64,000 nucleotides of DNA from Variovorax flavidus (GTDB lineage: Bacteria > Pseudomonadota > Gammaproteobacteria > Burkholderiales > Burkholderiaceae_C). Numbering within the stretch: the first letter of the stretch is position 1; each line of letters opens with the position of its first letter. Shown piece by piece: positions 1 to 64,000 of this stretch. The stretch is from the NCBI RefSeq assembly GCF_030317145.1, contig NZ_JASZYE010000004.1, positions 124,001-188,000 on the forward strand, in the 5' to 3' direction. The notes under the pieces are model-generated. The model worked only from the letters and a program-made list of their open reading frames with translations, was not told the DNA's origin and searched no databases. The position numbers were made by a program, and so were the translations under genes.

Positions 1-1
1 G

Positions 2-634
2 ATGATCAAGATCGGAATTGTGGACGACCACGCCATCGTGCGCTCCGGCTTGCGCCAGTTTTTCTCTGAGCACGTCGACCTGCGCGTTGTAGGGGAAGCT
101 GCCAGCGGCCGCGAAGCGATCGAACTCGTTCGCACGACTGAACTCGACGTCCTCGTGATGGACCTTTCCATGCCCGGGCAAAGCGGCATCGATGCACTCG
201 CGATGATTCGCGCCAAGGCGCCGGATGTCGGCATCCTCATCCTGAGTGGCTATCCGGAAGAGCACTACGCGATGAACCTCATCCGTCAGGGCGCGAGCGG
301 CTACCTCAACAAGGAATGCGATCCGATCGAAATCGTGAATGCGATTCGCACGATCTCGCTGGGCCGCCGCTACATCACGCCAGCGGTGGCGGAACTGCTG
401 GCGCGCCAGCTCGACCGCAAGGACGATGCCGCGCCGCACGAACAGCTGTCCGAACGCGAGTTCCAGGTGTTCCTCAAGCTGGCGAAGGGCGAGACCGCGG
501 GCGACATCGCCAAGACCCTGTCGTTGTCGGTCAAGACCGTGAGCACCTACCGCACGCGCCTCATGGAGAAGATGAACCTCTCCTCCAACAGCGACCTGAC
601 GTACTACGCGCTCAAGAACAAGCTGATTGATTGA
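2..634 (+). CDS. NarL/LuxR-type response regulator
   Basis: A 210-residue two-component response regulator. The receiver domain covers residues 1-120, with acidic pocket D8/D9, phospho-acceptor D54, switch S82 and K104. The C-terminal LuxR-type helix-turn-helix lies at about 148-205 (LSEREFQVFLKLAKG, then SVKTVSTYRTRLMEKM). Full family length; the ATG is at the second base of the window, so its own upstream region and probable partner kinase lie outside. It converges on a receiver-only regulator. Domain assignment is firm; the signal and targets are unknown. Confidence 0.93.
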   Translation: MIKIGIVDDHAIVRSGLRQFFSEHVDLRVVGEAASGREAIELVRTTELDVLVMDLSMPGQSGIDALAMIRAKAPDVGILILSGYPEEHYAMNLIRQGASGYLNKECDPIEIVNAIRTISLGRRYITPAVAELLARQLDRKDDAAPHEQLSEREFQVFLKLAKGETAGDIAKTLSLSVKTVSTYRTRLMEKMNLSSNSDLTYYALKNKLID

Positions 635-685
635 TGCTCGCCCCCAGACCGCGATCCGCAGTGTTCCGCGGGTGAGGGCGGATGG

Positions 686-1087
686 TCAGGTTCGGGTTGG
701 GGACTGACGCAGGGCCGCCTGCTCGATGCAGTAATCGATGAGGCCGTCGATCTCGTTCGACTTGTCGAAGACGGCGTCCACGCCGAACTGGGCGCAGCGC
801 TTCCGGATGTCGGGGGTCGCGTAATTGCTGAGCACCACGACTTTCTGGCTCGGGCGGCGGGACATGCAGGCCTGCAGGACACCGAGTCCACTGCCCTGCT
901 TGAGGAAGAGGTCGACGATTGCCAATTCCCATTCGTCGCTGTTGTCGCTGAGCCACTGGCTGGCCTCGGCTTCCGTCTCGGCAAAGCCAATGGCCGAAAT
1001 ACACGTGAGCTCTTCCAGAGTGCCAACGAGATTCTCTCGGATCGTGACGTTGTCTTCGACGATATAGGTTTTCAATCGTGGGTCCAT
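686..1087 (-). CDS. Stand-alone receiver (CheY-like) response regulator
   Basis: 133 residues that are essentially one receiver domain: acidic pair E11/D12, phospho-acceptor D59, S87 and K109 at the expected spacings, and no output domain. It could pass phosphate through a relay, act as a phosphate sink, or work by protein contact. It converges with the NarL-type regulator at 2-634, so both may belong to the same signalling locus. Other open frames over the same bases lack the receiver motifs. Confidence 0.85.
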   Translation of the reverse strand: MDPRLKTYIVEDNVTIRENLVGTLEELTCISAIGFAETEAEASQWLSDNSDEWELAIVDLFLKQGSGLGVLQACMSRRPSQKVVVLSNYATPDIRKRCAQFGVDAVFDKSNEIDGLIDYCIEQAALRQSPTRT

Positions 1088-1218
1088 GAGAACCGCTTGC
1101 CCCCTTGGCGAGCATCTCGGCCACCTGGATTGCGCCAGGAAAGCTGTCGTTGCGAATGCTACTGATTATTGGCCGACATCATGCAGGGTTCCTGGAGCAG
1201 CGGCTGTAGGCTTGTTCT

Positions 1219-1245
1219 TACGTCCGAATGCGAACTTCGGACGTA
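1219..1245. promoter_or_regulatory. Perfect 10-bp inverted repeat in intergenic region
   Basis: TACGTCCGAA and its exact reverse complement TTCGGACGTA are separated by 7 bases. There is no T-run after either arm, so it does not resemble an intrinsic terminator. It lies 132 bases upstream of the receiver-only regulator (minus strand) and about 105 bases upstream of the small membrane-protein start at 1350. It is a candidate operator or an RNA hairpin. Confidence 0.5.
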
Positions 1246-1349
1246 GGCGCGCCCCCACAGTAACTGCGGCCTGCTACCGACCTGGCGGGCGGGACCGTGC
1301 CACTACGCTCGTCCACACGTTCACCGAACACCCGCCAGAAGGTACTGAA

Positions 1350-1553
1350 ATGAATATCGTGTGGAGCTATGTCGCCACGGGCCTGCTGACCGTTTCCGCT
1401 GCTGCGGCGGTCGCGGGAGGAGAGCCTGCTACTGCCGAGTTGAGGCTCGTCGAAGCGGCCACCATGGCTGCGGCCGCCGGCATCTCGGCCGTCTGTTTTC
1501 TCGCTGCGCCCCAGGCCGTCACATCGGTCGGCAAGACGCCAGCGATCGACTGA
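1350..1553 (+). CDS. Small hypothetical membrane protein
   Basis: 67 residues beginning MNIVWSYVATGLLTV. Two hydrophobic stretches at about 5-22 and 37-52 could be a signal sequence and one membrane helix, or two helices. The open frame extends far upstream, but the ATG at 1350 is the first start that gives a plausible hydrophobic N-terminus. No family recognised. It is followed after 15 bases by the AsmA-family gene, so co-transcription is possible. Confidence 0.45.
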   Translation: MNIVWSYVATGLLTVSAAAAVAGGEPATAELRLVEAATMAAAAGISAVCFLAAPQAVTSVGKTPAID

Positions 1554-1568
1554 AACGGGTCCGTCACC

Positions 1569-3605
1569 GTGGACGCGACTGCTGCACCCTCGCCGCGTCG
1601 CCCCGTCTGGTTCAGGGTCGCCGCGGTATTGCTCGGGCTGCTGGTTGCGCTCCTTCTGGTGATTGCATTCTTTCCGTGGGACCTCCTTCGTGAGCCGGTC
1701 AATCGCTATGTAAGCGAGCGAACCGGGCGCAAGTTCGAGATCACGCGCCACCTCGACGCAAGCCTCGGGTGGCGTCTTGCCACGGTCAAGCTCGACGGTG
1801 TCGAGTTCGCCAACCCCGCCTGGGCTCGGGACCCCTATCTGGTGCGCGCGGAGCGTGCCGAGTTCGACATCAGCTTCTGGAGGTTGCTCTCGGGCAAGGT
1901 CGTCCTTCCCAGATTGGCGCTGGATTCACCTTCGCTGGGCCTCCAGATGGAAGAGGATGGACGGCGCACCTGGGCTCTGGGCAAGGACACGTCCGATGAA
2001 GGGACCGTGCCGACCATCGGCCTGCTGCAGGTCGACGGCGGTTCGCTCGATTTCCTCGCCAAGCACCTGGAAGTGGACCTGCACGCCGATTTCACGTTCG
2101 ACACCAGTCGCGGCGACATGCCGCTGAGCTACGAAATCAAGGGCCGCTACCGTCAACAGCCGCTCACGGCCGAAGGGCGTACCGGCAATGTGCTGCAACT
2201 CAACGCCGCAGGGCAGCCGCCGTTTCCGATCGAGATCAAGCTCTCGGCAGGCCACACCCGACTGAAGGCGGAGGGGACGGTCGTCGAACTTGCCAGTCTC
2301 GACGGTCTTGACGCCCAGTTCGACATGAGAGGGCAGAACCTCGGAAATCTCTATCCGGCGCTGGGCATCGCCTTGCCTCAGACGCCGCCTTACGCCCTCA
2401 GCGGGAATTTGCGCAAGCAGGCCTCCCTCTGGGAGGTGCGGGGCCTGAAGGGGCGCCTGGGGCTTTCCGACATCGGCGGAGACATGCAGTTCGACAAGTC
2501 GCAGAAGGTGCCGCACCTCGGCGGCACGCTGCGCTCGCGCGTGATGGACATGGATGACCTCGGCCCTCTCATCGGCTTGCCGCCGACAAGCCGCTCGGCC
2601 AACGCCGTGGAAGGTGTCGCGCCGCCGCCGACCATCACGCAGGTCAAGCGCGCGCAGCGCGATGCGGGCCGCAAGGTGCTTCCCGATGCCACGCTGGATT
2701 TCGAACGCCTGCGCGCCATGAATGCCGACGTGAAGTACACGGCGGACCGCATCCAGAACGTGCGCGAATTGCCGCTGGACAAGGGAAGCGTGCAGGTGAA
2801 GCTCAAGGACGGCGTCTTGACGCTCGACCCGCTCGCCCTCGGCATCGCCAGCGGCAAGGTGGCCGGCGCGATTCGCATCGACGCCACGCAGAATCCGGCA
2901 GACATTCGCGCATCGCTCGACGTCCGCGCCATGCAACTGAACCGGCTGATCCCCAAGGTCGAGACCTTGAAGACCAGCTTCGGCAAGCTCGACGGGCGAA
3001 TCAATCTGTCCGGGCGCGGCAATTCGGTGGCGAGCTGGCTCGGCGGCGCCTCGGGCGACGTGGCGGCGATCACCGGCCGCGGCCAGTTCAGCAATCTGCT
3101 GCTGGAGTTCATGGGACTCGATGGGGGCGAGATCATCAAGTTCCTGCTGGAAGGCGACCATAACGTGACCTTGCGATGCGCGGCGGTGGCATTCGACGTC
3201 GAGAAGGGCGTGATGAACGGCCGCAGCCTGGTCTTCGACACCACGGACACCGTGTTCAACGCCACCGGCAACATCAACCTGGCGAACGAGACGATGGATA
3301 TCGTGGTGCGGCAGCAGCCCAAGGACATGAGCATCCTGGCATTGCGTACGCCGCTGGTCGTTCGCGGCACCTTTGCGTCGCCCAAGGCGGGCGTCGAGGC
3401 CGGTCCGCTGGCGACACGCGGCGCAGCGGCCGTCGCGTTGGGTTTGATCAATCCGCTGCTCGCACTGGCCGCGACCATTGAAACCGGACCGGGCCAGGAT
3501 GCCGACTGCCAGGAGGTTTTGGCCGAAGCGAAGCAGCCGAGTTCGCGCGCCGCGGCCGCGGGTGCCGCCAAGGCCAAGAAGCAGCCTGCGCAGAGCGGCG
3601 GTTAG
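1569..3605 (+). CDS. AsmA family protein
   Basis: 678 residues starting at a GTG. One hydrophobic segment at about 17-35 anchors the N-terminus in the inner membrane; the rest would be periplasmic and beta-rich. The C-terminal half fits the AsmA domain (segments around the DGRINLSGRGNSVASWLGG and FDTTDTVFNATGNINLANE regions), ending in an Ala/Lys-rich tail. AsmA-like proteins are linked to outer-membrane lipid homeostasis and bridge-like lipid transport; a role here is inferred from family. Its end overlaps the convergent MoeB-like gene by 4 bases. Confidence 0.85.
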   Translation: MDATAAPSPRRPVWFRVAAVLLGLLVALLLVIAFFPWDLLREPVNRYVSERTGRKFEITRHLDASLGWRLATVKLDGVEFANPAWARDPYLVRAERAEFDISFWRLLSGKVVLPRLALDSPSLGLQMEEDGRRTWALGKDTSDEGTVPTIGLLQVDGGSLDFLAKHLEVDLHADFTFDTSRGDMPLSYEIKGRYRQQPLTAEGRTGNVLQLNAAGQPPFPIEIKLSAGHTRLKAEGTVVELASLDGLDAQFDMRGQNLGNLYPALGIALPQTPPYALSGNLRKQASLWEVRGLKGRLGLSDIGGDMQFDKSQKVPHLGGTLRSRVMDMDDLGPLIGLPPTSRSANAVEGVAPPPTITQVKRAQRDAGRKVLPDATLDFERLRAMNADVKYTADRIQNVRELPLDKGSVQVKLKDGVLTLDPLALGIASGKVAGAIRIDATQNPADIRASLDVRAMQLNRLIPKVETLKTSFGKLDGRINLSGRGNSVASWLGGASGDVAAITGRGQFSNLLLEFMGLDGGEIIKFLLEGDHNVTLRCAAVAFDVEKGVMNGRSLVFDTTDTVFNATGNINLANETMDIVVRQQPKDMSILALRTPLVVRGTFASPKAGVEAGPLATRGAAAVALGLINPLLALAATIETGPGQDADCQEVLAEAKQPSSRAAAAGAAKAKKQPAQSGG

Positions 3606-4360
3606 TCGCCCGGGCGATGCCCGCAGACGCTGCAGCCGGGATCGCGTGCGACGCGCAGGGTGTCGAATGCCGTGCGGCGACCGTCGAACATGAGCAGGCT
3701 TCCTGCGAGCGAAGGTCCGATGCCCGCGAGCAGCTTCAATGCCTCGCTGGCCTGCAAGGTCCCGATGGTGCCGACAACGGGCGCAAAAACGCCGAGCACG
3801 GCACAGCGGGTTTCCTCGAAATTCGCGTCTGGCGGAAACAGGCAGGCATAGCAAGGCGATGCCGGGTCGCGCGTGTCGTAGACGCTCAACTGCCCGTCAA
3901 AGCGGATGGCCGCGCCGGCCACCAGTGGCTTGCCGAGCGTCACGCAGGCGCGATTGACCGCATGGCGCGTGGCGAAGTTGTCGCTGCAATCGATCACTAC
4001 ATCCGCCGCAGCGACCAACCGGGCGAGAAGCTCGCTGTCGGCCCGCAGCCGGTGCGTTTCGACCGCGATATCGGGATTGATTGCGCGCATCGCCTCGGCG
4101 GCCGAGTCGACCTTGGCCATTCCCACCCGGGCCGTGGTGTGCGCGACCTGGCGTTGCAGATTGGTCAGGTCGAGGTCGTCGTCATCGACCAGCGTGATGC
4201 GGCCCACCCCAGCCGCAGCAAGATACAGCACGACAGGCGACCCCAGACCCCCGACACCGATCACCAGCGCATGCGCCGCACTGACGCGCGCCTGGCCGTC
4301 AATGCCGAATTCTTCCAGGAGGATGTGGCGCGAGTAGCGCAGCAGATCGTCGTCGTCCAT
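3602..4360 (-). CDS. moeB: MoeB/ThiF/HesA family E1-like adenylyltransferase
   Basis: 252 residues from the chosen ATG (MDDDDLLRYSRHILL, the normal family start; an upstream in-frame ATG would add nine residues). Nucleotide-binding GVGGLGS at 35-41, NLQRQ at 67-71, the DCSDN segment near 124-128, a candidate acceptor cysteine C186, and zinc-binding pairs C170/C173 and C243/C246. Such enzymes adenylate the C-terminus of a ubiquitin-like sulfur carrier (MoaD or ThiS), in molybdopterin or thiamin synthesis. Which carrier it serves cannot be told here; the two formate dehydrogenases in the window need molybdopterin. Confidence 0.9.
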   Translation of the reverse strand: MDDDDLLRYSRHILLEEFGIDGQARVSAAHALVIGVGGLGSPVVLYLAAAGVGRITLVDDDDLDLTNLQRQVAHTTARVGMAKVDSAAEAMRAINPDIAVETHRLRADSELLARLVAAADVVIDCSDNFATRHAVNRACVTLGKPLVAGAAIRFDGQLSVYDTRDPASPCYACLFPPDANFEETRCAVLGVFAPVVGTIGTLQASEALKLLAGIGPSLAGSLLMFDGRRTAFDTLRVARDPGCSVCGHRPGD

Positions 4361-4394
4361 GCGTACCCGACTCGGCGAACCCTTCAAGAAACAC

Positions 4395-4449
4395 CGTGGA
4401 ACCGGCTCAGCCGGCCCACCGGTGTTGCCCCCGGGCAGGGGGTGGCGAA
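4395..4449 (+). repeat. REP-like dispersed repeat, copy 1
   Basis: Two adjacent hairpins between the moeB-like and ctpA genes: ACCGGCT..AGCCGG-type arms, then a GCCCCC/GGGGG arm pair. It matches the copy at 19842-19890 at 30 of the first 37 positions. Seen directly by comparing the two sites; that it is a genome-wide family is inferred. Confidence 0.55.
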
Positions 4450-4490
4450 TTACACGCAGCGAAGCGAAGTGAAAAGCCTGGGGGGCGAGC

Positions 4491-5933
4491 CTAGTTCTCT
4501 TTCTTCTCTTCCTTGTTGTCGACGATCACCTGCGTCTTGCTCACGAGGACCGGCTGGCCCTTGAGACGGTTGAACGCCTGCATCAGCGGGAAGTCCTGCG
4601 GAGTGCCGAATTCAGGCACCTTGCGATCCTGCGGCGGCTTCTTGGCTTCTTCCTCGAGGCGCTTGCGTGCTTCGTCGCGTGCCTTTTCGCGCTCGGGGTC
4701 CTTGTTTTCCGGACCCTGGCCGCTGGCGAGATGCTTCTCGAGGTCGGCTTCGCGCATGCGCAGCGCGGCAAAGGGGCTGCCTTCGGCGCTTTCGTCGACC
4801 AGCACGTTCGGAACGATGCCCTTGGCCTGGATCGAAGTGCCGCTCGGCGTGTAGTACCGCGCCGTCGTGATCTTCAGGCCAGTGTCCGGACCGAGCGGGC
4901 GCACGGTCTGCACCGAGCCCTTGCCGAAGGTCTGGCTGCCCATGACGGTCGCGCGCTTGTGGTCCTGCAGGGCGCCGGCGACGATTTCGCTGGCAGACGC
5001 GGAGCCTTCGTTGACGAGCACCACCAGCGGCACGGTCTTGAGCGCAGCCGGCAGGCCGCGCAGCGGGTCGCTGCCGGCACGGCGTTGGTAGAACTCCGGC
5101 GCAGCCTTGTAGACGGACTTGCTCTCGGCCAACTGGCCGTCGGTCGAGACGACGGTGACGTTTTCCGGCAGAAATGCCGCGGAAATCGCCACGGCGGCGT
5201 CGAGCAGGCCGCCCGGATCGTTGCGCAGGTCGAGCACGAGCCCCTTGAGGTTGGGCTCCTGTTTGTAGAGCTCCTCGACCTTCTTGACGAAATCGTCGAC
5301 GGTGCGTTCCTGGAACTGCGACAGGCGGATCCAGCCGTAACCCGGCTCCATGATCTTGCCGCGAACCGATTGCGTGCGGATTTCCTCGCGCGTGATGGTC
5401 ACGGGGAAGGTACGGTTCTCGTCCTTGCGGTAGATCGTGAGCAGCACCTTGGTGTTGGCTTCGCCGCGCATGCGCTTGACCGCTTCATTGAGCGAGAGAC
5501 CACGCACGGCGGTGTCGTCGATCTTGGTGATCAGGTCGTTCGGCTTGAGGCCGGCACGGAAGGCCGGAGAGCCTTCGATCGGAGACACGACCTTGATCAG
5601 GCCGTCTTCCTGTGAAATCTCGATGCCCACGCCGACGAAGCGGCCGGTGGTGCCTTCGCGAAATTCCTTGAACGACTTCTTGTCGAAGTACTGCGAGTGC
5701 GGGTCGAGGCCGGCGACCATGCCTGAAATGGCATCGGAAATCAGCTTTTTCTCATCGACCGGTTCGACGTAGTCGCTCTTGACCATGCCGAAAACTGCAG
5801 CAAGCTGTTGCAGTTCTTCGAGCGGCAGAGGAGCCAGAGAGCCTCGTGCAACAGTTTGCAACGAGACGGTGGTCAGCGCGCCGGCAAAGGCGCCCGCGGC
5901 AACCCAGCCGGTGATCTTCAATTTCTGGCCCAT
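4491..5933 (-). CDS. ctpA: Carboxy-terminal processing protease, S41 family
   Basis: 480 residues from MGQKLKITGW; the upstream in-frame ATG would put charged residues before the signal/anchor at about 6-27. PDZ domain at about 95-180 and S41 protease domain at about 195-375. The serine lies in GSASASEI (310-317) and the catalytic lysine in TFGKGS (K338). The tail is charged, rich in Glu, Lys and Arg. These periplasmic proteases trim or degrade envelope proteins from the C-terminus. It is divergent from nothing nearby and ends before the repeat at 4395; a candidate promoter lies at 5963-5992. Confidence 0.93.
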   Translation of the reverse strand: MGQKLKITGWVAAGAFAGALTTVSLQTVARGSLAPLPLEELQQLAAVFGMVKSDYVEPVDEKKLISDAISGMVAGLDPHSQYFDKKSFKEFREGTTGRFVGVGIEISQEDGLIKVVSPIEGSPAFRAGLKPNDLITKIDDTAVRGLSLNEAVKRMRGEANTKVLLTIYRKDENRTFPVTITREEIRTQSVRGKIMEPGYGWIRLSQFQERTVDDFVKKVEELYKQEPNLKGLVLDLRNDPGGLLDAAVAISAAFLPENVTVVSTDGQLAESKSVYKAAPEFYQRRAGSDPLRGLPAALKTVPLVVLVNEGSASASEIVAGALQDHKRATVMGSQTFGKGSVQTVRPLGPDTGLKITTARYYTPSGTSIQAKGIVPNVLVDESAEGSPFAALRMREADLEKHLASGQGPENKDPEREKARDEARKRLEEEAKKPPQDRKVPEFGTPQDFPLMQAFNRLKGQPVLVSKTQVIVDNKEEKKEN

Positions 5934-5962
5934 GTGTAAGTGTCCTTGTCGCCTGTCAATCC

Positions 5963-5992
5963 AATATACAGGGCTTGGAAGCAAGTTGTCTG
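5963..5992 (-). promoter_or_regulatory. Candidate sigma-70 promoter for ctpA
   Basis: On the minus strand CAGACA, an 18-base spacer, then TATATT, about 30 bases before the ctpA ATG. The -10 matches well, the -35 four of six. No experimental support. Confidence 0.35.
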
Positions 5993-6031
5993 CCGTGGTT
6001 CCGCGAAACCAGTGATGAAGTCAGACTTTCG

Positions 6032-6775
6032 TTAACCCTTGCCTTGGGCGGCTACCGCGGCTACGGCCTTCTCGGCCGCATCGGCATCGCCGAGATAGTA
6101 GTGGCGCAATGGCTTGAGCTCGTCGTCCAGTTCGTAGACCAGCGGAATCCCGTTGGGGATGTTCAGGCTCACGATGGCGTCGTCGGAGATGCCGTCGAGG
6201 TACTTCACCAGGGCGCGGATCGAATTGCCGTGCGCGGCGACCACCAGACGGCGTCCGGCGCGGATGGCCGGCGCCATGGATTCGTTCCAGAAGGGCAGCA
6301 CGCGCGCCACGGTGTCCTTGAGGCACTCGGTCAGCGGCACCTGCTCGGGCGCCAGCTTGGCATAGCGCACGTCGCCGCGCTCGCTGCGCGGATCGTTGGC
6401 TTCCAGGGGCGGCGGCGGCGTGTTGTAGCTCCGGCGCCAGACTAGAACCTGCTCATCACCGTACTTCTTGGCCGTTTCGGCCTTGTTGAGGCCCTGAAGG
6501 CCGCCGTAGTGGCGTTCGTTCAGCCGCCAGGAATGCACCACCGGCAGCCATGTGCGGTCGAGTTCATCGAGCGTGTGCCAGAGGGTGCGGGTGGCGCGCT
6601 TGAGCACGCTGGTGTAGGCCACGTCGAAGTCGTAGCCCTCGGCCTTGAGGAGCCGGCCGGCCTGCTTGGCCTGTTCGACACCGGTCGGTGTCAGGTCGAC
6701 ATCGGTCCAGCCGGTGAAGCGGTTTTCGAGATTCCAGGTCGATTCGCCGTGGCGGATCAGTACCAGTTTGTGCAT
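6032..6775 (-). CDS. gpmA: 2,3-bisphosphoglycerate-dependent phosphoglycerate mutase
   Basis: 247 residues, the usual length. It interconverts 3- and 2-phosphoglycerate in glycolysis and gluconeogenesis. RHGES with the phospho-accepting His is at 8-12 (R8, H9), GWTD at 22-25, the [11 protein letters not shown] signature in the middle, and the second histidine in [12 protein letters not shown]. Cytosolic. It is divergent from the membrane rhodanese gene, with a 72-base shared intergenic region. Confidence 0.97.
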
Positions 6776-6847
6776 GGGAGAGGCCTTTGGGAACGCGTGC
6801 GGAAAGCCGACATTCTAAAATCCGAGGTTTGCCACTCAAGGAATACC

Positions 6848-7255
6848 GTGAAATTCATCGTCGACAACTGGATGCTGATCCTGATTGCACTCAGCTCCGG
6901 CGGCATGCTGGCGTGGCCGATGGTGCGCGGCGCGAACGCCGGATCGCTCACGGCCCAGGGCGCAGTGCAGCTCATCAATCGCGAGCGCGCCGTGGTGGTC
7001 GACGTGCGTGAACCCGAGGAATTTGCCGCGGGCCACGTCACCGGCGCGAAGAACGTGCCGCTCGGCCAACTCGAGCAGAAGCTCGCCACCACGGTCAAGA
7101 ACAAGTCGTTGCCATTGTTGCTCGTGTGCGCCACGGGCGCCCGCGCCCAGCGCGCGGTGGCGACTGCCAAGAAGCTCGGGTACGAACAGGCCCAAGCCGT
7201 CGCCGGCGGACTCAAATCCTGGAAAGACGCTAACCTGCCGGTTGAAAAGGCCTGA
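6848..7255 (+). CDS. Membrane-anchored single-domain rhodanese
   Basis: 135 residues from a GTG at 6848; the open frame runs further upstream into gpmA but has no rhodanese sequence there. One N-terminal membrane helix at about 8-25, then a rhodanese fold with VVDVREPEEFAAGHVTGA at 50-67 and active-site loop CATGARA starting at C94. Likely faces the periplasm or membrane surface, moving sulfane sulfur. A -10-like TAAAAT lies about 22 bases before the start. It is followed by grxC after 20 bases, suggesting a thiol/sulfur operon. Confidence 0.9.
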   Translation: MKFIVDNWMLILIALSSGGMLAWPMVRGANAGSLTAQGAVQLINRERAVVVDVREPEEFAAGHVTGAKNVPLGQLEQKLATTVKNKSLPLLLVCATGARAQRAVATAKKLGYEQAQAVAGGLKSWKDANLPVEKA

Positions 7256-7275
7256 ACTTCCCCGAGATACCCCCG

Positions 7276-7536
7276 ATGCAAGCCGTCAAGATGTACACCA
7301 CCGCCGTCTGCCCCTACTGCATTCGCGCGAAGCAAATCCTCAAGTCCAAGGGCGTGGAGCAGATCGAAGAGATCCGTATCGACAGCGACCCCAAGGCGCG
7401 TGCCACGATGATGGACATCACCCAGCGGCGCACCGTGCCGCAGATCTTCATCGGCGACACCCACGTCGGTGGCTGCGACGACCTGATCGCGCTCGACGGG
7501 CGCGGCGGGCTGATCCCTCTGCTGCAGAGCGCCTGA
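7276..7536 (+). CDS. grxC: Glutaredoxin 3
   Basis: 86 residues, a complete class I dithiol glutaredoxin. Active site CPYC with C12 and C15, the cis-proline segment RRTVPQIFIG, and the glutathione-binding GGCDDL. It reduces disulfides and mixed glutathione disulfides in the cytosol. Lies between the rhodanese gene and a strong hairpin terminator. Confidence 0.96.
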   Translation: MQAVKMYTTAVCPYCIRAKQILKSKGVEQIEEIRIDSDPKARATMMDITQRRTVPQIFIGDTHVGGCDDLIALDGRGGLIPLLQSA

Positions 7537-7572
7537 CTTCCGCCGGGCGATAATCGCCGGCTACCTCCAGAA

Positions 7573-7606
7573 GCCCGCTCTGGGACATCCCGGGCGGGCA
7601 TTGTTT
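7573..7606 (+). terminator. Intrinsic terminator between grxC and secB
   Basis: GCCCGC pairs with GCGGGC (7573-7578 with 7594-7599), with an inner GGGA/TCCC stem, followed by TTGTTTT. This would separate the rhodanese-grxC unit from secB. Confidence 0.7.
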
Positions 7607-7626
7607 TGACACTCGAAAGTTCAGCC

Positions 7627-8091
7627 ATGGCCGACCAGCAAGCACAAGATCCCGTTTTCCAGATCCAGCGCGTCTACCTGAAAGACCTGTCGCTCGAACA
7701 GCCCAATTCCCCGGCCATCCTGCTCGAGCAGGAACAGCCTACCGTCGACATCCAGCTCGGCGTCGACGCCCAGCCGGTGACCGACGGCATCTTCGAAATC
7801 ACCGTGTCGGCGACCGTGCAGACCAAGATCCAGGACAAGACCGTGTTCCTGGTCGAGGCCAAGCAAGCCGGCATCTTCGAAATCCGCAACCTGCCTGAAG
7901 ACCAGATGGGCCCGATCCTCGGCATTGCCTGCCCGCAGATCGTCTACCCCTACCTGCGCGGCAACGTGGCCGACGTGATCCAGCGCGGCGGCTTCCCGCC
8001 CGTGCACCTGGCCGAGATCAACTTCCAGGCGATGTTCGAGCAGCAGCAGGCACAAGCCGCGGCGCAGACCTCGCCGATCATCACGCAGTAA
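7627..8091 (+). CDS. secB: Protein-export chaperone SecB
   Basis: 154 residues from [22 protein letters not shown]. It shows the conserved SecB pattern: [17 protein letters not shown] near the start, then the long beta-sheet region with EVTV-type strands, the [27 protein letters not shown] segment, and a Gln-rich tail. The tetramer holds preproteins unfolded and delivers them to SecA. The chosen ATG is the usual start; a few upstream codons are in frame. Followed by gpsA after 19 bases, the common proteobacterial order secB-gpsA. Confidence 0.97.
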
Positions 8092-8110
8092 ACCGCAAGC
8101 GCACGCACCG

Positions 8111-9112
8111 ATGAGAATCTGCGTGCTCGGCGCCGGTGCCTGGGGCACGGCGCTGGCGGTCAATGCGGCTGCCCGGCACACGGTCACCCTTTGGGGTCGT
8201 GACGCGGCCCAGGTCCAGGCCATGTCGGCATCGCGCGAAAACGCGCGCTACCTGCCCGGCGTTGCGTTTCCTCCCTCACTGAATCTCCTGGCAGGCGATG
8301 CGCTGGCCGAGGTGGCGCTTGCCGATCTGGTGATCGTTGCGACGCCGATGGCCGCCTTGCGAGAGCAACTCGGCAGGCTGCGAGACGTGGCCTGCCCGGT
8401 CGCCTGGCTGTCGAAGGGCGTCGAGCCGGCCATTGCCGATTCGGGCGAGGAAGGCTTGCTGGCCCACGAAATCCAGACGCGCGTGGCGCCCCGCCTGCTT
8501 GCGGGCGTGCTGAGCGGTCCCAGCTTTGCGTTGGAAGTGGCGCAGGGCCGGCCGACGGCGCTGGTCGCCGCGAGTTCGCATGCATCGGTGCGCGACGCGC
8601 TGGTCAGTGCCTTTCATGGCCCCGCGCTGCGCGTCTACGCCAACGAGGACATCGTCGGCGTGGAGATCGGCGGCGCGGTCAAGAACGTGCTGGCCATCGC
8701 GACAGGTCTCGCGGACGGCCTGGCGCTCGGCCTCAACGCACGTGCGGCACTGATCACGCGCGGCCTCGCCGAAATGACGCGACTTGGCGCGGCGCTGGGT
8801 GCGCGGCCGGACACCTTCATGGGTCTTTCGGGGCTGGGCGATCTTGTCCTCACCGCCACGGGCGATCTCTCCCGCAATCGCAAGGTCGGCTTGCTGCTGG
8901 CGCAGGGCCTCACGCTGGAGCAGGCGGTGAACTCGCTGGGCCACGTCGCCGAGGGTGTCTATTGCGCTCGCACGGTCGTGCAGCGCGCTCGGCATCTGGG
9001 CGTCGAGATGCCCATTGCGTCGAGCGTTGTCGCGTTGCTCGATGGGCGGGTGAGGCCGGCGGAAGCGGTTGCCGAACTGATGGGCCGCGAGCCCGGCGTC
9101 GAATCCGCCTGA
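8111..9112 (+). CDS. gpsA: NAD(P)+-dependent glycerol-3-phosphate dehydrogenase
   Basis: 333 residues. It reduces dihydroxyacetone phosphate to sn-glycerol-3-phosphate for phospholipid synthesis. Nucleotide-binding GAGAWGTAL at 7-15, [13 protein letters not shown], the catalytic-lysine region [13 protein letters not shown], and [14 protein letters not shown] are all present. Cytosolic, full length, coupled to secB. Confidence 0.97.
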
Positions 9113-9133
9113 GGCGGGTCCCCAGGACCGGCT

Positions 9134-10051
9134 TCAGGCTGGCGAATAGGCCAGCCGCACGTAGATCGGCGCGAAGGCTTCGGCCTGGGTGATATCGATC
9201 AGCGTCTCTTTCGCGAGTTCGAGCATCGCGATGAAGGTGACGATCAGCACCGGCGTGCCCCGCGTCACGTCGAAGAGCTTTTCGAACTCCACGAACTGGC
9301 GCCCCTGCAGGTGGCGCAGCACGATGCTCATGTGTTCGCGCACGCTGAGTTCCTCGCGCGAGATCTTGTGATGCTGCACGAGCTTGGCGCGCTTCATGAT
9401 GTCGGCCCAGGCTTCGCGCAGGTCGACCACGTTCACGTCCGGGAAGCGCGGCTTGAGCGATTGTTCGATGTAGACCTGCGCCTTCCAGAAGTCGCGCCCG
9501 GCCTGCGGCATGGCGCTCAGCGAGGCGGCCTGCAGCTTGGTCTGTTCGTATTCGAGCAGGCGGCGGACCAGCTCGGCGCGCGGGTCTTCGGCTTCCTCGC
9601 CCTCGGCCGTCTTCTTGGGCGGCAGCAGCATGCGCGACTTGATCTCGATCAGCATCGCGGCCATGAGCAGGTATTCAGCCGCGAGCTCGAGGTTGGTCTG
9701 GCGGATCTCGTCGACGTAGCTGAGGTACTGCCGCGTCAGCCCCGCCATCGGGATATCGAGGATGTTGAAGTTCTGCTTGCGGATCAGGTAAAGCAGCAAG
9801 TCCAGCGGGCCTTCGAAGGCCTCCAGGAACACCTGGAGTGCCTCGGGCGGGATGTAAAGGTCGTTCGGCAGTGCGAACAGGGGCTCGCCGTAGAGTCGGG
9901 CGAGTGCGACCTGGTCGATCACATCGGGCATGCCGGCGACGATGGCAACGCCGTCGTCGGCGATGACTTCGTCCTGCGTGGAACGCTCGTCCATCGCGGC
10001 GCCATCGCCCTTCCGGCGGCTGCCGGAGCCCGGTACGGCCCGAATGGTCAC
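9134..10051 (-). CDS. scpA: Segregation and condensation protein A (kleisin)
   Basis: 305 residues if read from the GTG directly after the DUF3460 stop; an ATG at 9994 (MDERSTQDEV) would give 286. The conserved kleisin part starts around FEGPLDLLLYLIRKQNFNI and includes LTRQYLSYVDEI and AAEYLLMAAMLIEIKSRMLLPP. ScpA bridges SMC and ScpB in the bacterial condensin. Convergent with gpsA. ScpB is not in the window. Confidence 0.93.
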   Translation of the reverse strand: MTIRAVPGSGSRRKGDGAAMDERSTQDEVIADDGVAIVAGMPDVIDQVALARLYGEPLFALPNDLYIPPEALQVFLEAFEGPLDLLLYLIRKQNFNILDIPMAGLTRQYLSYVDEIRQTNLELAAEYLLMAAMLIEIKSRMLLPPKKTAEGEEAEDPRAELVRRLLEYEQTKLQAASLSAMPQAGRDFWKAQVYIEQSLKPRFPDVNVVDLREAWADIMKRAKLVQHHKISREELSVREHMSIVLRHLQGRQFVEFEKLFDVTRGTPVLIVTFIAMLELAKETLIDITQAEAFAPIYVRLAYSPA

Positions 10052-10258
10052 TTACTTGACGCGGGTCTGGTAGACGTAGGGCTGCTGCGGCACCTTGGCT
10101 TCGCTGTACTCGCTGAGCAGGGTGCGGTCGAGGTGCTTGTCCCACAGAAGTGCGCGGCCCGCGCGCTGCTCGGCCTCCAGCGTCGGCTTTTTCTCCTTCA
10201 TCTCCTCGATGAAGTTGGTGATTTCGGACGTGTAGTGGGGGCGAGCGAAGATGGACAT
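10052..10258 (-). CDS. DUF3460 family protein
   Basis: 68 residues from MSIFARPHYTSEITNFIEEMKE. A small, highly charged, probably cytosolic protein. I recognise it as the short protein found just upstream of scpA in many Burkholderiales. Its stop abuts the GTG of the extended scpA frame, so the two are probably translationally coupled. Function unknown. Confidence 0.8.
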   Translation of the reverse strand: MSIFARPHYTSEITNFIEEMKEKKPTLEAEQRAGRALLWDKHLDRTLLSEYSEAKVPQQPYVYQTRVK

Positions 10259-10363
10259 GGCAGTGGGGGGACCTTTGGCGGGGATTTTACCGGGTGGAAT
10301 CCGCCTTGAAGCGGTTATCGGCATGCGCTAGCGTGGCGGCACTCAACCACAAGGAGACTGCTC

Positions 10364-11041
10364 ATGAAGCGCCGACACTCGATGTACTTCGTTGCAACCG
10401 CCGCCGCCGCCGCCGCCGTGCTGCTGGTCGCCTGCACCGGCATGGGATCTTCCACGCCGCAGAGCAAGACGAGCTTCTTCGTCACCAGCGCGAACCCGGG
10501 CAAGGGTGCCGACTTCGGTGGTCTGGCGGGCGCCGACCGCTATTGCCAGAGCCTGGCTGCAAGCGTTGGCGCGGGTGGTCGTACCTGGCGCGCATACCTG
10601 AGCACGAATGCTGCGGGCGGCAGCCCCGCGACGAATGCCCGCGATCGCATCGGCACCGGCCCCTGGTACAACGTCAAGGGCCAACTGATCGCGGCAAACG
10701 TCGACGAACTGCACGGCACCAACAAGCTCACCAAGCAGACGGCGCTGACCGAAAAAGGCGACATCGTCAGCGGCCGCGGCGACCCGGTCAATCAGCACGA
10801 CATCCTGACCGGTTCGACGTCCGACGGCCGTGCTTCGGCCGACGCGAAGGACACCACTTGCGGCAACTGGACCAAGAGCGGCGACGGCTCGGCCATCGTC
10901 GGCCACCACGACCGCACCGGCCTGGACGAGAGTGCGCCCGCCAAATCGTGGAACTCCTCGCATGCCACCCAGGGCTGCAGCCTGGATGCGCTGAAGAAGA
11001 CGGGTGGGGGCGGCCTGCTGTTCTGCTTTGCGCAGAACTGA
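10364..11041 (+). CDS. Secreted lipoprotein with lectin-like (endostatin/DUF1554-like) domain
   Basis: 225 residues. Lipoprotein signal at 1-24, ending in a lipobox (LLVAC). The mature part carries the pattern GADRYCQSLAA..RTWRAYLST..ARDRIGTGPWYN, and later a TTCGNWTKSG and GHHDRTG region with paired cysteines. This resembles a collagenase-NC10/endostatin-like or DUF1554 lectin-type fold found in bacterial surface lipoproteins; assignment is by remembered pattern and tentative. Ribosome site AAGGAG lies upstream of the ATG. Confidence 0.75.
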   Translation: MKRRHSMYFVATAAAAAAVLLVACTGMGSSTPQSKTSFFVTSANPGKGADFGGLAGADRYCQSLAASVGAGGRTWRAYLSTNAAGGSPATNARDRIGTGPWYNVKGQLIAANVDELHGTNKLTKQTALTEKGDIVSGRGDPVNQHDILTGSTSDGRASADAKDTTCGNWTKSGDGSAIVGHHDRTGLDESAPAKSWNSSHATQGCSLDALKKTGGGGLLFCFAQN

Positions 11042-11113
11042 AGCCGGCACCTGAACAGGTCGCCGGGAGGCGGCCTTAGACTCGGCGCCACTGACTGAAT
11101 AGTGGAGGCGCAC

Positions 11114-11614
11114 ATGGCGCGATCGAGAACCCGTTGGCGCCTGGCGACCGCGCTGCTGGGCACCGTCTTCTGGCTCGCGGCCTGTGATGTGAAACGCATC
11201 AGTGAACTGGAGGAGGGCGTGTCCACCGAGGCCGACGTACGCGCACGTTTCGGCCAGCCGGAGAACATCTGGGATTCGCCGCAGGGGCGGGTGTTCGAAT
11301 ACAACCGCCAGCCCCAGGGCCAGAAGAACTACATGATCACCATCGGCGCCGACGGCAGGATGAGTGCCTTGCGCCAGGTGCTCACGCCGGAGAACTTCGA
11401 CAAGGTGCGGCCCGGCATGCCGATGGAAGACTTGCGCAAGCTGCTGGGCAAGCCCGCCAGGCGCACGCCCTACCCGCTCAAGAACCAGACCGATTGGGAG
11501 TGGCGCTGGGTCCAGCCGCCGAACTCGCCCATGGTCTTCACGGCCACGCTCAATGACGATCAGCGCGTGGTGAGCGCCGCGTCATCGCCGGATCGCAGCA
11601 CCGAGGCGAACTAG
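11114..11614 (+). CDS. SmpA/BamE/OmlA-like lipoprotein
   Basis: 166 residues from the ATG at 11114, chosen over a GTG four codons earlier because GGAGG sits at 11104-11108. Signal peptide with lipobox LAAC (lipidated C24). The mature part holds two copies of the BamE-type motif: GVSTEADVRARFGQPENIW and RPGMPMEDLRKLLGKPARR. Such proteins are small outer-membrane lipoproteins; BamE itself helps outer-membrane protein assembly. The duplicated motif suggests a relative, not BamE proper. Its stop overlaps the convergent regulator gene. Confidence 0.8.
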   Translation: MARSRTRWRLATALLGTVFWLAACDVKRISELEEGVSTEADVRARFGQPENIWDSPQGRVFEYNRQPQGQKNYMITIGADGRMSALRQVLTPENFDKVRPGMPMEDLRKLLGKPARRTPYPLKNQTDWEWRWVQPPNSPMVFTATLNDDQRVVSAASSPDRSTEAN

Positions 11615-13527
11615 GGGCCGTCGACCTCGAACTCGCGCAGCCACCGCCACAAGGTCGAGCGGCTGACGCCCAGCTGTTTTGCGGCACGCTGCCGGTTGCC
11701 ATCGGCCAGGCGCACGGCTTCCAGCACGCGCTCTCGCAATGGTTGTGTCCCTTGAGCATGCCGCTGGAAAAGCTCCGGGCAGTCGTGGCGCAGTTCGTCG
11801 TAGCGGATGTCCTCGATCCGGTCGAACTGCAGAAGGAACACCGCGACTCGTTCGCTGATGTTCTCCAGTTCGCGCACATTGCCGGGCCAGTCACAGGCAA
11901 GGAACTGGGGCAGCAGCGGTGCCAATGCGGCGCCGGCATCGATGCGCGAGCCCAGCCGATGCAGGCAACGCCCCACATGAGCCTTGGCGAGCACGGCGAT
12001 GTCGTCGCCGCGTTCGCGCAGCGGCGGCAGCGACAGGCGCAGCGTGTTGATGCGGTAGTAGAGGTCCTGCCGGAAGCGCCGCGCTGCAATCATTTCTTCG
12101 AGCGGCTGGTGGGTGGCTGCGATCACGCGCACGTCGACCGGAATGGGCGCCGTGGCACCGAGCCGCGTGATCTCGCGTTCCTGCAGCACGCGCAGCAGGC
12201 GCGTCTGCAGCGACAGCGGCATGTCGCCGATCTCGTCCAGGAACAGCGTGCCCGTGTGGGCCGTCTCGAAGAGTCCGCGCTTGCCGCCGCGGCGTGAGCC
12301 GGTGAAGGCGCCTTCCTCGTGGCCGAACAGTTCGCTCTCCAGCAGCGTCTCCGGAAACGATGCGCAATTGACCGCAACGAAAGGCCGGTCGGCGCGCGCG
12401 CTGTCGTTGTGGATCGCCTGTGCGAAGAGTTCCTTGCCGACACCACTCTCGCCGGCGATCAGTACGCCGAGGTCGGTCTTCGCAAAGCGGCGCGCCGTGT
12501 GCACCGCGCGAAGGAACGCCGGGCTCTGGCCAACGAGGCTGCCGAAACCGTGCTTCGCGGCATTCTGGTGGCGACGCTGCTGCATGCGCAGGCTGGTGTC
12601 GGCCTCCTGGATCTTGCGCGCGTCGTACAGCGTGATGGCCGCACCCACGATCTCGCCATGCTCGCGGATGGGGGTGCGATTGGCGATCCAGTCGCGCCGC
12701 GCAAAGCGCTGCACCGCCGCCCGCTCTTCCGTGCCGGTGTCCAGCGTGGACTGGAGCGACAGCTCGGGCTCCACGAGGTCGAGGCGCTGTCCCAGCAGCG
12801 GTCGATGCGGCGTGCCCAGCAACTGCTGCATCGGCGGGTTGACCGCGATGATGCAGTTGTCGCGGTTCACGGCCAGCACGGCTTCCTGCAGGTTGTGCAG
12901 CACGCCGTTGAGCTGCTCGTAGCGGCCCGCCTCGAGCCGGGCCACGCGCGCCAGCTCGATGGCGTCCTCGAAGCCCTTGCGGATGCTCGCCAGCGAATAG
13001 GCCAGCAGCCCGTGCAGCCCGGCTTCCTCGGCCAGCTCGACCACAAGGCTCGATCCCACGATGACCTCGAAGCCGTCCCGGCGCAGCATCTCGAATTGCT
13101 GGCGCGCGTCGTCCGGCGTCTGGTAGGCGTGCTGCGTGATCTCGATATTGAGCAGGTCCTTCACCGCGTCCAGCTCGGGGATCGTCTGGCCGTACATCAC
13201 CACGCCGACGCGGCTGGATATGCGGCGGGCCTTGATCAGGGCCTGCAGCAGATCGAAGCCGCCAAGCTGGATGGTGGCGACTGGTGCTTCGAGGCCCGCC
13301 CGCAGGATGCTGGCGTTCGAGCCGGCGCTGACAAAGGCGTCGACCGTGCCGCGCGCGATGCGATCGCGCGCGATCTCCAGCGCGCCGCCGAAGGTGCCGT
13401 CGACCACCTCGATGTCGGCGCGGCCGACGTATTCGGCGACCACAGGCATGGCGAATTCACGGATCTGCCGGTAGCTCAGAAAGCAGAGGCGGGGCAGGCG
13501 CGTTCGGTGGAATGACTGGGCGACCAT
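11611..13527 (-). CDS. PrpR-type sigma-54-dependent transcriptional activator
   Basis: 638 residues. N-terminal PrpR_N sensor-like domain at about 10-195, a PAS-like segment at about 205-305, the AAA+ sigma-54 domain at about 325-560 (Walker A GESGVGKE 359-366, GAFTGS 406-411, Walker B TLFLDE 427-432), and a Fis-type helix-turn-helix near 595-635. PrpR_N domains bind small-molecule effectors such as 2-methylcitrate in PrpR. It is divergent from the CoA-transferase operon, whose upstream region has a sigma-54 promoter and repeated sites, so it is very probably that operon's activator. The effector is unknown. Confidence 0.92.
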   Translation of the reverse strand: MVAQSFHRTRLPRLCFLSYRQIREFAMPVVAEYVGRADIEVVDGTFGGALEIARDRIARGTVDAFVSAGSNASILRAGLEAPVATIQLGGFDLLQALIKARRISSRVGVVMYGQTIPELDAVKDLLNIEITQHAYQTPDDARQQFEMLRRDGFEVIVGSSLVVELAEEAGLHGLLAYSLASIRKGFEDAIELARVARLEAGRYEQLNGVLHNLQEAVLAVNRDNCIIAVNPPMQQLLGTPHRPLLGQRLDLVEPELSLQSTLDTGTEERAAVQRFARRDWIANRTPIREHGEIVGAAITLYDARKIQEADTSLRMQQRRHQNAAKHGFGSLVGQSPAFLRAVHTARRFAKTDLGVLIAGESGVGKELFAQAIHNDSARADRPFVAVNCASFPETLLESELFGHEEGAFTGSRRGGKRGLFETAHTGTLFLDEIGDMPLSLQTRLLRVLQEREITRLGATAPIPVDVRVIAATHQPLEEMIAARRFRQDLYYRINTLRLSLPPLRERGDDIAVLAKAHVGRCLHRLGSRIDAGAALAPLLPQFLACDWPGNVRELENISERVAVFLLQFDRIEDIRYDELRHDCPELFQRHAQGTQPLRERVLEAVRLADGNRQRAAKQLGVSRSTLWRWLREFEVDGP

Positions 13528-13537
13528 GGGAGAGAGT

Positions 13538-13578
13538 ATGTCTCATTGAAACAAAACAATGTTTCATGGATGTCTCAT
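13538..13578 (+). promoter_or_regulatory. Probable activator binding sites (phased ATGTYTCAT repeats and dyad)
   Basis: ATGTCTCAT at 13538-13546, ATGTTTCAT at 13559-13567, ATGTCTCAT at 13570-13578: spacings of 21 and 11 bases, so all on one face of the helix. Overlapping them is an inverted repeat TGAAAC..GTTTCA at 13547-13552 and 13561-13566. They lie about 90-110 bases upstream of the sigma-54 promoter and 11 bases from the regulator's ATG, fitting an enhancer that may also control the regulator. Confidence 0.65.
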
Positions 13579-13648
13579 GGGACGAAATCCGAAAGAAGAT
13601 GGTTGAATAAGTTGTTTGAAATCAATGGGTTACGCGATTGCGGCACCT

Positions 13649-13664
13649 TGGCACGACGCATGCG
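13649..13664 (+). promoter_or_regulatory. Sigma-54 (-24/-12) promoter of the CoA-transferase operon
   Basis: TGGCACG, a four-base gap, then ATGCG: a perfect -24 box with GC at -12 in the required spacing. Transcription would start near 13675, about 27 bases before the TTG start of the first gene. The adjacent gene encodes a sigma-54 activator, which supports the call. Confidence 0.8.
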
Positions 13665-13701
13665 ATGAGTAGAGCGAACACGTTCTACGGAGACATCGCC
13701 C

Positions 13702-14898
13702 TTGGCACTCGAACACATCACTGTGCTGGACCTGACCCACATGCTCTCGGGTCCCTACGGCACCATGCTTCTGGCCGACCTCGGCGCACGCACGATCAAG
13801 GTCGAACCGCCCGGCACCGGCGAGGGCACGCGCCGGCTGCTCGAAAACGACCCGGACTACGCCCGCGACGGCATGGGCGCCTACTACCTGACGCTCAACC
13901 GCAACAAGGAGAGCGTCTGCGTCGACCTCAAGAGCGAAGCCGGCAAGGCCGTGTTCCTCGACCTCGTGCGGCACGCCGACGTGGTGTTCGACAACTTCAG
14001 TGTCGGCGTGACCGCGCGGCTGGGCATCGACTACGAGTCGCTGTCGCAGGTCAACTCGCGCATCGTCACCTGCTCGGTCACCGGCTTCGGCCAGAGCGGC
14101 CCCGAGACGCACCGGCCGGCCTTCGACCAGGTGGTGCAGGCGATGGGCGGCGGCATGTCGATCACCGGCACGCCCGAGACCGGACCGACGCGCAGCGGCA
14201 TTCCGATCGGCGACCTGGGCGGCGGCATGTTCGGCGCGATGGGCGTGCTCGCGGCGCTCGCCGAGCGCGAACGCACCGGCCGCGGCCAGCACGTGGACAT
14301 CTCCATGCTCGACGCGCAGATCTCGCTGCTCAACTACATGGCGACCATGCACCTGATGTCCGGCCACGTGCCCGCCGGCATCGGCAACGGGCACTTCGTG
14401 CATGTGCCCTACAACAGCTACCCGACGGCCGACGGCCACATCATCATCGCGTGCATCGGCGATGCCTTCTTCGAGCGCTTCGTCGAGTTCATCGACCTGC
14501 CGGCGCTGCGCAAGCCCGAGTACCTCCAGCAACCGGTGCGCTACGCGGCGAAGGCCGAGATCGACGCCATCGTCGGCGCCGAACTGCGCAAGCAGCCGAC
14601 CGCCTACTGGCTGGAGCGCCTGCGCGCCGCGCGTATTCCGTGCGGGCCGGTCAACAACTTCGAGCAGGCGCTCAACGACGTGCAGGTGCGCGCACGCGAC
14701 ATGGTGGTCGAGGTGCCGCTCAAGACCGGCGAGAGGCTGCGCATGCCGGGCAATCCGATCAAGCTCTCCGCGGCGACTCCCAAGGCCTACACCTGTCCGC
14801 CCGCGTTGGGCGAGCACACGCGCAGCGTGCTGGCCGACCTGGCCGGCTACTCGCCCGAACAGCTCGAACAGCTCCGGCGCGACGGCGCGATCGCATAG
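13702..14898 (+). CDS. CaiB/BaiF (class III) CoA-transferase
   Basis: 398 residues from a TTG start with CGGAGA about 9 bases upstream. Family features: LDLTHMLSGPYGTMLLADLGA near the N-terminus, VEPPGTGEG, and catalytic aspartate D171 in IPIGDLGGG. Class III enzymes move CoA between carboxylic acids through an aspartyl-CoA intermediate. It is followed after 12 bases by an HMG-CoA-lyase-like gene, which suggests it activates the substrate later cleaved by that lyase, such as a hydroxylated branched dicarboxylate. Substrate is inference. Confidence 0.9.
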   Translation: MALEHITVLDLTHMLSGPYGTMLLADLGARTIKVEPPGTGEGTRRLLENDPDYARDGMGAYYLTLNRNKESVCVDLKSEAGKAVFLDLVRHADVVFDNFSVGVTARLGIDYESLSQVNSRIVTCSVTGFGQSGPETHRPAFDQVVQAMGGGMSITGTPETGPTRSGIPIGDLGGGMFGAMGVLAALAERERTGRGQHVDISMLDAQISLLNYMATMHLMSGHVPAGIGNGHFVHVPYNSYPTADGHIIIACIGDAFFERFVEFIDLPALRKPEYLQQPVRYAAKAEIDAIVGAELRKQPTAYWLERLRAARIPCGPVNNFEQALNDVQVRARDMVVEVPLKTGERLRMPGNPIKLSAATPKAYTCPPALGEHTRSVLADLAGYSPEQLEQLRRDGAIA

Positions 14899-14910
14899 GG
14901 CCCGCACACC

Positions 14911-15846
14911 ATGGAACGAATCCACATCACCGATGTCTCCCCGCGCGACGGGTTGCAGAACCAGCAGGTGCAGGTGTCGACCGCGGACAAGCTGGAGCTG
15001 ATCCGCCTGCTGGCCGCCGCGGGCGTGCAGAGCGTGGAGGCCACGAGCTTCGTGTCGCCCAAGGCCGTGCCGCAGATGGCCGATGCCGGCGAACTGGTTG
15101 CCCGGTTGAATGCCGCCGCCCTGCCGGGCCTGCGCAGTTCCGTGCTCGTGCCGAACCTCAAGGGGCTGGAGCGCGCGCACGCGGCCGGCGCCCGTGAGAT
15201 CGCGGTCGTGCTCTCTGCCACGGAGACCATGAACCGCAAGAACATCAACATGGGGCTGCAGGAAGCCACCGAGGTGAGCGCGCAGACCCTGGCCGAAGCG
15301 CAGCGCCTCGGCATGCGCACGCGCGCCTATGTGGCGGTGGCCTTCGATTGCCCCTTCGAGGGCGAGACGCCGCTCTCCGAGGTGGTGCGTCTGGCCGCGC
15401 GCATGCGCGAGGAGGGCGCCGGCGAAATCGTGATTGCCGACACCATCGGCTCGGCCTCGCCCGGGCAGGTGAAGGCGCGGCTTGGCGCCTTGCGCGAAGT
15501 GGTGCCCGTGGCGCAGCTCGCCGTGCATTTCCATGACACGCGCGGCATGGGCGTTGCCAACGCCTGGGCCGCATTGGAGGCCGGTGTGCGCCGCTTCGAT
15601 GCCAGTGTCGGCGGCATCGGCGGCTGCCCCTTCGCGCCCGGCGCCGCCGGCAATGTCGCGACCGAGGACCTGGTGCTCATGGCAGAGCGCAGCGGCTTCT
15701 CGACGGGCATCTCGATCGACGGCCTGCTCGACGCGGTGGACTTCGCCGAAGCGCAGCTGCAGCGCGCGCTGGGCGGGCGCGCCATCACCTGGCTGCGACG
15801 CCAGCGCGAAAAGGAGCGAGGGACGCAAGCCGCCCGGACAGCCTGA
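14911..15846 (+). CDS. Hydroxymethylglutaryl-CoA lyase family protein
   Basis: 311 residues. DVSPRDGLQN at 8-17 with R12/D13, the metal-binding HFHDT at 206-210, and the HMG-CoA-lyase active-site loop GGIGGCPFAPGAAGNVATED with C239. Typical products of HMG-CoA cleavage are acetoacetate and acetyl-CoA. Its pairing with a CoA-transferase and two carboxylate-binding Bug proteins, without leucine-degradation genes, leaves open HMG itself or a relative such as citramalyl-CoA. Confidence 0.88.
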   Translation: MERIHITDVSPRDGLQNQQVQVSTADKLELIRLLAAAGVQSVEATSFVSPKAVPQMADAGELVARLNAAALPGLRSSVLVPNLKGLERAHAAGAREIAVVLSATETMNRKNINMGLQEATEVSAQTLAEAQRLGMRTRAYVAVAFDCPFEGETPLSEVVRLAARMREEGAGEIVIADTIGSASPGQVKARLGALREVVPVAQLAVHFHDTRGMGVANAWAALEAGVRRFDASVGGIGGCPFAPGAAGNVATEDLVLMAERSGFSTGISIDGLLDAVDFAEAQLQRALGGRAITWLRRQREKERGTQAARTA

Positions 15847-15890
15847 ATACGCCGCCGCACGAACACAGATTCCAACGAAAGAGACAACCC

Positions 15891-16871
15891 ATGACGAGCT
15901 CCCTCATCACCTTCGCACGCCGCGCGGCCCTCGCGGCTCTGGCATCGATCGCCGCCACCTCCGCGTGGTCGCAAGCCGCGGACGCGAAGTTCCCGAGCAA
16001 ACCCGTCACGCTGGTGGTGCCCTACGCGGCGGGCGGCGGCACCGACATCGTCGGCCGCCTGATGGCGCAGAAGCTGTCGGAACTCTGGGGCCAATCGGTC
16101 GTCGTCGACAACCGCACCGGCGCCAACGGCGTCATCGGGTCCAGCCATGTCGCCAAGTCCGCGCCCGACGGGCACACGCTGCTGCTGGTGGTCGGTTCAC
16201 ATGCCATCAACCCGGTGCTCATGAAGAGCATGCCCTACGACACCATCAACGCCTTCACGCCGATCACCAACATCGCGAGTTCGCCGATGGTGCTGGTGGT
16301 GGCCGCCAAGGGGCCCTACAAGACGCTGAACGACGTGGTCAAGGCGGCTCGCACCGAGGAACTGGCGGTGGGCTATTCCGAAGGCCAGACGCGGCTGACC
16401 GGCGAACTCATCCGCCAGGCCGGCGACCTGAAGATGACCGGCATCCCGTACAAGGGCGGCGCGCCGATCATGGTCGACATCATCGGCGGCCATTTGCCAC
16501 TCGGCGTGACCAGCGTGCTCACCGCGCTGCCGCACGTGCAGTCGGGCGCGCTGCGCGTGGTGGGCGTGGCGGCAGACCAGCGCATGGCCATCTTCCCTGA
16601 CGCGATGACCTTCAAGGAGGTCGGCCTGAAAGGCGTCGAATCGCTCAGCTGGTACGGCCTCTTCGGCCCCGCCGGCATGTCGTCCGCGGTCGTCGCGCAG
16701 ATCAACCAGGACCTGAAGAAGGTCACGGCCGACCCTTCCGTCGTCAAGCAGATGCAGGCCCAGGGCGCGCAACTGGTGCTGACGCCGCCGGCCGAGTTCC
16801 GCAAGTTCCTGGCGGGCGAGACGGAGAAATGGGCACTGGTCGCACAGCGCGGCGGCATCAAGCCCGAGTAA
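15891..16871 (+). CDS. Bug-family (tripartite tricarboxylate transporter type) binding protein 1
   Basis: 326 residues with a cleavable signal peptide (about 1-26, through AWSQA). FPSKPVTLVVPYAAGGGTDIVGRLMA and VVVDNRTGANGVIGSSHVA are hallmarks of the Bug fold. These periplasmic proteins bind carboxylates and may serve TctAB permeases; no permease is near. 44 bases after the lyase gene, so very probably the same operon, suggesting the operon's substrate is a carboxylic acid. Confidence 0.9.
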   Translation: MTSSLITFARRAALAALASIAATSAWSQAADAKFPSKPVTLVVPYAAGGGTDIVGRLMAQKLSELWGQSVVVDNRTGANGVIGSSHVAKSAPDGHTLLLVVGSHAINPVLMKSMPYDTINAFTPITNIASSPMVLVVAAKGPYKTLNDVVKAARTEELAVGYSEGQTRLTGELIRQAGDLKMTGIPYKGGAPIMVDIIGGHLPLGVTSVLTALPHVQSGALRVVGVAADQRMAIFPDAMTFKEVGLKGVESLSWYGLFGPAGMSSAVVAQINQDLKKVTADPSVVKQMQAQGAQLVLTPPAEFRKFLAGETEKWALVAQRGGIKPE

Positions 16872-16907
16872 GCACAGAGTTCCACAACCAGAAAAACGGA
16901 GACACCC

Positions 16908-17906
16908 ATGCCATTGAATTTCGACCGGACGACGCTACGCCGATTCTTCGCGCCGACGCTGTTGACGCTGGCGGCCATCGGCGCGACAGCGCCCGCAGCG
17001 GCCGACGACTACCCGAGCAAGCCGATCCGCCTCATCGTTCCCTTCGCGCCCGGCGGCGTCACCGACACCGGCGCGCGCGTGGTGGCCGAACGGCTCGGCC
17101 AGCGCCTGGGCCAGCAGGTGGTGGTCGACAACCGGCCCGGCGCCTCGGGCAACATCGGCACGCAGATGGCCGCCACCGCGGCGCCCGACGGCTACACGCT
17201 GGTGGTCGGCTTCGATGGCACGCTGGTCATCAATCCGCACGTCTACGGCAAGGTGCCCTTCGACCCTGTGAAGGACTTCGCGCCAGTCAGCAAGATCGGC
17301 GATGCGGCGCTCATCATCGTGACGCACCCGTCGGTGCCTGTGAAGACCTTCGACGAACTGGTGGCCTATTCCAAGTCCCACCCCGGCGGCGTGTCCTACG
17401 GCAGCGCCGGAACCGGCAGCACGCCCCATCTCGCGGGCGAACTGCTGAAGATGCGCACCGGCGCCAATTTCGTCCATGTGCCCTACAAGGGCGGCGGCCA
17501 GGCCATGGCCGACGTCGTGGGCGGCACACTGCCGATGCTCTACACGGCCGTGGCCGGCGCCTATCCATTCATCCAGAAAGGGCAGATCAACGCGATTGCG
17601 GTGTCGAGCAGCAAGCGCCTGCCGTCGCTGCCCAAGGTGCCCACCGTCTCCGAGGCGGGCGTGCCGGGCTTCGAGTCCAGTTCGTGGATCGGCATCCTCG
17701 CGCCGGCGAAGACGCCGCAGCCGATCGTCGACAAGCTGCAGCGCGAACTCCACGCGGTCGTCCAGTCGCCGGACATCAAGGAGCGGCTGGCGTCGCTGGG
17801 CATCACCGCATCGGGCAACACACCGGCCGAGTTCGGCCAGCAGATCCAGTCGGACCTGAAGCGCTACGCGGAAATCGTCCGGACGGCCAACATCAAGGTG
17901 GATTGA
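16908..17906 (+). CDS. Bug-family binding protein 2
   Basis: 332 residues; signal peptide to about residue 28 (APAAADDYPSKP). Diagnostic YPSKPIRLIVPFAPGGVTDTGARVVA and VVVDNRPGASGNIGTQMAA. Related to the preceding gene but clearly divergent, so a paralogue and not a recent duplicate. Last gene of the sigma-54 operon, convergent with the SulP gene after 4 bases. Confidence 0.9.
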   Translation: MPLNFDRTTLRRFFAPTLLTLAAIGATAPAAADDYPSKPIRLIVPFAPGGVTDTGARVVAERLGQRLGQQVVVDNRPGASGNIGTQMAATAAPDGYTLVVGFDGTLVINPHVYGKVPFDPVKDFAPVSKIGDAALIIVTHPSVPVKTFDELVAYSKSHPGGVSYGSAGTGSTPHLAGELLKMRTGANFVHVPYKGGGQAMADVVGGTLPMLYTAVAGAYPFIQKGQINAIAVSSSKRLPSLPKVPTVSEAGVPGFESSSWIGILAPAKTPQPIVDKLQRELHAVVQSPDIKERLASLGITASGNTPAEFGQQIQSDLKRYAEIVRTANIKVD

Positions 17907-17910
17907 GACT

Positions 17911-19596
17911 TCAGACGCCGTGCGCGGCCGCGTCGGGCACACCACCCGATGTGAGCTCTGCCGCGAAGCCCGAACGCACGATCAACTCGAGCGGCTGCGG
18001 CTGCAGCGACTCGATGCGTAGCACCCCATCGCGCGACAGCACGGCCTTGTGCACCTGGCGCAGCGCATCGAGCCCGGTCGCGTCCAGCGAGATCAGGTGC
18101 ATCGCATCGAGCACCACTGTCATGCCGCGCGGCGCGCGTTCGACCGCCTGTACCGTCGCGTCCAGCTTGGCCGCGGCGCCGAAGAACAAGGCGCCGAAGA
18201 GCCTGAAGGTCAGCACCGGCGGTTCCAGCGACACCATCTCGACGCTGAACAGCGTGCTCATCCGCCGGACAAAGAGGGCGCACGCCAGCACGATGCCCAC
18301 CTGCACCGCCACGGTGAGGTCGAACACGACGGTGAGGAAGAAGGTGCCCAGCATCAGCAGCCGGTAGTGCTGGCTGAAGCGCCGCAGCATGTACGGCGAG
18401 AACTCGCGCCACTCGCCCATGTTCCAGGCCACGAACACGAGGATGCCCGCCAGCACCGCGAGCGGCACGTGCTGCGCGAGCGGAGCGGCGACCAGCACGA
18501 CCACCATCAGTGTGAGCGAGTGCACGATACCCGCGATGGGTGAACTCGCGCCTGCCCGCAGGTTGGTGATGGTCCGCGCGATCGTGCCGGTCGCCGGCAT
18601 GCCGCCGAAGAAGGGAGTGACCGCATTGGCGATGCCTTGTGCCATCAGCTCCTGATTCGGATCGTGCCGCGGCAGCCCGCTGACCTGATCGGCGACGCGA
18701 GCGCACAACAGCGATTCGATCGCGCCGAGCAGCGCGATGGTGAGGGTTGGCGTCACCAGTTGCTTGACAGTCTCCCAGGTGAAATCGGGCAGCGCGAACG
18801 CCGGCACGCCGCTGGGGATGCCGCCGAAGCGCGTGCCGATGGTCTCGACGGGCAGGCTGAAGCCCCACGACACCAGCGTCAGCGTGACCAGCGCGACGAT
18901 GGGCCCCGGCACGCGCGACCCGGCTCGCGCGGCGCGCGTATCGGCCATGCGCCCCAACACGAAATGCACGGCGTGGCCGAAGCGCGTCTTGTCGTGCAGC
19001 AGGTGCGGCCACGCGAACAGGCCGACGAGGCAGGCGAGGCCAAGCCCGAAGGCATAGGGATTGAAGCTGCCGAGGTTCGTCGCCAGCGTGTGGATCTGCG
19101 AGAACATGTCGGCCGGCATCTTCGCGATCGAAAGGCCGAGCCAGTCCTTGATCTGCGAAATCAGGATCAGTGTCGCAATGCCGTTGGTGAAGCCGATGAC
19201 GATCGACACCGGCACATAGCGCACGAGCGTGCCCAAGCGGAACAGCCCCATCAGGAAGAGCAGCACGCCGGCGCAGGCAGTGGCGATCAGCAGGTTCGCG
19301 ACGCCGTAGCGCTCGACGATGCCGTAGACGATCACGATGAAGGCGCCAGCCGGGCCGCCGATCTGCACCGCCGAACCGCCGAGCGCCGCGATCAGCAAGC
19401 CCGCGATGATGGCCGTCCAGATGCCTGCCTCGGGCTTGAGCCCCGAGGCGATTGCGAAGGCCATCGCCAGGGGCAGCGCCACGATGCCCACCGTGGCACC
19501 CGCGCCGAGGTCCTTGAAGAAGCGTTCCTGGTTGTAGCCCGCGAGGGCGTCGATGAGCCGGGGACGGAAGCTCGCCAGCTTCAGGGGAGAGGTCAT
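17911..19596 (-). CDS. SulP family anion transporter
   Basis: 561 residues: about ten to twelve membrane helices over 25-430, followed by a STAS domain at about 445-550. SulP signatures include VGIVALPLAMAFAIASGLKPEAGIWTAI, GGPAGAFIVIVYGI and TGTIARTITNLRAGASSPIAGI. Family members carry sulfate, bicarbonate or dicarboxylates. It lies next to other genes only by chance of order; substrate cannot be assigned. Confidence 0.9.
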   Translation of the reverse strand: MTSPLKLASFRPRLIDALAGYNQERFFKDLGAGATVGIVALPLAMAFAIASGLKPEAGIWTAIIAGLLIAALGGSAVQIGGPAGAFIVIVYGIVERYGVANLLIATACAGVLLFLMGLFRLGTLVRYVPVSIVIGFTNGIATLILISQIKDWLGLSIAKMPADMFSQIHTLATNLGSFNPYAFGLGLACLVGLFAWPHLLHDKTRFGHAVHFVLGRMADTRAARAGSRVPGPIVALVTLTLVSWGFSLPVETIGTRFGGIPSGVPAFALPDFTWETVKQLVTPTLTIALLGAIESLLCARVADQVSGLPRHDPNQELMAQGIANAVTPFFGGMPATGTIARTITNLRAGASSPIAGIVHSLTLMVVVLVAAPLAQHVPLAVLAGILVFVAWNMGEWREFSPYMLRRFSQHYRLLMLGTFFLTVVFDLTVAVQVGIVLACALFVRRMSTLFSVEMVSLEPPVLTFRLFGALFFGAAAKLDATVQAVERAPRGMTVVLDAMHLISLDATGLDALRQVHKAVLSRDGVLRIESLQPQPLELIVRSGFAAELTSGGVPDAAAHGV

Positions 19597-19623
19597 GGGC
19601 GCTATTGTGGACGCGCCCTGTGC

Positions 19624-19896
19624 TCAGTCCGAGTCGCCGGGCAGTACGGCATCGGCCGCCGCGCCTACCGCCTTGCCGGTGATGCGGGCGGTGCCGATCG
19701 CAGCATCGGCCGCCAGTCCGACCGCGCCCGCGCCCACGCTCACGGCCGTGCTCGTCACGCTGATCGCCGCACCCGCCACCGCACATCCGCTCAATGCGGC
19801 GGCGCAGACCAGGGCGGCCAGCAGGCCGATCCGGGAAACGCCGCGGAACCGGCTTTGCCGGGCCGCAGGCGTTGCCCCCTGCAAGGGGGAATGCAT
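19624..19896 (-). CDS. Small glycine/alanine-rich lipoprotein
   Basis: 90 residues. Hydrophobic stretch and lipobox LSGC (lipidated C38), then AGAAISVTSTAVSVGAGAVGLAADAAIGTA, a glycine-zipper-like region that may span or associate with a membrane. The ATG overlaps the metG stop codon (TGATG), so translation is probably coupled. The first 20 or so codons lie inside a REP-like repeat, and no normal start codon exists between the repeat and the signal peptide. Function unknown. Confidence 0.65.
   Translation of the reverse strand: MHSPLQGATPAARQSRFRGVSRIGLLAALVCAAALSGCAVAGAAISVTSTAVSVGAGAVGLAADAAIGTARITGKAVGAAADAVLPGDSD
19842..19890 (+). repeat. REP-like dispersed repeat, copy 2
   Basis: Same arrangement as 4395-4449: GGAACCGGCT..GCCGG hairpin followed by a TTGCCCCCT/AGGGGG hairpin, in the same orientation; 30 of 37 positions identical over the first part. 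It overlaps the 5' end of the small lipoprotein gene. Confidence 0.6.
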
Positions 19897-21977
19897 CACC
19901 TGACTCGCATGCCTGGTGTGGCGCCGGGCCAGGGTTCCAGCACGTGGATGCCTGGGTTCGCCTTCTCGTCCGCATGGCTGGCTGCCAGCACCATGCCTTC
20001 GGAGATGCCGAACTTCATCTTGCGCGGCGCGAGGTTGGCGACCAGCACCGTGAGCTTGCCGACGAGCTGCTCCGGCTCGTAGACCGAGGCGATGCCCGAG
20101 AACACGTTGCGCGTCTTGCCTTCGCCGGCGTCGAGCGTCAGGTGCAGCAGCTTGGTCGATCCCTCGACCTTCTGGCAGGCCACGATCTTCGCGATGCGCA
20201 GGTCGATCTTCGCGAAGTCGTCGATGGTGATGGTCGGCGCGATGCCTTCGCCACCTGGCAGTTGCGTTGCGGCGGCAGCAGGTTCGGCCGCCGGCTCGGG
20301 CAGTTCGAAGAGCTGGTCGAGCTGCTTGACGTCCACGCGTTGCATCAGGTGCTTGTAGTCGTTGATCGCGTGGCCGGCGCCTAGCAGTCGGCCCGCATCG
20401 GCGAACAGCAGCGGCGCGCTGCCCAGGAAGGACTCGACCTGCGCCGCCAGCGCCGGCAGCACCGGCTTGAGGTAGATCGTCAGCAGGCGGAAGGCTTCGA
20501 TGCAGGCGGTGCATACGTCATGCAGGCGCGCTTCCATGCCTTCCTTCTTGGCGAGTTCCCAGGGCTTGTTCTGGTCGACGTATTCATTGACCTTGTCGGC
20601 CAGCAGCATGATCTCGCGCAAGGCCCGTGCGTAGTCGCGGCCGTCGTAGAGCGACTGCATCGGCGCCGAGGCTGCCTGCAGGGCGGCCAGCAGCGCCGCG
20701 CCGTCGGCCGACACCGTGCCCAGCTTGCCGCCGAAGCGCTTGGCGATGAAGCCTGCCGCGCGGCTCGCGATGTTGATGTATTTGCCGATCAGGTCGGCGT
20801 TGACGCGGGCCATGAAGTCCTCGGCCGTGAAATCGACGTCCTCGACCTTGGCGTTGAGCTTGGCCGCGATGTAGTAGCGCAGCCATTCGGGGTTCATGCC
20901 GATCGAGAGGTACTTGAGCGGGTCGATGCCAGTGCCGCGGCTCTTGCTCATCTTCTCGCCCGACACGGTGATGAAGCCGTGCACGTTCACCTGGCTCGGC
21001 GTCTTGCGCTCGCTGAACTGCAGCATCGCAGGCCAGAACAGCGTGTGGAAGTAGACGATGTCCTTGCCGATGAAGTGCACCTGCTCCACCGCCGGATCGG
21101 CCACGAATTCTTCGAAGCTCTGCGAGGTGCGCGAGGGCTCGTGCCAGTGCTGCGCTGCCTGCCCCTTGTCGAAGTGGTTCTTCAGGCTCGCGAGATAGCC
21201 CACGGGCGCATCGAGCCACACGTAGAAGTACTTGCCCGGCGCATCGGGGATCTCGATGCCGAAATAGGGCGCTTCGCGCGAGATGTCCCAGTCGGCCATG
21301 CCGGCCTCGAACCACTCGCTGGCCTTCTTGGCCATCTCCGGCTGCAGCTTGCCGTCCTGCGTCCAGCCCTTGAGGAAGTCGACGACCTGCGGGTCGGAGA
21401 GCTTGAAGAAGAAGTGCTCGGAGCTGCGCAACTCCGGCGTCGCGCCCGTGAGCGTCGAGTAGGGGTTGATGAGTTCGGTCGGCGAATAGACGCTGCTGCA
21501 CACCTCGCAGGCGTCGCCGTACTGGTCCTTGGCGTGGCACACCGGGCATTCGCCCTTGATGTAGCGGTCGGGCAGGAACATGCCCTTCACCGGGTCGTAG
21601 AACTGCTCGATGGTGCGCGTGGCGATCATGCCGCCGGCCTTGAGCTTCTTGTAGATGCCCTGCGCGAGTTCGGTGTTTTCGCTGCTGTCGGTCGAGTGCC
21701 AGTTGTCGAAGCGGATGTGGAAGCCGTCCAGGTATTCCTTGCGGCCCGCGGCGATCTCGCCGACGAACGCCTGCGGCGTCTTGCCGGCCTTTTCGGCCGC
21801 AATCATGATCGGCGCGCCGTGCGCGTCGTCGGCACCCACGAAGTGCACCATGTGGCCCTGCATGCGCTGGAACCGCACCCAGATGTCGGCCTGGATGTAT
21901 TCCATGATGTGGCCAACGTGGAACTTGCCGTTGGCGTAGGGCAGGGCGGTGGTGACGAAGAGTTTGCGCTGGGACAT
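19896..21977 (-). CDS. metG: Methionyl-tRNA synthetase
   Basis: 693 residues. Class I signature HVGH at 20-23, KMSKS near residue 340, a four-cysteine zinc knuckle (CPVC and CEVC), and the C-terminal EMAP/tRBD tRNA-binding domain at about 590-693. It charges tRNA-Met in the cytosol. The long, domain-complete form of the beta/gammaproteobacterial type. Its stop overlaps the start of a small lipoprotein gene. A 16-base-arm dyad lies in its leader at 22026-22043. Confidence 0.98.
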
Positions 21978-22025
21978 CGCGAGGGGCGCTTTCGGGGAGA
22001 GGAGGAACTGCGGGTAGGGACTGCG

Positions 22026-22043
22026 GCTGGCGCCTGCGCCAGC
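22026..22043. other. 8-bp-arm dyad in the metG leader / GNAT promoter region
   Basis: GCTGGCGC-CT-GCGCCAGC, about 50 bases upstream of the metG ATG on the minus strand. Either a hairpin in the metG leader or a regulator site in the shared intergenic region. Confidence 0.4.
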
Positions 22044-22101
22044 GGAGGAGCAGCATTTTAGGTGGCGGGGCTATAGTCGTCGTGCCAACCCAGGATGCCC
22101 T

Positions 22102-22569
22102 GTGATCACCCAGTACGAAATCACCCTTGCGCAGGCAGCGGACGCCCCGGACATCGCGGAGCTGTCCCGGGACGCGATCGAGCTGGGGCTCTCGTGGCGA
22201 TGGACCCAGCGGCGCGTGCTGCGCTGCATCCGCGACGAGGCCACCAACGTGGCCGTGGCCCGCCGCGACGGCGTTCTTCTCGGCTTCGCGATCATGCAAT
22301 ACGGGGACGACGACGCGCACATTTCGTTGTTCGCTGTGCAGGCGTCGCAGCGTCGCAACGGCCTGGGATCGGCCTTGCTGGCCTGGCTCGAAGCGACAGC
22401 GGGCGTTGCCGGCATCCGCACGATCCGCCTTGAAGCAAGGGCTGGCAATGCCGCCGCCAAGTCCTTCTATGGCCGCCACGGCTTCATGGAATCGGGCATG
22501 AGCCCGGGCTATTACGAGGACGTCGAGGACGCGGTGCGCATGGTCAAGCGCCTGGGGCCGGAGCCATGA
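22102..22569 (+). CDS. GNAT family N-acetyltransferase
   Basis: 155 residues from a GTG. GNAT fold with acetyl-CoA motif VQASQRRNGLGSALLAWLEA (motif A, Q/RxxGxG form), then LEARAGNAAAKSFYGRHGF (motif B, NxxAxxFYxxxGF). Resembles RimI-type enzymes; substrate unknown. Its 3' end overlaps the convergent AraC-type regulator by 26 bases. A TATAGT -10-like element is about 24 bases upstream. Confidence 0.88.
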   Translation: MITQYEITLAQAADAPDIAELSRDAIELGLSWRWTQRRVLRCIRDEATNVAVARRDGVLLGFAIMQYGDDDAHISLFAVQASQRRNGLGSALLAWLEATAGVAGIRTIRLEARAGNAAAKSFYGRHGFMESGMSPGYYEDVEDAVRMVKRLGPEP

Positions 22570-23569
22570 TCGCGGTGTCCGTGTCGCGTTCGCGGCGCCA
22601 TGCTCCGGGCGGCTTCCCGACCAGCCGCTTGAAAGCCCGCACGAACGCAGCCTCGGAGTCATAGCCCACGTCGAGTGCGATCGCGGCGATCGTGGCACGG
22701 GTGTCGATCAACAGGCGCGCCGCGCGCTGCATGCGCCACTGGGCCAGGTACTGGATGGGCGGCACGCCGAGCATCAGCACGAAGCGTTCGTGCAGTGCAG
22801 AGCGCGACAGGCCGACAAGCCGCCCGAGTTCCTCGATCGTCCAGTTGTGCGCCGGCTGCGCGTGCATCAGCGCCAGCGCGCGGCCGACGAAGCGATCGCG
22901 CAGGCCCGCGAGCCATCCCGCGCTCTGTGTGGGAAGGTGATCGGCATAGCGCCGCACGGCGTCGACGAACATCATCTCGCTCATCCGGGCCAGCATCGCC
23001 TCGCCGCCGGCACGCTGCGCATGCGACTCGGCCACCGCCTGCTGGGTGAACTTCGCGATCCAGGCGTCGTCCTCGGTGGCGCGCAAGTGCAGCAGGCGCG
23101 GCAGCGCGTCGATCAGCGGGTTGAAGGGCTGCAGGTCGCAACCGAGAAAGCCGCACACGATGGTTGTGTCCACCTCCGAATCCGGCAGGGCCGAGCGCAG
23201 GACGTTCTGACCGTTGTAGGCCAGGCGCAATGGCAGCCGTTCGACCTCCATGTCGGCGAACCAGTTGAGGTCGCTGTCGCCGCGCATCCCGGGCGCGCTC
23301 GACACCACGTGTGCGTCTCCGTGCGGGAACATCACCACGTCGCCGGCGAAGAGCTGGACGGACGGTCCGCCGGGAATGCCGGCCCAGCAACTGCCCTGCG
23401 CGACGGCGTGGTATTCGATCACGTGATCCACGCCGCGCATCAGCAGCGGCGCGAGTTCCTTCGCCGAAGGTGCCTCGGCTGCCCAGTCGCTGCTGGCGCT
23501 GATGCTGAAGAAGACGGCGCCGCGCAGACGCACGCCCTGCAGCACATCCGACAGCGTGTCCTGGCTCAT
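22544..23569 (-). CDS. AraC family regulator with cupin sensor domain
   Basis: 341 residues. N-terminal AraC-binding/cupin-like domain at about 1-190 (GSCWAGIPGGPSVQLFAGDVVMFPHGDAHV), and two helix-turn-helix motifs in the last 100 residues (IEELGRLVGLSRSALHERFV; IAAIALDVGYDSEAAFVRAFKR). It is divergent from the FAD-linked oxidase gene with a 204-base gap, so that gene is the likely target. Ligand unknown. Confidence 0.9.
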   Translation of the reverse strand: MSQDTLSDVLQGVRLRGAVFFSISASSDWAAEAPSAKELAPLLMRGVDHVIEYHAVAQGSCWAGIPGGPSVQLFAGDVVMFPHGDAHVVSSAPGMRGDSDLNWFADMEVERLPLRLAYNGQNVLRSALPDSEVDTTIVCGFLGCDLQPFNPLIDALPRLLHLRATEDDAWIAKFTQQAVAESHAQRAGGEAMLARMSEMMFVDAVRRYADHLPTQSAGWLAGLRDRFVGRALALMHAQPAHNWTIEELGRLVGLSRSALHERFVLMLGVPPIQYLAQWRMQRAARLLIDTRATIAAIALDVGYDSEAAFVRAFKRLVGKPPGAWRRERDTDTAIMAPAPGA

Positions 23570-23773
23570 CCGGGTGTCACCGCGGGGCTTCGATCAAGTC
23601 CGGCGGACGGCCGGTCAATGCGGAGGGCCGTGCGCCGCAAACGGCGGACGCGCAATCAACTGCCGAGGACGCCGCGCGAAGCAAGGGGGCAGTCAGGCAA
23701 GAAGAATGAATCCACCCCTCGCGACCGATGCGCGGCGGACCGTTCCTCAATGCGTTCATATCAGGAGCCCCCT

Positions 23774-25210
23774 ATGGAATCCGTGACCTACCTTACGCTG
23801 GACAAGGACGTCCGGCAAGCCCGGCAGCCGGACCTCTCGGCATTCGCTGCGCAGATCAGCGGCGGCGTGCTCGATGCTGCAAACCCCGCCTACGACGAAG
23901 CGCGCAAGGTCTGGAATGCGAGCGTCGATCGCCGTCCCGCGCTGATCGCGCGGTGCCTGACGGAAAGCGATGTCCAGGCGGCAGTCCGCTTCGCCGCCGC
24001 ACACCGCATGCTGCTCAGCGTGCGCGGCGGCGGCCACCACATCGCCGGCAATGCGGTCGCGGAGGGCGGCCTGATGCTGGACATGTCCGGCATGCGCGCG
24101 ATCCAGGTCGACGCGGCGAAGCGCACTGCGCGTGTCGGTCCGGGTGCGCTGCTCGGCGATTTCGACCGCGAAGCGCAGGCCCATGGCCTGGCCACGCCGC
24201 TCGGCATCAACTCGACCACCGGTGTAGCCGGGCTCACGCTGGGCGGTGGCTTCGGGTGGCTGACGCGGCGCCATGGCATGACCGTCGACAACCTGCTGAG
24301 CGCCACCGTCGTGACGGCGGACGGTGCCGTGCGCGTGGCCTCGGCCACCTCGGAGCCCGACCTGTTCTGGGCCCTGCGCGGCGGCGGGGGCAATTTCGGC
24401 GTGGTGACGTCGTTCGAGTTCCGGTTGCACCCCGTCGGCCCGGAGGTCTACGCCGGGCTGGTGGTCTATCCGATGGCGCAGGCGCAAAAGGTCCTGCGCG
24501 CATGGCGCGACTTCAATACCGGGGCGCCCGACGAGCTGAGCGTCTGGGCGGTGCTGCGCAAGGCGCCTCCGCTGCCCTTCCTGCCCGAATCGGCCCACGG
24601 CACGGGTGTGGTGGTCTTTCCGCTGCTGCATTGCGGCAGCGTCGAAGCGGGGGAACGCGATGCCGCGCCGGTGTTGCGTTTCGGCGAGCCGATCGGGAGC
24701 GCGCTCGGCGCGACGCCCTATGCGGGCTTCCAGACCGTCGTCGATCCGCTGCTGGCGCCCGGCGCCCGCAACTACTGGAAGTCGAACAACTTCAGCAAGC
24801 TCAGCGACGAGGCGCTGGACCTCGTGATCGCGTCGGCCGAACGGGTGCCGGGGCCGGAATGCGAGATCTTCCTGGCCCAGCTCGGCGGAGCCATGGCGAG
24901 AGTCAAGCAGGATGCGACGGCCTTTGCCGGACGCGATGCCAACTACATCATGAACGTGCATGGCCGCTGGCAGGACCCGCGTGACGACGAGAAGGTGCGC
25001 ACCTGGGCGCGCGGCGTCTTCGAGGCCGCGGCGCCGCACGCCACCGGAAGCGGCTACGTCAACTTCCTGACCGAGGACGAGGCGGAGCGCGTCGCCGCGA
25101 GCTATGGCGCGAACCACGAACGGCTGCAGGCCGTGAAGCGGCGCTTCGATCCGGACAACCTGTTCCGGATGAACCTGAACATCGCGCCGGCCACGTCGGC
25201 GAAACAGTAG
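23774..25210 (+). CDS. FAD-linked oxidase, BBE-like family
   Basis: 478 residues from MESVTYLTLDKDV; the open frame upstream has no family sequence. FAD-binding PCMH/VAO domain at about 55-225 with VRGGGHHIAGN, where a histidine is the expected 8-alpha FAD attachment, then GINSTTGVAGLTLGGGFGWLTR. The C-terminal berberine-bridge element is at about 430-475 (RRFDPDNLFRMNLNI). The usual second attachment cysteine in the Gly-x-Cys segment is replaced, as INSTTG, so flavin is probably singly linked. Such enzymes oxidise sugars, alkaloids or alcohols with O2; substrate unknown. Confidence 0.88.
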   Translation: MESVTYLTLDKDVRQARQPDLSAFAAQISGGVLDAANPAYDEARKVWNASVDRRPALIARCLTESDVQAAVRFAAAHRMLLSVRGGGHHIAGNAVAEGGLMLDMSGMRAIQVDAAKRTARVGPGALLGDFDREAQAHGLATPLGINSTTGVAGLTLGGGFGWLTRRHGMTVDNLLSATVVTADGAVRVASATSEPDLFWALRGGGGNFGVVTSFEFRLHPVGPEVYAGLVVYPMAQAQKVLRAWRDFNTGAPDELSVWAVLRKAPPLPFLPESAHGTGVVVFPLLHCGSVEAGERDAAPVLRFGEPIGSALGATPYAGFQTVVDPLLAPGARNYWKSNNFSKLSDEALDLVIASAERVPGPECEIFLAQLGGAMARVKQDATAFAGRDANYIMNVHGRWQDPRDDEKVRTWARGVFEAAAPHATGSGYVNFLTEDEAERVAASYGANHERLQAVKRRFDPDNLFRMNLNIAPATSAKQ

Positions 25211-25225
25211 GCAGGGGGCCGAGCC

Positions 25226-26497
25226 ATGAGCAGCAGCGACGCACGCGGATGCAGCGTCACCGGTGCCACGCCTTCCGCCCTGGCAGCGTACGAGCGCGCG
25301 CTCGCTGCGTACCAGAGCTGGCGCTGTGGCGTCGAGCCGGCACTTGCGACCGCCCTGCAGGAGGCGCCGGACTTCGTGATGGCGCACGCCCTGCAGGCCT
25401 ACCTGCTGCTTTGCAGCCGCGATCCGCGCAAGGTGCGGCTGGCACGCCAGGTGGTGGCGCGCGCGGCCAGCCTGCCGGCCAACCCGCGCGAGCGCCTGCA
25501 CCTGGCGGCCATTGCAGCGGCGCTCGGCGACGACTACGCACTCGCCAAGACCCGGTTCGGCGAAGTGCTCCAGCAGCACCCGCTGGACGTCCTGGCACTG
25601 CAGGTGGCGCACATGTTCGACCACGTCACGGGCGACCTCGCCCGCATGCACGACCGCGTGGCGTCGGTGCTGCCGGCGTGGTCGCGCGAGGTGCCGGGCT
25701 ATCACGCGGTGCTGGCCATGCACGCCTTCAGCCTCGAGGAAAGCGGCGAGTACGGGCATGCCGAGGACGTCGCCTGCGAGGCGCTGGCCCTGAACCCGCT
25801 GGACGCCCGGGCGCATCACGCGATGGCCCACGTCTTCGAGATGTCCGAACGCGCGGAGGCGGGCTTGCGCTGGATGAACGCGCATCGGGACTTCTGGGGC
25901 CTCGATACCGTGGTGGCCACGCACGGCTGGTGGCATGTGGCGTTGTTTCACCTCGCACGGCACCGCTTCGGCGACGCGCTGTGGCTGTATGACCGGCGGG
26001 TGCGTGCCCAGCCGTCCGGCGAGATCGCGGACCTGATCGATGCCTCCGCGCTGTTGTGGAGGGTCGAACTGGCGGGAGGCGACGTCGGGCCGCGGTGGGG
26101 CGAGCTGGCGACGGCCTGGGAGCCCTACATCGACGACGGCTTCTGCAGCTTCAATGACCTGCATGCCATGCTGGCGTTTGTCGGCGCGCGCGACTGGCGC
26201 CGGGCCTTGCAACTCGAACGGGCGCTGGTCAAGTCACAGGCACGCCCGACGCGCCACGGCGAATCGACGAGGCAGGCCGGCTTGCCGTCGTGCCGGGCGC
26301 TGATGGCGTTCGGACGCGGCAACGACAGCCTCGCGATCACGCTTCTGGCGAGCCTGCCGGAGCTGGCACACCGCCTCGGCGGAAGCCACGCGCAGCGCGA
26401 TGTGCTGAACCTGACCTTGCGCCGGGCCGTCGAGCGCGTCCGCAGCCCGGCCCGGGGGAGGCACGTCCCGACACTGCCGATGGACGCGCAGAACTGA
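25226..26497 (+). CDS. TTC38-like tetratricopeptide repeat protein
   Basis: 423 residues, starting 15 bases after the oxidase gene, so a two-gene operon is likely. Helical repeats run through the whole length (for example ALATALQEAPDFVMAHALQAYLLL, YALAKTRFGEVLQQHPLDVLALQVAHM, ARAHHAMAHVFEMSERAEAGLRWM). The HGWWHVALFHLARHRFGDALWLYD segment resembles the animal TTC38 family. No signal peptide or membrane helix, so cytosolic. Possibly a scaffold or an uncharacterised enzyme partner of the oxidase. Confidence 0.78.
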   Translation: MSSSDARGCSVTGATPSALAAYERALAAYQSWRCGVEPALATALQEAPDFVMAHALQAYLLLCSRDPRKVRLARQVVARAASLPANPRERLHLAAIAAALGDDYALAKTRFGEVLQQHPLDVLALQVAHMFDHVTGDLARMHDRVASVLPAWSREVPGYHAVLAMHAFSLEESGEYGHAEDVACEALALNPLDARAHHAMAHVFEMSERAEAGLRWMNAHRDFWGLDTVVATHGWWHVALFHLARHRFGDALWLYDRRVRAQPSGEIADLIDASALLWRVELAGGDVGPRWGELATAWEPYIDDGFCSFNDLHAMLAFVGARDWRRALQLERALVKSQARPTRHGESTRQAGLPSCRALMAFGRGNDSLAITLLASLPELAHRLGGSHAQRDVLNLTLRRAVERVRSPARGRHVPTLPMDAQN

Positions 26498-26518
26498 GCG
26501 TTTGGCGCGCCCAGAAAA

Positions 26519-26548
26519 AAGCCCCCTCACATGACTGCGGGGGGGCTA
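26519..26548 (-). terminator. Intrinsic terminator after the 29-residue smORF
   Basis: On the minus strand AGCCCCC and GGGGGCT (26541-26547 with 26520-26526) form a stem, followed immediately by a T6 run (AAAAAA at 26515-26520 on the plus strand). It lies about 45 bases after the smORF stop. The stem can also form for the convergent TPR gene, but without a T-run on that side. Confidence 0.75.
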
Positions 26549-26550
26549 AT

Positions 26551-26568
26551 CCATCGAAAAGACGATGG
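26551..26568 (-). other. Small 6-bp hairpin in the smORF 3' region
   Basis: CCATCG and CGATGG separated by six bases, between the smORF stop and the terminator. May protect the short transcript's 3' end. Structure seen, role inferred. Confidence 0.35.
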
Positions 26569-26591
26569 AGGAGACAACTGGGGTCTGTCTG

Positions 26592-26681
26592 TCAGCGAAG
26601 CTCGTCCAGCTTCTTCGAGGTCACATAACCCGAAGCAACGACGCCGGCGACGGCAACAAGGCAGAGAAAAACTGTGAACAT
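26592..26681 (-). CDS. 29-residue single-helix membrane protein
   Basis: Encodes MFTVFLCLVAVAGVVASGY followed by VTSKKLDELR. Residues 2-18 are hydrophobic enough for one membrane helix; the tail is charged and would lie in the cytosol or periplasm. Support for a true gene: GAGGAG eight bases before the ATG, a promoter-like TTGCAT-17-TATAAT about 30-60 bases upstream, and a hairpin plus T-run terminator downstream. That makes a complete, isolated transcription unit. Too short for routine gene calling. Family and function not recognised. Confidence 0.65.
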   Translation of the reverse strand: MFTVFLCLVAVAGVVASGYVTSKKLDELR

Positions 26682-26711
26682 TGGGTACTCCTCAATGACT
26701 GCGTTGGCTCG

Positions 26712-26740
26712 ATTATAGGGTAAACCCTAATTTCATGCAA
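26712..26740 (-). promoter_or_regulatory. Sigma-70 promoter with overlapping dyad for the smORF
   Basis: Minus strand TTGCAT (26735-26740), a 17-base spacer and perfect TATAAT (26712-26717). The spacer contains TAGGGT-AA-ACCCTA (read on the plus strand, 26716-26729), a perfect 6-bp-arm dyad touching the -10 box, as an operator would. Confidence 0.6.
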
Positions 26741-26759
26741 GGAGCAGCTCCCGGCCACG

Positions 26760-27701
26760 TCAGATCTCGATCAGCGCCGGCGCGTCTGCTGCCAGCGCCT
26801 GCTCCACCACGCCACGCGGCAGGGTCGGCGCGAACGACTCGATGAAGGCATGGACGTAGCCGCGCAGGTAGTTGCCGCGGCGCACCGCCAGCTTGGTGAG
26901 GTTGATGCCGAACAGCTCGCCCGCATCGAGCGCGCGCAGCTGCGTGTCGCGCTCGGCCTCGTACGCGATGCCGGCAACGATGCCGACCCCCATGCCGAGC
27001 TGCACGTAGGTCTTGATCACGTCCGCATCCATCGCGGTCAGCACGATGTTCGGCGCCAGCCCCTGGTCCTCGAAGGCCTTGTCGATGCGCGTGCGACCGG
27101 TGAAGCCGGTGTCGTAGGTGATCAGCGGATAGCGCGCGAGCGCTTCGAGCGTGAGCGGCGCATCGAGCAGCGGATGCCCCGGTGGCACGACCACCGAGTG
27201 CGTCCACCGGTAGCAGGGCAGGGCCACGAGTTGCGGGTAGTCGCCCAGTGCCTCTGTCGCGATGCCGACGTCGACCTCGCCACTCAGGAGCATCTGGGCG
27301 ATCTGCTTGGGCGAGCCCTGGTGGAGGTGCAGCTTCACGTTCGGAAACTGCGAGCGAAACTCCTGCACCGCGACCGGCAACGCATAGCGTGCCTGCGAAT
27401 GCGTGGCCGCGACCGAGAGCAGGCCGCTCTGGCGCGCGACGAACTCCTGTCCCGCGTGCTTGAGGTTGGTGCTCTCCATCAGCATGCGCTCGATGATGGG
27501 CAGCACATGGCCACCGGGTTCCGTGAGGCCGGTGAGCCGCTTGCCGGCGCGCACGAAGAGTTCGATGCCCAACTCTTCCTCGAGCTCGCGGATCTGCCGG
27601 CTCACGCCAGGCTGTGAGGTGTGGAGCGTATGGGCGACTTCGGTGAGGTTGAAGCCGCAGCGTACGGCCTCGCGCACCGAGCGCAATTGTTGGAAATTCA
27701 T
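26760..27701 (-). CDS. CysB/Cbl-type LysR regulator of sulfur metabolism
   Basis: 313 residues from MNFQQLRSVREAVRCGFNLTE, the canonical CysB/Cbl start; the frame extends upstream but with unrelated sequence. Winged helix at 1-60 (HTSQPGVSRQIRELEEELGIELFVRAGKRL) and a substrate domain from about 90 with SVAATHSQARYALP, TDxGF-type TYDTGFTGRTRID and VKTYVQLGMGVGIVA. Family members respond to sulfate-starvation signals (acetylserine, adenylyl sulfate) and switch on sulfonate use. It is the last gene of the organosulfur operon, with a LysR-type box upstream. Confidence 0.93.
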   Translation of the reverse strand: MNFQQLRSVREAVRCGFNLTEVAHTLHTSQPGVSRQIRELEEELGIELFVRAGKRLTGLTEPGGHVLPIIERMLMESTNLKHAGQEFVARQSGLLSVAATHSQARYALPVAVQEFRSQFPNVKLHLHQGSPKQIAQMLLSGEVDVGIATEALGDYPQLVALPCYRWTHSVVVPPGHPLLDAPLTLEALARYPLITYDTGFTGRTRIDKAFEDQGLAPNIVLTAMDADVIKTYVQLGMGVGIVAGIAYEAERDTQLRALDAGELFGINLTKLAVRRGNYLRGYVHAFIESFAPTLPRGVVEQALAADAPALIEI

Positions 27702-27785
27702 GATGCTCGAACGAAAAACGGCGCCCACAGGGGCGTGGCGGGCCATTGTCCGCAGAGGCATCAGATTGGGGAACGACCGAATCGT

Positions 27786-27806
27786 TGATTCCAAATAGGG
27801 AAATCA
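27786..27806 (-). promoter_or_regulatory. LysR-type box (T-N11-A) upstream of the CysB/Cbl-like gene
   Basis: TGATT and AATCA, separated by exactly 11 bases, about 85 bases before the regulator ATG. This is the standard LysR recognition geometry and suggests autoregulation or an internal promoter. Confidence 0.5.
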
Positions 27807-27827
27807 TCTTTGGCCGCGGCGGCGGCC

Positions 27828-28784
27828 TCAGGCGCCGGTCGCAAAGCCGGCGTCGAAAGTCGGGCGCACGTCCAGCGGCTGCTTGATGAGCCCCACCTGG
27901 TGATAGAAGTCCGCCGTGCGCTGCTGGTCGGCAATGACCTGCGCGTCGATCGGCACCCACTTCTGCTGGCGCCGTTCGAACTGAAGCTTCGCGGCCTCGG
28001 GCGGGATGCCGATGATGCGTGCGAGCGTGGCCGAGAAAGCGTCGACGTTGCGGTACGACCAGGCCTGCGCCTTGACCACCCGCTGCAGGAAGTCCTGCAG
28101 TACCGGCCGCTTGGCGGCGATCGCTGCGTCGGTCGCTGCCAGGTAGCTCAGGCCCGGCAGCAGGCTGCGTCCACTGACCAGCACCCGCGCGTGATGGCTG
28201 GTCTCGGCCAGCGCGGTGTAGGGCTCCCAGGTCGCCCAGGCGTCGACCGAGCCTTGCGTCAGCGCGAGCTTCGCATCTGCGGGCGCGAGAAAGCGGATGT
28301 TGACGTCCTCGGGCTTCAGGCCGGCGGTGGTGATGGCTTTGAGCGTCACGTAGTGGCCGATGGAGCCGCGGTTCGTCGCGATGCTCTTGCCCTTGAGGTC
28401 GGCGGCGGTCTTCAGCGGCGAATCCGGCCGCACCAGAACGGCCGTGCCGTAGGAGTCCGAGCGGTTCGCACCGATGGCCTTGACGCGCGTGCCGGCTGCA
28501 AGCGCGAAGATCAGCGGCGCATCGCCGATCGGGCCCGAATCCACGGCGCCAGCGTTGAGCGCTTCGGCCAGCGGCGCGGCGGCAGGGAACTCCGACCACT
28601 GGATGTCGTAGGCCAGGCCTTCCAGTCCGCCGGCCGCTTCGAGCAACGCCCGCAGGCCGCCCTTCTGGTCGCCGGCCTTGAGCACCGGGCGCGATTGCGC
28701 ATGCAGCATGGCCGCCGGCAGGGCGAGCGCTGCAGCGCCGGCAAGCGAGTGGGTGATGAATTGGCGGCGGGATGCCTGAGTCAT
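27828..28784 (-). CDS. SsuA-like sulfonate/organosulfur ABC binding protein
   Basis: 318 residues. Tat-like signal (SRRQFITHSLAGAAALALPAAMLHA, cleavage near 29). Typical aliphatic-sulfonate/taurine-type binding-protein motifs: VDSGPIGDAPLIFALAAGTRVKAIGA, ADLKGKSIATNRGS and GSVDAWATWEPY. It would present the substrate to the permease encoded further up the same operon. A second binding protein gene at 31877-32878 differs, so two substrates may share one permease. Confidence 0.9.
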   Translation of the reverse strand: MTQASRRQFITHSLAGAAALALPAAMLHAQSRPVLKAGDQKGGLRALLEAAGGLEGLAYDIQWSEFPAAAPLAEALNAGAVDSGPIGDAPLIFALAAGTRVKAIGANRSDSYGTAVLVRPDSPLKTAADLKGKSIATNRGSIGHYVTLKAITTAGLKPEDVNIRFLAPADAKLALTQGSVDAWATWEPYTALAETSHHARVLVSGRSLLPGLSYLAATDAAIAAKRPVLQDFLQRVVKAQAWSYRNVDAFSATLARIIGIPPEAAKLQFERRQQKWVPIDAQVIADQQRTADFYHQVGLIKQPLDVRPTFDAGFATGA

Positions 28785-28820
28785 GAGGGAACTCCTTGAA
28801 GGATGGAAATTCGGAAGAGG

Positions 28821-29981
28821 TCAGTGGACGAAGCCGCCCTTGAGGAAGCGCACCGGCTCCGCATCCATGCGGGCGATGAGCGCGCCCAGGCCGTCGGCGG
28901 GTGGCGGGTCGTCCTGCGCGCTGCCGGGTCCGGCGGCGGTGCGGCACAGCAGGTCGTCTTCGGACCAGCCGGCCTTGCCCGGCGCGCTGCGCGCGCGCAG
29001 CCAGCCATCGCGGTCCGCGAGCAATTGCGTGCCGCCGAGCTGGTCGGTGCCGGCGATCAATGCGAACGCCTCCCACGCTGCGGGCGAATCGGCCACGCAA
29101 TCCGCCACATGTGGCTGCGCAGCGCTCGCAGCGGGTCGAAGCTGCACGGTGACCACGCGCGGGTCTTCGGGCAGGGCGGCCGCTGAGCCGGCCGCGACGA
29201 TCCGCAGGCGCTGTCCTCGCCAGGTCGAGAGGGGACGCGGTTCGCGGCCTTCGCATCGGACGATGACTTCAGGCAAGCCGATCGGCTGGCTCCAGACGCC
29301 GGTGGCCCGCAGGCTCTGTCCGGCACCCTGCGCCTTCATGAAGTCGATCAACGCCCACGCCTCCGCGTCCGCGAGCCGATCGAAGGCCGGCATGGTGGTT
29401 GCGCCATGCCGATCCTTCGTGCCATGGAGCACGTGCCACAGCAGATCGCCATCGGCGCGCCGCCACAACAGGGGCCCGGCAAGGTTCGGCGGCCATACCG
29501 CCTGCGCTGCGGCCAGCGGACCTTGTCCCCGGCCGTCGGCGCCGTGGCAGCCCACGCAATGCTGGGCATAGAGCGCGCGACCCTGCGCGATGGACGCGGC
29601 GCTGAAACCGGTGGGCGAGCGATGGAAGCTCGTGGGATACGCAGGCACGAGCACCACCTCAGCTTGCGGCCATGGCGCAAGCACCAGCAGCAACGGCACT
29701 GACCCGAGCAGGAGCCATCGGCGCCGTCGCCAGACCAGCGCGCCCAGGAGCAAGAGCACGACGAGCGACAGCACGAGCAGCGTCAACGCCAGCCGCCGCG
29801 CTTGCCCGAGGTCGATCAACAGGTTCTCGCCCGAGAGCCGGAGCGGCCACGGCCAAGCAGGTTGTCCGTGGCTGGAGCCGGCCAGCCCCAGCCAGGCCAG
29901 CAGACGGAGCAATCCGAGTTGCACGCCCTGCAGCAGCCCGATCAATGGATTCAGCCATCCGGCATCCGCCAGCGCCGTCAT
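28821..29981 (-). CDS. Membrane-anchored mono-heme cytochrome c with C-terminal extra domain
   Basis: 386 residues. N-terminal hydrophobic segments at about 10-35, 64-85 and 88-105, then a periplasmic cytochrome c domain with heme site CVGCH at 142-146 and probable axial methionine M197 (TTMPAF). The remaining 170 residues begin like a redoxin/SCO-type strand (EPRPLSTWRGQRLRIV) and contain few cysteines. It sits inside an ABC-transporter operon for organosulfur compounds, 37 bases before the SsuA-like gene, where electron carriers are unexpected. It may accept electrons from a periplasmic oxidation of the substrate. Role is inference. Confidence 0.82.
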   Translation of the reverse strand: MTALADAGWLNPLIGLLQGVQLGLLRLLAWLGLAGSSHGQPAWPWPLRLSGENLLIDLGQARRLALTLLVLSLVVLLLLGALVWRRRRWLLLGSVPLLLVLAPWPQAEVVLVPAYPTSFHRSPTGFSAASIAQGRALYAQHCVGCHGADGRGQGPLAAAQAVWPPNLAGPLLWRRADGDLLWHVLHGTKDRHGATTMPAFDRLADAEAWALIDFMKAQGAGQSLRATGVWSQPIGLPEVIVRCEGREPRPLSTWRGQRLRIVAAGSAAALPEDPRVVTVQLRPAASAAQPHVADCVADSPAAWEAFALIAGTDQLGGTQLLADRDGWLRARSAPGKAGWSEDDLLCRTAAGPGSAQDDPPPADGLGALIARMDAEPVRFLKGGFVH

Positions 29982-30000
29982 GCCTCAGGGTGGGCCACCG

Positions 30001-30810
30001 TCACCACGTCGCGTCCAGGCCGAGATGGCGAAGTGCTTCATGTCGAAGCTCCGCCAGCCGAGGATGGCCCCGATGCCGTGGATAGGGCAGGTCGACCACC
30101 AGCTCCGCCGAGATGCGCGCAGGACGGTCGCTCAGCACGATCACGCGGTTGGCGAGGAACAGCGCCTCCTCGACGTCATGCGTCACCAGCAGCGCCGAGA
30201 ACCCGGCGCGCTGCCACAGGCTCACCAGCTCGCTTTGCATGGCAATGCGCGTGAGCGAATCCAGCTTGCCCAGCGGCTCGTCGAGCACGAGCAGGCGCGG
30301 GTCGTTGACCAGCGCGCGGGCGAGCGCCACGCGCTGCGCCATGCCGCCCGACAACTGATGGGGAAAGCTCTTCGCGAACTCGCTGAGGCCCACGAGCTTG
30401 AGCGCATCGTCGACCCGCGAGCGCTGGGTCTTCAGCAGGCCGCGCGCCTGCAAACCCAGCGCGACGTTGTCCCAGACGCTGCGCCATGGGTAGAGCGTCG
30501 GGTCCTGGAACACGACGATGCGCGACGGGTCGGGCCGCGTGATGGGCTCGCCGTCCTGCGCGATGCTGCCCGAGGTCGCGGGTTCGAGCCCGGCCACGAG
30601 CCGCAGCAGGGTCGACTTGCCGCAGCCGCTCGGCCCCAGCAGCGCGACGAACTCGCCGGGCCGCACGTCGAGGTCGATGCCGTCGAGGACCTGCAGCACG
30701 CCCGTCGGCAGCTTGAACCAGTGGCTGACATTGCGGATGTCGATGTGCGCGCCCGCACTGGCGGCCGGCGCGGCCGCGTGGACGGTCGCCGTGTCTGCCG
30801 TGTCTACCAT
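30001..30810 (-). CDS. Sulfonate-type ABC transporter ATP-binding protein
   Basis: 269 residues. Walker A GPSGCGKST at 59-67, signature LSGGMAQRVALARAL near 155, Walker B LLVLDEPLGKLDSLTR, and H-loop VTHDVEEALFLANR. Groups with the SsuB/TauB/NitT family. The start overlaps the permease stop by 7 bases. Powers the permease at 30804-31880. Confidence 0.95.
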   Translation of the reverse strand: MVDTADTATVHAAAPAASAGAHIDIRNVSHWFKLPTGVLQVLDGIDLDVRPGEFVALLGPSGCGKSTLLRLVAGLEPATSGSIAQDGEPITRPDPSRIVVFQDPTLYPWRSVWDNVALGLQARGLLKTQRSRVDDALKLVGLSEFAKSFPHQLSGGMAQRVALARALVNDPRLLVLDEPLGKLDSLTRIAMQSELVSLWQRAGFSALLVTHDVEEALFLANRVIVLSDRPARISAELVVDLPYPRHRGHPRLAELRHEALRHLGLDATW

Positions 30811-31880
30811 TTGACCGTCCCCTTCTGCCAAGACAGCGCACGGTCGCGCACCGCGAAGAGCAGCGTGATCAGCCCGGAGCACAGCACCGCCATCACCAGC
30901 AGGGCGGCGTACATGTTGGCGTAGGCCGCCCAGCCCTGCGCCCACTGCAGGTACCAGCCGAGGCCGGCCTTCACGCCCATCATCTCGGCCGTGACCAGCA
31001 CCGAGAACGATGCGCCGAGGCCCATGAACAGGCCGACGAAGACCTGCGGCAGCGCGGCCGGCACGGCAACGCGCAGCACCAGGAACCACTCCGGCGCGCC
31101 CAGCGTGCGTGCCACGTCGTAGTAGTTCTTGTTGACCGAGGCCACGCCCGACCAGCTCAGCACCGCGACCGGGAAGAAGGTCGCGAGCCCGACCAGGAAG
31201 ACGGCCGCCGCATAGCTCGACGGCGCGAAGAAGAAGGCCAGCGGCAGCAGCGCCGACGCGGGCACCGGCCCCAGGAAACGCAGCAGAGGATGCACCCAGT
31301 AGCCCGCGATGCGCGACCAGCCGATCCACACGCCGGTCGCGAAGCCGACCAGCGCGCCAAGCACGAAGCCGTGCGCGAGCAGCCGCAGCGAATGCACGGT
31401 CGAGAGGCCGAGCCGGCCCCAGTCCTCGTAGGCGACATCGAGCAGGCTCTGCGGCGGGGCGAAGAAGGGCGGGGGCAGCACGCCGAGCTTGGCGGTCAGC
31501 ACTTCCCACAGCGCGAGCAGCAGCGGCGCAGCGATGAGCCAATGGCCGGCAGGCCGCAGCTTGCGGCCGACCCGGCCCGCGCGAGCGCCGAGCAGGGCCA
31601 CGACCAGGAGCAGCGCCGCGACGGTGATCGCACCGAGGCCGAACTCCCGCGTGAAGTTCCAGTCGCTGAAGCCGACCTCGCGGTTTGGCCAGGAGACCGT
31701 CAGCACGCCCAGCGCGAGCCACGCCGTGGCCGCAACGATGCCCGTGCGCCAGATGCCGGTCAGCTCAGGCTCGCGCAAGGCGGCGGGCGCGGCGATGGCG
31801 GGCGTGTCGCGTCGGGCGCGCACCGGCGGCGGGACCGCCTGAGGCCGCGCGCCGCCAAGGAAGCTTTCAGCCGTCGTCAT
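30804..31880 (-). CDS. Sulfonate-type ABC transporter permease
   Basis: 358 residues with an unusually long N-terminal part: two to three helices and a basic loop before the usual SsuC-type core of about six helices. The EAA-loop region is GAPEWFLVLRVAVPAALPQVFVG. The ATG at 31880 overlaps the stop of the binding-protein gene by 4 bases, and its end overlaps the ATPase start. Complete importer together with those two genes. Confidence 0.93.
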   Translation of the reverse strand: MTTAESFLGGARPQAVPPPVRARRDTPAIAAPAALREPELTGIWRTGIVAATAWLALGVLTVSWPNREVGFSDWNFTREFGLGAITVAALLLVVALLGARAGRVGRKLRPAGHWLIAAPLLLALWEVLTAKLGVLPPPFFAPPQSLLDVAYEDWGRLGLSTVHSLRLLAHGFVLGALVGFATGVWIGWSRIAGYWVHPLLRFLGPVPASALLPLAFFFAPSSYAAAVFLVGLATFFPVAVLSWSGVASVNKNYYDVARTLGAPEWFLVLRVAVPAALPQVFVGLFMGLGASFSVLVTAEMMGVKAGLGWYLQWAQGWAAYANMYAALLVMAVLCSGLITLLFAVRDRALSWQKGTVKW

Positions 31881-32878
31881 GCCAGCACGTCCACCGACAC
31901 GTGATTCGCGAGCCGTACCGGATCGGTGCTCTGCTTCAGGACACCGACCGACTGGAAGTCGCGCGCATAGAACTCCACCTCGTCGCGCAGATTCTTGCCG
32001 ACCGGGTGGTGCGCGTGGGTCAGCGTGCCCAGCAGCGCCTGCAAGTCCTCGACCGGCACCTTGGGCGAGTACTTCGCGAACAGCCTGGCCGACTCGTTCG
32101 GGTTCTCCGCCACGAAGTCCGACGCCTGCACGATGGAGCGCACCAGCGCCGCCACCACCGGCTTTTCCTTGCGCACCAGCTCGCCGCGCGCGCCGACGAT
32201 GCAGCAGACCTTGTCCTTGTATTCGCCGGAGAGGTTGGATGCCAGCTCCAGGTAGCGGCCCTTGTTGCGCTTCTCGATCAGGTAGAGCGTCGGATCGCCA
32301 TCCGCGATGGCCTGGATCTCGCCCTTGTTGACCGCGATGTCGAGCAGGTCGGCCGGGTACTGGCGCCAGGTCACGTCCTTGTCGGCGTCGATGCCGTTCT
32401 TCTTGAGAAGGATGGAGAAGAAGTTCTTGCCGGGGCTGGCGATGTCCGACACGCCGATGGTCTTGCCTTTGAGCTTCTGCAGGTCGGTGACGCCGGCCTC
32501 CTTGACGCCCACGAGCCGCACGCAGCCGCCGTGCGAGCTGCCGACGATCTTCACGTCGAAGCCCGATTCGAGCGGCTTGAGCCAGCGGTGGATCATGCCC
32601 ACCGCCGCGTCGGCCTTGGCTGTGGCGAGGGATTCGAGCAGCTGGTCGGTCGAGCCCGTGTAGTTGATGAGGTCGACCTGCAGGCCGTTCTTCTCGAAGA
32701 TGCCGCGTTCCTGCGCGACCACCACGGGCGAGAGGCAGAAGGCTGTTGCGTTCCAGGCAAAGCTCAGCTTGCGCTGCTGCGACCACGCACGCGTGGCGAT
32801 CAGGCCGCTGGATGCGACGACGGCCGCGGCGCCGCCGGCGCGCAGCACGCCGCGGCGCGAAAGGGATGTGTTGTTCAT
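31877..32878 (-). CDS. NitT/TauT-type ABC substrate-binding protein
   Basis: 333 residues from MNNTSLSRRGVLRAGG. Tat-like signal with the twin arginines at 8-9 (SRRGVLRAGGAAAVVASSGLIATRAWS). Binding-protein features include FAWNATAFCLSPVVVAQERGIFEKNGL and LKGKTIGVSDIASPGKNFF. It is coupled by a 4-base overlap to the permease and is therefore the main candidate for its substrate delivery. Substrate is probably a sulfonate or related organosulfur compound, by context only. Confidence 0.9.
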   Translation of the reverse strand: MNNTSLSRRGVLRAGGAAAVVASSGLIATRAWSQQRKLSFAWNATAFCLSPVVVAQERGIFEKNGLQVDLINYTGSTDQLLESLATAKADAAVGMIHRWLKPLESGFDVKIVGSSHGGCVRLVGVKEAGVTDLQKLKGKTIGVSDIASPGKNFFSILLKKNGIDADKDVTWRQYPADLLDIAVNKGEIQAIADGDPTLYLIEKRNKGRYLELASNLSGEYKDKVCCIVGARGELVRKEKPVVAALVRSIVQASDFVAENPNESARLFAKYSPKVPVEDLQALLGTLTHAHHPVGKNLRDEVEFYARDFQSVGVLKQSTDPVRLANHVSVDVLA

Positions 32879-32907
32879 GATGGGGAGAGGTTTGCTGGGT
32901 TGCGGGG

Positions 32908-33741
32908 TCACTGAAGCAGATCGGGCTCGGCCTCGACCAGCCCTTCGTAAAGGCTCTCGAAGGCATGCAGCGCGCCTTCAGGTCCGCCGATCTGCCCATG
33001 CGTGTGGCGGGCGACCGATTCGTCGATGGGCTTCGGCGTGCCGGCGGCTTCGGCCAGCAGTTGGGTGTGGCAGGCGTTGTCGAGCGCGATGTACCACCAC
33101 GCGGCGGCCTCCACGCTCGGGCCGGCGCTCAGGATGCCGTGGTTCTGGAGGATCGCGCCCTTGCGATCGCCCAGCGCCTTCGCGATGCGCAGTCCTTCGC
33201 TCTCGTCGACCACCATGCCGGTGAAGTCGTCGAAGAGCGCGTGGTCGTCATGGAACACGCAGGCGTCCTGCGTGAGCGTGTCGAGCTTGCGGCCCAGCGT
33301 CGACCACGCCTTGCCATAGGTCGAGTGCGTGTGCGCGGCGGCAATGATCTTCGGGTTGTATTCGTGGATCGCGGCGTGGATGGCAAAAGCCGCCTTGTTG
33401 AGCGGGCGATCGCCGATCACGGTCTCGCCCTTCGCGTTGACCAGCAGCAGGTCCGACACCTTGATGCGCGAGAAGTGCACGCCCAGCGGGTTGACCCAGA
33501 AGTGGTCCGTCAACTCCGGGTCGCGCGCCGTGATGTGGCCGGCCAGCCCTTGCGCGAAACCGAATCGGGCGAAGAGGCGGAACGCACCCGCCAGTCGCTC
33601 CTGCCGATGACGGCGCTCGGCCTCGATGCTGGTGCGCGGCGCGGGCGGGTCGAACCAGTACTTCTGTTGCGGCTTCGGGTTGAGGGCGAGCCGCGTGCGG
33701 GGAGGGTCCCCGCCGCGCTCGATGTGGAGGACGGCGCTCAT
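32908..33741 (-). CDS. Class II aldolase/adducin family protein
   Basis: 277 residues from MSAVLHIERGG, with a good ribosome site before it; an ATG nine codons earlier is also in frame. Zinc-site histidines in AAAHTHSTYGKAWS, a third one likely in QNHGIL, and the GDHxxARDPE-like GLAGHITARDPELTDHFWVNP segment. Members include fuculose aldolase and many enzymes of unassigned substrate. In the organosulfur operon, a role in metabolising the carbon skeleton left after desulfonation is possible but unproven. Confidence 0.88.
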   Translation of the reverse strand: MSAVLHIERGGDPPRTRLALNPKPQQKYWFDPPAPRTSIEAERRHRQERLAGAFRLFARFGFAQGLAGHITARDPELTDHFWVNPLGVHFSRIKVSDLLLVNAKGETVIGDRPLNKAAFAIHAAIHEYNPKIIAAAHTHSTYGKAWSTLGRKLDTLTQDACVFHDDHALFDDFTGMVVDESEGLRIAKALGDRKGAILQNHGILSAGPSVEAAAWWYIALDNACHTQLLAEAAGTPKPIDESVARHTHGQIGGPEGALHAFESLYEGLVEAEPDLLQ

Positions 33742-33775
33742 TCGGTTCCTTCTGGCCAGGGGGTGCATCGTCGGG

Positions 33776-34879
33776 TCAGGCGGCCTTGCGCTGCGCGGCC
33801 AGGCGCTGTGCCACCAGTTCGCGCGTGCGCGGAATCAGTTCGCGGCCGTAGTCGATGGCGTCTTCGAGCGGGTCGAAGCCTCGGATCAGGAAGGTGGTCA
33901 CGCCGAGGTCGTAGTAGTCCAGCAGGGCATCGGCCACCTGCTCGGGCGTGCCGACCAGCGCCGTGCTGTTCGAGCGGCCGCCGATTTCCTGCGCCACGGC
34001 TGTCCACAGGCGCTTGTCGAGCCGCGTGCCCTTTTCGGCCGCGGCGAGCAGGCGCTTGGCGCCTTCGCTCTGCTGCGGGCCGCCGCGTCCGAAGCCCTGC
34101 ACGACGCGAAGACGGCGCGTCTCCGCGAGGACGCCGTCGGCGCGTTCCCAGGCCTTCTCCTCGGTCTCGGCCAGGATCGGGCGGAAGGACACCGAGAAGC
34201 GGACCTTGCGTCCGTGCCTCGCGGCCTCCGCCCGCACACGGCCCGTGAGCTCGCGCGCCTGGTCGAGCGATTCGCCCCACAGCGCGTACACGTCGGCATG
34301 CTTGCCGGCGACCGGGATCGCGGCCTCCGACGCGCCGCCGAAGTACACCGGCACGTGCGGCCTGCCGTTGAGCGACTGCGCCGGCTTCACCTCCGAGAAG
34401 GCATCCTTGAAGCGGTAGTGCGCGCCTTCATGGTCGAAGGGCTTGTCGCTGGTCCACACCTTGCGCAACACGTCGAGGTATTCGTCGGTGCGGGCATAGC
34501 GCTGGTCGTGGTCGAGCCAGTCGCCGTCGCGCTTCTGCTCGTCGTCCGAGCCGCCCGAGATGTAGTGCACGCCGAGCCGTCCGCCGCTGAACTGGTCGAG
34601 CGAGGCGAACTGCCGCGCCGCGAGCGTCGGCGCGACGAAGCCGGGCCGGTGCGCCAGCATGAAGTGGATGCGCTCGGTGACCGATGCGGCATAGGCCACG
34701 GTCAGCGTGGCGTCGGGGCTGGTGGAGTGGTGCGGCACCAGCACGCGGTCGAAGCCGGCCTGCTCGTGAGCCTGGGCGAAGGCGCGCACGTAGTCGCGGT
34801 CGATTGCGGGGCCGCGCGCGGGGTGGATTTCCGAGACCTTCTGGGCCTGGATCATGCCGATGAATTCGATGTCGCTCAT
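33776..34879 (-). CDS. LLM-class FMN-dependent monooxygenase (SsuD-like)
   Basis: 367 residues from MSDIEFIGMIQAQKVSEIHPARG. Luciferase-like fold; the GSDDEQKRDGDWLDHDQRYARTDEYLDVLRKVW and GGASEAAIPVAGKHADVYALWG segments are typical of alkanesulfonate monooxygenase SsuD and its relatives. They use reduced FMN and O2 to cleave a C-S bond, releasing sulfite. No flavin reductase gene is visible in the cluster. First gene of the minus-strand operon. Confidence 0.92.
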   Translation of the reverse strand: MSDIEFIGMIQAQKVSEIHPARGPAIDRDYVRAFAQAHEQAGFDRVLVPHHSTSPDATLTVAYAASVTERIHFMLAHRPGFVAPTLAARQFASLDQFSGGRLGVHYISGGSDDEQKRDGDWLDHDQRYARTDEYLDVLRKVWTSDKPFDHEGAHYRFKDAFSEVKPAQSLNGRPHVPVYFGGASEAAIPVAGKHADVYALWGESLDQARELTGRVRAEAARHGRKVRFSVSFRPILAETEEKAWERADGVLAETRRLRVVQGFGRGGPQQSEGAKRLLAAAEKGTRLDKRLWTAVAQEIGGRSNSTALVGTPEQVADALLDYYDLGVTTFLIRGFDPLEDAIDYGRELIPRTRELVAQRLAAQRKAA

Positions 34880-35069
34880 GGGTGCGTCCTTGCAATGAAA
34901 CGAGGGTGGGAAGAGGGGAAGGCCAGTAAAAGGAAGCGTCTTCCGTGTCGTCTGGAGAAAAGGCGTGACCGTAAGGCGCGTGTGCTCGAAAACGAACGCA
35001 GAAAAACGAGTTTGGATATGCACCTTCCGTCGTTTTCCGCGCGCGTGGCGGCGGCTAAGGTCCGGCTCC

Positions 35070-36269
35070 ATGAGTTCACCAGTCCTGCGCCGCGTATCGG
35101 CCGCACCCGAATCGGACGATGCGCTGCTCGCGCAGCTGTCCTCCCTTTTTGCCGAAACCGCGGCCGATCACGATCGCAGTGGCGCATTCCCGCGCGAGAA
35201 CTTCGCCGCGCTGCAGGCCAACGGGCTTGTCAGCCTGGTCGCGCCGCGCGCGCACGGCGGTGGTGGTGCGTCGCTCGAAACCGCGCGCCGCGTGCTGGCA
35301 GCCGTCGCCTACGGCGAGCCCGCGACCGCGCTGATCCTCACGATGACCTGGCTGCAGCACCTCGCGATCGGCCGTACCGACAGCCGCTGGCCGCAGCATC
35401 TGCGCGAACGCGTGCTGCGCGATGCCGTGCGTGGCGGGGCATTGATCAACGCCTTGCGCGTGGAGCCCGCGCTGGGCTCGCCTGCGCGAGGCGGCCTGCC
35501 CGCCACGACCGCGCGTATCGAGGGCGATCAATGGAAGCTCAGCGGCCACAAACTCTACACCACCGGCATCGAGGGCCTGAGCTGGCTGTCGGTGTGGGGC
35601 CGCACGGACGAGGACGCTCCGCGCGTCGGCGTCTTCCTGGTGCCGCGCGATGCGCCCGGCGTTCGCGTGATTGCCAGCTGGGACCACCTGGGACTTCGCG
35701 CCTCGGGCAGCCATGAGGTGATCTTCGAGAACGTCGCGATCCCGCTCGACCATGCGGTCGATCTGCGCGCGCCGGCCGATTGGGCGCCCGATGCGGGCAG
35801 CCAGACCGACATCGACGCCCACGCGACGCAGCAGGCCTGGATGGTGGTGTTGCTGGGCACGCTCTACGACGCGGTGGCGCGAGCGGGACGCGACTGGCTG
35901 CTCGGCTTCCTCAACCGGCGGGCTCCGAGCGGGCTCGGCGCGCCGCTGGCCAGCCTGCCGCGCGTGCAGGAGGCCGTCGGCGAGATCGAGGCCTTGCTGA
36001 GCGCCAGCCGCGTGCTGCTGGACCATGCGGCCGCCGAAGTGGACGCGGGCCGCGCGCCCTCCGCCACGGAGAGCGGCTTGCTGAAGTACACGGTCACGGC
36101 CCATGCGATCCGGGCGGTCGAGTTGGCCTTGCAGCTCAGCGGCAACCACGGCCTCACGCGGCAGAACCCGCTGGAGCGCCACTACCGTGACGTGCTGTGC
36201 AGCCGCATCCACACGCCGCAGAACGACGCGATCCTGGTAACGGCCGGCAAGGCCGCGCTCTCGCGATGA
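35070..36269 (+). CDS. Acyl-CoA-dehydrogenase-like flavoprotein (SfnB/DszC-type)
   Basis: 399 residues from MSSPVLRRVSAAPESD, read 190 bases from the divergent SsuD-like gene. Acyl-CoA dehydrogenase fold: N-terminal helical part, FAD-binding middle (LSGHKLYTTGIEGLSWLSVWGR, GVRVIASWDHLGLRASGSHEVIFENV), and a helical C-terminus with LQLSGNHGLTRQNPLERHYRDVLCSRIHTPQNDAILVTAG. In sulfur-starvation loci such proteins (SfnB, DszC) act as reduced-flavin monooxygenases, not dehydrogenases. Its stop overlaps the next ATG (ATGA). Confidence 0.88.
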   Translation: MSSPVLRRVSAAPESDDALLAQLSSLFAETAADHDRSGAFPRENFAALQANGLVSLVAPRAHGGGGASLETARRVLAAVAYGEPATALILTMTWLQHLAIGRTDSRWPQHLRERVLRDAVRGGALINALRVEPALGSPARGGLPATTARIEGDQWKLSGHKLYTTGIEGLSWLSVWGRTDEDAPRVGVFLVPRDAPGVRVIASWDHLGLRASGSHEVIFENVAIPLDHAVDLRAPADWAPDAGSQTDIDAHATQQAWMVVLLGTLYDAVARAGRDWLLGFLNRRAPSGLGAPLASLPRVQEAVGEIEALLSASRVLLDHAAAEVDAGRAPSATESGLLKYTVTAHAIRAVELALQLSGNHGLTRQNPLERHYRDVLCSRIHTPQNDAILVTAGKAALSR

Positions 36270-36838
36270 GCGCGCGGCTGCGCGATTTCGTCGTCGCTTT
36301 CGGCCGGCTGATCGACACCCATCCCGCGGAGCCGCGCATCCTGGAAGAGGGCGGTGCCTTGCTGCGCGGCCTCGTCGCGCGCGACGACTGGCTGCCCGAT
36401 GCTTTTGCGAAGCCGCATCCGGAGCGCTATCAGCAATACCTGCTGCACCTCGATGCGGCCGATCGCTTCTCGGTGGTGAGCTTCGTCTGGGGGCCCGGCC
36501 AGGCCACGCCGGTGCATGACCACACGGTGTGGGGCCTGATCGGCATGCTGCGCGGCGCCGAGTACAGCCAGGCCTATCGCGAGCGGGATCGGCTTCTGAC
36601 GGCGCAAGGGGCTCCGGTCCGGCTCGATCCGGGCGATGTCGAGGCCGTGTCGCCGACCGTCGGCGACGTGCACCGCGTGCGCAACGCCTATGACGATCGC
36701 GTGTCGATCAGCATTCACGTCTATGGCGCCGACATCGGCAAGGTCCGACGCCATACTTACCCACCGGGCGGCGGGCGCAAGCCTTTTGTCTCTGGTTACT
36801 CGGAATTTCCTCAAGGCTTGCCTGTTTCATCGCCATGA
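36266..36838 (+). CDS. Gln-type thiol dioxygenase (3-mercaptopropionate-dioxygenase-like)
   Basis: 190 residues. Cupin fold with iron ligands H84 and H86 (HDHTVWG) and H136. Aligned to rat cysteine dioxygenase, Arg60 corresponds to Q57 here (YQQYLL), marking the Gln-type group that prefers 3-mercaptopropionate over cysteine. The crosslink cysteine is absent, as is usual in bacteria; Y153 is retained. It would convert the thiol to the sulfinate, which then loses sulfite. ATGA-coupled to both neighbours. Often annotated as cysteine dioxygenase. Confidence 0.9.
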   Translation: MSARLRDFVVAFGRLIDTHPAEPRILEEGGALLRGLVARDDWLPDAFAKPHPERYQQYLLHLDAADRFSVVSFVWGPGQATPVHDHTVWGLIGMLRGAEYSQAYRERDRLLTAQGAPVRLDPGDVEAVSPTVGDVHRVRNAYDDRVSISIHVYGADIGKVRRHTYPPGGGRKPFVSGYSEFPQGLPVSSP

Positions 36839-38433
36839 CTGCTTCCCTCTCCTTCGCCTCCGTGCGTGCGCATCTGCTCGCGCGTGACGAAATCGCCTTC
36901 CTCGACGTGCGCGAGGAAGACCCGTATGCACAGGCTCATCCGTTGTGGGCCGCCAATCTGCCGCTGTCGAGGATCGAACTCGATGCGTGGCGCCGCATTC
37001 CGCGGCGCGACACGCTGATCGTGCTCTATGGCGATCACGACGGTGTCGATCTGGCGCCGCTCGCGGCCGAGCGACTCGCCGCCCTGGGCTATGTGCGCGT
37101 CCATCTGCTGCAAGGCGGGCTCGACGGCTGGCGAGATGCGGGCGGCGAGCTGTTCCGCGACGTCAATGTGCCGAGCAAGTCCTTCGGCGAGCTGGTCGAG
37201 CATGAGCGCCATACGCCTTCGCTTTCGGCGCAGGAGGTCAAGGCCCTGATCGATGCGCGAGCCGATGTGGTGGTGCTCGACGCACGGCGATTCGACGAGT
37301 TCCAGACCATGAGCATTCCCACCGCCACCAGCGTGCCGGGCGCCGAGTTGGTGCTGCGCGTGCGCGAACTGGCGCCGGACCCGGCGACGCAGGTGATCGT
37401 CAATTGCGCCGGCCGGACGCGCAGCATCATCGGCACGCAGTCGCTGGTGAATGCGGGCATTCCCAATCCGGTCGCGGCGCTGCGCAACGGAACCATCGGC
37501 TGGAAGCTGGCCGGGCAGGTGCTCGACCACGGCGCCTCGCGCCCCGCACCCGCGCCGGGATTCGCGAACCGCGCCGCCGCGCAGGCGAACGCGCAGGACG
37601 TGGCGCGGCGCGCGGGCGTGCGCACGATCGGCCTCGATGCGCTCGCCTCGCTCGAAGCACCGGGCCGGACGGTCTATCGCTTCGACGTTCGCACGCCTGA
37701 GGAGTTCGAGGCCGGCCACCTGCCGGGCTTTGCCAGCGCGCCCGGCGGCCAGCTGGTGCAGGAAACAGATCACCACGTGCCGGTGCGCGGCGCACGTATC
37801 GTGCTTGCCGACGACGATGGCGTTCGTGCACCGATGACGGCATCGTGGCTCGCGCAGATGGGCTGGGAGGTGTATGTGGTGGAGGCGCAGCCCGTATCGG
37901 CCCGCAGTTCCCGGGGTGCGACGCCGGCCGACCATGCGGGTGCACCGCCGGTTGCAGGGATCACGCCGGCCGAACTCGCCGACGCCTTGCACACGCCGGG
38001 AGACATTGCGGTGATCGACGTCACGACCAGCGCCAACCACGCGAAGCGCCATATTCCGGGCGCCTGGTTCGCGATCCGCGCGCAACTGGCGCAGGCGCTG
38101 GATGTGATTCCCGTCGCGCGCCGCTACGTGCTGACATGCGGCAGCAGCCTGCTCGCGCGCTTTGCCGCCGTCGATCTGCGAGCCTTGCTCGCCGCGCGCG
38201 GCCGTGATGCCGATGTGGTCGTGCTGGAGGGCGGCAACGCCGCATGGTTCGCCGCCGGCCTGCCCGCGGAAACCGGTTGGATTCGCCTCGCCACACCGAC
38301 CACCGACCGCTACCGCCGTCCGTACGAAGGCACCGACGCGCCGGCCGAGGCAATGCAGGCCTACCTCGACTGGGAATTCGGCCTTGTCGCGCAGCTTGCA
38401 GCGGACGGAACGCATCACTTCAACGTCATCTAG
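36835..38433 (+). CDS. Four-domain rhodanese
   Basis: 532 residues with four tandem rhodanese domains: about 8-105, 128-225, 265-352 and 378-475. Active-site loop positions are Y65 (YGDHDG, no Cys), C191 (CAGRTR), D326 (no Cys) and C435 (CGSSLL). Thus two domains, the second and fourth, can carry a persulfide and two cannot. Coupled to the thiol dioxygenase by an ATGA overlap. Presumably transfers or traps sulfur released by the pathway. Confidence 0.9.
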   Translation: MTASLSFASVRAHLLARDEIAFLDVREEDPYAQAHPLWAANLPLSRIELDAWRRIPRRDTLIVLYGDHDGVDLAPLAAERLAALGYVRVHLLQGGLDGWRDAGGELFRDVNVPSKSFGELVEHERHTPSLSAQEVKALIDARADVVVLDARRFDEFQTMSIPTATSVPGAELVLRVRELAPDPATQVIVNCAGRTRSIIGTQSLVNAGIPNPVAALRNGTIGWKLAGQVLDHGASRPAPAPGFANRAAAQANAQDVARRAGVRTIGLDALASLEAPGRTVYRFDVRTPEEFEAGHLPGFASAPGGQLVQETDHHVPVRGARIVLADDDGVRAPMTASWLAQMGWEVYVVEAQPVSARSSRGATPADHAGAPPVAGITPAELADALHTPGDIAVIDVTTSANHAKRHIPGAWFAIRAQLAQALDVIPVARRYVLTCGSSLLARFAAVDLRALLAARGRDADVVVLEGGNAAWFAAGLPAETGWIRLATPTTDRYRRPYEGTDAPAEAMQAYLDWEFGLVAQLAADGTHHFNVI

Positions 38434-38530
38434 CCCGCCCTCAGGCTTCACGGCTTTAAGGGCAAGCGGGGCGGGCTGCGGGCTTCCTGCGCCGTCGCAC
38501 TAGACTAGCCGCCATTCAGGAGTTTCCAAA

Positions 38531-39622
38531 ATGGCAGTTACACAAGAGGCGCTCGGGCAGGCGCTCAAGTCCGTCCTCGACCCCAATACAGGCAAGGATT
38601 TCGTCAGCACCAAGGCGCTGAAGAACCTGCAGATTCACGAAGGCGACGTGTCCTTCGACATCGAGCTGGGCTATCCGGCCAAGAGCCAGATGCCGGCCCT
38701 GCGCAAGGCGCTGGTGGCCGCGGCCAAGACAGTGGCGGGTGTGGAGAACGTGTCGGTCAACATCGCGACCAAGGTCATCAGCCATGCCGTGCAGCGCGGC
38801 GTGCAGCTGATGCCCAACGTGAAGAACATCATCGCCGTGGCATCGGGCAAGGGCGGCGTCGGCAAGAGCACGACCGCGGCCAACCTGGCGCTCGCGCTCG
38901 CGGCCGAGGGCGCCAGCGTCGGCCTGCTCGACGCCGACATCTACGGCCCAAGCCAGCCCATGATGCTGGGCATCGACCGCCGCCCCGAGAGCGAGGACGG
39001 CAAGACCATGGAGCCGCTGGAGAACCACGGCGTGCAGGTCATGTCGATCGGTTTCCTGGTCGACCAGGACGAAGCCATGATCTGGCGCGGCCCAATGGCC
39101 ACGCAGGCGCTGGAGCAGTTGCTGCGCCAGACCAACTGGAAGGACCTGGACTACCTCATCGTCGACATGCCGCCCGGCACCGGCGACATCCAGCTCACGC
39201 TCTCGCAGCGCGTGCCGATGACGGGCGCGGTGATCGTCACCACGCCGCAGGACATCGCGCTGCTGGACGCCAGGAAGGGCATCAAGATGTTCGAGAAGGT
39301 CGGCGTGCCGATCCTCGGCATCGTCGAGAACATGGCGGTGCACGTGTGCTCGAACTGCGGCCACGTCGAGCACATCTTCGGCGCCGAGGGCGGCAAGAAG
39401 ATGGCCGAGCAATACAGCATGGACTACCTCGGCGCGCTGCCGCTGGACATCAACATCCGCCTGCAGGCCGACAGCGGCAAGCCGACAGTGGTAGCCGATC
39501 CTGACGGGGAGGTGGCCGGCATCTACAAGTCCGTCGCGCGCCGTGTCGCGGTGGGCATCGCGGAAAAGGCCAAGGACTTCTCCGCCAAGTTCCCGACGAT
39601 CACCGTCAGCAAGAACACCTGA
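38531..39622 (+). CDS. apbC: Mrp/ApbC family Fe-S cluster carrier ATPase
   Basis: 363 residues. N-terminal MIP18-like domain (about 1-90) followed by a ParA/MinD-type P-loop (ASGKGGVGKSTTAAN) and a C-terminal CSNCG cluster-binding motif near 275. Scaffolds and transfers [4Fe-4S] clusters. CAGGAG lies before the ATG. Stands alone, upstream of Fe-S-rich formate dehydrogenase genes that would use such clusters. Confidence 0.95.
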   Translation: MAVTQEALGQALKSVLDPNTGKDFVSTKALKNLQIHEGDVSFDIELGYPAKSQMPALRKALVAAAKTVAGVENVSVNIATKVISHAVQRGVQLMPNVKNIIAVASGKGGVGKSTTAANLALALAAEGASVGLLDADIYGPSQPMMLGIDRRPESEDGKTMEPLENHGVQVMSIGFLVDQDEAMIWRGPMATQALEQLLRQTNWKDLDYLIVDMPPGTGDIQLTLSQRVPMTGAVIVTTPQDIALLDARKGIKMFEKVGVPILGIVENMAVHVCSNCGHVEHIFGAEGGKKMAEQYSMDYLGALPLDINIRLQADSGKPTVVADPDGEVAGIYKSVARRVAVGIAEKAKDFSAKFPTITVSKNT

Positions 39623-39706
39623 GATCGTTGCTTTGCCCCCTACGGGGGGCCGGTCGATATGCGAAACCCTATTGACCTTTTGTAACAATTTCGCCCACAC
39701 TCCGCG

Positions 39707-39725
39707 GGCCCCCTTCAGAGGGGCC
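39707..39725 (+). other. 6-bp hairpin upstream of the OFA transporter
   Basis: GGCCCC pairs with GGGGCC across a 7-base loop, about 35 bases before the transporter ATG. A related GCCCCC/GGGGGC hairpin at 39635-39650 follows apbC. No T-run after either, so leader or weak terminator. Confidence 0.35.
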
Positions 39726-39759
39726 ACAGACCACAACAAACGGTACAGGAGTTAGGTAA

Positions 39760-41457
39760 ATGGCAAGTTCAAGCGCTGGCGTCCTCGGCGGGGGCGGCAA
39801 CATCGACGTGTTGGGTCCGCAGCCCGGCATTCTCGACAAGGAAAGAATCATTGCGGGGCCGGGTTTCAACCGCTGGCTCGTGCCGCCCGCGGCTCTCGCG
39901 ATCCATCTCTGCATCGGGATGGCCTATGGCTTCTCGGTGTTCTGGCTGCCGCTGTCGAAGGCGCTGTCGACGGCAGGCCACGGCGCACAGGCTTGTCCCA
40001 AGGACATGAGCTTCTTCGCCGAGCTGTTCGCCACCGGCTGCGACTGGCGCATCGCCACGCTGGGCTGGATGTACACGCTGTTCTTCGTGTTCCTGGGCTG
40101 CTCGGCAGCGCTATGGGGCGGATGGCTCGAACGCGCCGGTCCGCGCAAGGCCGGTGTCGTTTCCGCGCTGTGCTGGTGCGGCGGCATGATCCTGTCGGCG
40201 CTGGGTATCCACCTGCATCAGTTCTGGCTGATGATCCTCGGCTCGGGCGTGATCGGTGGCATCGGGCTCGGCCTGGGCTACATCTCGCCGGTCAGCACGC
40301 TCATCAAGTGGTTCCCCGACCGGCGCGGCATGGCGACCGGCATGGCAATCATGGGCTTCGGCGGCGGCGCGATGATCGGTTCGCCGCTCGCCGTCGACCT
40401 GATGAAGGCCTTCTCCAGCGCGACCGACGTGGGCGTGATGCAGACCTTCGTCGTGATGGCCCTCGTCTACTTCGTCTTCATGATGGCCGGTGCGTTCGGC
40501 TATCGCGTGCCGCCCACCGGATGGAAGCCGGCAGGCTGGACGCCGCCACCGGCGCAGACCGGCAACGCGATGATCACGCAGCGCCACGTGCACGTGAAGA
40601 AGGTCTGGGGCATCCCGCAGTTCTGGCTCGTGTGGCTGGTGCTCACGATGAACGTCAGCGCAGGCATCGGCGTGATCGGCATGGCGAGCCCGATGCTGCA
40701 GGAGGTGTTCGGCGGCAACCTGATCGGCGTCGCGAAGACCTTCGGTGAACTCGACAAGGCGCAACTCGCGTCCATCGCCGCGGTGGCCGGCGGCTTTGCC
40801 GCGCTGCTGTCGCTCTTCAACATCGGCGGTCGCTTCTTCTGGGCGAGTCTCTCGGACAGGCTCGGCCGCAAGCTGACCTACACCGTCTTCTTCGTGCTCG
40901 GCGGGTTGCTGTACTGGAGCATCCCGTCGTCGGCGGGCGCGGGCAGCAAGCTGCTGTTCGTCGGTGCGTTCTGCATCATCCTGTCGATGTACGGCGGCGG
41001 CTTCTCGACGGTGCCGGCCTATCTGGCCGACCTGTTCGGCACGCAGATGGTGGGCGCGATCCATGGCCGCCTGTTGACCGCCTGGGCCACGGCCGGCATC
41101 CTCGGTCCGGTGGTGGTGAACTACATGCGCGAGTACCAGCTGGGGCTTGGCATTCCGCGCGAGCAGGTCTACAACCAGACCATGTACATCCTGGTCGGCA
41201 TGCTGGCGGTGGGATTGATCGCCAACCTGCTGGTGCGGCCGGTGGCGGACAAGCACTTCATGAGCGAAGAGGAACTCGCGATCGAGAAGAGGCTGGCGCA
41301 CGAGAAGGCCGCCGCTTCCGAAGTCGGCTCGGGCTCCGCAGCGACCAGCGGTGCGGTGAGCCCGCTCGTCGTCGTGCTCGCATGGGTGGCTGTCGGCATC
41401 CCGCTCGCGTGGGGTGTCTACAAGACACTGGTGGCCGCTGCGAAATTCTTCAACTGA
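39760..41457 (+). CDS. OFA-family MFS transporter (oxalate/formate antiporter type)
   Basis: 565 residues, about 12 helices with short extra segments. Family signatures: HLCIGMAYGFSVFWLPLSKAL, LGYISPVSTLIKWFPDRRGMATGMAIMGFGGGAMIGSPLA and GGRFFWASLSDRLGRKLTYTVFFVLG. The C-terminal hydrophobic segment is at about 540-560. Placed 53 bases upstream of an NAD-linked formate dehydrogenase, so formate or oxalate transport is likely. A terminator-like hairpin lies just before it at 39707-39725. Confidence 0.88.
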   Translation: MASSSAGVLGGGGNIDVLGPQPGILDKERIIAGPGFNRWLVPPAALAIHLCIGMAYGFSVFWLPLSKALSTAGHGAQACPKDMSFFAELFATGCDWRIATLGWMYTLFFVFLGCSAALWGGWLERAGPRKAGVVSALCWCGGMILSALGIHLHQFWLMILGSGVIGGIGLGLGYISPVSTLIKWFPDRRGMATGMAIMGFGGGAMIGSPLAVDLMKAFSSATDVGVMQTFVVMALVYFVFMMAGAFGYRVPPTGWKPAGWTPPPAQTGNAMITQRHVHVKKVWGIPQFWLVWLVLTMNVSAGIGVIGMASPMLQEVFGGNLIGVAKTFGELDKAQLASIAAVAGGFAALLSLFNIGGRFFWASLSDRLGRKLTYTVFFVLGGLLYWSIPSSAGAGSKLLFVGAFCIILSMYGGGFSTVPAYLADLFGTQMVGAIHGRLLTAWATAGILGPVVVNYMREYQLGLGIPREQVYNQTMYILVGMLAVGLIANLLVRPVADKHFMSEEELAIEKRLAHEKAAASEVGSGSAATSGAVSPLVVVLAWVAVGIPLAWGVYKTLVAAAKFFN

Positions 41458-41471
41458 CAGACCAGAGACAA

Positions 41472-41494
41472 GCGCCGGCCCGGAAGGCCGGCGC
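41472..41494 (+). other. Perfect 9-bp stem-loop between transporter and formate dehydrogenase genes
   Basis: GCGCCGGCC and GGCCGGCGC with a 5-base loop CGGAA, in the 52-base gap after the transporter stop. No T-run. Could end or partly block transcription, stabilise the upstream message, or set the relative output of transporter and enzyme. Confidence 0.55.
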
Positions 41495-41509
41495 ACAAGG
41501 CCGAGGCAT

Positions 41510-43345
41510 ATGCAATACCCAGGCACTCCAGGCACGCCGGAAAAATTCAGGGAAGTGACCCTCGGCACTCCCGACGAGATGCGCGATCGCATCCGTCGCA
41601 AGAGCAAGCTGAAGGGGCGCCAGCCCGAAGAGACCTCGCTGCAGCAGGTCCGCGAACTCATCGGCCCGCGACCCGATGAGGGCTACCGGCGCGACCTGCT
41701 CATCGAGCATCTGCATCGCATCAACGATGCGCACGGCTGCCTGCACGACCGGCACCTCGTGGCCCTGGCGTCGCTGACCGGCATCCCGATGGCCGAGGTC
41801 TACGAGGTCGCGACCTTCTATCACCACTTCGAAGTGGTGCGCGGCGACGAGGCGGCTCCGGGCCTGACCGTGCGTGTATGCGATGGTCTCGCGTGCGAAA
41901 TGGCCGGAGCCAAGGATCTCCTCGCGCGCCTGCCGGCCTTGCTGGGCGCGGCGGGCCGCGGCGACGTGCGTGTGATCGCGGCGCCCTGCATCGGCCGCTG
42001 CGAGCAGGCGCCCGCCGTGGCGTTGCATCAGCGCGCGGTGCCGCTGGCGACGGCGGACAAGGTGCTGGAGGAACTGGCGTCCTGCTCGGCCTTCAGCGCG
42101 ACGGAGCCCGTTCACGGGATTGCCAACTTCGAGCCTTCGGCGCTGGCGGAACAAAGCATCTCGCCGTTGCCCAATGCCGTCGACGCGTTCCCCGCCTTCA
42201 CTGACTACGCCACCTACCGCGCCAACGGCGGGTACGCGCTCGCGGCCGCGCTGGTCCATGGCGAGGAAGATGCCGAAACGGTCATCAAGGCCATGGAAGA
42301 CTCGGGCCTGCGGGGCCTGGGCGGGGCCGGATTCCCGGCCGGGCGCAAGTGGCGCATCGTGCGCGACCAGCCTGCGCCCAAGCTGATGGCGGTCAACATC
42401 GACGAGGGCGAGCCTGGCACCTTCAAGGACCGGACCTACCTCGAACGCGATCCGCACCGCTTCCTCGAGGGGCTGCTGATCGCCGCGCAGATCGTCGGCA
42501 TCGACGCCTGCTACATCTATCTGCGTGACGAGTACCACGATTGCCGCGCACTGCTGCAGGCCGAACTGGCCAAGCTCCAGGCGGACCCGCCCTGCGAGCT
42601 GCCGACGATCGAGCTGCGACGCGGTGCCGGCGCCTACATCTGCGGCGAGGAGTCCGCGATGATCGAGAGCATCGAAGGCAAGCGCGGCGAACCCCGCATG
42701 CGCCCGCCCTACATCGCGCAGGTCGGCCTGTTCGGGCGGCCGACGCTCGAACACAACTTCGAAACCCTCTACTGGGTGCGCGACATCATCGAAAAGGGCC
42801 CGCAGTGGTTCAGCGGCTTCGGCCGCCATGGCCGCAAGGGCCTGCGCAGCTTCAGCGTGAGCGGGCGCGTGAGGCATCCGGGCGTCAAGCTGGCGCCTGC
42901 GGGCATCACGGTGCAGGAACTGATCGACGAATACTGCGGCGGCATGCTCGAAGGCCACACGCTGCACGCCTACTTGCCCGGCGGCGCCTCGGGTGGCATC
43001 CTGCCCGCGAGCATGAACGACATTCCGCTGGATTTCGACACGCTGCAGCCGCACGGCTGCTTCATCGGCTCGGCCGCCGTGATGGTGCTGAGCCAGCATG
43101 ATCGTGCGCGCGATGCGGCGCTCAATGTCATGCGCTTCTTCGAGCACGAGAGCTGCGGCCAGTGCACGCCCTGCCGCGTCGGCACGGCCAAGGCCGCCGC
43201 GCTGATGCAGGCGCCCGTGTGGGACAACGCCACGCTCGAGGATCTCGCGCAGGTGATGGGCGACGCCTCCATCTGCGGGCTCGGACAGGCGGCACCGAAT
43301 CCGATCCGCAGCATCCAGAAGTATTTCCCGCAGGAGATTGCATGA
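41510..43345 (+). CDS. NAD-linked formate dehydrogenase beta subunit, fused NuoE-NuoF type
   Basis: 611 residues from MQYPGTPGTPEKFREV. First third is NuoE-like, with a [2Fe-2S] site C124/C129/C160/C164 (CDGLAC, CIGRC). From about 230 on it is NuoF-like: FMN region GLRGLGGAGFPAGRKW, NAD region NIDEGEPGTFKDRTYLERDPHRFLEG, and C-terminal [4Fe-4S] site SCGQCTPC...CGLG. The fusion is the arrangement of Methylobacterium FDH1, not the separate FdsG/FdsB of Cupriavidus. It passes electrons from the alpha subunit to NAD+. Confidence 0.92.
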   Translation: MQYPGTPGTPEKFREVTLGTPDEMRDRIRRKSKLKGRQPEETSLQQVRELIGPRPDEGYRRDLLIEHLHRINDAHGCLHDRHLVALASLTGIPMAEVYEVATFYHHFEVVRGDEAAPGLTVRVCDGLACEMAGAKDLLARLPALLGAAGRGDVRVIAAPCIGRCEQAPAVALHQRAVPLATADKVLEELASCSAFSATEPVHGIANFEPSALAEQSISPLPNAVDAFPAFTDYATYRANGGYALAAALVHGEEDAETVIKAMEDSGLRGLGGAGFPAGRKWRIVRDQPAPKLMAVNIDEGEPGTFKDRTYLERDPHRFLEGLLIAAQIVGIDACYIYLRDEYHDCRALLQAELAKLQADPPCELPTIELRRGAGAYICGEESAMIESIEGKRGEPRMRPPYIAQVGLFGRPTLEHNFETLYWVRDIIEKGPQWFSGFGRHGRKGLRSFSVSGRVRHPGVKLAPAGITVQELIDEYCGGMLEGHTLHAYLPGGASGGILPASMNDIPLDFDTLQPHGCFIGSAAVMVLSQHDRARDAALNVMRFFEHESCGQCTPCRVGTAKAAALMQAPVWDNATLEDLAQVMGDASICGLGQAAPNPIRSIQKYFPQEIA

Positions 43346-46266
43346 ACGCGCCAGCCACGCTCGCGGAGTTGCTCCCGCAGACGATCGAGTTCCAGCTCGA
43401 CGGCCGCAGGGTCGAAGCCGTGGAAGGCGAGACCATCCTGAAGGCCGCCCAACGGCACGGCATCGACATACCGCACCTTTGCTACAAGGACGGCCTGCGG
43501 CCCGACGGCAACTGCCGCGCCTGCGTCGTCGAGGTCAAGGGCGAGCGCGCGCTGGCGCCGAGCTGCTGCCGCGCCGCGACGGCGGGCATGGAGGTGCAGG
43601 CCACCAGCGAGCGGGCGGTGAAGAGCCAGAAGATGGTGGTGGAGATGCTGCTGTCGGACATGCCCGATGCGGGCTACAAGTGGAACGATGCGGGGGTCGC
43701 GGAGGCTGCGCACCCCCACGCCAACCCGCCCGGCCAGCACGGTGAACTCAGTGACTGGGCCGGGCGCCTGGGCATCGAGGTGCGCCCCGCGCTCAAGGCG
43801 CTGCGCCGCGAGCAGCCCGTCGCCGACATCTCGCATCCCGCCATGGCGGTCAATCTCGACGCCTGCATCCAGTGCAACCGCTGCGTGCGGGCCTGCCGCG
43901 AGGAGCAGGTCAACGACGTCATCGGCTACGCCTTGCGCGGCGGCGATTCGAAGATCGTCTTCGACCTCGACGACCCGATGGGCGACAGCACCTGCGTGGC
44001 CTGCGGCGAATGCGTGCAGGCCTGCCCGACCGGCGCGCTCATGCCCAAGAGCCACATCGGCTCGCAGCAGGTGGATCGCAAGGTGGATTCGGTCTGCCCC
44101 TTCTGCGGCGTGGGCTGCCTGATCACCTACAACGTCAAGGACGAGAAGATCGTCAGCGTCGACGGCCGCGACGGGCCGGCCAACCACAGCCGGCTGTGCG
44201 TCAAGGGCCGCTTCGGCTTCGACTACGCGCACCATCCGCAGCGCCTCACCAAGCCGCTGATCCGCAAGCCTGGGGTGCCCAAGCACTTCGACGATGCGCC
44301 GCGGCCCGGCGACTGGAGCGAGGCCTTCCGCGAAGCCACGTGGGAAGAGGCGCTTGCGCTGACCTCCGGCAAGCTCAAGGGCCTGCGCGACACGCACGGC
44401 AAGAAGGCGCTTGCCGGCTTCGGCTCCGCCAAGGGCAGCAACGAAGAGGCCTACCTGTTCCAGAAGCTGGTGCGCACTGGCTTCGGCAGCAACAACGTCG
44501 ACCACTGCACGCGGCTGTGCCATGCGTCCAGCGTCGCGGCGCTGCTCGAAGGCGTGGGCTCCGGCGCGGTGAGCAACCAGGTCAACGACGTGGAGCACGC
44601 GGAGCTGATTTTCATCATCGGCTCCAACCCGACCGCGAACCATCCGGTGGCCGCCACCTGGATGAAGAACGCCGCCAAGCGCGGCGCGAAGATCGTGCTC
44701 GCGGACCCGCGGCGCACCGACATCAGCAGGCACGCGTGGCGCACCCTGCAGTTCAAGGCCGACACCGATGTCGCGATGCTCAATGCGCTCATCCATGCGG
44801 TGATCGATGAAGGGTTGGTGAACGAGGCCTTCATCCGTGACCGCGCCAGCAACTTCGAGGCCCTGCGCGAGAACGTCAAGGGCTACAGCCCCGAGGCGAT
44901 GGCGCCGATCTGCGGCATCCCGGCCGAGACCTTGCGCGAGGTGGCCCGCGCCTTCGCGACCGCCAAGGGTGCCATGGTGCTGTGGGGCATGGGCATCAGC
45001 CAGCACGTGCACGGCACCGACAACGCGCGGTGCCTGATCGCACTGGTTACCGTCACCGGCCAGATCGGCAAGCCCGGCTCCGGCCTGCATCCGCTGCGCG
45101 GGCAGAACAATGTGCAGGGCGCGAGCGATGCGGGGCTGATCCCGATCGCGTTCCCCAACTACCAGCGCGTCGACGACCCGGGTGCGCATGCGTGGTTCGA
45201 GAAGTTCTGGGGCGTGCCGCTCGATGACAGGATCGGCTACACGGTGGTCGAGATCATGCACAAGGCGCTGGCGCCGGACGACGATCCGCACAAGATCCGT
45301 GGCATGTACATCATGGGCGAGAACCCGGCGATGAGCGACCCGGACCTGAACCACGCGCGCCATGCGCTGGCGAGCCTGGAGCACCTGGTCGTGCAGGACA
45401 TCTTCATGACCGAGACCGCCTGGCTGGCCGACGTCGTGCTGCCCGCGAGCGCATGGCCCGAGAAGACCGGCACGGTGAGCAACACCGACCGCATGGTGCA
45501 GCTCGGCAAGCGCGCGCTGAACCCGCCGGGCGACGCAAAGCCCGACCTCTGGATCATCCAGGAGATTGCGCGGCGCATGGGCCTGCCGTGGAACTACGAG
45601 GGCGAGGAATGCGGCGTCGCCGCGGTCTACGAGGAAATGCGCCAGGCCATGCATGCGGCCATCAGCGGGATCACCTGGGATCGGCTGGAGCGCGAGTCCA
45701 GCGTGACCTACCCCTGCCTGAGCGCCGACGATCCCGGCCAGCCGACCGTGTTCATCGAGACATTCCCGACCGCGGACGGCCGCGTGAAGCTCGTGCCGGC
45801 GGACATCATTCCGGCCGACGAGCGGCCCGACGCGATGTACCCCTTCGTGCTCATCACCGGCCGGCAGCTGGAGCACTGGCACACCGGCAGCATGACGCGT
45901 CGCGCCACCGTGCTCGATGCGCTGGAGCCGATGGCAACGGCGTCCATGAACCAGTCCGACCTGGAGGCCATGGGCCTGAAGGCGGGCGACGTGATCACGA
46001 TCCAGTCGCGGCGCGGCGAGGTGGCGATCCACATCCGGCGCGACGACGGCACGCCGAGCGGCGCGGTGTTCGTACCGTTCGCGTACTACGAGGCTGCGGC
46101 CAACCTGATGACCAACGCGGCGCTCGATCCCTTCGGAAAGATCCCGGAGTTCAAGTATTGCGCGGTGCGGATCGTGCGTGGCGGCGTACCGACGGCGGTG
46201 ATCGGCTATGGCAGGGGATCGACGACAGGGGACAATGCGCCCCAGACATGGACAGCCTCGACCTGA
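43342..46266 (+). CDS. NAD-linked formate dehydrogenase alpha subunit
   Basis: 974 residues, ATGA-coupled to the beta gene. N-terminal [2Fe-2S] ferredoxin (C47, C58, C61, C75), two ferredoxin-type [4Fe-4S] sites (C175-C185; C218-C228), catalytic-domain [4Fe-4S] (C252, C255, C259, C286), and molybdenum/tungsten ligand Cys393 in DHCTRLCH. C-terminal molydopterin-dinucleotide domain. No signal peptide, so cytosolic. Size and order match the FDH1-type heterodimer, which is reported to be tungsten-dependent in Methylobacterium; metal here is unknown. Confidence 0.94.
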   Translation: MNAPATLAELLPQTIEFQLDGRRVEAVEGETILKAAQRHGIDIPHLCYKDGLRPDGNCRACVVEVKGERALAPSCCRAATAGMEVQATSERAVKSQKMVVEMLLSDMPDAGYKWNDAGVAEAAHPHANPPGQHGELSDWAGRLGIEVRPALKALRREQPVADISHPAMAVNLDACIQCNRCVRACREEQVNDVIGYALRGGDSKIVFDLDDPMGDSTCVACGECVQACPTGALMPKSHIGSQQVDRKVDSVCPFCGVGCLITYNVKDEKIVSVDGRDGPANHSRLCVKGRFGFDYAHHPQRLTKPLIRKPGVPKHFDDAPRPGDWSEAFREATWEEALALTSGKLKGLRDTHGKKALAGFGSAKGSNEEAYLFQKLVRTGFGSNNVDHCTRLCHASSVAALLEGVGSGAVSNQVNDVEHAELIFIIGSNPTANHPVAATWMKNAAKRGAKIVLADPRRTDISRHAWRTLQFKADTDVAMLNALIHAVIDEGLVNEAFIRDRASNFEALRENVKGYSPEAMAPICGIPAETLREVARAFATAKGAMVLWGMGISQHVHGTDNARCLIALVTVTGQIGKPGSGLHPLRGQNNVQGASDAGLIPIAFPNYQRVDDPGAHAWFEKFWGVPLDDRIGYTVVEIMHKALAPDDDPHKIRGMYIMGENPAMSDPDLNHARHALASLEHLVVQDIFMTETAWLADVVLPASAWPEKTGTVSNTDRMVQLGKRALNPPGDAKPDLWIIQEIARRMGLPWNYEGEECGVAAVYEEMRQAMHAAISGITWDRLERESSVTYPCLSADDPGQPTVFIETFPTADGRVKLVPADIIPADERPDAMYPFVLITGRQLEHWHTGSMTRRATVLDALEPMATASMNQSDLEAMGLKAGDVITIQSRRGEVAIHIRRDDGTPSGAVFVPFAYYEAAANLMTNAALDPFGKIPEFKYCAVRIVRGGVPTAVIGYGRGSTTGDNAPQTWTAST

Positions 46267-47150
46267 TCAGGACCTTTCGCGAGGTCGCCTCGCACGGCAG
46301 CTTCTCGCGCGCCGCCACCAAGCTCGACGTGTCGAAAGCCACGGTGAGCAAGTACATCGCCGAACTGGAGACGCGCCTGGGCGTGCGTCTGCTCAATCGC
46401 TCGACGCGCGCGGTGAGCCTCACCGACGCCGGCTCGCTGCTGCTCGAACGCAGCAAGCCGATGATGGAGATGTTCGAGCTCACCCAGGCCGAGGTGCAGG
46501 AGCATGCGAGCCGGCCCACCGGGCGGCTGCGCATCTCGGCGCCCCTGGGGGCGGGTCAGGGCGACTTGCCGAAGTGGCTCGGCGAATTCATGGGCCACTA
46601 CCCCGACGTCAGCATCAGCCTCCACCTGACCAACCGCACGCTCGACATGGCGGAAGAGGCGATCGACCTGGCGCTCCACTTCGGCCCCATCGAGGACGAG
46701 AACCTGATCGTCCGCAAGCTCGCGCGCCGCAGCCTGGTGGTGTGCGCCTCGCCGATGTACTGGAAGAAGCACGGCAAGCCCGAGCACCCTGGCGATCTCG
46801 CGAAGCACGATGCGTTGACGCAGTCGCGCCTCGGGGTGCATCCCCAATGGCGCTTCGAGGTCGACGGCAAGCCTTTCGACGTGCCGGTGAAGTCGCGTAT
46901 GGATGCCACCGAGTCTGCGCCGCTGATCCAGGTCGCGATGCAGGGCTTCGGCGTGATCTACATGGCCGAGATGCTGGTGCAGCCGCACATCGACCACGGC
47001 GAGCTGGTGCCGGTGCTGCAGGACTATGTGCGCAGCGACATGTGGCTTTCGGCCGCGTACCTCCAGCGGCGCCACAACAGCGCGGCGCTGCGCGCCCTGG
47101 TCGACTTCCTGGAGTCGCGCTTCAGGGGGCGGAGCAAGCCCGGAACCTGA
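46248..47150 (+). CDS. LysR family transcriptional regulator
   Basis: 300 residues. Winged helix at 1-60 (LIRTFREVASHGSFSRAATKLDVSKATVSKYIAELE) and substrate domain with SGRLRISAPLGAGQ-like and ASPMYWKKHGKPEHPGDL segments, of the CrgA/PA0477-like subgroup. Start overlaps the alpha subunit gene by 19 bases and so it is coupled to the formate dehydrogenase operon; possible regulator of it. Confidence 0.9.
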   Translation: MDSLDLIRTFREVASHGSFSRAATKLDVSKATVSKYIAELETRLGVRLLNRSTRAVSLTDAGSLLLERSKPMMEMFELTQAEVQEHASRPTGRLRISAPLGAGQGDLPKWLGEFMGHYPDVSISLHLTNRTLDMAEEAIDLALHFGPIEDENLIVRKLARRSLVVCASPMYWKKHGKPEHPGDLAKHDALTQSRLGVHPQWRFEVDGKPFDVPVKSRMDATESAPLIQVAMQGFGVIYMAEMLVQPHIDHGELVPVLQDYVRSDMWLSAAYLQRRHNSAALRALVDFLESRFRGRSKPGT

Positions 47151-47274
47151 GCAGTCCGACTCCCTTGGGGCATGCATCCATGAACCAAAGGGCAATTTAC
47201 GCGCCGCGGACGGCCCCCTATATTCCCCGCTGGAGTCAGTTTCCAGAGGGGCATTCGTGCCGGAAGGAGAAACC

Positions 47275-47862
47275 ATGGCGATCGAGAACATGTTCGGACA
47301 CCTGCGCGGCAACTGGGGATGGATGGCGTTGCGCGGTGTCGCGGCCATCCTTTTCGGCGTGCTGGCCTTCGCGTGGCCGGGCGCCACGCTGCTGACGCTG
47401 GCGCTCCTCTGGGGCGCTTACGCCCTGGCCGATGGCGTGTTCTCCATCATCGCGGGGCTGCGCATCCGCGACGGCATCAAGCCGGTCTGGCCGCTCGTGC
47501 TGACCGGTCTCATCGGCATCGTCGCGGGTATCGCGGCACTGGGGTGGCCGGGCCTGACGGCCATCGTGCTGCTGATGTTCATCGCCGCATGGGCGATCGT
47601 CATCGGCGTGCTCCAGGTCGCGGCCGCGATCCGCATCCGAAAGGAAATCGACAACGAGTGGATGCTGATCCTCTCCGGCGTGGTGTCCATCCTGTTCGGC
47701 GCGCTGATGATCCTGAGTCCGGGGCGCGGTGCGGTGGCGCTGGTGTGGGTGATCGCGAGCTATTCGATCGTCTTCGGGCTGATGCTCGTGGTGCTCGCCT
47801 TCGAGATGAAGGGCCTGAAGCCGCAGGACCAGCCCGGCATCCCCAGCCGCTTCGGTACCTAG
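47275..47862 (+). CDS. HdeD/DUF308 family membrane protein
   Basis: 195 residues with about six helices (for example GVAAILFGVLAFAWPGATLLTLALLWGAYALADGVFSII), in three hairpin-like repeats typical of the HdeD family. GGAAGGAG precedes the ATG. HdeD is linked to acid stress in E. coli; role here unknown. Confidence 0.88.
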   Translation: MAIENMFGHLRGNWGWMALRGVAAILFGVLAFAWPGATLLTLALLWGAYALADGVFSIIAGLRIRDGIKPVWPLVLTGLIGIVAGIAALGWPGLTAIVLLMFIAAWAIVIGVLQVAAAIRIRKEIDNEWMLILSGVVSILFGALMILSPGRGAVALVWVIASYSIVFGLMLVVLAFEMKGLKPQDQPGIPSRFGT

Positions 47863-47954
47863 GCAGGCACTTACCCTGAGCCGCTTTGCGGCCCTGGTGA
47901 CTACGATCGCCCGCAGCCGGACTCCCTCCGGCGAACAACAACAACGGAGACACC

Positions 47955-49157
47955 ATGCGCCTACGCCTTTGTTCCTTCCCTACGTTCGCACTGGCCGCCC
48001 TCGCCGCAACGGCAGCACTGTCGGGCTGCAGCACGACGCCGGCCGGTTCGCAGCCGCAGTTGATGCTGGTTGCCAACGACGAGAAGCAGAGCTGGAACGA
48101 TGCGGGTGCCGTCATCCTCGGCGCCCCGGGCCGCGACACCCTGCAGGTGATCGACATCGGCACCGACCCGCTCGCGCCGCGTTCGCTGGTCACGCTGCCG
48201 CTGGACAACACCATCGCCGGTCCGCCGACCAACCTGGCGATCACGGCCGACCAAAAGCTCGCGCTGGTCGCGAACTCCGTCAACGTGGTCGAGGAAGGCG
48301 GCGTGCGCAAGCAGGTGCCCGACAACCGGCTGTTTGTCATCGACCTGACCGCCACTCCGCCAAAGGTCATCGATACCGTCGCGGTGGGCAAGCAGCCATC
48401 GGGGCTGTCGATCAATCGTGCGGGCACGCTCGCGCTGGTCGCGAACCGCGCCGACAACTCGATCAGCGTGCTGCGCATCGCGGGCCAGAAGGTGAGCCTG
48501 ATCGACACCGTGGCGATGGGCGAGTCGGTTTCGCACGTGCGCTTCACGCCCGACGGCCGGCGCGCGCTCGCGTCCAAGTTCCCGAACCACAAGATCGCGC
48601 TGCTCGACATCGACGGCGAGAAGGTCACCTACAACAAGGTCGATCTCGCTGCGGGCCTCTGGCCCTACAACGTCGACGTGACGCCGGACGGAAAGCTCGC
48701 GCTCACTGCCGACAACGGCAACTCGGGGGCGTCCGACGGGCAGATCGACACCGTGAGCGTGATCGACCTGGAGGCCACGCCGCCGCGCGTCATCGATAAG
48801 GTCGTGGTCGGCGATGGCCCCGAGGGGCTGGCCGTGAGCCCGACCGGCAAGTTCGCGGTCGCCGTGCTGCTGCGTGGCAGCAATTCCGCGAAGAACGCGT
48901 ACTTCTACAACCGCAACGGCTCGGTGGTCGCGCTGAAGATCGACGGGAAGAAGGTGACGCGCGGCAACGAGGTCGAGGTGCGCGGCCTGCCCGAAGGCGC
49001 GGTGTTCAGCGCGGACGGCAAGTACCTCTATGTCGGCAATTTCATCGACCAGGACATCACCATCCTGCGCGTGGACGGCGACACGCTGGTGAACACCGGC
49101 AAGTCCTTCGGGCTCGCGGGACATCCGGCGTCAATGCGGGGTCGCGTCACCCACTGA
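47955..49157 (+). CDS. YVTN-type beta-propeller lipoprotein
   Basis: 400 residues. Lipoprotein signal with lipobox LSGC (C25), then about seven repeats of beta-propeller blades, such as VGKQPSGLSINRAGTLALVANRADNSISVLRI and VGDGPEGLAVSPTGKFAVAVLL. Periplasm-facing or surface-exposed; possibly binds a partner or ligand. No catalytic motif seen. Confidence 0.87.
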   Translation: MRLRLCSFPTFALAALAATAALSGCSTTPAGSQPQLMLVANDEKQSWNDAGAVILGAPGRDTLQVIDIGTDPLAPRSLVTLPLDNTIAGPPTNLAITADQKLALVANSVNVVEEGGVRKQVPDNRLFVIDLTATPPKVIDTVAVGKQPSGLSINRAGTLALVANRADNSISVLRIAGQKVSLIDTVAMGESVSHVRFTPDGRRALASKFPNHKIALLDIDGEKVTYNKVDLAAGLWPYNVDVTPDGKLALTADNGNSGASDGQIDTVSVIDLEATPPRVIDKVVVGDGPEGLAVSPTGKFAVAVLLRGSNSAKNAYFYNRNGSVVALKIDGKKVTRGNEVEVRGLPEGAVFSADGKYLYVGNFIDQDITILRVDGDTLVNTGKSFGLAGHPASMRGRVTH

Positions 49158-49284
49158 GCGGCGAATGCCAAAAACTGACCGCCCTGCAATGAACAAGAAT
49201 GGATTAAGCCTTCTGTTTCAGTCTTCCGAAACCGGGCCCCCGTCCTAAGCTCGATGCCATTCCAAGATAACGAGAGGAATGGCT

Positions 49285-49716
49285 ATGGCAAGACTGATCA
49301 TTTTGGCGCGGCACGCCAGCGTCCGACAGGTCAATATCGCGGGGCCGCTCACCACCATCGGGCGGTCCGGCAGCAACAGGGTATGCATCGACAGCGAACG
49401 GGTGAGCCGGCATCACGCCGCGATCCAGTGGACGGGCGAGGGCTTCATGCTCACTGACATGGGCAGCCGCAACGGCACCTACGTCAACAATGAAAAGGTG
49501 CGGGCGCACACCTTGCGCAACGGCGACGCGATCGTCGTGGGGGATTGCCAACTGCGCTTTCTCTTCAGCAGCAGGACGCTGCCGCCGGTCGAGGCCCTGC
49601 GGCTCCTGACGGCGCCGGACGCCCTGCTGCAACTCGAGGAAATGGAAGTGCAAAGCGGACGGGGCAGGCTCCCGAGCGGCCGCATCGGACTCGACAGCCG
49701 TACTTTCGTGCGTTGA
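49285..49716 (+). CDS. FHA-domain protein
   Basis: 143 residues from the second of two close ATGs; GAGAGG at 49272-49277 is seven bases from it but abuts the first. FHA domain at about 18-90: TIGRSGSNRVCIDSERVSRHHAAIQW and MGSRNGTYVNNEKV. FHA domains bind phosphothreonine peptides. No kinase or secretion genes nearby. Confidence 0.85.
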   Translation: MARLIILARHASVRQVNIAGPLTTIGRSGSNRVCIDSERVSRHHAAIQWTGEGFMLTDMGSRNGTYVNNEKVRAHTLRNGDAIVVGDCQLRFLFSSRTLPPVEALRLLTAPDALLQLEEMEVQSGRGRLPSGRIGLDSRTFVR

Positions 49717-49719
49717 GCC

Positions 49720-50250
49720 TCAGGCGAACTGCGCTGCAGCAGCCTGGCGTGGGGCCGCCGGAACAGCTGCGGGCGCAGCGCCGGCAACGGCGCGCGGCCG
49801 GCGTTCGTCGATCAGCCGGGCGGCCAGTTGCGCCGCCATTTCCAGCTTCTTGAGGTCGCGCGCCTCGATGGCCGGGTCAGGGTTGAAGCTCGAGGAATAG
49901 AAGGTGCCGTACATCGCGCCGCTGGCGAGCATCACGGGCGCACTCAGGTAGCAGCCGGCCGGAACGCGCACGCTCAGCACCTGTTTGCAAAAAGCCAGTT
50001 CCAGCGGCTCGGCCTGTTCGTCGATGAACTGGGCGCGGTGGGAGGGTTGCATGCGGTGCGACACGCGCTGGCCGTCGTTGACTTCGCAGGCGAACGCGGC
50101 CTCCATGGCGTGCTGCTCGCGCAGCAGCCTCAGGACCTGGTAGACCGCCGGATCGAGCAGCGGATCGCACAAATCCGGCGTGGCGATGAGCAGATCGGAC
50201 ACCTTCACCTCGAGGGCGCCAAGTCCGTAGTCGTTTTCGTAGTAGCTCAT
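49720..50250 (-). CDS. GAF-like sensor protein
   Basis: 176 residues from MSYYENDYGLGALEVKVSDL, with GGAGAG upstream. Resembles a GAF domain over about 30-145 (VSHRMQPSHRAQFIDE and VPAGCYLSAPVMLASGAMYGTFYS), followed by an Ala/Pro-rich tail. No output domain. Convergent with the FHA gene and divergent from the formate dehydrogenase operon across a palindrome-containing region. Function unknown. Confidence 0.65.
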   Translation of the reverse strand: MSYYENDYGLGALEVKVSDLLIATPDLCDPLLDPAVYQVLRLLREQHAMEAAFACEVNDGQRVSHRMQPSHRAQFIDEQAEPLELAFCKQVLSVRVPAGCYLSAPVMLASGAMYGTFYSSSFNPDPAIEARDLKKLEMAAQLAARLIDERRPRAVAGAAPAAVPAAPRQAAAAQFA

Positions 50251-50329
50251 GCGGGATCTCTCTCCGTTGGAATGGCTTGATTGAAACGCACAACGATGCG
50301 ATTTCTCGAAAATGAGAACTATGGTTTCG

Positions 50330-50356
50330 CTTTTGTGCCGACTTTTGTCACAAAAG
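50330..50356. promoter_or_regulatory. 15-bp palindrome with additional half-site
   Basis: CTTTTGT-C-ACAAAAG (50342-50356) is a perfect palindrome; a half-site CTTTTGTG lies at 50330-50337, 12 bases earlier, and the outer arms GCTTTTGTG/CACAAAAGC (50329-50337, 50349-50357) also pair. Located between the GAF-like gene and the respiratory formate dehydrogenase operon. Candidate operator; the general shape suits a CRP/FNR-like or other dimeric regulator, not identified. Confidence 0.6.
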
Positions 50357-50441
50357 CTGTACGTGATTGAACATTTGGAAACAAGACGGGCCCAATCCCG
50401 CACTGGCAGGCGCTGTCCTCGGTTCGGCTATCGTCCGGGCC

Positions 50442-51029
50442 ATGCAGAACCCCGAAACCCCCACCGCAGACAGCCGGCCGGCGGCGCTCGACGTTGCGGT
50501 CGTGATGCGGCGCGAGCGGCTGCACGGCCCGTCGAGCCACTGGCAGCCCTGGCGCTGGACGCTCGACGCCGTCCTCCCGGATGAACCCGGCTTCGGCGAG
50601 CAGCCGCGCCTCATGGACGACCATGACGGCGAGCAGCACTGGCTGCATCCCGGCTTCAAGGTGGAACTGTTCCGCGACGAGGCGGAGGGCTACCACCTCA
50701 ACGCGACTGCCCCGGCTCCGTGCTGGTTCGTGCTCTGGCGCATGGAGGAGGAAGCGACCCTCGCGTCCGAGCCGATCCCGAGGCCGGTCGTCGTGACCCT
50801 CAGCTACTACGAAGCCGGACGCTGGCTCGATGCGCAGGAAACCGTCGAGCAAGTGCCGGCCCCCCTTGAAGTGGTGGACTGGCTCCGCGCCTTCGTGCAG
50901 GCGCACTACGTGGTCGAACCCAAGCGCCGCAAGCGGCCCGAAAGCTTCAGGCCGCTTGTCGATCGCTTCGGCAATGCGGCCAGCGTGTCAACCGAGAAGA
51001 AGCGCGGCCGGGGGGCGGGTGATGTCTGA
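50442..51029 (+). CDS. DUF3305 family protein
   Basis: 195 residues from MQNPETPTADSR. DUF3305 pattern: VAVVMRRERLHGPSSHWQPWRWTLDAVLPD and PGFKVELFRDEAEGYHLNATAPAPCWFVLWRM. Found as the first gene of many respiratory formate dehydrogenase operons in proteobacteria. A TATCGT -10-like box lies only 7 bases before the ATG, so the message may be leaderless. Probably a maturation factor; role unproven. Confidence 0.85.
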   Translation: MQNPETPTADSRPAALDVAVVMRRERLHGPSSHWQPWRWTLDAVLPDEPGFGEQPRLMDDHDGEQHWLHPGFKVELFRDEAEGYHLNATAPAPCWFVLWRMEEEATLASEPIPRPVVVTLSYYEAGRWLDAQETVEQVPAPLEVVDWLRAFVQAHYVVEPKRRKRPESFRPLVDRFGNAASVSTEKKRGRGAGDV

Positions 51030-51636
51030 AGGCTTCTTCGACCGCTGGTCGCGACGCAAGCAGCAGGTGCGCGCCGGGGAGGTGCCTGAGGAACCGGAGC
51101 CGAAGCCCGAAGCGCCAGCGGCGAGCACGGCGCCTGTGTCCGTTCAGGCAGCGCAGGAGGCGGCTCCTCCGGTCGATCTCCCGCCCGAGCCGCCGCCTCT
51201 CACGCTGGCCGACGCCGAGGCACTGACCATCGATTCCGATTTCAGGCCTTTTGTGGCAAGTGGCGTTGCACCGGAGGTCAAGAACGCCGCCTTCAAGAAA
51301 CTTTTTGCGGATCCCCACTTCAATGTGATGGACGGACTGGACACCTACATCGACGACTATTCCAAGCCGTCGCCCTTGCCCGAAAGCGTGCTGCGCCAGA
51401 TGGCAAGCGCGAAATTTCTGAATCTCTTCGACGAAGAGCCCGAAAAGCCAGAAGAAACCCCCAGGGACGATGGATTGCCGGGCGTGGCACAGTCGAGCAA
51501 TCCAGAGCCCCCTCCCAGCCCGCCGGTTGCAGATGCGCAACCCGCCAGCCAAGAACCTGATGACCACCACGCTGATCTGCGACTGCAACAAGACGATGCC
51601 CCTCGAGCCGAAGACGCTCGGGACGGCACTGGCTGA
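51022..51636 (+). CDS. DUF3306 family protein
   Basis: 204 residues, overlapping the DUF3305 stop by 8 bases. Conserved start FFDRWSRRKQQ; a Pro/Glu-rich linker; the conserved PxxPFVASGVAPEVKNAAFKKLFADPHFNVMDGLDTYIDDY core at about 75-125; low-complexity C-terminus. Partner of DUF3305 in formate dehydrogenase operons. Its C-terminal coding region overlaps the next gene's start by 77 bases. Confidence 0.85.
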   Translation: MSEGFFDRWSRRKQQVRAGEVPEEPEPKPEAPAASTAPVSVQAAQEAAPPVDLPPEPPPLTLADAEALTIDSDFRPFVASGVAPEVKNAAFKKLFADPHFNVMDGLDTYIDDYSKPSPLPESVLRQMASAKFLNLFDEEPEKPEETPRDDGLPGVAQSSNPEPPPSPPVADAQPASQEPDDHHADLRLQQDDAPRAEDARDGTG

Positions 51637-53674
51637 AACACTGCCCCTTCATTCCGCGCTGTGCCGCCGCGAGGCGGCTTCATTCCAGCGCGCCATTCAA
51701 TCGGGCGACGACGTGGTGGTCGCCTGCACGCAGGAGAAGCGACTGTTCGGCGAGTTGGCCGGGCAGACGCCCGAGGCCACGTCGCCGATCCGGTTCGTCA
51801 ACATTCGCGAAACCGGCGGGTGGAGCCGCGATGCCAAGAGCGCGATGCCGAAGATCGCGGCACTGCTCGCCGCTGCCGGCCTGCCCGATCCCGATCCCGT
51901 TGCGACGGTGAGCTACGCGAGCCAGGGTCGGCTGCTGATCATCGGCGCGTTGGACGCGGCGGAGAAGGCCGCGGCGATGTTGGCCGACATCCTCGACGTC
52001 ACGATCTTTTCGCAAGGCCCCGGCGAACTGGGTGGCGCGCAGGAACGCCGCTGGCCCGTGGCCGCGGGACGGATCGATTCGCTCGCGGGATGGCTGGGCG
52101 CGTTCAGGCTGCAGTGGACCCGCGACAACGCGATCGACCTCGACCTCTGCACCCGCTGCAATGCCTGCGTGGCCGCATGCCCCGAACAGGCCATCGGCCT
52201 CGACTACCAGATCGACAACGCCAAGTGCACCTCGCACCGCGATTGCGAGCACGCCTGCACCGTGGCGGGCGCCATCCACTTCGGCCGCGCGCCCGAACAA
52301 CTCGATGGCGCCTTCGACCTCGTGCTCGACCTCGGTGCGGCCCCGGTCATCGACTGGCATGCGCCTCCGCAGGGCTACTTCCATCTGCCCGGCGGCATGA
52401 CGAATGCGGAGGGCCTGCAGACGCTGCTGCGCCTGCGCGAGATGGTCGGCGAATTCGAGAAGCCCAAGTTCTTCGACTACAAGCAGAAGCTCTGCGCGCA
52501 CAGCCGCAACGAGGTCGTCGGCTGCAATGCCTGCATCGAGGTGTGCTCCGCGCACGCGGTATCGAGCGACAAGGAACGCCAGCGCATCGTCGTCAACCCG
52601 AACCTCTGCGTCGGCTGCGGCGCTTGCACCACGGTGTGCCCGACCGGTGCACTGGGCTACACCTATCCGCGCGCGCCCGACCAGGGGCTCAAGCTGCGCA
52701 CCTTGCTCTCCACCTATGCGGGCGCGGGCGGACGCGATGCCGCGCTGCTGCTGCACAACCAGGAAGCCGGGCAGGCGCTGGTAGAGCAGCTCGGGCGCCA
52801 GGCCCAACTCGGCAAGGCGCAGGGCGTGCCGGCGAACGTGATCCCGGTGGGGCTCTTTCATGCGGCGAGCACCGGCATCGATTTGTGGCTCAGTGCCACG
52901 GCCTTCGGCGCATCGCAGGTGGTCGTGTTGGTCACCGGCGAGGAAGCGCCGCAGTACGTCGCCGCGCTCAGGAAACAGATGGAGATCGCGCAGGCACTGC
53001 TGCTGGGTCTCGGCTATGCGGGGACGCATTTCAAGCTGATCGAGGCGGCTTCGGTGGCGACGCTCGACAGCGCGCTGGCGGCCTTGCGCGACACGCGACA
53101 GCAGGTGCCCGCGCGGGCAGCGCGCTACGCCGTCGGCGGCGAGAAGCGCAGCACGCTCGAACTCGCGCTCGATCACCTGATGGACGAGTCGCCGGCCCTG
53201 AAGACCCCCGCCGCCGAGCCGTTCGATATCCCGCTGCCGCAAGGCTCGCCCTTCGGCGCCATCGCGGTGGACAAGGACAAGTGCACCCTGTGCCTCGCCT
53301 GCGTCAGCGCCTGCCCGGCGAGCGCGCTGCAGGACAACCAGAACGCGCCGCAGCTTCGTTTCATCGAAAAGAACTGCGTGCAATGCGGGCTGTGCGAAAC
53401 CACTTGTCCCGAGAACGCGATCGCGCTGGTGCCGCGCCTGCTGGCCTCGCCGCAGCGGAAGCAGCCGGTCGTTCTCAACGAGGCCAAGCCCTGGTCCTGC
53501 ATCCGTTGCTCGAAGCCCTTCGGCACGCAGAAGGCCATCGAGGCCATGCTCGGCAAGCTGGCCGGCCACGCCATGTTCCAGGGCGAGGCGCTGGAGCGAT
53601 TGAAGATGTGCAGCGACTGCCGGGTCATCGACTTGTACAGCGCGCAGAACGAAATGAAGATCACACAGCTATGA
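51560..53674 (+). CDS. Multi-[4Fe-4S] ferredoxin-like accessory protein
   Basis: 704 residues from MTTTLICDCNKTM. At least five cysteine clusters: CTRCNACVAACP, CTSHRDCEHACT, CGACTTVCP, CTLCLACVSACP and CVQCGLCETTCP, giving several [4Fe-4S] centres; N- and C-terminal regions also hold paired cysteines. No signal peptide, so cytosolic. Found between DUF3306 and the chaperone in this type of operon; may supply electrons during maturation or link to quinone. Start is by family memory; upstream ATGs at 51533 and 51470 are also in frame. Confidence 0.85.
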   Translation: MTTTLICDCNKTMPLEPKTLGTALAETLPLHSALCRREAASFQRAIQSGDDVVVACTQEKRLFGELAGQTPEATSPIRFVNIRETGGWSRDAKSAMPKIAALLAAAGLPDPDPVATVSYASQGRLLIIGALDAAEKAAAMLADILDVTIFSQGPGELGGAQERRWPVAAGRIDSLAGWLGAFRLQWTRDNAIDLDLCTRCNACVAACPEQAIGLDYQIDNAKCTSHRDCEHACTVAGAIHFGRAPEQLDGAFDLVLDLGAAPVIDWHAPPQGYFHLPGGMTNAEGLQTLLRLREMVGEFEKPKFFDYKQKLCAHSRNEVVGCNACIEVCSAHAVSSDKERQRIVVNPNLCVGCGACTTVCPTGALGYTYPRAPDQGLKLRTLLSTYAGAGGRDAALLLHNQEAGQALVEQLGRQAQLGKAQGVPANVIPVGLFHAASTGIDLWLSATAFGASQVVVLVTGEEAPQYVAALRKQMEIAQALLLGLGYAGTHFKLIEAASVATLDSALAALRDTRQQVPARAARYAVGGEKRSTLELALDHLMDESPALKTPAAEPFDIPLPQGSPFGAIAVDKDKCTLCLACVSACPASALQDNQNAPQLRFIEKNCVQCGLCETTCPENAIALVPRLLASPQRKQPVVLNEAKPWSCIRCSKPFGTQKAIEAMLGKLAGHAMFQGEALERLKMCSDCRVIDLYSAQNEMKITQL

Positions 53675-54288
53675 GCGAGCGTTTCCCCGTTACTTCCGCC
53701 CTGGACGAAGAGATCGCGCGAGCCGAACTCTATGGGCTGCTCGCGCGCCTCTGGTACGCCGCACCCGACGCGGAGCTGCTCGAAGCCTTCCAGGTCGCTC
53801 CCACCGAAGCGCCGGCCGCCGGGGCGTTTCTGGAGGAGCCCTGGCAGCAACTCGTGGGCGCAGCGCGCCGCATCGATGCAGCCGCGGCGCGCGACGAGTA
53901 CGACGCGCTGTTCGGCGGCATCGGAAAGCCGGAGGTCTACCTTTTCGGCTCGCACTACCTCAGCGGATTTCTCAACGACAAGCCGCTGGCGCATCTGCGC
54001 AACGACCTGGATCAGATCGGTCTCGCACGCGATGTGTCGATTCCCGAAACCGAGGATCACATTTCCTGTCTTTGCGAAGTCATGCGCTATCTCATTGCAG
54101 GAGAAGACGTGGCGGTGGCGAACCTGACGCGCCAACAGGCCTTCTTTTCGACCCATGTGCAGTCATGGTTGCCCGCCATGTGCGACGCTGTGTCGCAGCA
54201 TCCCAAGGCCCGGTTCTATGCTGCGCTGGCAGGGTTTACCCGCGCCTTCGCGGAGGTCGAGAGCCAGGGCTTCGACATGCTGGACTGA
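53671..54288 (+). CDS. TorD-like molybdoenzyme chaperone
   Basis: 205 residues, ATGA-coupled to the ferredoxin gene. All-helical, with the family pattern ARAELYGLLARLWYAAPDAELL, EYDALFGGIGKPEVYLFGSHYLSGFLNDKPLAHLR and ETEDHISCLCEVMRYLI. Such chaperones bind the Tat signal of the catalytic subunit and guard cofactor insertion. Here it would serve FdhA or the small Tat protein. Confidence 0.9.
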   Translation: MSERFPVTSALDEEIARAELYGLLARLWYAAPDAELLEAFQVAPTEAPAAGAFLEEPWQQLVGAARRIDAAAARDEYDALFGGIGKPEVYLFGSHYLSGFLNDKPLAHLRNDLDQIGLARDVSIPETEDHISCLCEVMRYLIAGEDVAVANLTRQQAFFSTHVQSWLPAMCDAVSQHPKARFYAALAGFTRAFAEVESQGFDMLD

Positions 54289-54393
54289 GATCGAGGGGTA
54301 TTCAGGACCCGACTATTAGGGTCTGGACTAGTATCCAAACGTATGTAACTGGTTTCATATCTCGTTTAGCCTAAAGCCACTCCTGGAGCAGTC

Positions 54394-54618
54394 ATGCAGG
54401 ACAGCCATTCCGCCGGCCCCCAGCCGGCGTCCCGCCGGGGATTCTTTTTCGGTGCCGCCACGGTCGGCGCCGCAGCAGCAGCCGTCACGGTGCTGCCGAA
54501 AGTCGTCGAGGCGCCTGTCGCCTCGACAGCACCTGAACTCAAACCCGCGCCCGAGAAGGGCGGCGGCTACTCGCTGAGCGAACACGTCAAGCGCTACTAC
54601 AAGACCACATCGGCCTGA
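54394..54618 (+). CDS. Small Tat-signal protein of formate dehydrogenase region
   Basis: 74 residues. Tat signal SRRGFFFGAATVGAAAAAVTVLP at about 13-36, then a short Pro/Lys-rich linker and GGGYSLSEHVKRYYKTT. Recognised as the small Tat-target protein that precedes fdhA in many proteobacteria. It may be a small exported subunit or chaperone. CTGGAG lies before the ATG. Confidence 0.88.
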   Translation: MQDSHSAGPQPASRRGFFFGAATVGAAAAAVTVLPKVVEAPVASTAPELKPAPEKGGGYSLSEHVKRYYKTTSA

Positions 54619-54635
54619 GAACGAGGCAACACACG

Positions 54636-57614
54636 ATGCTATTGACCAAAAAAGCGTCAGGCGCCACGCGTGACGGCGCCTCTCCCTCCACGTCGCCCTT
54701 TGTCCACAGCCTGCGACGCGGCCTTTCCAACGCGCTGCCGACCATGGACCGGCGTTCCTTCCTGCGCCGTTCGGGGCTGGGGGTCGGCGTCGGCCTCGCG
54801 GCCGGCCAGCTCACGCTGCTCCGCAAGTCCAATGCGGCCGAAGGGCGGCCGACCGCCGTCGGCGCCGGCAAGGTCGAGGTGCGGCGCACAGTCTGCTCGC
54901 ACTGCTCCGTCGGCTGCGCATCGGATGCCGTGGTCGAGAACGGCGTGTGGGTCCGCCAGGAGCCGGTGTTCGACTCGCCGATCAACCTCGGCGCACACTG
55001 CGCCAAGGGTGCGGCGCTGCGCGAACACGGCCATGGCGAATACCGCCTGCGCTATCCGATGAAGCTCGTGAACGGCAAGTACGAGCGCATCAGCTGGGAC
55101 ACTGCGCTCGACGAGATCACCGCCAAGCTCAAGGAGCTGTCGAAGGCCAGCGGCCCCGACTCTGTCTACTGGATCGGCTCCAGCAAGCACAGCAACGAGC
55201 AGTCCTACCTGCTGCGCAAGTTCGTGAGCTTCTTCGGCAGCAACAACTGCGACCACCAGGCCCGGATCTGCCACTCGACCACCGTCGCGGGCGTGGCGAA
55301 TACATGGGGCTACGGCGCCATGACCAATTCGTACAACGACATGCGCAATGCAAAGGTCGCGCTGTACATCGGCTCCAACGCCGCCGAAGCCCATCCGGTG
55401 AGCATGCTGCACATGCTGCATGCCAAGGAAAACGGCTGCAAGATGATCGTGGTCGATCCGCGCTTCACCCGCACCGCGGCCAAGGCGGACGAGTACGTGC
55501 GCATCCGCTCGGGGTCGGACATTCCCTTCCTGTTCGGCGTGCTGCACCACATCTTCAAGAACGGCTGGGAAGACAAGAAGTACATCAACGATCGCGTCTT
55601 CGGCATGGACGAAGTGCGTGCCGAGGTGCTGGCCAAGTGGACGCCGGACAAGGTCGAGGAGGCCTGCGGCGTGAAGGAAGCGCAGGTCCTCAAGGTCGCG
55701 ACCTGGCTCAACGAGAACCGTCCCGGCACCATCGTCTGGTGCATGGGCCAGACGCAGCACACCATCGGCAATGCCATCGTGCGCGCGTCCTGCATCCTGC
55801 AGCTGGCGCTCGGCAATGTCGGGACGTCGGGCGGCGGCACCAACATCTTCCGCGGCCACGACAACGTGCAAGGCGCCACCGACGTGGGCCCGAACCCCGA
55901 TTCGCTGCCCGGCTACTACGGCCTGGTCGAAGGATCGTGGAAGCACTTCGCGGCAACCTGGGGCGTGGACTTCGACTGGATCAAGAGCCGCTTCGCCTCG
56001 CCCGCGATGATGAGCAAGCCCGGCATCACCGTGTCGCGCTGGATCGACGGCGTACTCGAGAAGAACGAGCTGATCGACCAGGATTCGAACCTGCGCGGCG
56101 TGTTCTATTGGGGCCACGCGCCCAATTCGCAGACCCGCGGCCTCGAAATGAAGCGGGCGATGGACAAGCTCGACCTGCTGGTGGTGGTCGACCCGTATCC
56201 TTCGGCCACCGCGGCCATGGCCGCCATGCCCGGGCGGCCCGAAGACCTGAACCCCAACCGCGCCGTCTACCTGCTGCCGGCTTGCACGCAGTTCGAGACC
56301 AGCGGATCGTGCACGGCGTCAAACCGCTCGCTCCAGTGGCGCGAGAAGGTCATCGAGCCGCTGTGGGAAAGCCGCAGCGACCACATGATCATGCAGCAGT
56401 TCGCCGACCGCCTCGGATTCGGCAAGGAACTGAGCAAGAACTACAAGATGCAGAAGGTCAAGGGCTTGGACGAGCCCGTGCCCGATGACATCCTGCGGGA
56501 GATCAACAAGTGCTGCTGGGCCATCGGCTATACCGGCCAGAGCCCTGAGCGCCTTCAGGCCCACATGCGCAACATGGGTGCGTTCGACGTGCGCACGCTC
56601 AAGGCGAAGGGCTCGATCAAGGACAAGATCAACGGCTACGACATCGCGGGCGACTATTTCGGATTGCCGTGGCCCTGCTACGGCACGCCCGAACTGAAGC
56701 ACCCGGGTTCGCCCAACCTGTACGACACGTCCAAGCACGTCATGGAAGGCGGGGGCAACTTCCGCGCGAACTTCGGCGTGGAGCGCAACGGCAAGAACCT
56801 GCTGGCCGAGGACGGATCGCATTCGCTCGGCGCTGCCATCACGACCGGCTACCCGGAACTCGACCACCTGCTGCTCAAGAAGCTCGGCTGGTGGGATGAA
56901 CTCTCCGACACGGAGAAGGCCAAGGCCGACGGCAAGAACTGGAAGACCGACAGTTCGGGCGGCATGATCCGCGTGTTCATGAAGAACCACGGCTGCCATC
57001 CCTTCGGCAACGCCAAGGCGCGTGCCGTGGTGTGGAACTTCCCCGATGCGATTCCGCAGCATCGCGAGCCCCTCTATGGCACGCGGCCGGATCTCGCGGC
57101 AAAGTACCCGACGCACGACGACAAGATGGCCTTCTGGCGCCTGCCCACGCTGTACAAGAGCGTGCAGCAGCGCAACATCGCGGACAAGATTGCGGAGAAG
57201 TTCCCGTACATCATGACCTCCGGTCGCCTGGTCGAGTACGAGGGCGGCGGCGAAGAAACGCGCTCCAACCCCTGGCTCGCCGAACTGCAGCAGCAAATGT
57301 TCATCGAGATCAACCCGCGGGTGGCGGCCGAGAAGGGCATCCGCGACGGCGAGCGCGCCTGGGTCCACACGCCGACCGGCGCGCGGCTCAACGTGCAGGC
57401 GCTGGTAACCGAGCGCGTCGGTCCCGACACGGTGTTCATGCCCTTCCACTTCTCCGGCCACTGGCAGGGGGCGGACTTGCTGGCCCACTACCCGAAGGGT
57501 GCGCACCCGATCGTGCGCGGCGAGGCTATCAACACCGGCACCACTTACGGCTACGACAGCGTGACGATGATGCAGGAAACCAAGACGACGGTGTGCAACG
57601 TCGAGAAGGCATAA
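54636..57614 (+). CDS. fdhA: Tat-exported formate dehydrogenase catalytic subunit
   Basis: 992 residues. Tat motif DRRSFLRR (R39/R40); an ATG at residue 37 gives a shorter start. [4Fe-4S] cysteines C87, C90, C94, C122 and metal-ligand Cys212 in DHQARICH, where many relatives have selenocysteine. Bis-MGD domains follow, with a final dinucleotide-binding domain after about 850. Oxidises formate to CO2 on the periplasmic side. 17 bases after the Tat protein gene. Confidence 0.93.
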   Translation: MLLTKKASGATRDGASPSTSPFVHSLRRGLSNALPTMDRRSFLRRSGLGVGVGLAAGQLTLLRKSNAAEGRPTAVGAGKVEVRRTVCSHCSVGCASDAVVENGVWVRQEPVFDSPINLGAHCAKGAALREHGHGEYRLRYPMKLVNGKYERISWDTALDEITAKLKELSKASGPDSVYWIGSSKHSNEQSYLLRKFVSFFGSNNCDHQARICHSTTVAGVANTWGYGAMTNSYNDMRNAKVALYIGSNAAEAHPVSMLHMLHAKENGCKMIVVDPRFTRTAAKADEYVRIRSGSDIPFLFGVLHHIFKNGWEDKKYINDRVFGMDEVRAEVLAKWTPDKVEEACGVKEAQVLKVATWLNENRPGTIVWCMGQTQHTIGNAIVRASCILQLALGNVGTSGGGTNIFRGHDNVQGATDVGPNPDSLPGYYGLVEGSWKHFAATWGVDFDWIKSRFASPAMMSKPGITVSRWIDGVLEKNELIDQDSNLRGVFYWGHAPNSQTRGLEMKRAMDKLDLLVVVDPYPSATAAMAAMPGRPEDLNPNRAVYLLPACTQFETSGSCTASNRSLQWREKVIEPLWESRSDHMIMQQFADRLGFGKELSKNYKMQKVKGLDEPVPDDILREINKCCWAIGYTGQSPERLQAHMRNMGAFDVRTLKAKGSIKDKINGYDIAGDYFGLPWPCYGTPELKHPGSPNLYDTSKHVMEGGGNFRANFGVERNGKNLLAEDGSHSLGAAITTGYPELDHLLLKKLGWWDELSDTEKAKADGKNWKTDSSGGMIRVFMKNHGCHPFGNAKARAVVWNFPDAIPQHREPLYGTRPDLAAKYPTHDDKMAFWRLPTLYKSVQQRNIADKIAEKFPYIMTSGRLVEYEGGGEETRSNPWLAELQQQMFIEINPRVAAEKGIRDGERAWVHTPTGARLNVQALVTERVGPDTVFMPFHFSGHWQGADLLAHYPKGAHPIVRGEAINTGTTYGYDSVTMMQETKTTVCNVEKA

Positions 57615-57627
57615 GAGAGGAATCCCC

Positions 57628-58248
57628 ATGGCAAGAATGAAATTCGTCTGCGATTCCGAGCGCTGCATCGAATGCAACGGCTGCGTCACGGCCTGCAAGA
57701 ACGAGAACGAGGTGCCCTGGGGCGTGAACCGCCGCCGCGTGGTCACGCTCAACGACGGGGTGCCGGGCGAGCGCTCCATCTCCGTGGCCTGCATGCATTG
57801 CTCCGACGCGCCCTGCATGGCGGTGTGTCCGGTCCAGTGCTTCTATCGCACTGAAGAAGGCGTGGTGCTGCACGACAAGGACGTGTGCATCGGCTGCGGC
57901 TATTGCTCCTATGCCTGCCCGTTCGGGGCGCCCCAGTTCCCGTCGCAAGGCACCTTCGGTGCGCGCGGCAAGATGGACAAGTGCACCTTCTGCGCCGGCG
58001 GTCCGGAAGAAAACGGCTCGCAGGCCGAGTTCGAAAAGTACGGCCGTAATCGACTGGCTGAAGGCAAGCTGCCGGCCTGCGCCGAGATGTGCTCGACCAA
58101 GGCGCTGCTCGCGGGCGATGGCGACGTCGTCGCCGACATCTTCCGCACGCGCGTGGTCCATCGCGGCAAGGGCGCCGAAGTCTGGGGCTGGGGCACCGCC
58201 TACGGCTCGCAGACGGCCGGTACGCCGACCAACGGAGTGTCGAAGTGA
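57628..58248 (+). CDS. fdhB: Formate dehydrogenase iron-sulfur subunit
   Basis: 206 residues with four [4Fe-4S] cysteine sets: CIECNGCVTACKNENEVPWG, CMHCSDAPCMAVCP, CIGCGYCSYACPFGAP and CTFC...CAEMCSTKAL. Carries electrons from FdhA to the membrane cytochrome b. Follows FdhA after 13 bases. The stop overlaps the GTG of the next gene. Confidence 0.94.
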   Translation: MARMKFVCDSERCIECNGCVTACKNENEVPWGVNRRRVVTLNDGVPGERSISVACMHCSDAPCMAVCPVQCFYRTEEGVVLHDKDVCIGCGYCSYACPFGAPQFPSQGTFGARGKMDKCTFCAGGPEENGSQAEFEKYGRNRLAEGKLPACAEMCSTKALLAGDGDVVADIFRTRVVHRGKGAEVWGWGTAYGSQTAGTPTNGVSK

Positions 58249-58493
58249 AGCGCGCGTTCGCAACGGCGGCGCTGATTGCGGCGGCGGTACTCCTGGGTGC
58301 CTGCGGCGAGAAGCCGCAGACGAATGCGCACGGCGTCCGGCTGGACGCCGCGCCGTGGACCGGTACGGGCACGCAGCCCAACACCGGAACGGCTTTCACC
58401 GCCAGCGGCTGGCAGCCAGGTGACAGGGCGTCCTGGGAGCAGCACCTCAAGGTGCGCGCCCAGAACCAGAACGAATACAACCGGATCAACTGA
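58245..58493 (+). CDS. Small lipoprotein in formate dehydrogenase operon
   Basis: 82 residues from a GTG overlapping the fdhB stop (GTGA). Lipobox LLGAC (C20), then GEKPQTNAHGVRLDAAPWTGTGTQPNTGTAF and a tail with WEQHLKVRAQNQNEYNR. Periplasmic, lipid-anchored. Translational coupling argues for a real subunit or assembly partner. Not recognised. Confidence 0.75.
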   Translation: MKRAFATAALIAAAVLLGACGEKPQTNAHGVRLDAAPWTGTGTQPNTGTAFTASGWQPGDRASWEQHLKVRAQNQNEYNRIN

Positions 58494-58505
58494 CCCGGAG
58501 GTTGA

Positions 58506-59726
58506 ATGAGACAAGTGCTTAACGCCCTGGCGATGGTCGCGGTACTGGGCTGTGGCATCGCCAATGCACAGACGCCGGACCCGTCCGCCGCACCCACCGC
58601 GCCGGCAGCCGCTGCACCCGCTGCACCCGCACCCGCGCAGGCGGCTGGTGGCATCCGCAGCCAGAACATCTTCGACGTCAGGCCGGAAGCCAGCGCCGAC
58701 CCGAACTTCCTCAACCAGACCAATGGCGAGCGCCAGCGGGTGCAGCCGGGCAACAACGCGCCGATGTGGCGCCAGGTGAGCGGCGGCGTCACGGGCTTCA
58801 GCAGCCTGCCAGTCAGCGAGGCCCCCGAGGCCGGCAATCTGATCCAGCGCTTCGTCCAGTATCCGGGCTCGCACTACACGAACGCCGGCGAGGCATGGCG
58901 TCAGGTGCGGAACAACTGGATCATTCCCTACGGTGCCGCACTGCTCTTCGTGACCTTGCTCGCCCTGGCAATCTTCTATTTCACGCGTGGCACGATCGGC
59001 CTGCACGGCCAGGAAACCGGCCGCAAGATCGAACGCTTCACGCCCTTCGAGCGGGCGACGCACTGGTCGAACGCGACGGCCTTCGTCGTGCTGGCGATCT
59101 CCGGCATCGTGATGGCGTTCGGAAAATTCTTCCTGCTGCCGGTACTCGGCGGTGCGTTGTTCGGGTACCTGGCCTATGTGCTGAAGACCGTGCACAACTT
59201 CGTCGGCCCGCTGTTCGTCGTCACCACGATCTTCATGATCTTCACCTTCATCCGCAGCAACTGGCCCAGCAAGGATGACCTGATCTGGCTCAGGCATGGC
59301 GGCGGTCTGTTCGGTGGCGGCTCGGAACCGCCGTCGCATCGCTTCAATGCGGGCGAGAAGCTGGTGTTCTGGGGTGGCGTGCTGTTCCTCGGCAGCCTCG
59401 TGATCGGCTCGGGGCTCTTCCTCGACAAGCTGCTGCCGGGCTTCGTCTACACGCGCGGCCAGATGCAGATCGCACACATGATCCACGCCGTCGCCACGCT
59501 GTGCATGATGGCCCTGATCCTGGGCCACATCTACATCGGCACGCTCGGTATGAAGGGCGCCTACAAGGCGATGCGCGAAGGCTATGTCGACGAGACCTGG
59601 GCCAAGGAGCATCATCCGCTCTGGTACGACGACGTCGCAGCCGGCAAGATTCCGGCGCAGCGCAGCGGCCAGGCGCGCGAACATGCGCCCGTGCAGGGCG
59701 TCCGGGTCGAAGGAAATCCCTCATGA
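58506..59726 (+). CDS. fdhC: Formate dehydrogenase cytochrome b (gamma) subunit
   Basis: 406 residues, about twice the length of E. coli FdnI. A signal peptide (1-21), a Pro/Ala-rich linker, about 80 more periplasmic residues, then four to five helices with heme-ligand histidines (ATHWSNATAFV, KTVHNFVG, AHMIHAVATL, LGHIYIG). Passes electrons from FdhB to quinone. RBS GGAGG precedes the ATG. Its stop overlaps the next start (ATGA). Confidence 0.9.
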   Translation: MRQVLNALAMVAVLGCGIANAQTPDPSAAPTAPAAAAPAAPAPAQAAGGIRSQNIFDVRPEASADPNFLNQTNGERQRVQPGNNAPMWRQVSGGVTGFSSLPVSEAPEAGNLIQRFVQYPGSHYTNAGEAWRQVRNNWIIPYGAALLFVTLLALAIFYFTRGTIGLHGQETGRKIERFTPFERATHWSNATAFVVLAISGIVMAFGKFFLLPVLGGALFGYLAYVLKTVHNFVGPLFVVTTIFMIFTFIRSNWPSKDDLIWLRHGGGLFGGGSEPPSHRFNAGEKLVFWGGVLFLGSLVIGSGLFLDKLLPGFVYTRGQMQIAHMIHAVATLCMMALILGHIYIGTLGMKGAYKAMREGYVDETWAKEHHPLWYDDVAAGKIPAQRSGQAREHAPVQGVRVEGNPS

Positions 59727-60127
59727 AGAAAACCCTGAACCTCTGCGGCGTCCTGCTCGGCTTGGCCGTCGCATCCAGCGCCGTCGCCAAGCTGCCCGCA
59801 CCGGCTGGCACCCCCGAAGCCAAGCTCAAGGCGGCCGAGACCGCCGCGAAGACGGCCTGGAGTGGGAAGGTCGACGCCTACCAACTCTGCCAGGCGCAGA
59901 CCCGTGTCGCGAACCATGTGCGTGAAGGCCTGGTCGCCGCCGGAAAGCCCGTGCCGACCCCCACGCCGACGCCGCCTTGCGCCGATCCGGGTCCCTTCGC
60001 CTTCGCGCCGCCCGCCGAAGTGAAGCCGATCGAAGCCTCGGGCGCCCATTCACCCGCGACGACCGCCGCTTCGCCGCCGAGTTCCAACCAGACTTCGGCC
60101 GAGACGAATCCCGCGCCCAAGAAGTGA
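59723..60127 (+). CDS. Small exported protein in formate dehydrogenase operon
   Basis: 134 residues. Signal peptide at 1-22 (VASSAVAK), a helical part with TAWSGKVDAYQLCQAQTRVANHV, then Pro/Thr-rich and Ser-rich low complexity. Two or three cysteines only. Coupled at both ends (ATGA from fdhC, GTGA into fdhD). Unknown role, probably complex assembly. Confidence 0.72.
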   Translation: MKKTLNLCGVLLGLAVASSAVAKLPAPAGTPEAKLKAAETAAKTAWSGKVDAYQLCQAQTRVANHVREGLVAAGKPVPTPTPTPPCADPGPFAFAPPAEVKPIEASGAHSPATTAASPPSSNQTSAETNPAPKK

Positions 60128-60987
60128 GGCTGCCACGCCTGACGCAGGCCCAGGCCCCGCTCACGCGTGAGGTCGAGATCGTCGATGAGCTTGGGGAACG
60201 GGGCCTCGTCTCCATCCCTGCCGAACGCGACCTGACGGTCTACGTCGACCGCCGCGAACTCGTCACGCTGATGACGCTGGGCGCGCAGCCCGAACTGCTG
60301 GTGCTCGGCTACCTGCTGAACCAGCGCCTCATCGAATCGGCAGCGGACGTCGATTCCATCACCGTCGACTGGGAAGTCGGCGCAGCGGCCGTCAAGACGC
60401 ACACCGGCATCGACCGCATCGAAGAGCGCACCGCGAAGAAGGTGGTCACCACCGGTTGCGGTCAGGGCAGCGTGTTCGGCGAACTGATGGCCGGCATCGA
60501 CCGGCTCCAGTTGCCCGGCACGCGCATGACGCAGGCGCAGCTTTATTCGCTCGTGAACGCGATCCGCCTCCAGGAGAGCACCTACAAGTCGGCCGGGTCG
60601 GTACACGGCTGTGCGCTCTTCACACTCCGCGACGATGGCATCGAGGTGCAGATGCAGTGCTTCATCGAGGACGTGGGCCGCCACAACGCCATCGACACCA
60701 TCGCCGGCTGGATCGCCATGCAGCCGCCGAGCCAGCTGGCCGGCGGGCGCGTGTTCTACACCACCGGCCGCCTGACCAGCGAGATGGTCATCAAGTCGGC
60801 GCAGATGGGCGTGGCCATCGTGGTGTCGCGCAGCGGCATGACGCAGATGGGCCACGAGGTCGCGACGCGCGTGGGCCTTTGCGCAATCGGGCGCGCGACC
60901 AACCGGCGCTTCGTCTGCTATGCCGGTGTGGATCGGCTCGTGCTTCAGCCGGAACTGGCCGGCGCGCGGCGGGCGGCTACCGCCTAA
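60124..60987 (+). CDS. fdhD: Formate dehydrogenase sulfurtransferase FdhD
   Basis: 287 residues from a GTG overlapping the preceding stop. FdhD passes sulfur from IscS to the molybdenum cofactor of formate dehydrogenase. Family features: EVEIVDELGERGLVSIPAERDLTVYV, C112 in TTGCGQGS, and FIEDVGRHNAIDTIAG. E. coli has a CxxC pair; here only the first cysteine is kept. It is the only fdhD in the window and may serve both formate dehydrogenases. Confidence 0.9.
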   Translation: MRLPRLTQAQAPLTREVEIVDELGERGLVSIPAERDLTVYVDRRELVTLMTLGAQPELLVLGYLLNQRLIESAADVDSITVDWEVGAAAVKTHTGIDRIEERTAKKVVTTGCGQGSVFGELMAGIDRLQLPGTRMTQAQLYSLVNAIRLQESTYKSAGSVHGCALFTLRDDGIEVQMQCFIEDVGRHNAIDTIAGWIAMQPPSQLAGGRVFYTTGRLTSEMVIKSAQMGVAIVVSRSGMTQMGHEVATRVGLCAIGRATNRRFVCYAGVDRLVLQPELAGARRAATA

Positions 60988-61034
60988 GACCTTCGGTTTG
61001 GCGGGCGCTGGCCGCTCGGCTATCGTCGTGCCCC

Positions 61035-63551
61035 ATGAACGCATTCCTCCGCCTTGGCTGGCGCACGCTCTGGCGCGATCTTCGCGCGGGCGAGCTTCGT
61101 CTCCTGATCGTTGCCGTGTTGCTGGCGGTGGCTGCGCTCACGGCCGTCGGCTTCTTTGCCGACCGGCTCAAGGGCGGCTTGCAACGCGACGCGCGCCAGT
61201 TGCTGGGCGGGGATGCAGTGCTCGCAACCGACAACCCGACGCCGCCCGTATTCATTGAACGCGCGCGATCCCTGGGCCTGGAGGGTGCGAGCACCTACGG
61301 GTTCCCGACCATGGCACGAGCCGACGAAGCGCAGGGCGGCGCCAGCAAGCTGGTTGCCCTCAAGGCCGTCACGGCAGGCTACCCGCTGCGAGGCAATCTG
61401 CAGGTGAGTACCGATCCGGCGGCTCCGGGCCAGATCACGCGCGACGTGCCAGCGCCCGGCGAGGCCTGGGTCGATGCCTCGCTGCTCGATTCGCTCTCGC
61501 TCAAGGTGGGCGACACGCTGTTGCTCGGCGATGCCGGCCTGCGCATCGCGCGCGTGATCACGCTCGAACCCGATCGAGGCGCCGGCTTCATGAGCTTCGC
61601 GCCGCGCGTCATGCTCAATCAGGCCGACGTGCCGCGCACGGGCCTCGTGCAGCCGGCGAGCCGCGTGAGCTATCGCTTTGCGGTGGCCGGCGAAGCGGCC
61701 GCGGTGAAGCGCTTCAGCGACTGGGCCGAGGCGACGATCAAGAAGGGTGAGGTGCGCGGCGCGCGTCTCGATTCCTTCGAGAGCGGCCGCCCCGAGATGC
61801 GCCAGACGCTGGACCGCGCGGAGAAATTCCTCAATCTCGTCGCATTGCTTGCAGCGTTGCTCTCGGCTGTGGCTGTCGCTCTGGCCGCGCGCGGCTTCGC
61901 GGCCAGCCACCTCGATGATTGCGCCATGCTGCGTGTGCTCGGCCAGAGCCAGCGCACCATCGCCGGCGCCTATGCCTTCGAGTTCGCGGTGATCGGCGTG
62001 ATCGCCAGCGCGCTGGGCGTGGCCATCGGGTTTGGTGTGCACTACGCGTTCGTGGTGCTGCTCGCGGGGCTGGTGCAAAGCGCGCTGCCCGCACCGACGC
62101 TCTGGCCGGTCATCTTCGGCTTCGGCGTGGGGCTCACGTTGCTGTTCGCCTTTGGCCTGCCGCCGGTGCTGCAACTCGCGCGCGTGCCGCCGCTGCGCGT
62201 GATCCGGCGCGACGTGGGCAACCTGAAGCCCGCATCGATCGCCGTGCTCGGGCTGGGCGTCGCAGGTTTTGCCGCGCTGCTCGTGGCCGCCAGCAGCGAC
62301 CTGAAGCTGGGGCTCATCGCCGTCGGCGGCTTTGCGGCAGCCGTGGCCGTGTTCGCGTTGCTGAGCTGGATCGCGGTGATCCTTCTGCGCCGCAGCGTCA
62401 ACGAGACCACGGCGCCGCGCTGGCTGGTGCTCGCCACGCGCCAGATTTCCGCGCGGCCCGCGTATGCGGTGGTGCAGGTCAGCGCACTGGCTGTGGGCTT
62501 GCTCGCGTTGATCCTGCTGGTGCTGTTGCGCACGGACCTCGTGTCGAGCTGGCGCAAGGCCACGCCGCCGGATGCACCGAACCGCTTCGTCATCAACGTG
62601 ATGCCGGACCAGAGCGACGTGTTCCAGAAGACGCTGCGCGACAACGGCGTGCGAAAGTTCGACTGGTATCCGATGATTCGCGGCCGCCTGGTGGCCGTCA
62701 ACGACAAGCCGGTGTCGCCCGACGACTACCTGGACGATCGCGCGAAGCGGCTGGTCGATCGCGAGTTCAACCTGAGCAACAGCGTCGACGCACCGGCGCA
62801 CAACATCGTCACTGCCGGCACGTGGAAGCCGGGCGCGGCGGGCGAGGTGAGCGTCGAGGAGGGTCTCGCCCAGACGCTGGGCCTGAAGCTCGGCGACACG
62901 CTGCGCTTCGACATCGGCGGCATGCAGAACGACGCGCGCATCACGTCATTGCGCAAGGTCGACTGGGGATCGATGCATGCGAACTTCTTTGTGATGTACA
63001 CGGTGGCCTCGCTGGCCGACGTGCCGGTCACGTACATGGGTGCGTTCCGCGCGCCCGACGTGAAGGGCTTCGACAACGCGTTGGTGCGCACCTATCCGAA
63101 CGTGACCAACGTCGACATGAGCGCAACGATCGGGCAGGTGCAGCGCGTGCTCGACCAGGTGATCCGCGCGGTGGAGTTCCTGTTCGGCTTCACGCTGGCG
63201 GCGGGGCTGGTGGTGCTGTTCGCGGCCGTCACTGCCACGCGCGAGGAGCGCGCCCGCGAGTTCGCGGTGATGCGTGCGGTGGGTGCGCGGGCGAGCCTGC
63301 TGCGGCAAGTGCAACGCGCCGAGCTGGTGGGCGTCGGCCTGCTGGCGGGCTTCCTGGCGAGCATCGTGGCCTCGGTCATCGGCTGGGCGCTCGCACGCTT
63401 CGTGTTCGACTTCACGTGGACCGCGTCACCGCTGGTTCCCGTTGCAGGTGCGCTGGCAGGTGCTGTCCTGGCGCTCGCAGCCGGCTGGTGGGGGCTGCGC
63501 GAGGTGCTTCGTCGACCCGTGGTGGCGACGCTGCGGCAGGCCGCGGAATAG
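61035..63551 (+). CDS. FtsX-type ABC transporter permease (YbbP-like)
   Basis: 838 residues. Two large hydrophobic modules with extracytoplasmic domains: helices at about 20-40, 275-300, 325-355, 370-395, then 415-440, 455-480, 500-520, and 715-735, 770-795, 805-825. FtsX/MacB-type segments are LNLVALLAALLSAVAVALAARGFAASHLDDCAMLRVLG and ATREERAREFAVMRAVGARASLL. No ATPase gene adjoins it, unlike ybbA-ybbP pairs. A TATCGT box lies 8 bases before the ATG. Role in lipoprotein or lipid handling is possible. Confidence 0.85.
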   Translation: MNAFLRLGWRTLWRDLRAGELRLLIVAVLLAVAALTAVGFFADRLKGGLQRDARQLLGGDAVLATDNPTPPVFIERARSLGLEGASTYGFPTMARADEAQGGASKLVALKAVTAGYPLRGNLQVSTDPAAPGQITRDVPAPGEAWVDASLLDSLSLKVGDTLLLGDAGLRIARVITLEPDRGAGFMSFAPRVMLNQADVPRTGLVQPASRVSYRFAVAGEAAAVKRFSDWAEATIKKGEVRGARLDSFESGRPEMRQTLDRAEKFLNLVALLAALLSAVAVALAARGFAASHLDDCAMLRVLGQSQRTIAGAYAFEFAVIGVIASALGVAIGFGVHYAFVVLLAGLVQSALPAPTLWPVIFGFGVGLTLLFAFGLPPVLQLARVPPLRVIRRDVGNLKPASIAVLGLGVAGFAALLVAASSDLKLGLIAVGGFAAAVAVFALLSWIAVILLRRSVNETTAPRWLVLATRQISARPAYAVVQVSALAVGLLALILLVLLRTDLVSSWRKATPPDAPNRFVINVMPDQSDVFQKTLRDNGVRKFDWYPMIRGRLVAVNDKPVSPDDYLDDRAKRLVDREFNLSNSVDAPAHNIVTAGTWKPGAAGEVSVEEGLAQTLGLKLGDTLRFDIGGMQNDARITSLRKVDWGSMHANFFVMYTVASLADVPVTYMGAFRAPDVKGFDNALVRTYPNVTNVDMSATIGQVQRVLDQVIRAVEFLFGFTLAAGLVVLFAAVTATREERAREFAVMRAVGARASLLRQVQRAELVGVGLLAGFLASIVASVIGWALARFVFDFTWTASPLVPVAGALAGAVLALAAGWWGLREVLRRPVVATLRQAAE

Positions 63552-63563
63552 GTGCGCTGGCGG

Positions 63564-64000
63564 ATGGCTGAGTGCATCGAGTTCGACACCGAACGCCTGC
63601 ATCTGCGGCAATGGCGGGCCACCGATCGGGAACCCTTCGCGCAGCTGAACGCCGATCCGCGCGTGATGGAGTTCTTCCCCGCGCCGCTCTCGCGCGCCGA
63701 GAGCGATGCGGTGGCAGACCGTTGCGCGCAGGGCATCGTGGAAAGAGGCTGGGGGTTCTGGGTGGTCGAAGAACGCGCGAGCGGGAATCCCATCGGCTTC
63801 ACCGGACTGAATGTGCCAAGGGCCGATCTGCCGTGCTCTCCGTGCGTCGAGATCGGCTGGCGGCTGGCGCGTGAGTATTGGGGCAAGGGCTATGCGACAG
63901 AGGCTGCACGGGGCGCCTTGAGAGTGGGGTTCGGGCGGCTTGCCTTGCCGGAGATTGTTGCTTTCACTGCGGTGCCCAATTTGCCCTCGGAAGCGGTGAT
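63564..64000 (+). CDS. GNAT (RimJ/RimL-type) acetyltransferase, cut by window end
   Basis: At least 145 residues, open to the end. RimJ/L pattern: TERLHLRQWRATDREPFAQLNADPRVMEFF near the start and IGWRLAREYWGKGYATEAARGALRVGF (acetyl-CoA motif). Acetylates an unknown amine substrate. An in-frame GTG at 63552 is an alternative start. Only 12 bases after the permease stop, so possibly co-transcribed. Confidence 0.85.
   Translation, partial: MAECIEFDTERLHLRQWRATDREPFAQLNADPRVMEFFPAPLSRAESDAVADRCAQGIVERGWGFWVVEERASGNPIGFTGLNVPRADLPCSPCVEIGWRLAREYWGKGYATEAARGALRVGFGRLALPEIVAFTAVPNLPSEAV

Follow-up and report, generated by a model that had tools for sequence, protein, structure and literature searches.

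Sulfur-starvation organosulfur clusters are already known, and the island described here is of that kind; structures and kinetics of 3-mercaptopropionate dioxygenase (3MDO) are known as well. The closest arrangements in Pseudomonas are the PA2594-PA2603 region of P. aeruginosa and the 3mdo-tst genes of P. protegens. According to the accessible part of PMC8466066, a P. aeruginosa PA2504 mutant has lower transcript levels of PA2594, which encodes a sulfonate-binding protein, and PA2598, which encodes a monooxygenase, as well as of cys genes and ssuF, while its growth is unaltered on the sulfur sources tried; that part mentions no cytochrome module in the region. PA2600 in PMC6851120 is a strain name and not a gene. 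In P. protegens, a 3MDO gene followed by a sulfurtransferase gene is found as in the island, and both appear as one transcription unit. Deletion of 3mdo raises 3-mercaptopropionate and, in the portion of the text available, the tst mutant shows no significant effect on it (PMC12947264), which leaves the coupling of rhodanese and dioxygenase unproven.

In Advenella mimigardefordensis, the mdo-acd cluster (DTDP) shows a thiol dioxygenase beside an ACAD-superfamily protein, and the msdo-rhodanese-ABC cluster (mercaptosuccinate) shows a thiol dioxygenase beside a rhodanese and an ABC transporter (PMC5373536). These clusters differ from the island in their CoA ligase, acyl-CoA transferase family III and TctC receptors or PAAT-type ABC transporter; the accessible text names no luciferase-like enzyme in them and treats them as carbon-source catabolism. 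The thiodipropionate cluster of V. paradoxus TBEA6 (mdo, act, acdA) contains a 3MDO in the same genus, but with other partners as far as the available text goes (PMC6370202), and the desulfinase is missing from the genome that carries the island by model cut-off (NF042439, best protein 278 bits). The sfnG-msuC-msuD/ssuD and Dms1-3 systems of Pseudomonas and Acinetobacter, as described in the accessible part of PMC13352529, use group C and group D two-component flavin monooxygenases for sulfur supply, and one reductase feeds many monooxygenases. The island differs from sfnG-msuC-msuD/ssuD in a luciferase-like enzyme (luc) without sulfonate site and an acyl-CoA-dehydrogenase-fold enzyme (acd) which is not near MsuC and scores below the SfnB cut-off, and from both systems in the addition of a thiol dioxygenase and a rhodanese. 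We tentatively read it as a sulfur-scavenging island for an organosulfur compound, with two flavoenzymes and a 3MDO-type thiol dioxygenase.

Organization of the island

The island is located in a window of 64,000 nucleotides from Variovorax flavidus, which is the whole stretch of DNA analyzed. Its eleven genes, each matched by a Pfam family in searches with the full open frames, are real and lie at the places given in Table 1, where start codons were picked by eye. They form two divergent sets, as the first-pass annotation described: eight genes are transcribed leftward (luc to lysR) and three rightward (acd, dioxygenase and rhodanese). The many overlapping starts reported there were found at four of the nine same-strand junctions, with overlaps of 4 nt in sbp1/permease, acd/dioxygenase and dioxygenase/rhodanese and 7 nt in permease/ATPase; however, the remaining five show gaps of 19-126 nt. 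A scan of positions 26500-38600 for the sigma-70 consensus gave no match. A downstream formate dehydrogenase was discarded as pathway member: among 80 named loci, only L002, L003 and L005-L007 have its orthologues next to the island.

Table 1. Genes and intergenic region of the island, in positions of the window.
Feature	Position	Strand	Evidence
lysR, CysB-family LysR-type regulator	26760-27701	-	NF009327 465.2 bits, cut-off 402
sbp2, SsuA-family substrate-binding protein	27828-28784	-	TIGR01728 220.4 bits, above cut-off 163.5
cyt, c-type cytochrome, one CxxCH haem site	28821-29981	-	PF13442/PF00034
ABC transporter ATPase, sulfonate/nitrate/taurine type	30001-30810	-	PF00005; NCBIfam SsuB-type
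ABC transporter permease	30804-31880	-	PF00528
sbp1, NMT1/SsuA-like substrate-binding protein	31877-32878	-	PF09084
ald, class II aldolase/adducin-family protein	32908-33741	-	NF004855 435.6 bits, above cut-off 255
luc, SsuD-related group C (luciferase-like) flavin monooxygenase subfamily	33776-34879	-	PF00296
Intergenic region between divergent sets, 190 nt; presumed promoters	34880-35069	.	Gene coordinates
acd, acyl-CoA-dehydrogenase-fold flavoenzyme	35070-36269	+	PF00441/PF02770/PF02771
Thiol dioxygenase, 3-mercaptopropionate type by residues	36266-36838	+	PDB 4qma 278 bits; residues
Four-domain rhodanese	36835-38433	+	PF00581, four stretches

Conservation of the gene set

Sample A, a biased choice, is made up of the named loci around the best 80 of 545 dioxygenase relatives. 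The rhodanese gene is present in 75 of these loci, luc and acd in 64 each, ald in 54, and the permease and cyt genes in 43 each; luc and acd occur together in 61. Gene order is kept in many of the 80 loci, which argues against a chance arrangement, and conservation in other Burkholderiales is borne out. All locus counts depend on set identity and coverage thresholds and on loci of unequal length, and those of lysR and sbp2 are low estimates because the 10-kb flanks cut genes near the ends.

The phylum sample (26 loci) shows luc and acd together in 15 loci and the dioxygenase in 11, and luc lacks acd in 11 loci and an above-threshold dioxygenase in 15. Thus, luc, acd and dioxygenase may serve separate steps or substrates. 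Locus L129 shows the dioxygenase only as two pieces. The order-wide sample holds 46 dioxygenase loci, with matches in 45 genomes other than that of the island and 11 loci under 15 kb; luc or acd accompanies the dioxygenase in only one of them and rhodanese in seven, hence a luc/acd pathway is no fixed companion of the dioxygenase. Furthermore, 17 plasmid loci (L102-L108, L134-L143) were hand-picked from 5, 96 and 58 records as examples and not as rates. In hand-picked plasmid records, homologues of the ABC or flavoenzyme genes of the island adjoin PLP sulfur-transfer enzymes, cysteine synthase, ssuD and cysT/cysW.

These distributions bear on whether the island might be just a shared sulfur-starvation regulon, in which luc/acd, dioxygenase/rhodanese (acting on endogenous 3-mercaptopropionate) and ABC/cytochrome would be independent systems gathered in one place. 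Dioxygenase-rhodanese pairs without luc (e.g., L070, L079, L081), ABC-cyt genes with dioxygenase-rhodanese and no luc/acd orthologue (L055, L073, L075), and loci in which luc is the sole island gene above threshold (L115, L132) agree with it; however, the tight gene overlaps and the recurrence of the same partners in changed order (L025, L067, L108, L112, L137) speak against it, and we consider this explanation unlikely.

Thiol dioxygenase and rhodanese

The best PDB match of the dioxygenase is 4qma (278 bits), which is named cysteine dioxygenase type I, followed by the 3MDO structures 6xb9 (253 bits) and 3uss/4tlf (230 bits). The Gln which we take to replace Arg60 of CDO, the three His iron ligands, the Ser-His-Tyr triad and Arg168 occur without exception in the 140 aligned rows, that of the window included; rows with stops and exact duplicates were left out, and the rows were chosen at ≥45% identity, so the count is no independent residue test for them. 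All the 3MDO residues tested are present, as expected for the annotated Gln-type thiol dioxygenase, and judged by these residues the island enzyme is of the 3-mercaptopropionate type. The role of Arg168 in 3MDO has been described (PMC8050391). When organosulfur compounds are the only source of sulfur, the genes that rise in Gordonia include one for a cysteine dioxygenase, which may or may not be of the 3MDO type (PMC7661421).

The rhodanese contains four PF00581 stretches, in agreement with its annotation as a four-domain protein. The loop Cys is at the tested position in domains 2 and 4 only: Cys191 is conserved in 73/73 rows and Cys435 in 70/73, the other three showing gaps (three of 76 rows were left out as too short).

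Flavoenzymes luc and acd

With the SsuD equivalog, luc reaches 233.6 bits (cut-off 518.2), and MsuD/SsuD are its nearest relatives among solved structures. Alanine variants of MsuD R225 and R296 are reported without measurable sulfite in the available text of PMC8234197. Across 106/106 luc homologues R225 is replaced by Ser and R296 is absent; W195 is retained in 64/64 and 38/42 homologues (1/65 rows left out, too short). Furthermore, the RGGA loop is altered in the homologues, and the 12 aligned subfamily members lack the C-terminal tail of SsuD/MsuD. Because every one of the 106 homologues has lost the two essential sulfonate-binding arginines of MsuD, luc is, by its sequence, not an alkanesulfonate monooxygenase, and its description as SsuD-like is not upheld as given. 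Its predicted reaction is argued by exclusion.

The acd protein is below the cut-off of every model. The best NCBIfam model is SfnB (TIGR04022, 109.5 bits, cut-off 430.9), with 108.3 bits for the 3-sulfinopropanoyl-CoA desulfinase NF042439 (cut-off 600) and 43.2 bits for the DszC equivalog (cut-off 850). The best PDB relatives are 5gj7/5z8t; the acd profile gives 257.5 bits with 5gj7, 80.8 with 5af7, presumably the Advenella desulfinase, 65.7 with DszC and 58.8 with MsuC (6u76). Thus, SfnB stands as the best NCBIfam model of a protein annotated as SfnB/DszC-like, but far below its cut-off, and acd is distant from DszC and MsuC. No functionally described solved relative was found via 5gj7, the paper tied to this code being unrelated by title. 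The SCAD alignment stops at RITEIY opposite ..RIH of acd, just short of the dehydrogenase Glu, whose position we take to be after the YRD motif. The acd residue after ..RIH is Thr in 59/63, Ala in 3/63 and Arg in 1/63 sequences; with no catalytic Glu, acd is set apart from acyl-CoA dehydrogenases. It is probably a group D monooxygenase. Both luc and acd fall outside the characterised C-S-cleaving enzymes compared. Since luc is without the sulfonate-binding arginines and acd is remote from MsuC/DszC, the substrate of the island is probably not a plain sulfonate.

A linear thiol route was preferred at first, in which the dioxygenase would form a sulfinate, acd would oxidise this further to a sulfonate in the manner of MsuC, and luc would release an aldehyde and sulfite, as SsuD/MsuD do. 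This route is chemically neat, MsuC and MsuD/SsuD carry out equivalent C1 steps according to the accessible part of PMC13352529, the acd and dioxygenase genes overlap, and MsuD/SsuD are the structures nearest to luc; however, the loss of R225/R296, the changed loop and missing tail of luc, and the low score of acd with MsuC relative to 5gj7 demoted it, and we consider it unlikely. That acd is a desulfinase, with propionate (or its CoA ester) and sulfite formed from 3-mercaptopropionate by way of 3-sulfinopropionate, and luc acting upstream or on another substrate, appears unlikely: an ACAD-superfamily desulfinase acd adjoins mdo in Advenella (PMC5373536, accessible part) and acd scores alike with the desulfinase and SfnB models, but it is far below the 600-bit cut-off, as is the genome best, matches 5af7 poorly, and has neither CoA ligase nor transferase beside it in the island, whereas the available texts describe activation of 3-sulfinopropionate by a CoA ligase in Advenella (PMC5373536) and by a CoA ligase or transferase in Variovorax TBEA6 (PMC6370202).

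Transporter, regulator and aldolase-like protein

The regulator passes the CysB-family model NF009327 but does not reach the equivalog cut-offs of CysB and Cbl. The best NCBIfam model of the ATPase is SsuB-type (240 bits, below the cut-off of 395). With TIGR01728, sbp1 scores below the cut-off (96.6 bits) and sbp2 above it. The TAT_signal match of sbp2 is weak (21.6 bits, below the Pfam cut-off of 22.7). The ald protein keeps the HxH and NHG histidines in 55/55 sequences; however, it shows Ala at the position matched to FucA Glu73, presumably the catalytic glutamate, and its annotation as a class II aldolase is not upheld as given. FMN_red-family genes are found near the MsuD- and SsuD-type genes of the same genome.

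Proposed function

SsuA-type import, the CysB-family regulator, the 3MDO type and the sulfur-gene neighbours of homologues elsewhere agree with a sulfur-assimilation island. This part of the first-pass annotation stood; the SsuD-like, SfnB/DszC-like and aldolase identities did not stand as given. In the sulfur-scavenging reading that we tentatively favor, the CysB-family regulator would most likely switch the island on under sulfate scarcity, and the SsuA-type binding proteins with the one ABC transporter would import an organosulfur compound. Reductases encoded elsewhere in the genome would supply reduced flavin to luc and acd; acd (group D) would oxidise the substrate at sulfur and luc (group C) the carbon next to it, thereby breaking a C-S bond in a compound that is no plain alkanesulfonate, such as a thioether, sulfoxide or sulfone with a carboxyl group. 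If 3-mercaptopropionate or another carboxylated thiol is set free in this way or enters by itself, the thiol dioxygenase would turn it into a sulfinate. Sulfane sulfur would be handled by the four-domain rhodanese and the aldehyde fragment by the aldolase-like metalloprotein, and cysteine synthesis would receive the sulfur in the form of sulfite or sulfide. The conserved partner set gives 3MDO a testable pathway.

Cytochrome and the slot after the ATPase

The haem Cys, Cys and His and Met197 of cyt are invariant in 41/41 rows (1/42 left out, too short), and its N-terminal part is hydrophobic and was read by eye as a membrane anchor. Among homologues (best 120 of 682) the telling names are all cytochrome, and no more specific name was obtained. 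In all 47 loci holding both genes (samples A, B and P), cyt and the ATPase gene are on the same strand with a gap of 0-274 nt; cyt is therefore no random insert. The slot after the ABC ATPase holds cyt in beta-proteobacteria and copper genes in five alpha-proteobacterial plasmids, with YcnI plus CopC/CopD in some alpha-proteobacteria. An origin of cyt as relic of a CopD-cytochrome fusion was rejected, as Pfam shows no CopD in it. With no CopD in cyt and only three other haem-domain matches in the genome, it is gene position that suggests the copper link. Membrane-bound cyt would act as periplasmic redox partner of the ABC transporter. It is conceivable, if rather unlikely, that luc and acd are an uncharacterised C-S-cleaving pair of alpha-, beta- and gamma-proteobacteria for compounds without known degradation route, and that their ABC transporter works together with redox or copper handling in the periplasm. 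In this reading, given what occupies the slot after the ATPase, the transporter may take up a thiol compound that binds copper or is redox-labile. A cytochrome or copper proteins linked to an organosulfur transporter would come as a surprise.

A second acd paralogue (47%) is located in an operon with an Old-Yellow-type flavoprotein, a dipeptide-type ABC transporter and a TetR regulator, all named by eye. The last gene of this operon encodes a thiol dioxygenase in L012 and, judged by an identical order of clusters, in L016 too.

Conservation of the island

The eleven genes are arranged in two divergent sets, as the first-pass annotation had described; every gene has a Pfam match, and overlaps of 4-7 nt occur at 4 of the 9 same-strand junctions. 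The genome holding them has 6.6 Mb; judged by this dioxygenase, its nearest named relatives belong to Variovorax (92% to Variovorax sp. J22P240). Gene order was compared in sample A, a biased set that takes the best 80 when 545 named loci are ranked by their dioxygenase sequence. The rhodanese gene is found in 75 of them, the luciferase-type monooxygenase gene luc in 64, the acyl-CoA-dehydrogenase-fold flavoenzyme gene acd in 64 (luc and acd together in 61), the class II aldolase-like gene ald in 54, and the ABC permease and cytochrome c (cyt) genes in 43 each, 42 of which have both. The permease-ATPase-cyt block is absent in 15 of the 80 loci, which keep two to four binding proteins (gene orders counted by hand). 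The eleven-gene set is a real and conserved sulfur island.

Sample B was drawn from a 398-genome phylum sample and contained 26 luc-centred loci in 24 other genomes: 15 show acd, 14 the rhodanese, 11 the dioxygenase, 10 the ABC genes and four cyt. Sample C contained 46 dioxygenase loci from a 250-genome order sample, with the rhodanese in seven and luc and acd in one each. Class-wide, the dioxygenase was found in 4 of 274 genomes. These counts show that the dioxygenase is spread more widely than the island, and luc more widely than the dioxygenase.

Positions of features and lists of loci
Feature	Locus	Positions	Remarks
Eleven-gene island	window	26760-38433	filled by the two gene sets
Mrp/ApbC, MFS transporter of lactate/oxalate-formate type and NAD-linked formate dehydrogenase genes	window	38531-46266	downstream; among the 80 named loci, orthologues adjoin the island only in L002, L003, L005-L007
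Second luciferase-like monooxygenase with own ABC transporter, after copper genes	L103	15097-18993	442 aa
Same	L104	15302-19080
Decayed second thiol dioxygenase, with stops	L082	2760-3252	G000:C29 (own genome), ~64760-65250
Copper genes directly after ABC ATPase of acd-luc operon, alpha-proteobacterial plasmids	L103, L104, L134, L135, L143		CopC alone in L134
Block-less island versions with 2-4 SsuA-like binding proteins and no adjoining transporter	L007, L014, L018, L026, L029, L032, L035, L041, L043, L045, L047, L049, L050, L053, L058

The luciferase-type monooxygenase

Against the PDB, Luc scored 212 bits with MsuD (7jv3) and 181 bits with SsuD, which makes it a relative of both by homology; its score with the SsuD equivalog model is far under the cut-off of that model. 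In MsuD, the sulfonate is held by W195, R225 and R296, and alanine at any one of them left no measurable sulfite, as stated in PMC8234197. R225 is replaced by Ser and H227 by Arg in every one of 64 rows taken from the window plus named loci. Both changes recur in all 42 rows of additional loci, with identities as low as 44%. By alignment, the R296 position is Ile, Thr, Leu, Val or Ser in 106/106, and Y330 is Phe in 105/106; W195 is retained in 102/106, with Phe in the other four. Furthermore, the C-terminal tail is absent from the 12 subfamily members that were aligned with two SsuD/MsuD-type proteins of the same genome, which are encoded outside the island, each close to an FMN_red-family gene. 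The changes at R225, H227, R296 and Y330 and the missing tail place Luc, at the level of sequence, in a subfamily of its own, which probably acts on something other than a simple sulfonate. The sulfur-island frame of the first-pass annotation stands, with a real and conserved gene set, but its sulfonate-cleaving step does not.

The acyl-CoA-dehydrogenase-fold flavoenzyme

Acd has the acyl-CoA dehydrogenase fold (Pfam), and its profile found 5gj7/5z8t (257.5 bits) as closest solved structures, followed by 3m9v/4kcf, which we take to be the sugar N-oxygenase KijD3, and SCAD. The position of the catalytic glutamate is Thr, Ala or Arg in 63/63 sequences, the printed SCAD alignment ending just before this residue; His381 is invariant. 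Scores were lower with 5af7, presumably the Advenella desulfinase (80.8 bits), DszC (65.7 bits) and MsuC (58.8 bits). No cut-off of the listed NCBIfam models was reached, the highest being SfnB (109.5 bits) and the desulfinase (108.3 bits), whose cut-off no protein of this genome reaches. The earlier SfnB/DszC-like assignment is not borne out in that form, and we infer that Acd is a group D monooxygenase. According to PMC13352529, the group D enzymes include Dms1-3, which work with MsuE in oxidising dimethyl sulfide.

A paralogue (47%) is found at G000:C29, beside genes named by eye as an Old-Yellow-type flavoprotein, a dipeptide-type ABC transporter and a TetR regulator, and this operon adjoins the decayed dioxygenase. 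In Variovorax UMC13 (L012), the paralogue-type operon terminates in an intact dioxygenase, and the cluster of V. boronicumulans (L016) has the same order. Acd-type enzymes thus have thiol dioxygenases as neighbours in two different operon types. In Advenella, PMC5373536 describes mdo paired with the desulfinase acd, and msdo paired with a rhodanese and an ABC transporter.

The thiol dioxygenase and the other island proteins

The dioxygenase is the sole CDO_I match in its genome. It scored 230-278 bits with 4qma (named cysteine dioxygenase type I), 6xb9 and 3uss/4tlf (3-mercaptopropionate dioxygenase, 3MDO), versus 38 bits with mercaptosuccinate dioxygenase and 22-25 bits with the type 1 cysteine dioxygenases listed. 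The Gln-type assignment was borne out: 140 aligned rows (window and loci, chosen at no less than 45% identity) show no variation at the Gln, the three His, Ser-His-Tyr or Arg168. Arg168 is given as the carboxylate-binding residue of Av3MDO (6XB9) in PMC8050391. Island-linked dioxygenases cluster in a quick tree (13 changes; shuffles gave 44.6, and none of the 500 was as low), a statistic inflated by near-copies.

The HxH and NHG histidines of the aldolase-like protein are retained in 55/55 sequences, but Ala takes the place of Glu73 of FucA. In the rhodanese, the loop Cys is restricted to domains 2 and 4. Cyt carries a single CxxCH and a Met that is invariant in 41/41; besides itself, its genome gave only three matches, all to the haem domain.

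In P. protegens, 3mdo and tst apparently form one transcription unit, and PMC12947264 reports that 3-mercaptopropionate builds up in the 3mdo mutant and that the tst mutant has no significant effect. As reported in PMC8466066, a PA2504 mutant shows a joint drop of PA2594, PA2598, ssuF and cys genes, yet grows normally on the sulfur sources tried there; PA2602 is one of the genes that PMC8407307 places under the direct control of BsrA. No description of the full island set was found in the retrieved text of open-licence PMC literature.

Genes following the ABC ATPase

In beta-proteobacteria with the block, the position after the ATPase is mostly occupied by cyt (42 of the 43 permease loci in sample A). 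Other contents were seen in 17 hand-picked records: YcnI (DUF1775) and a CopC/CopD-family protein in Paracoccus denitrificans, Haematobacter, Rhizobium daejeonense and Pararhizobium gei; a CopC protein in P. yeei; the dioxygenase and rhodanese in Azospirillum; and a PLP sulfur-transfer enzyme in Pseudoroseomonas, in Shinella (there preceded by a small hypothetical protein) and in Roseomonas (there preceded by an LLM enzyme). In the same records, Klebsiella, Sphingobium and Pantoea (L102, L140 and L141) have TonB-dependent receptors near luc/acd or ABC genes. Five of the 17 carry copper genes, and no locus of samples A, B or C does; the copper link of the ABC transporter is positional only. L134 and L135, like L103 and L104, show a second luciferase-like monooxygenase and an ABC transporter after the copper genes.
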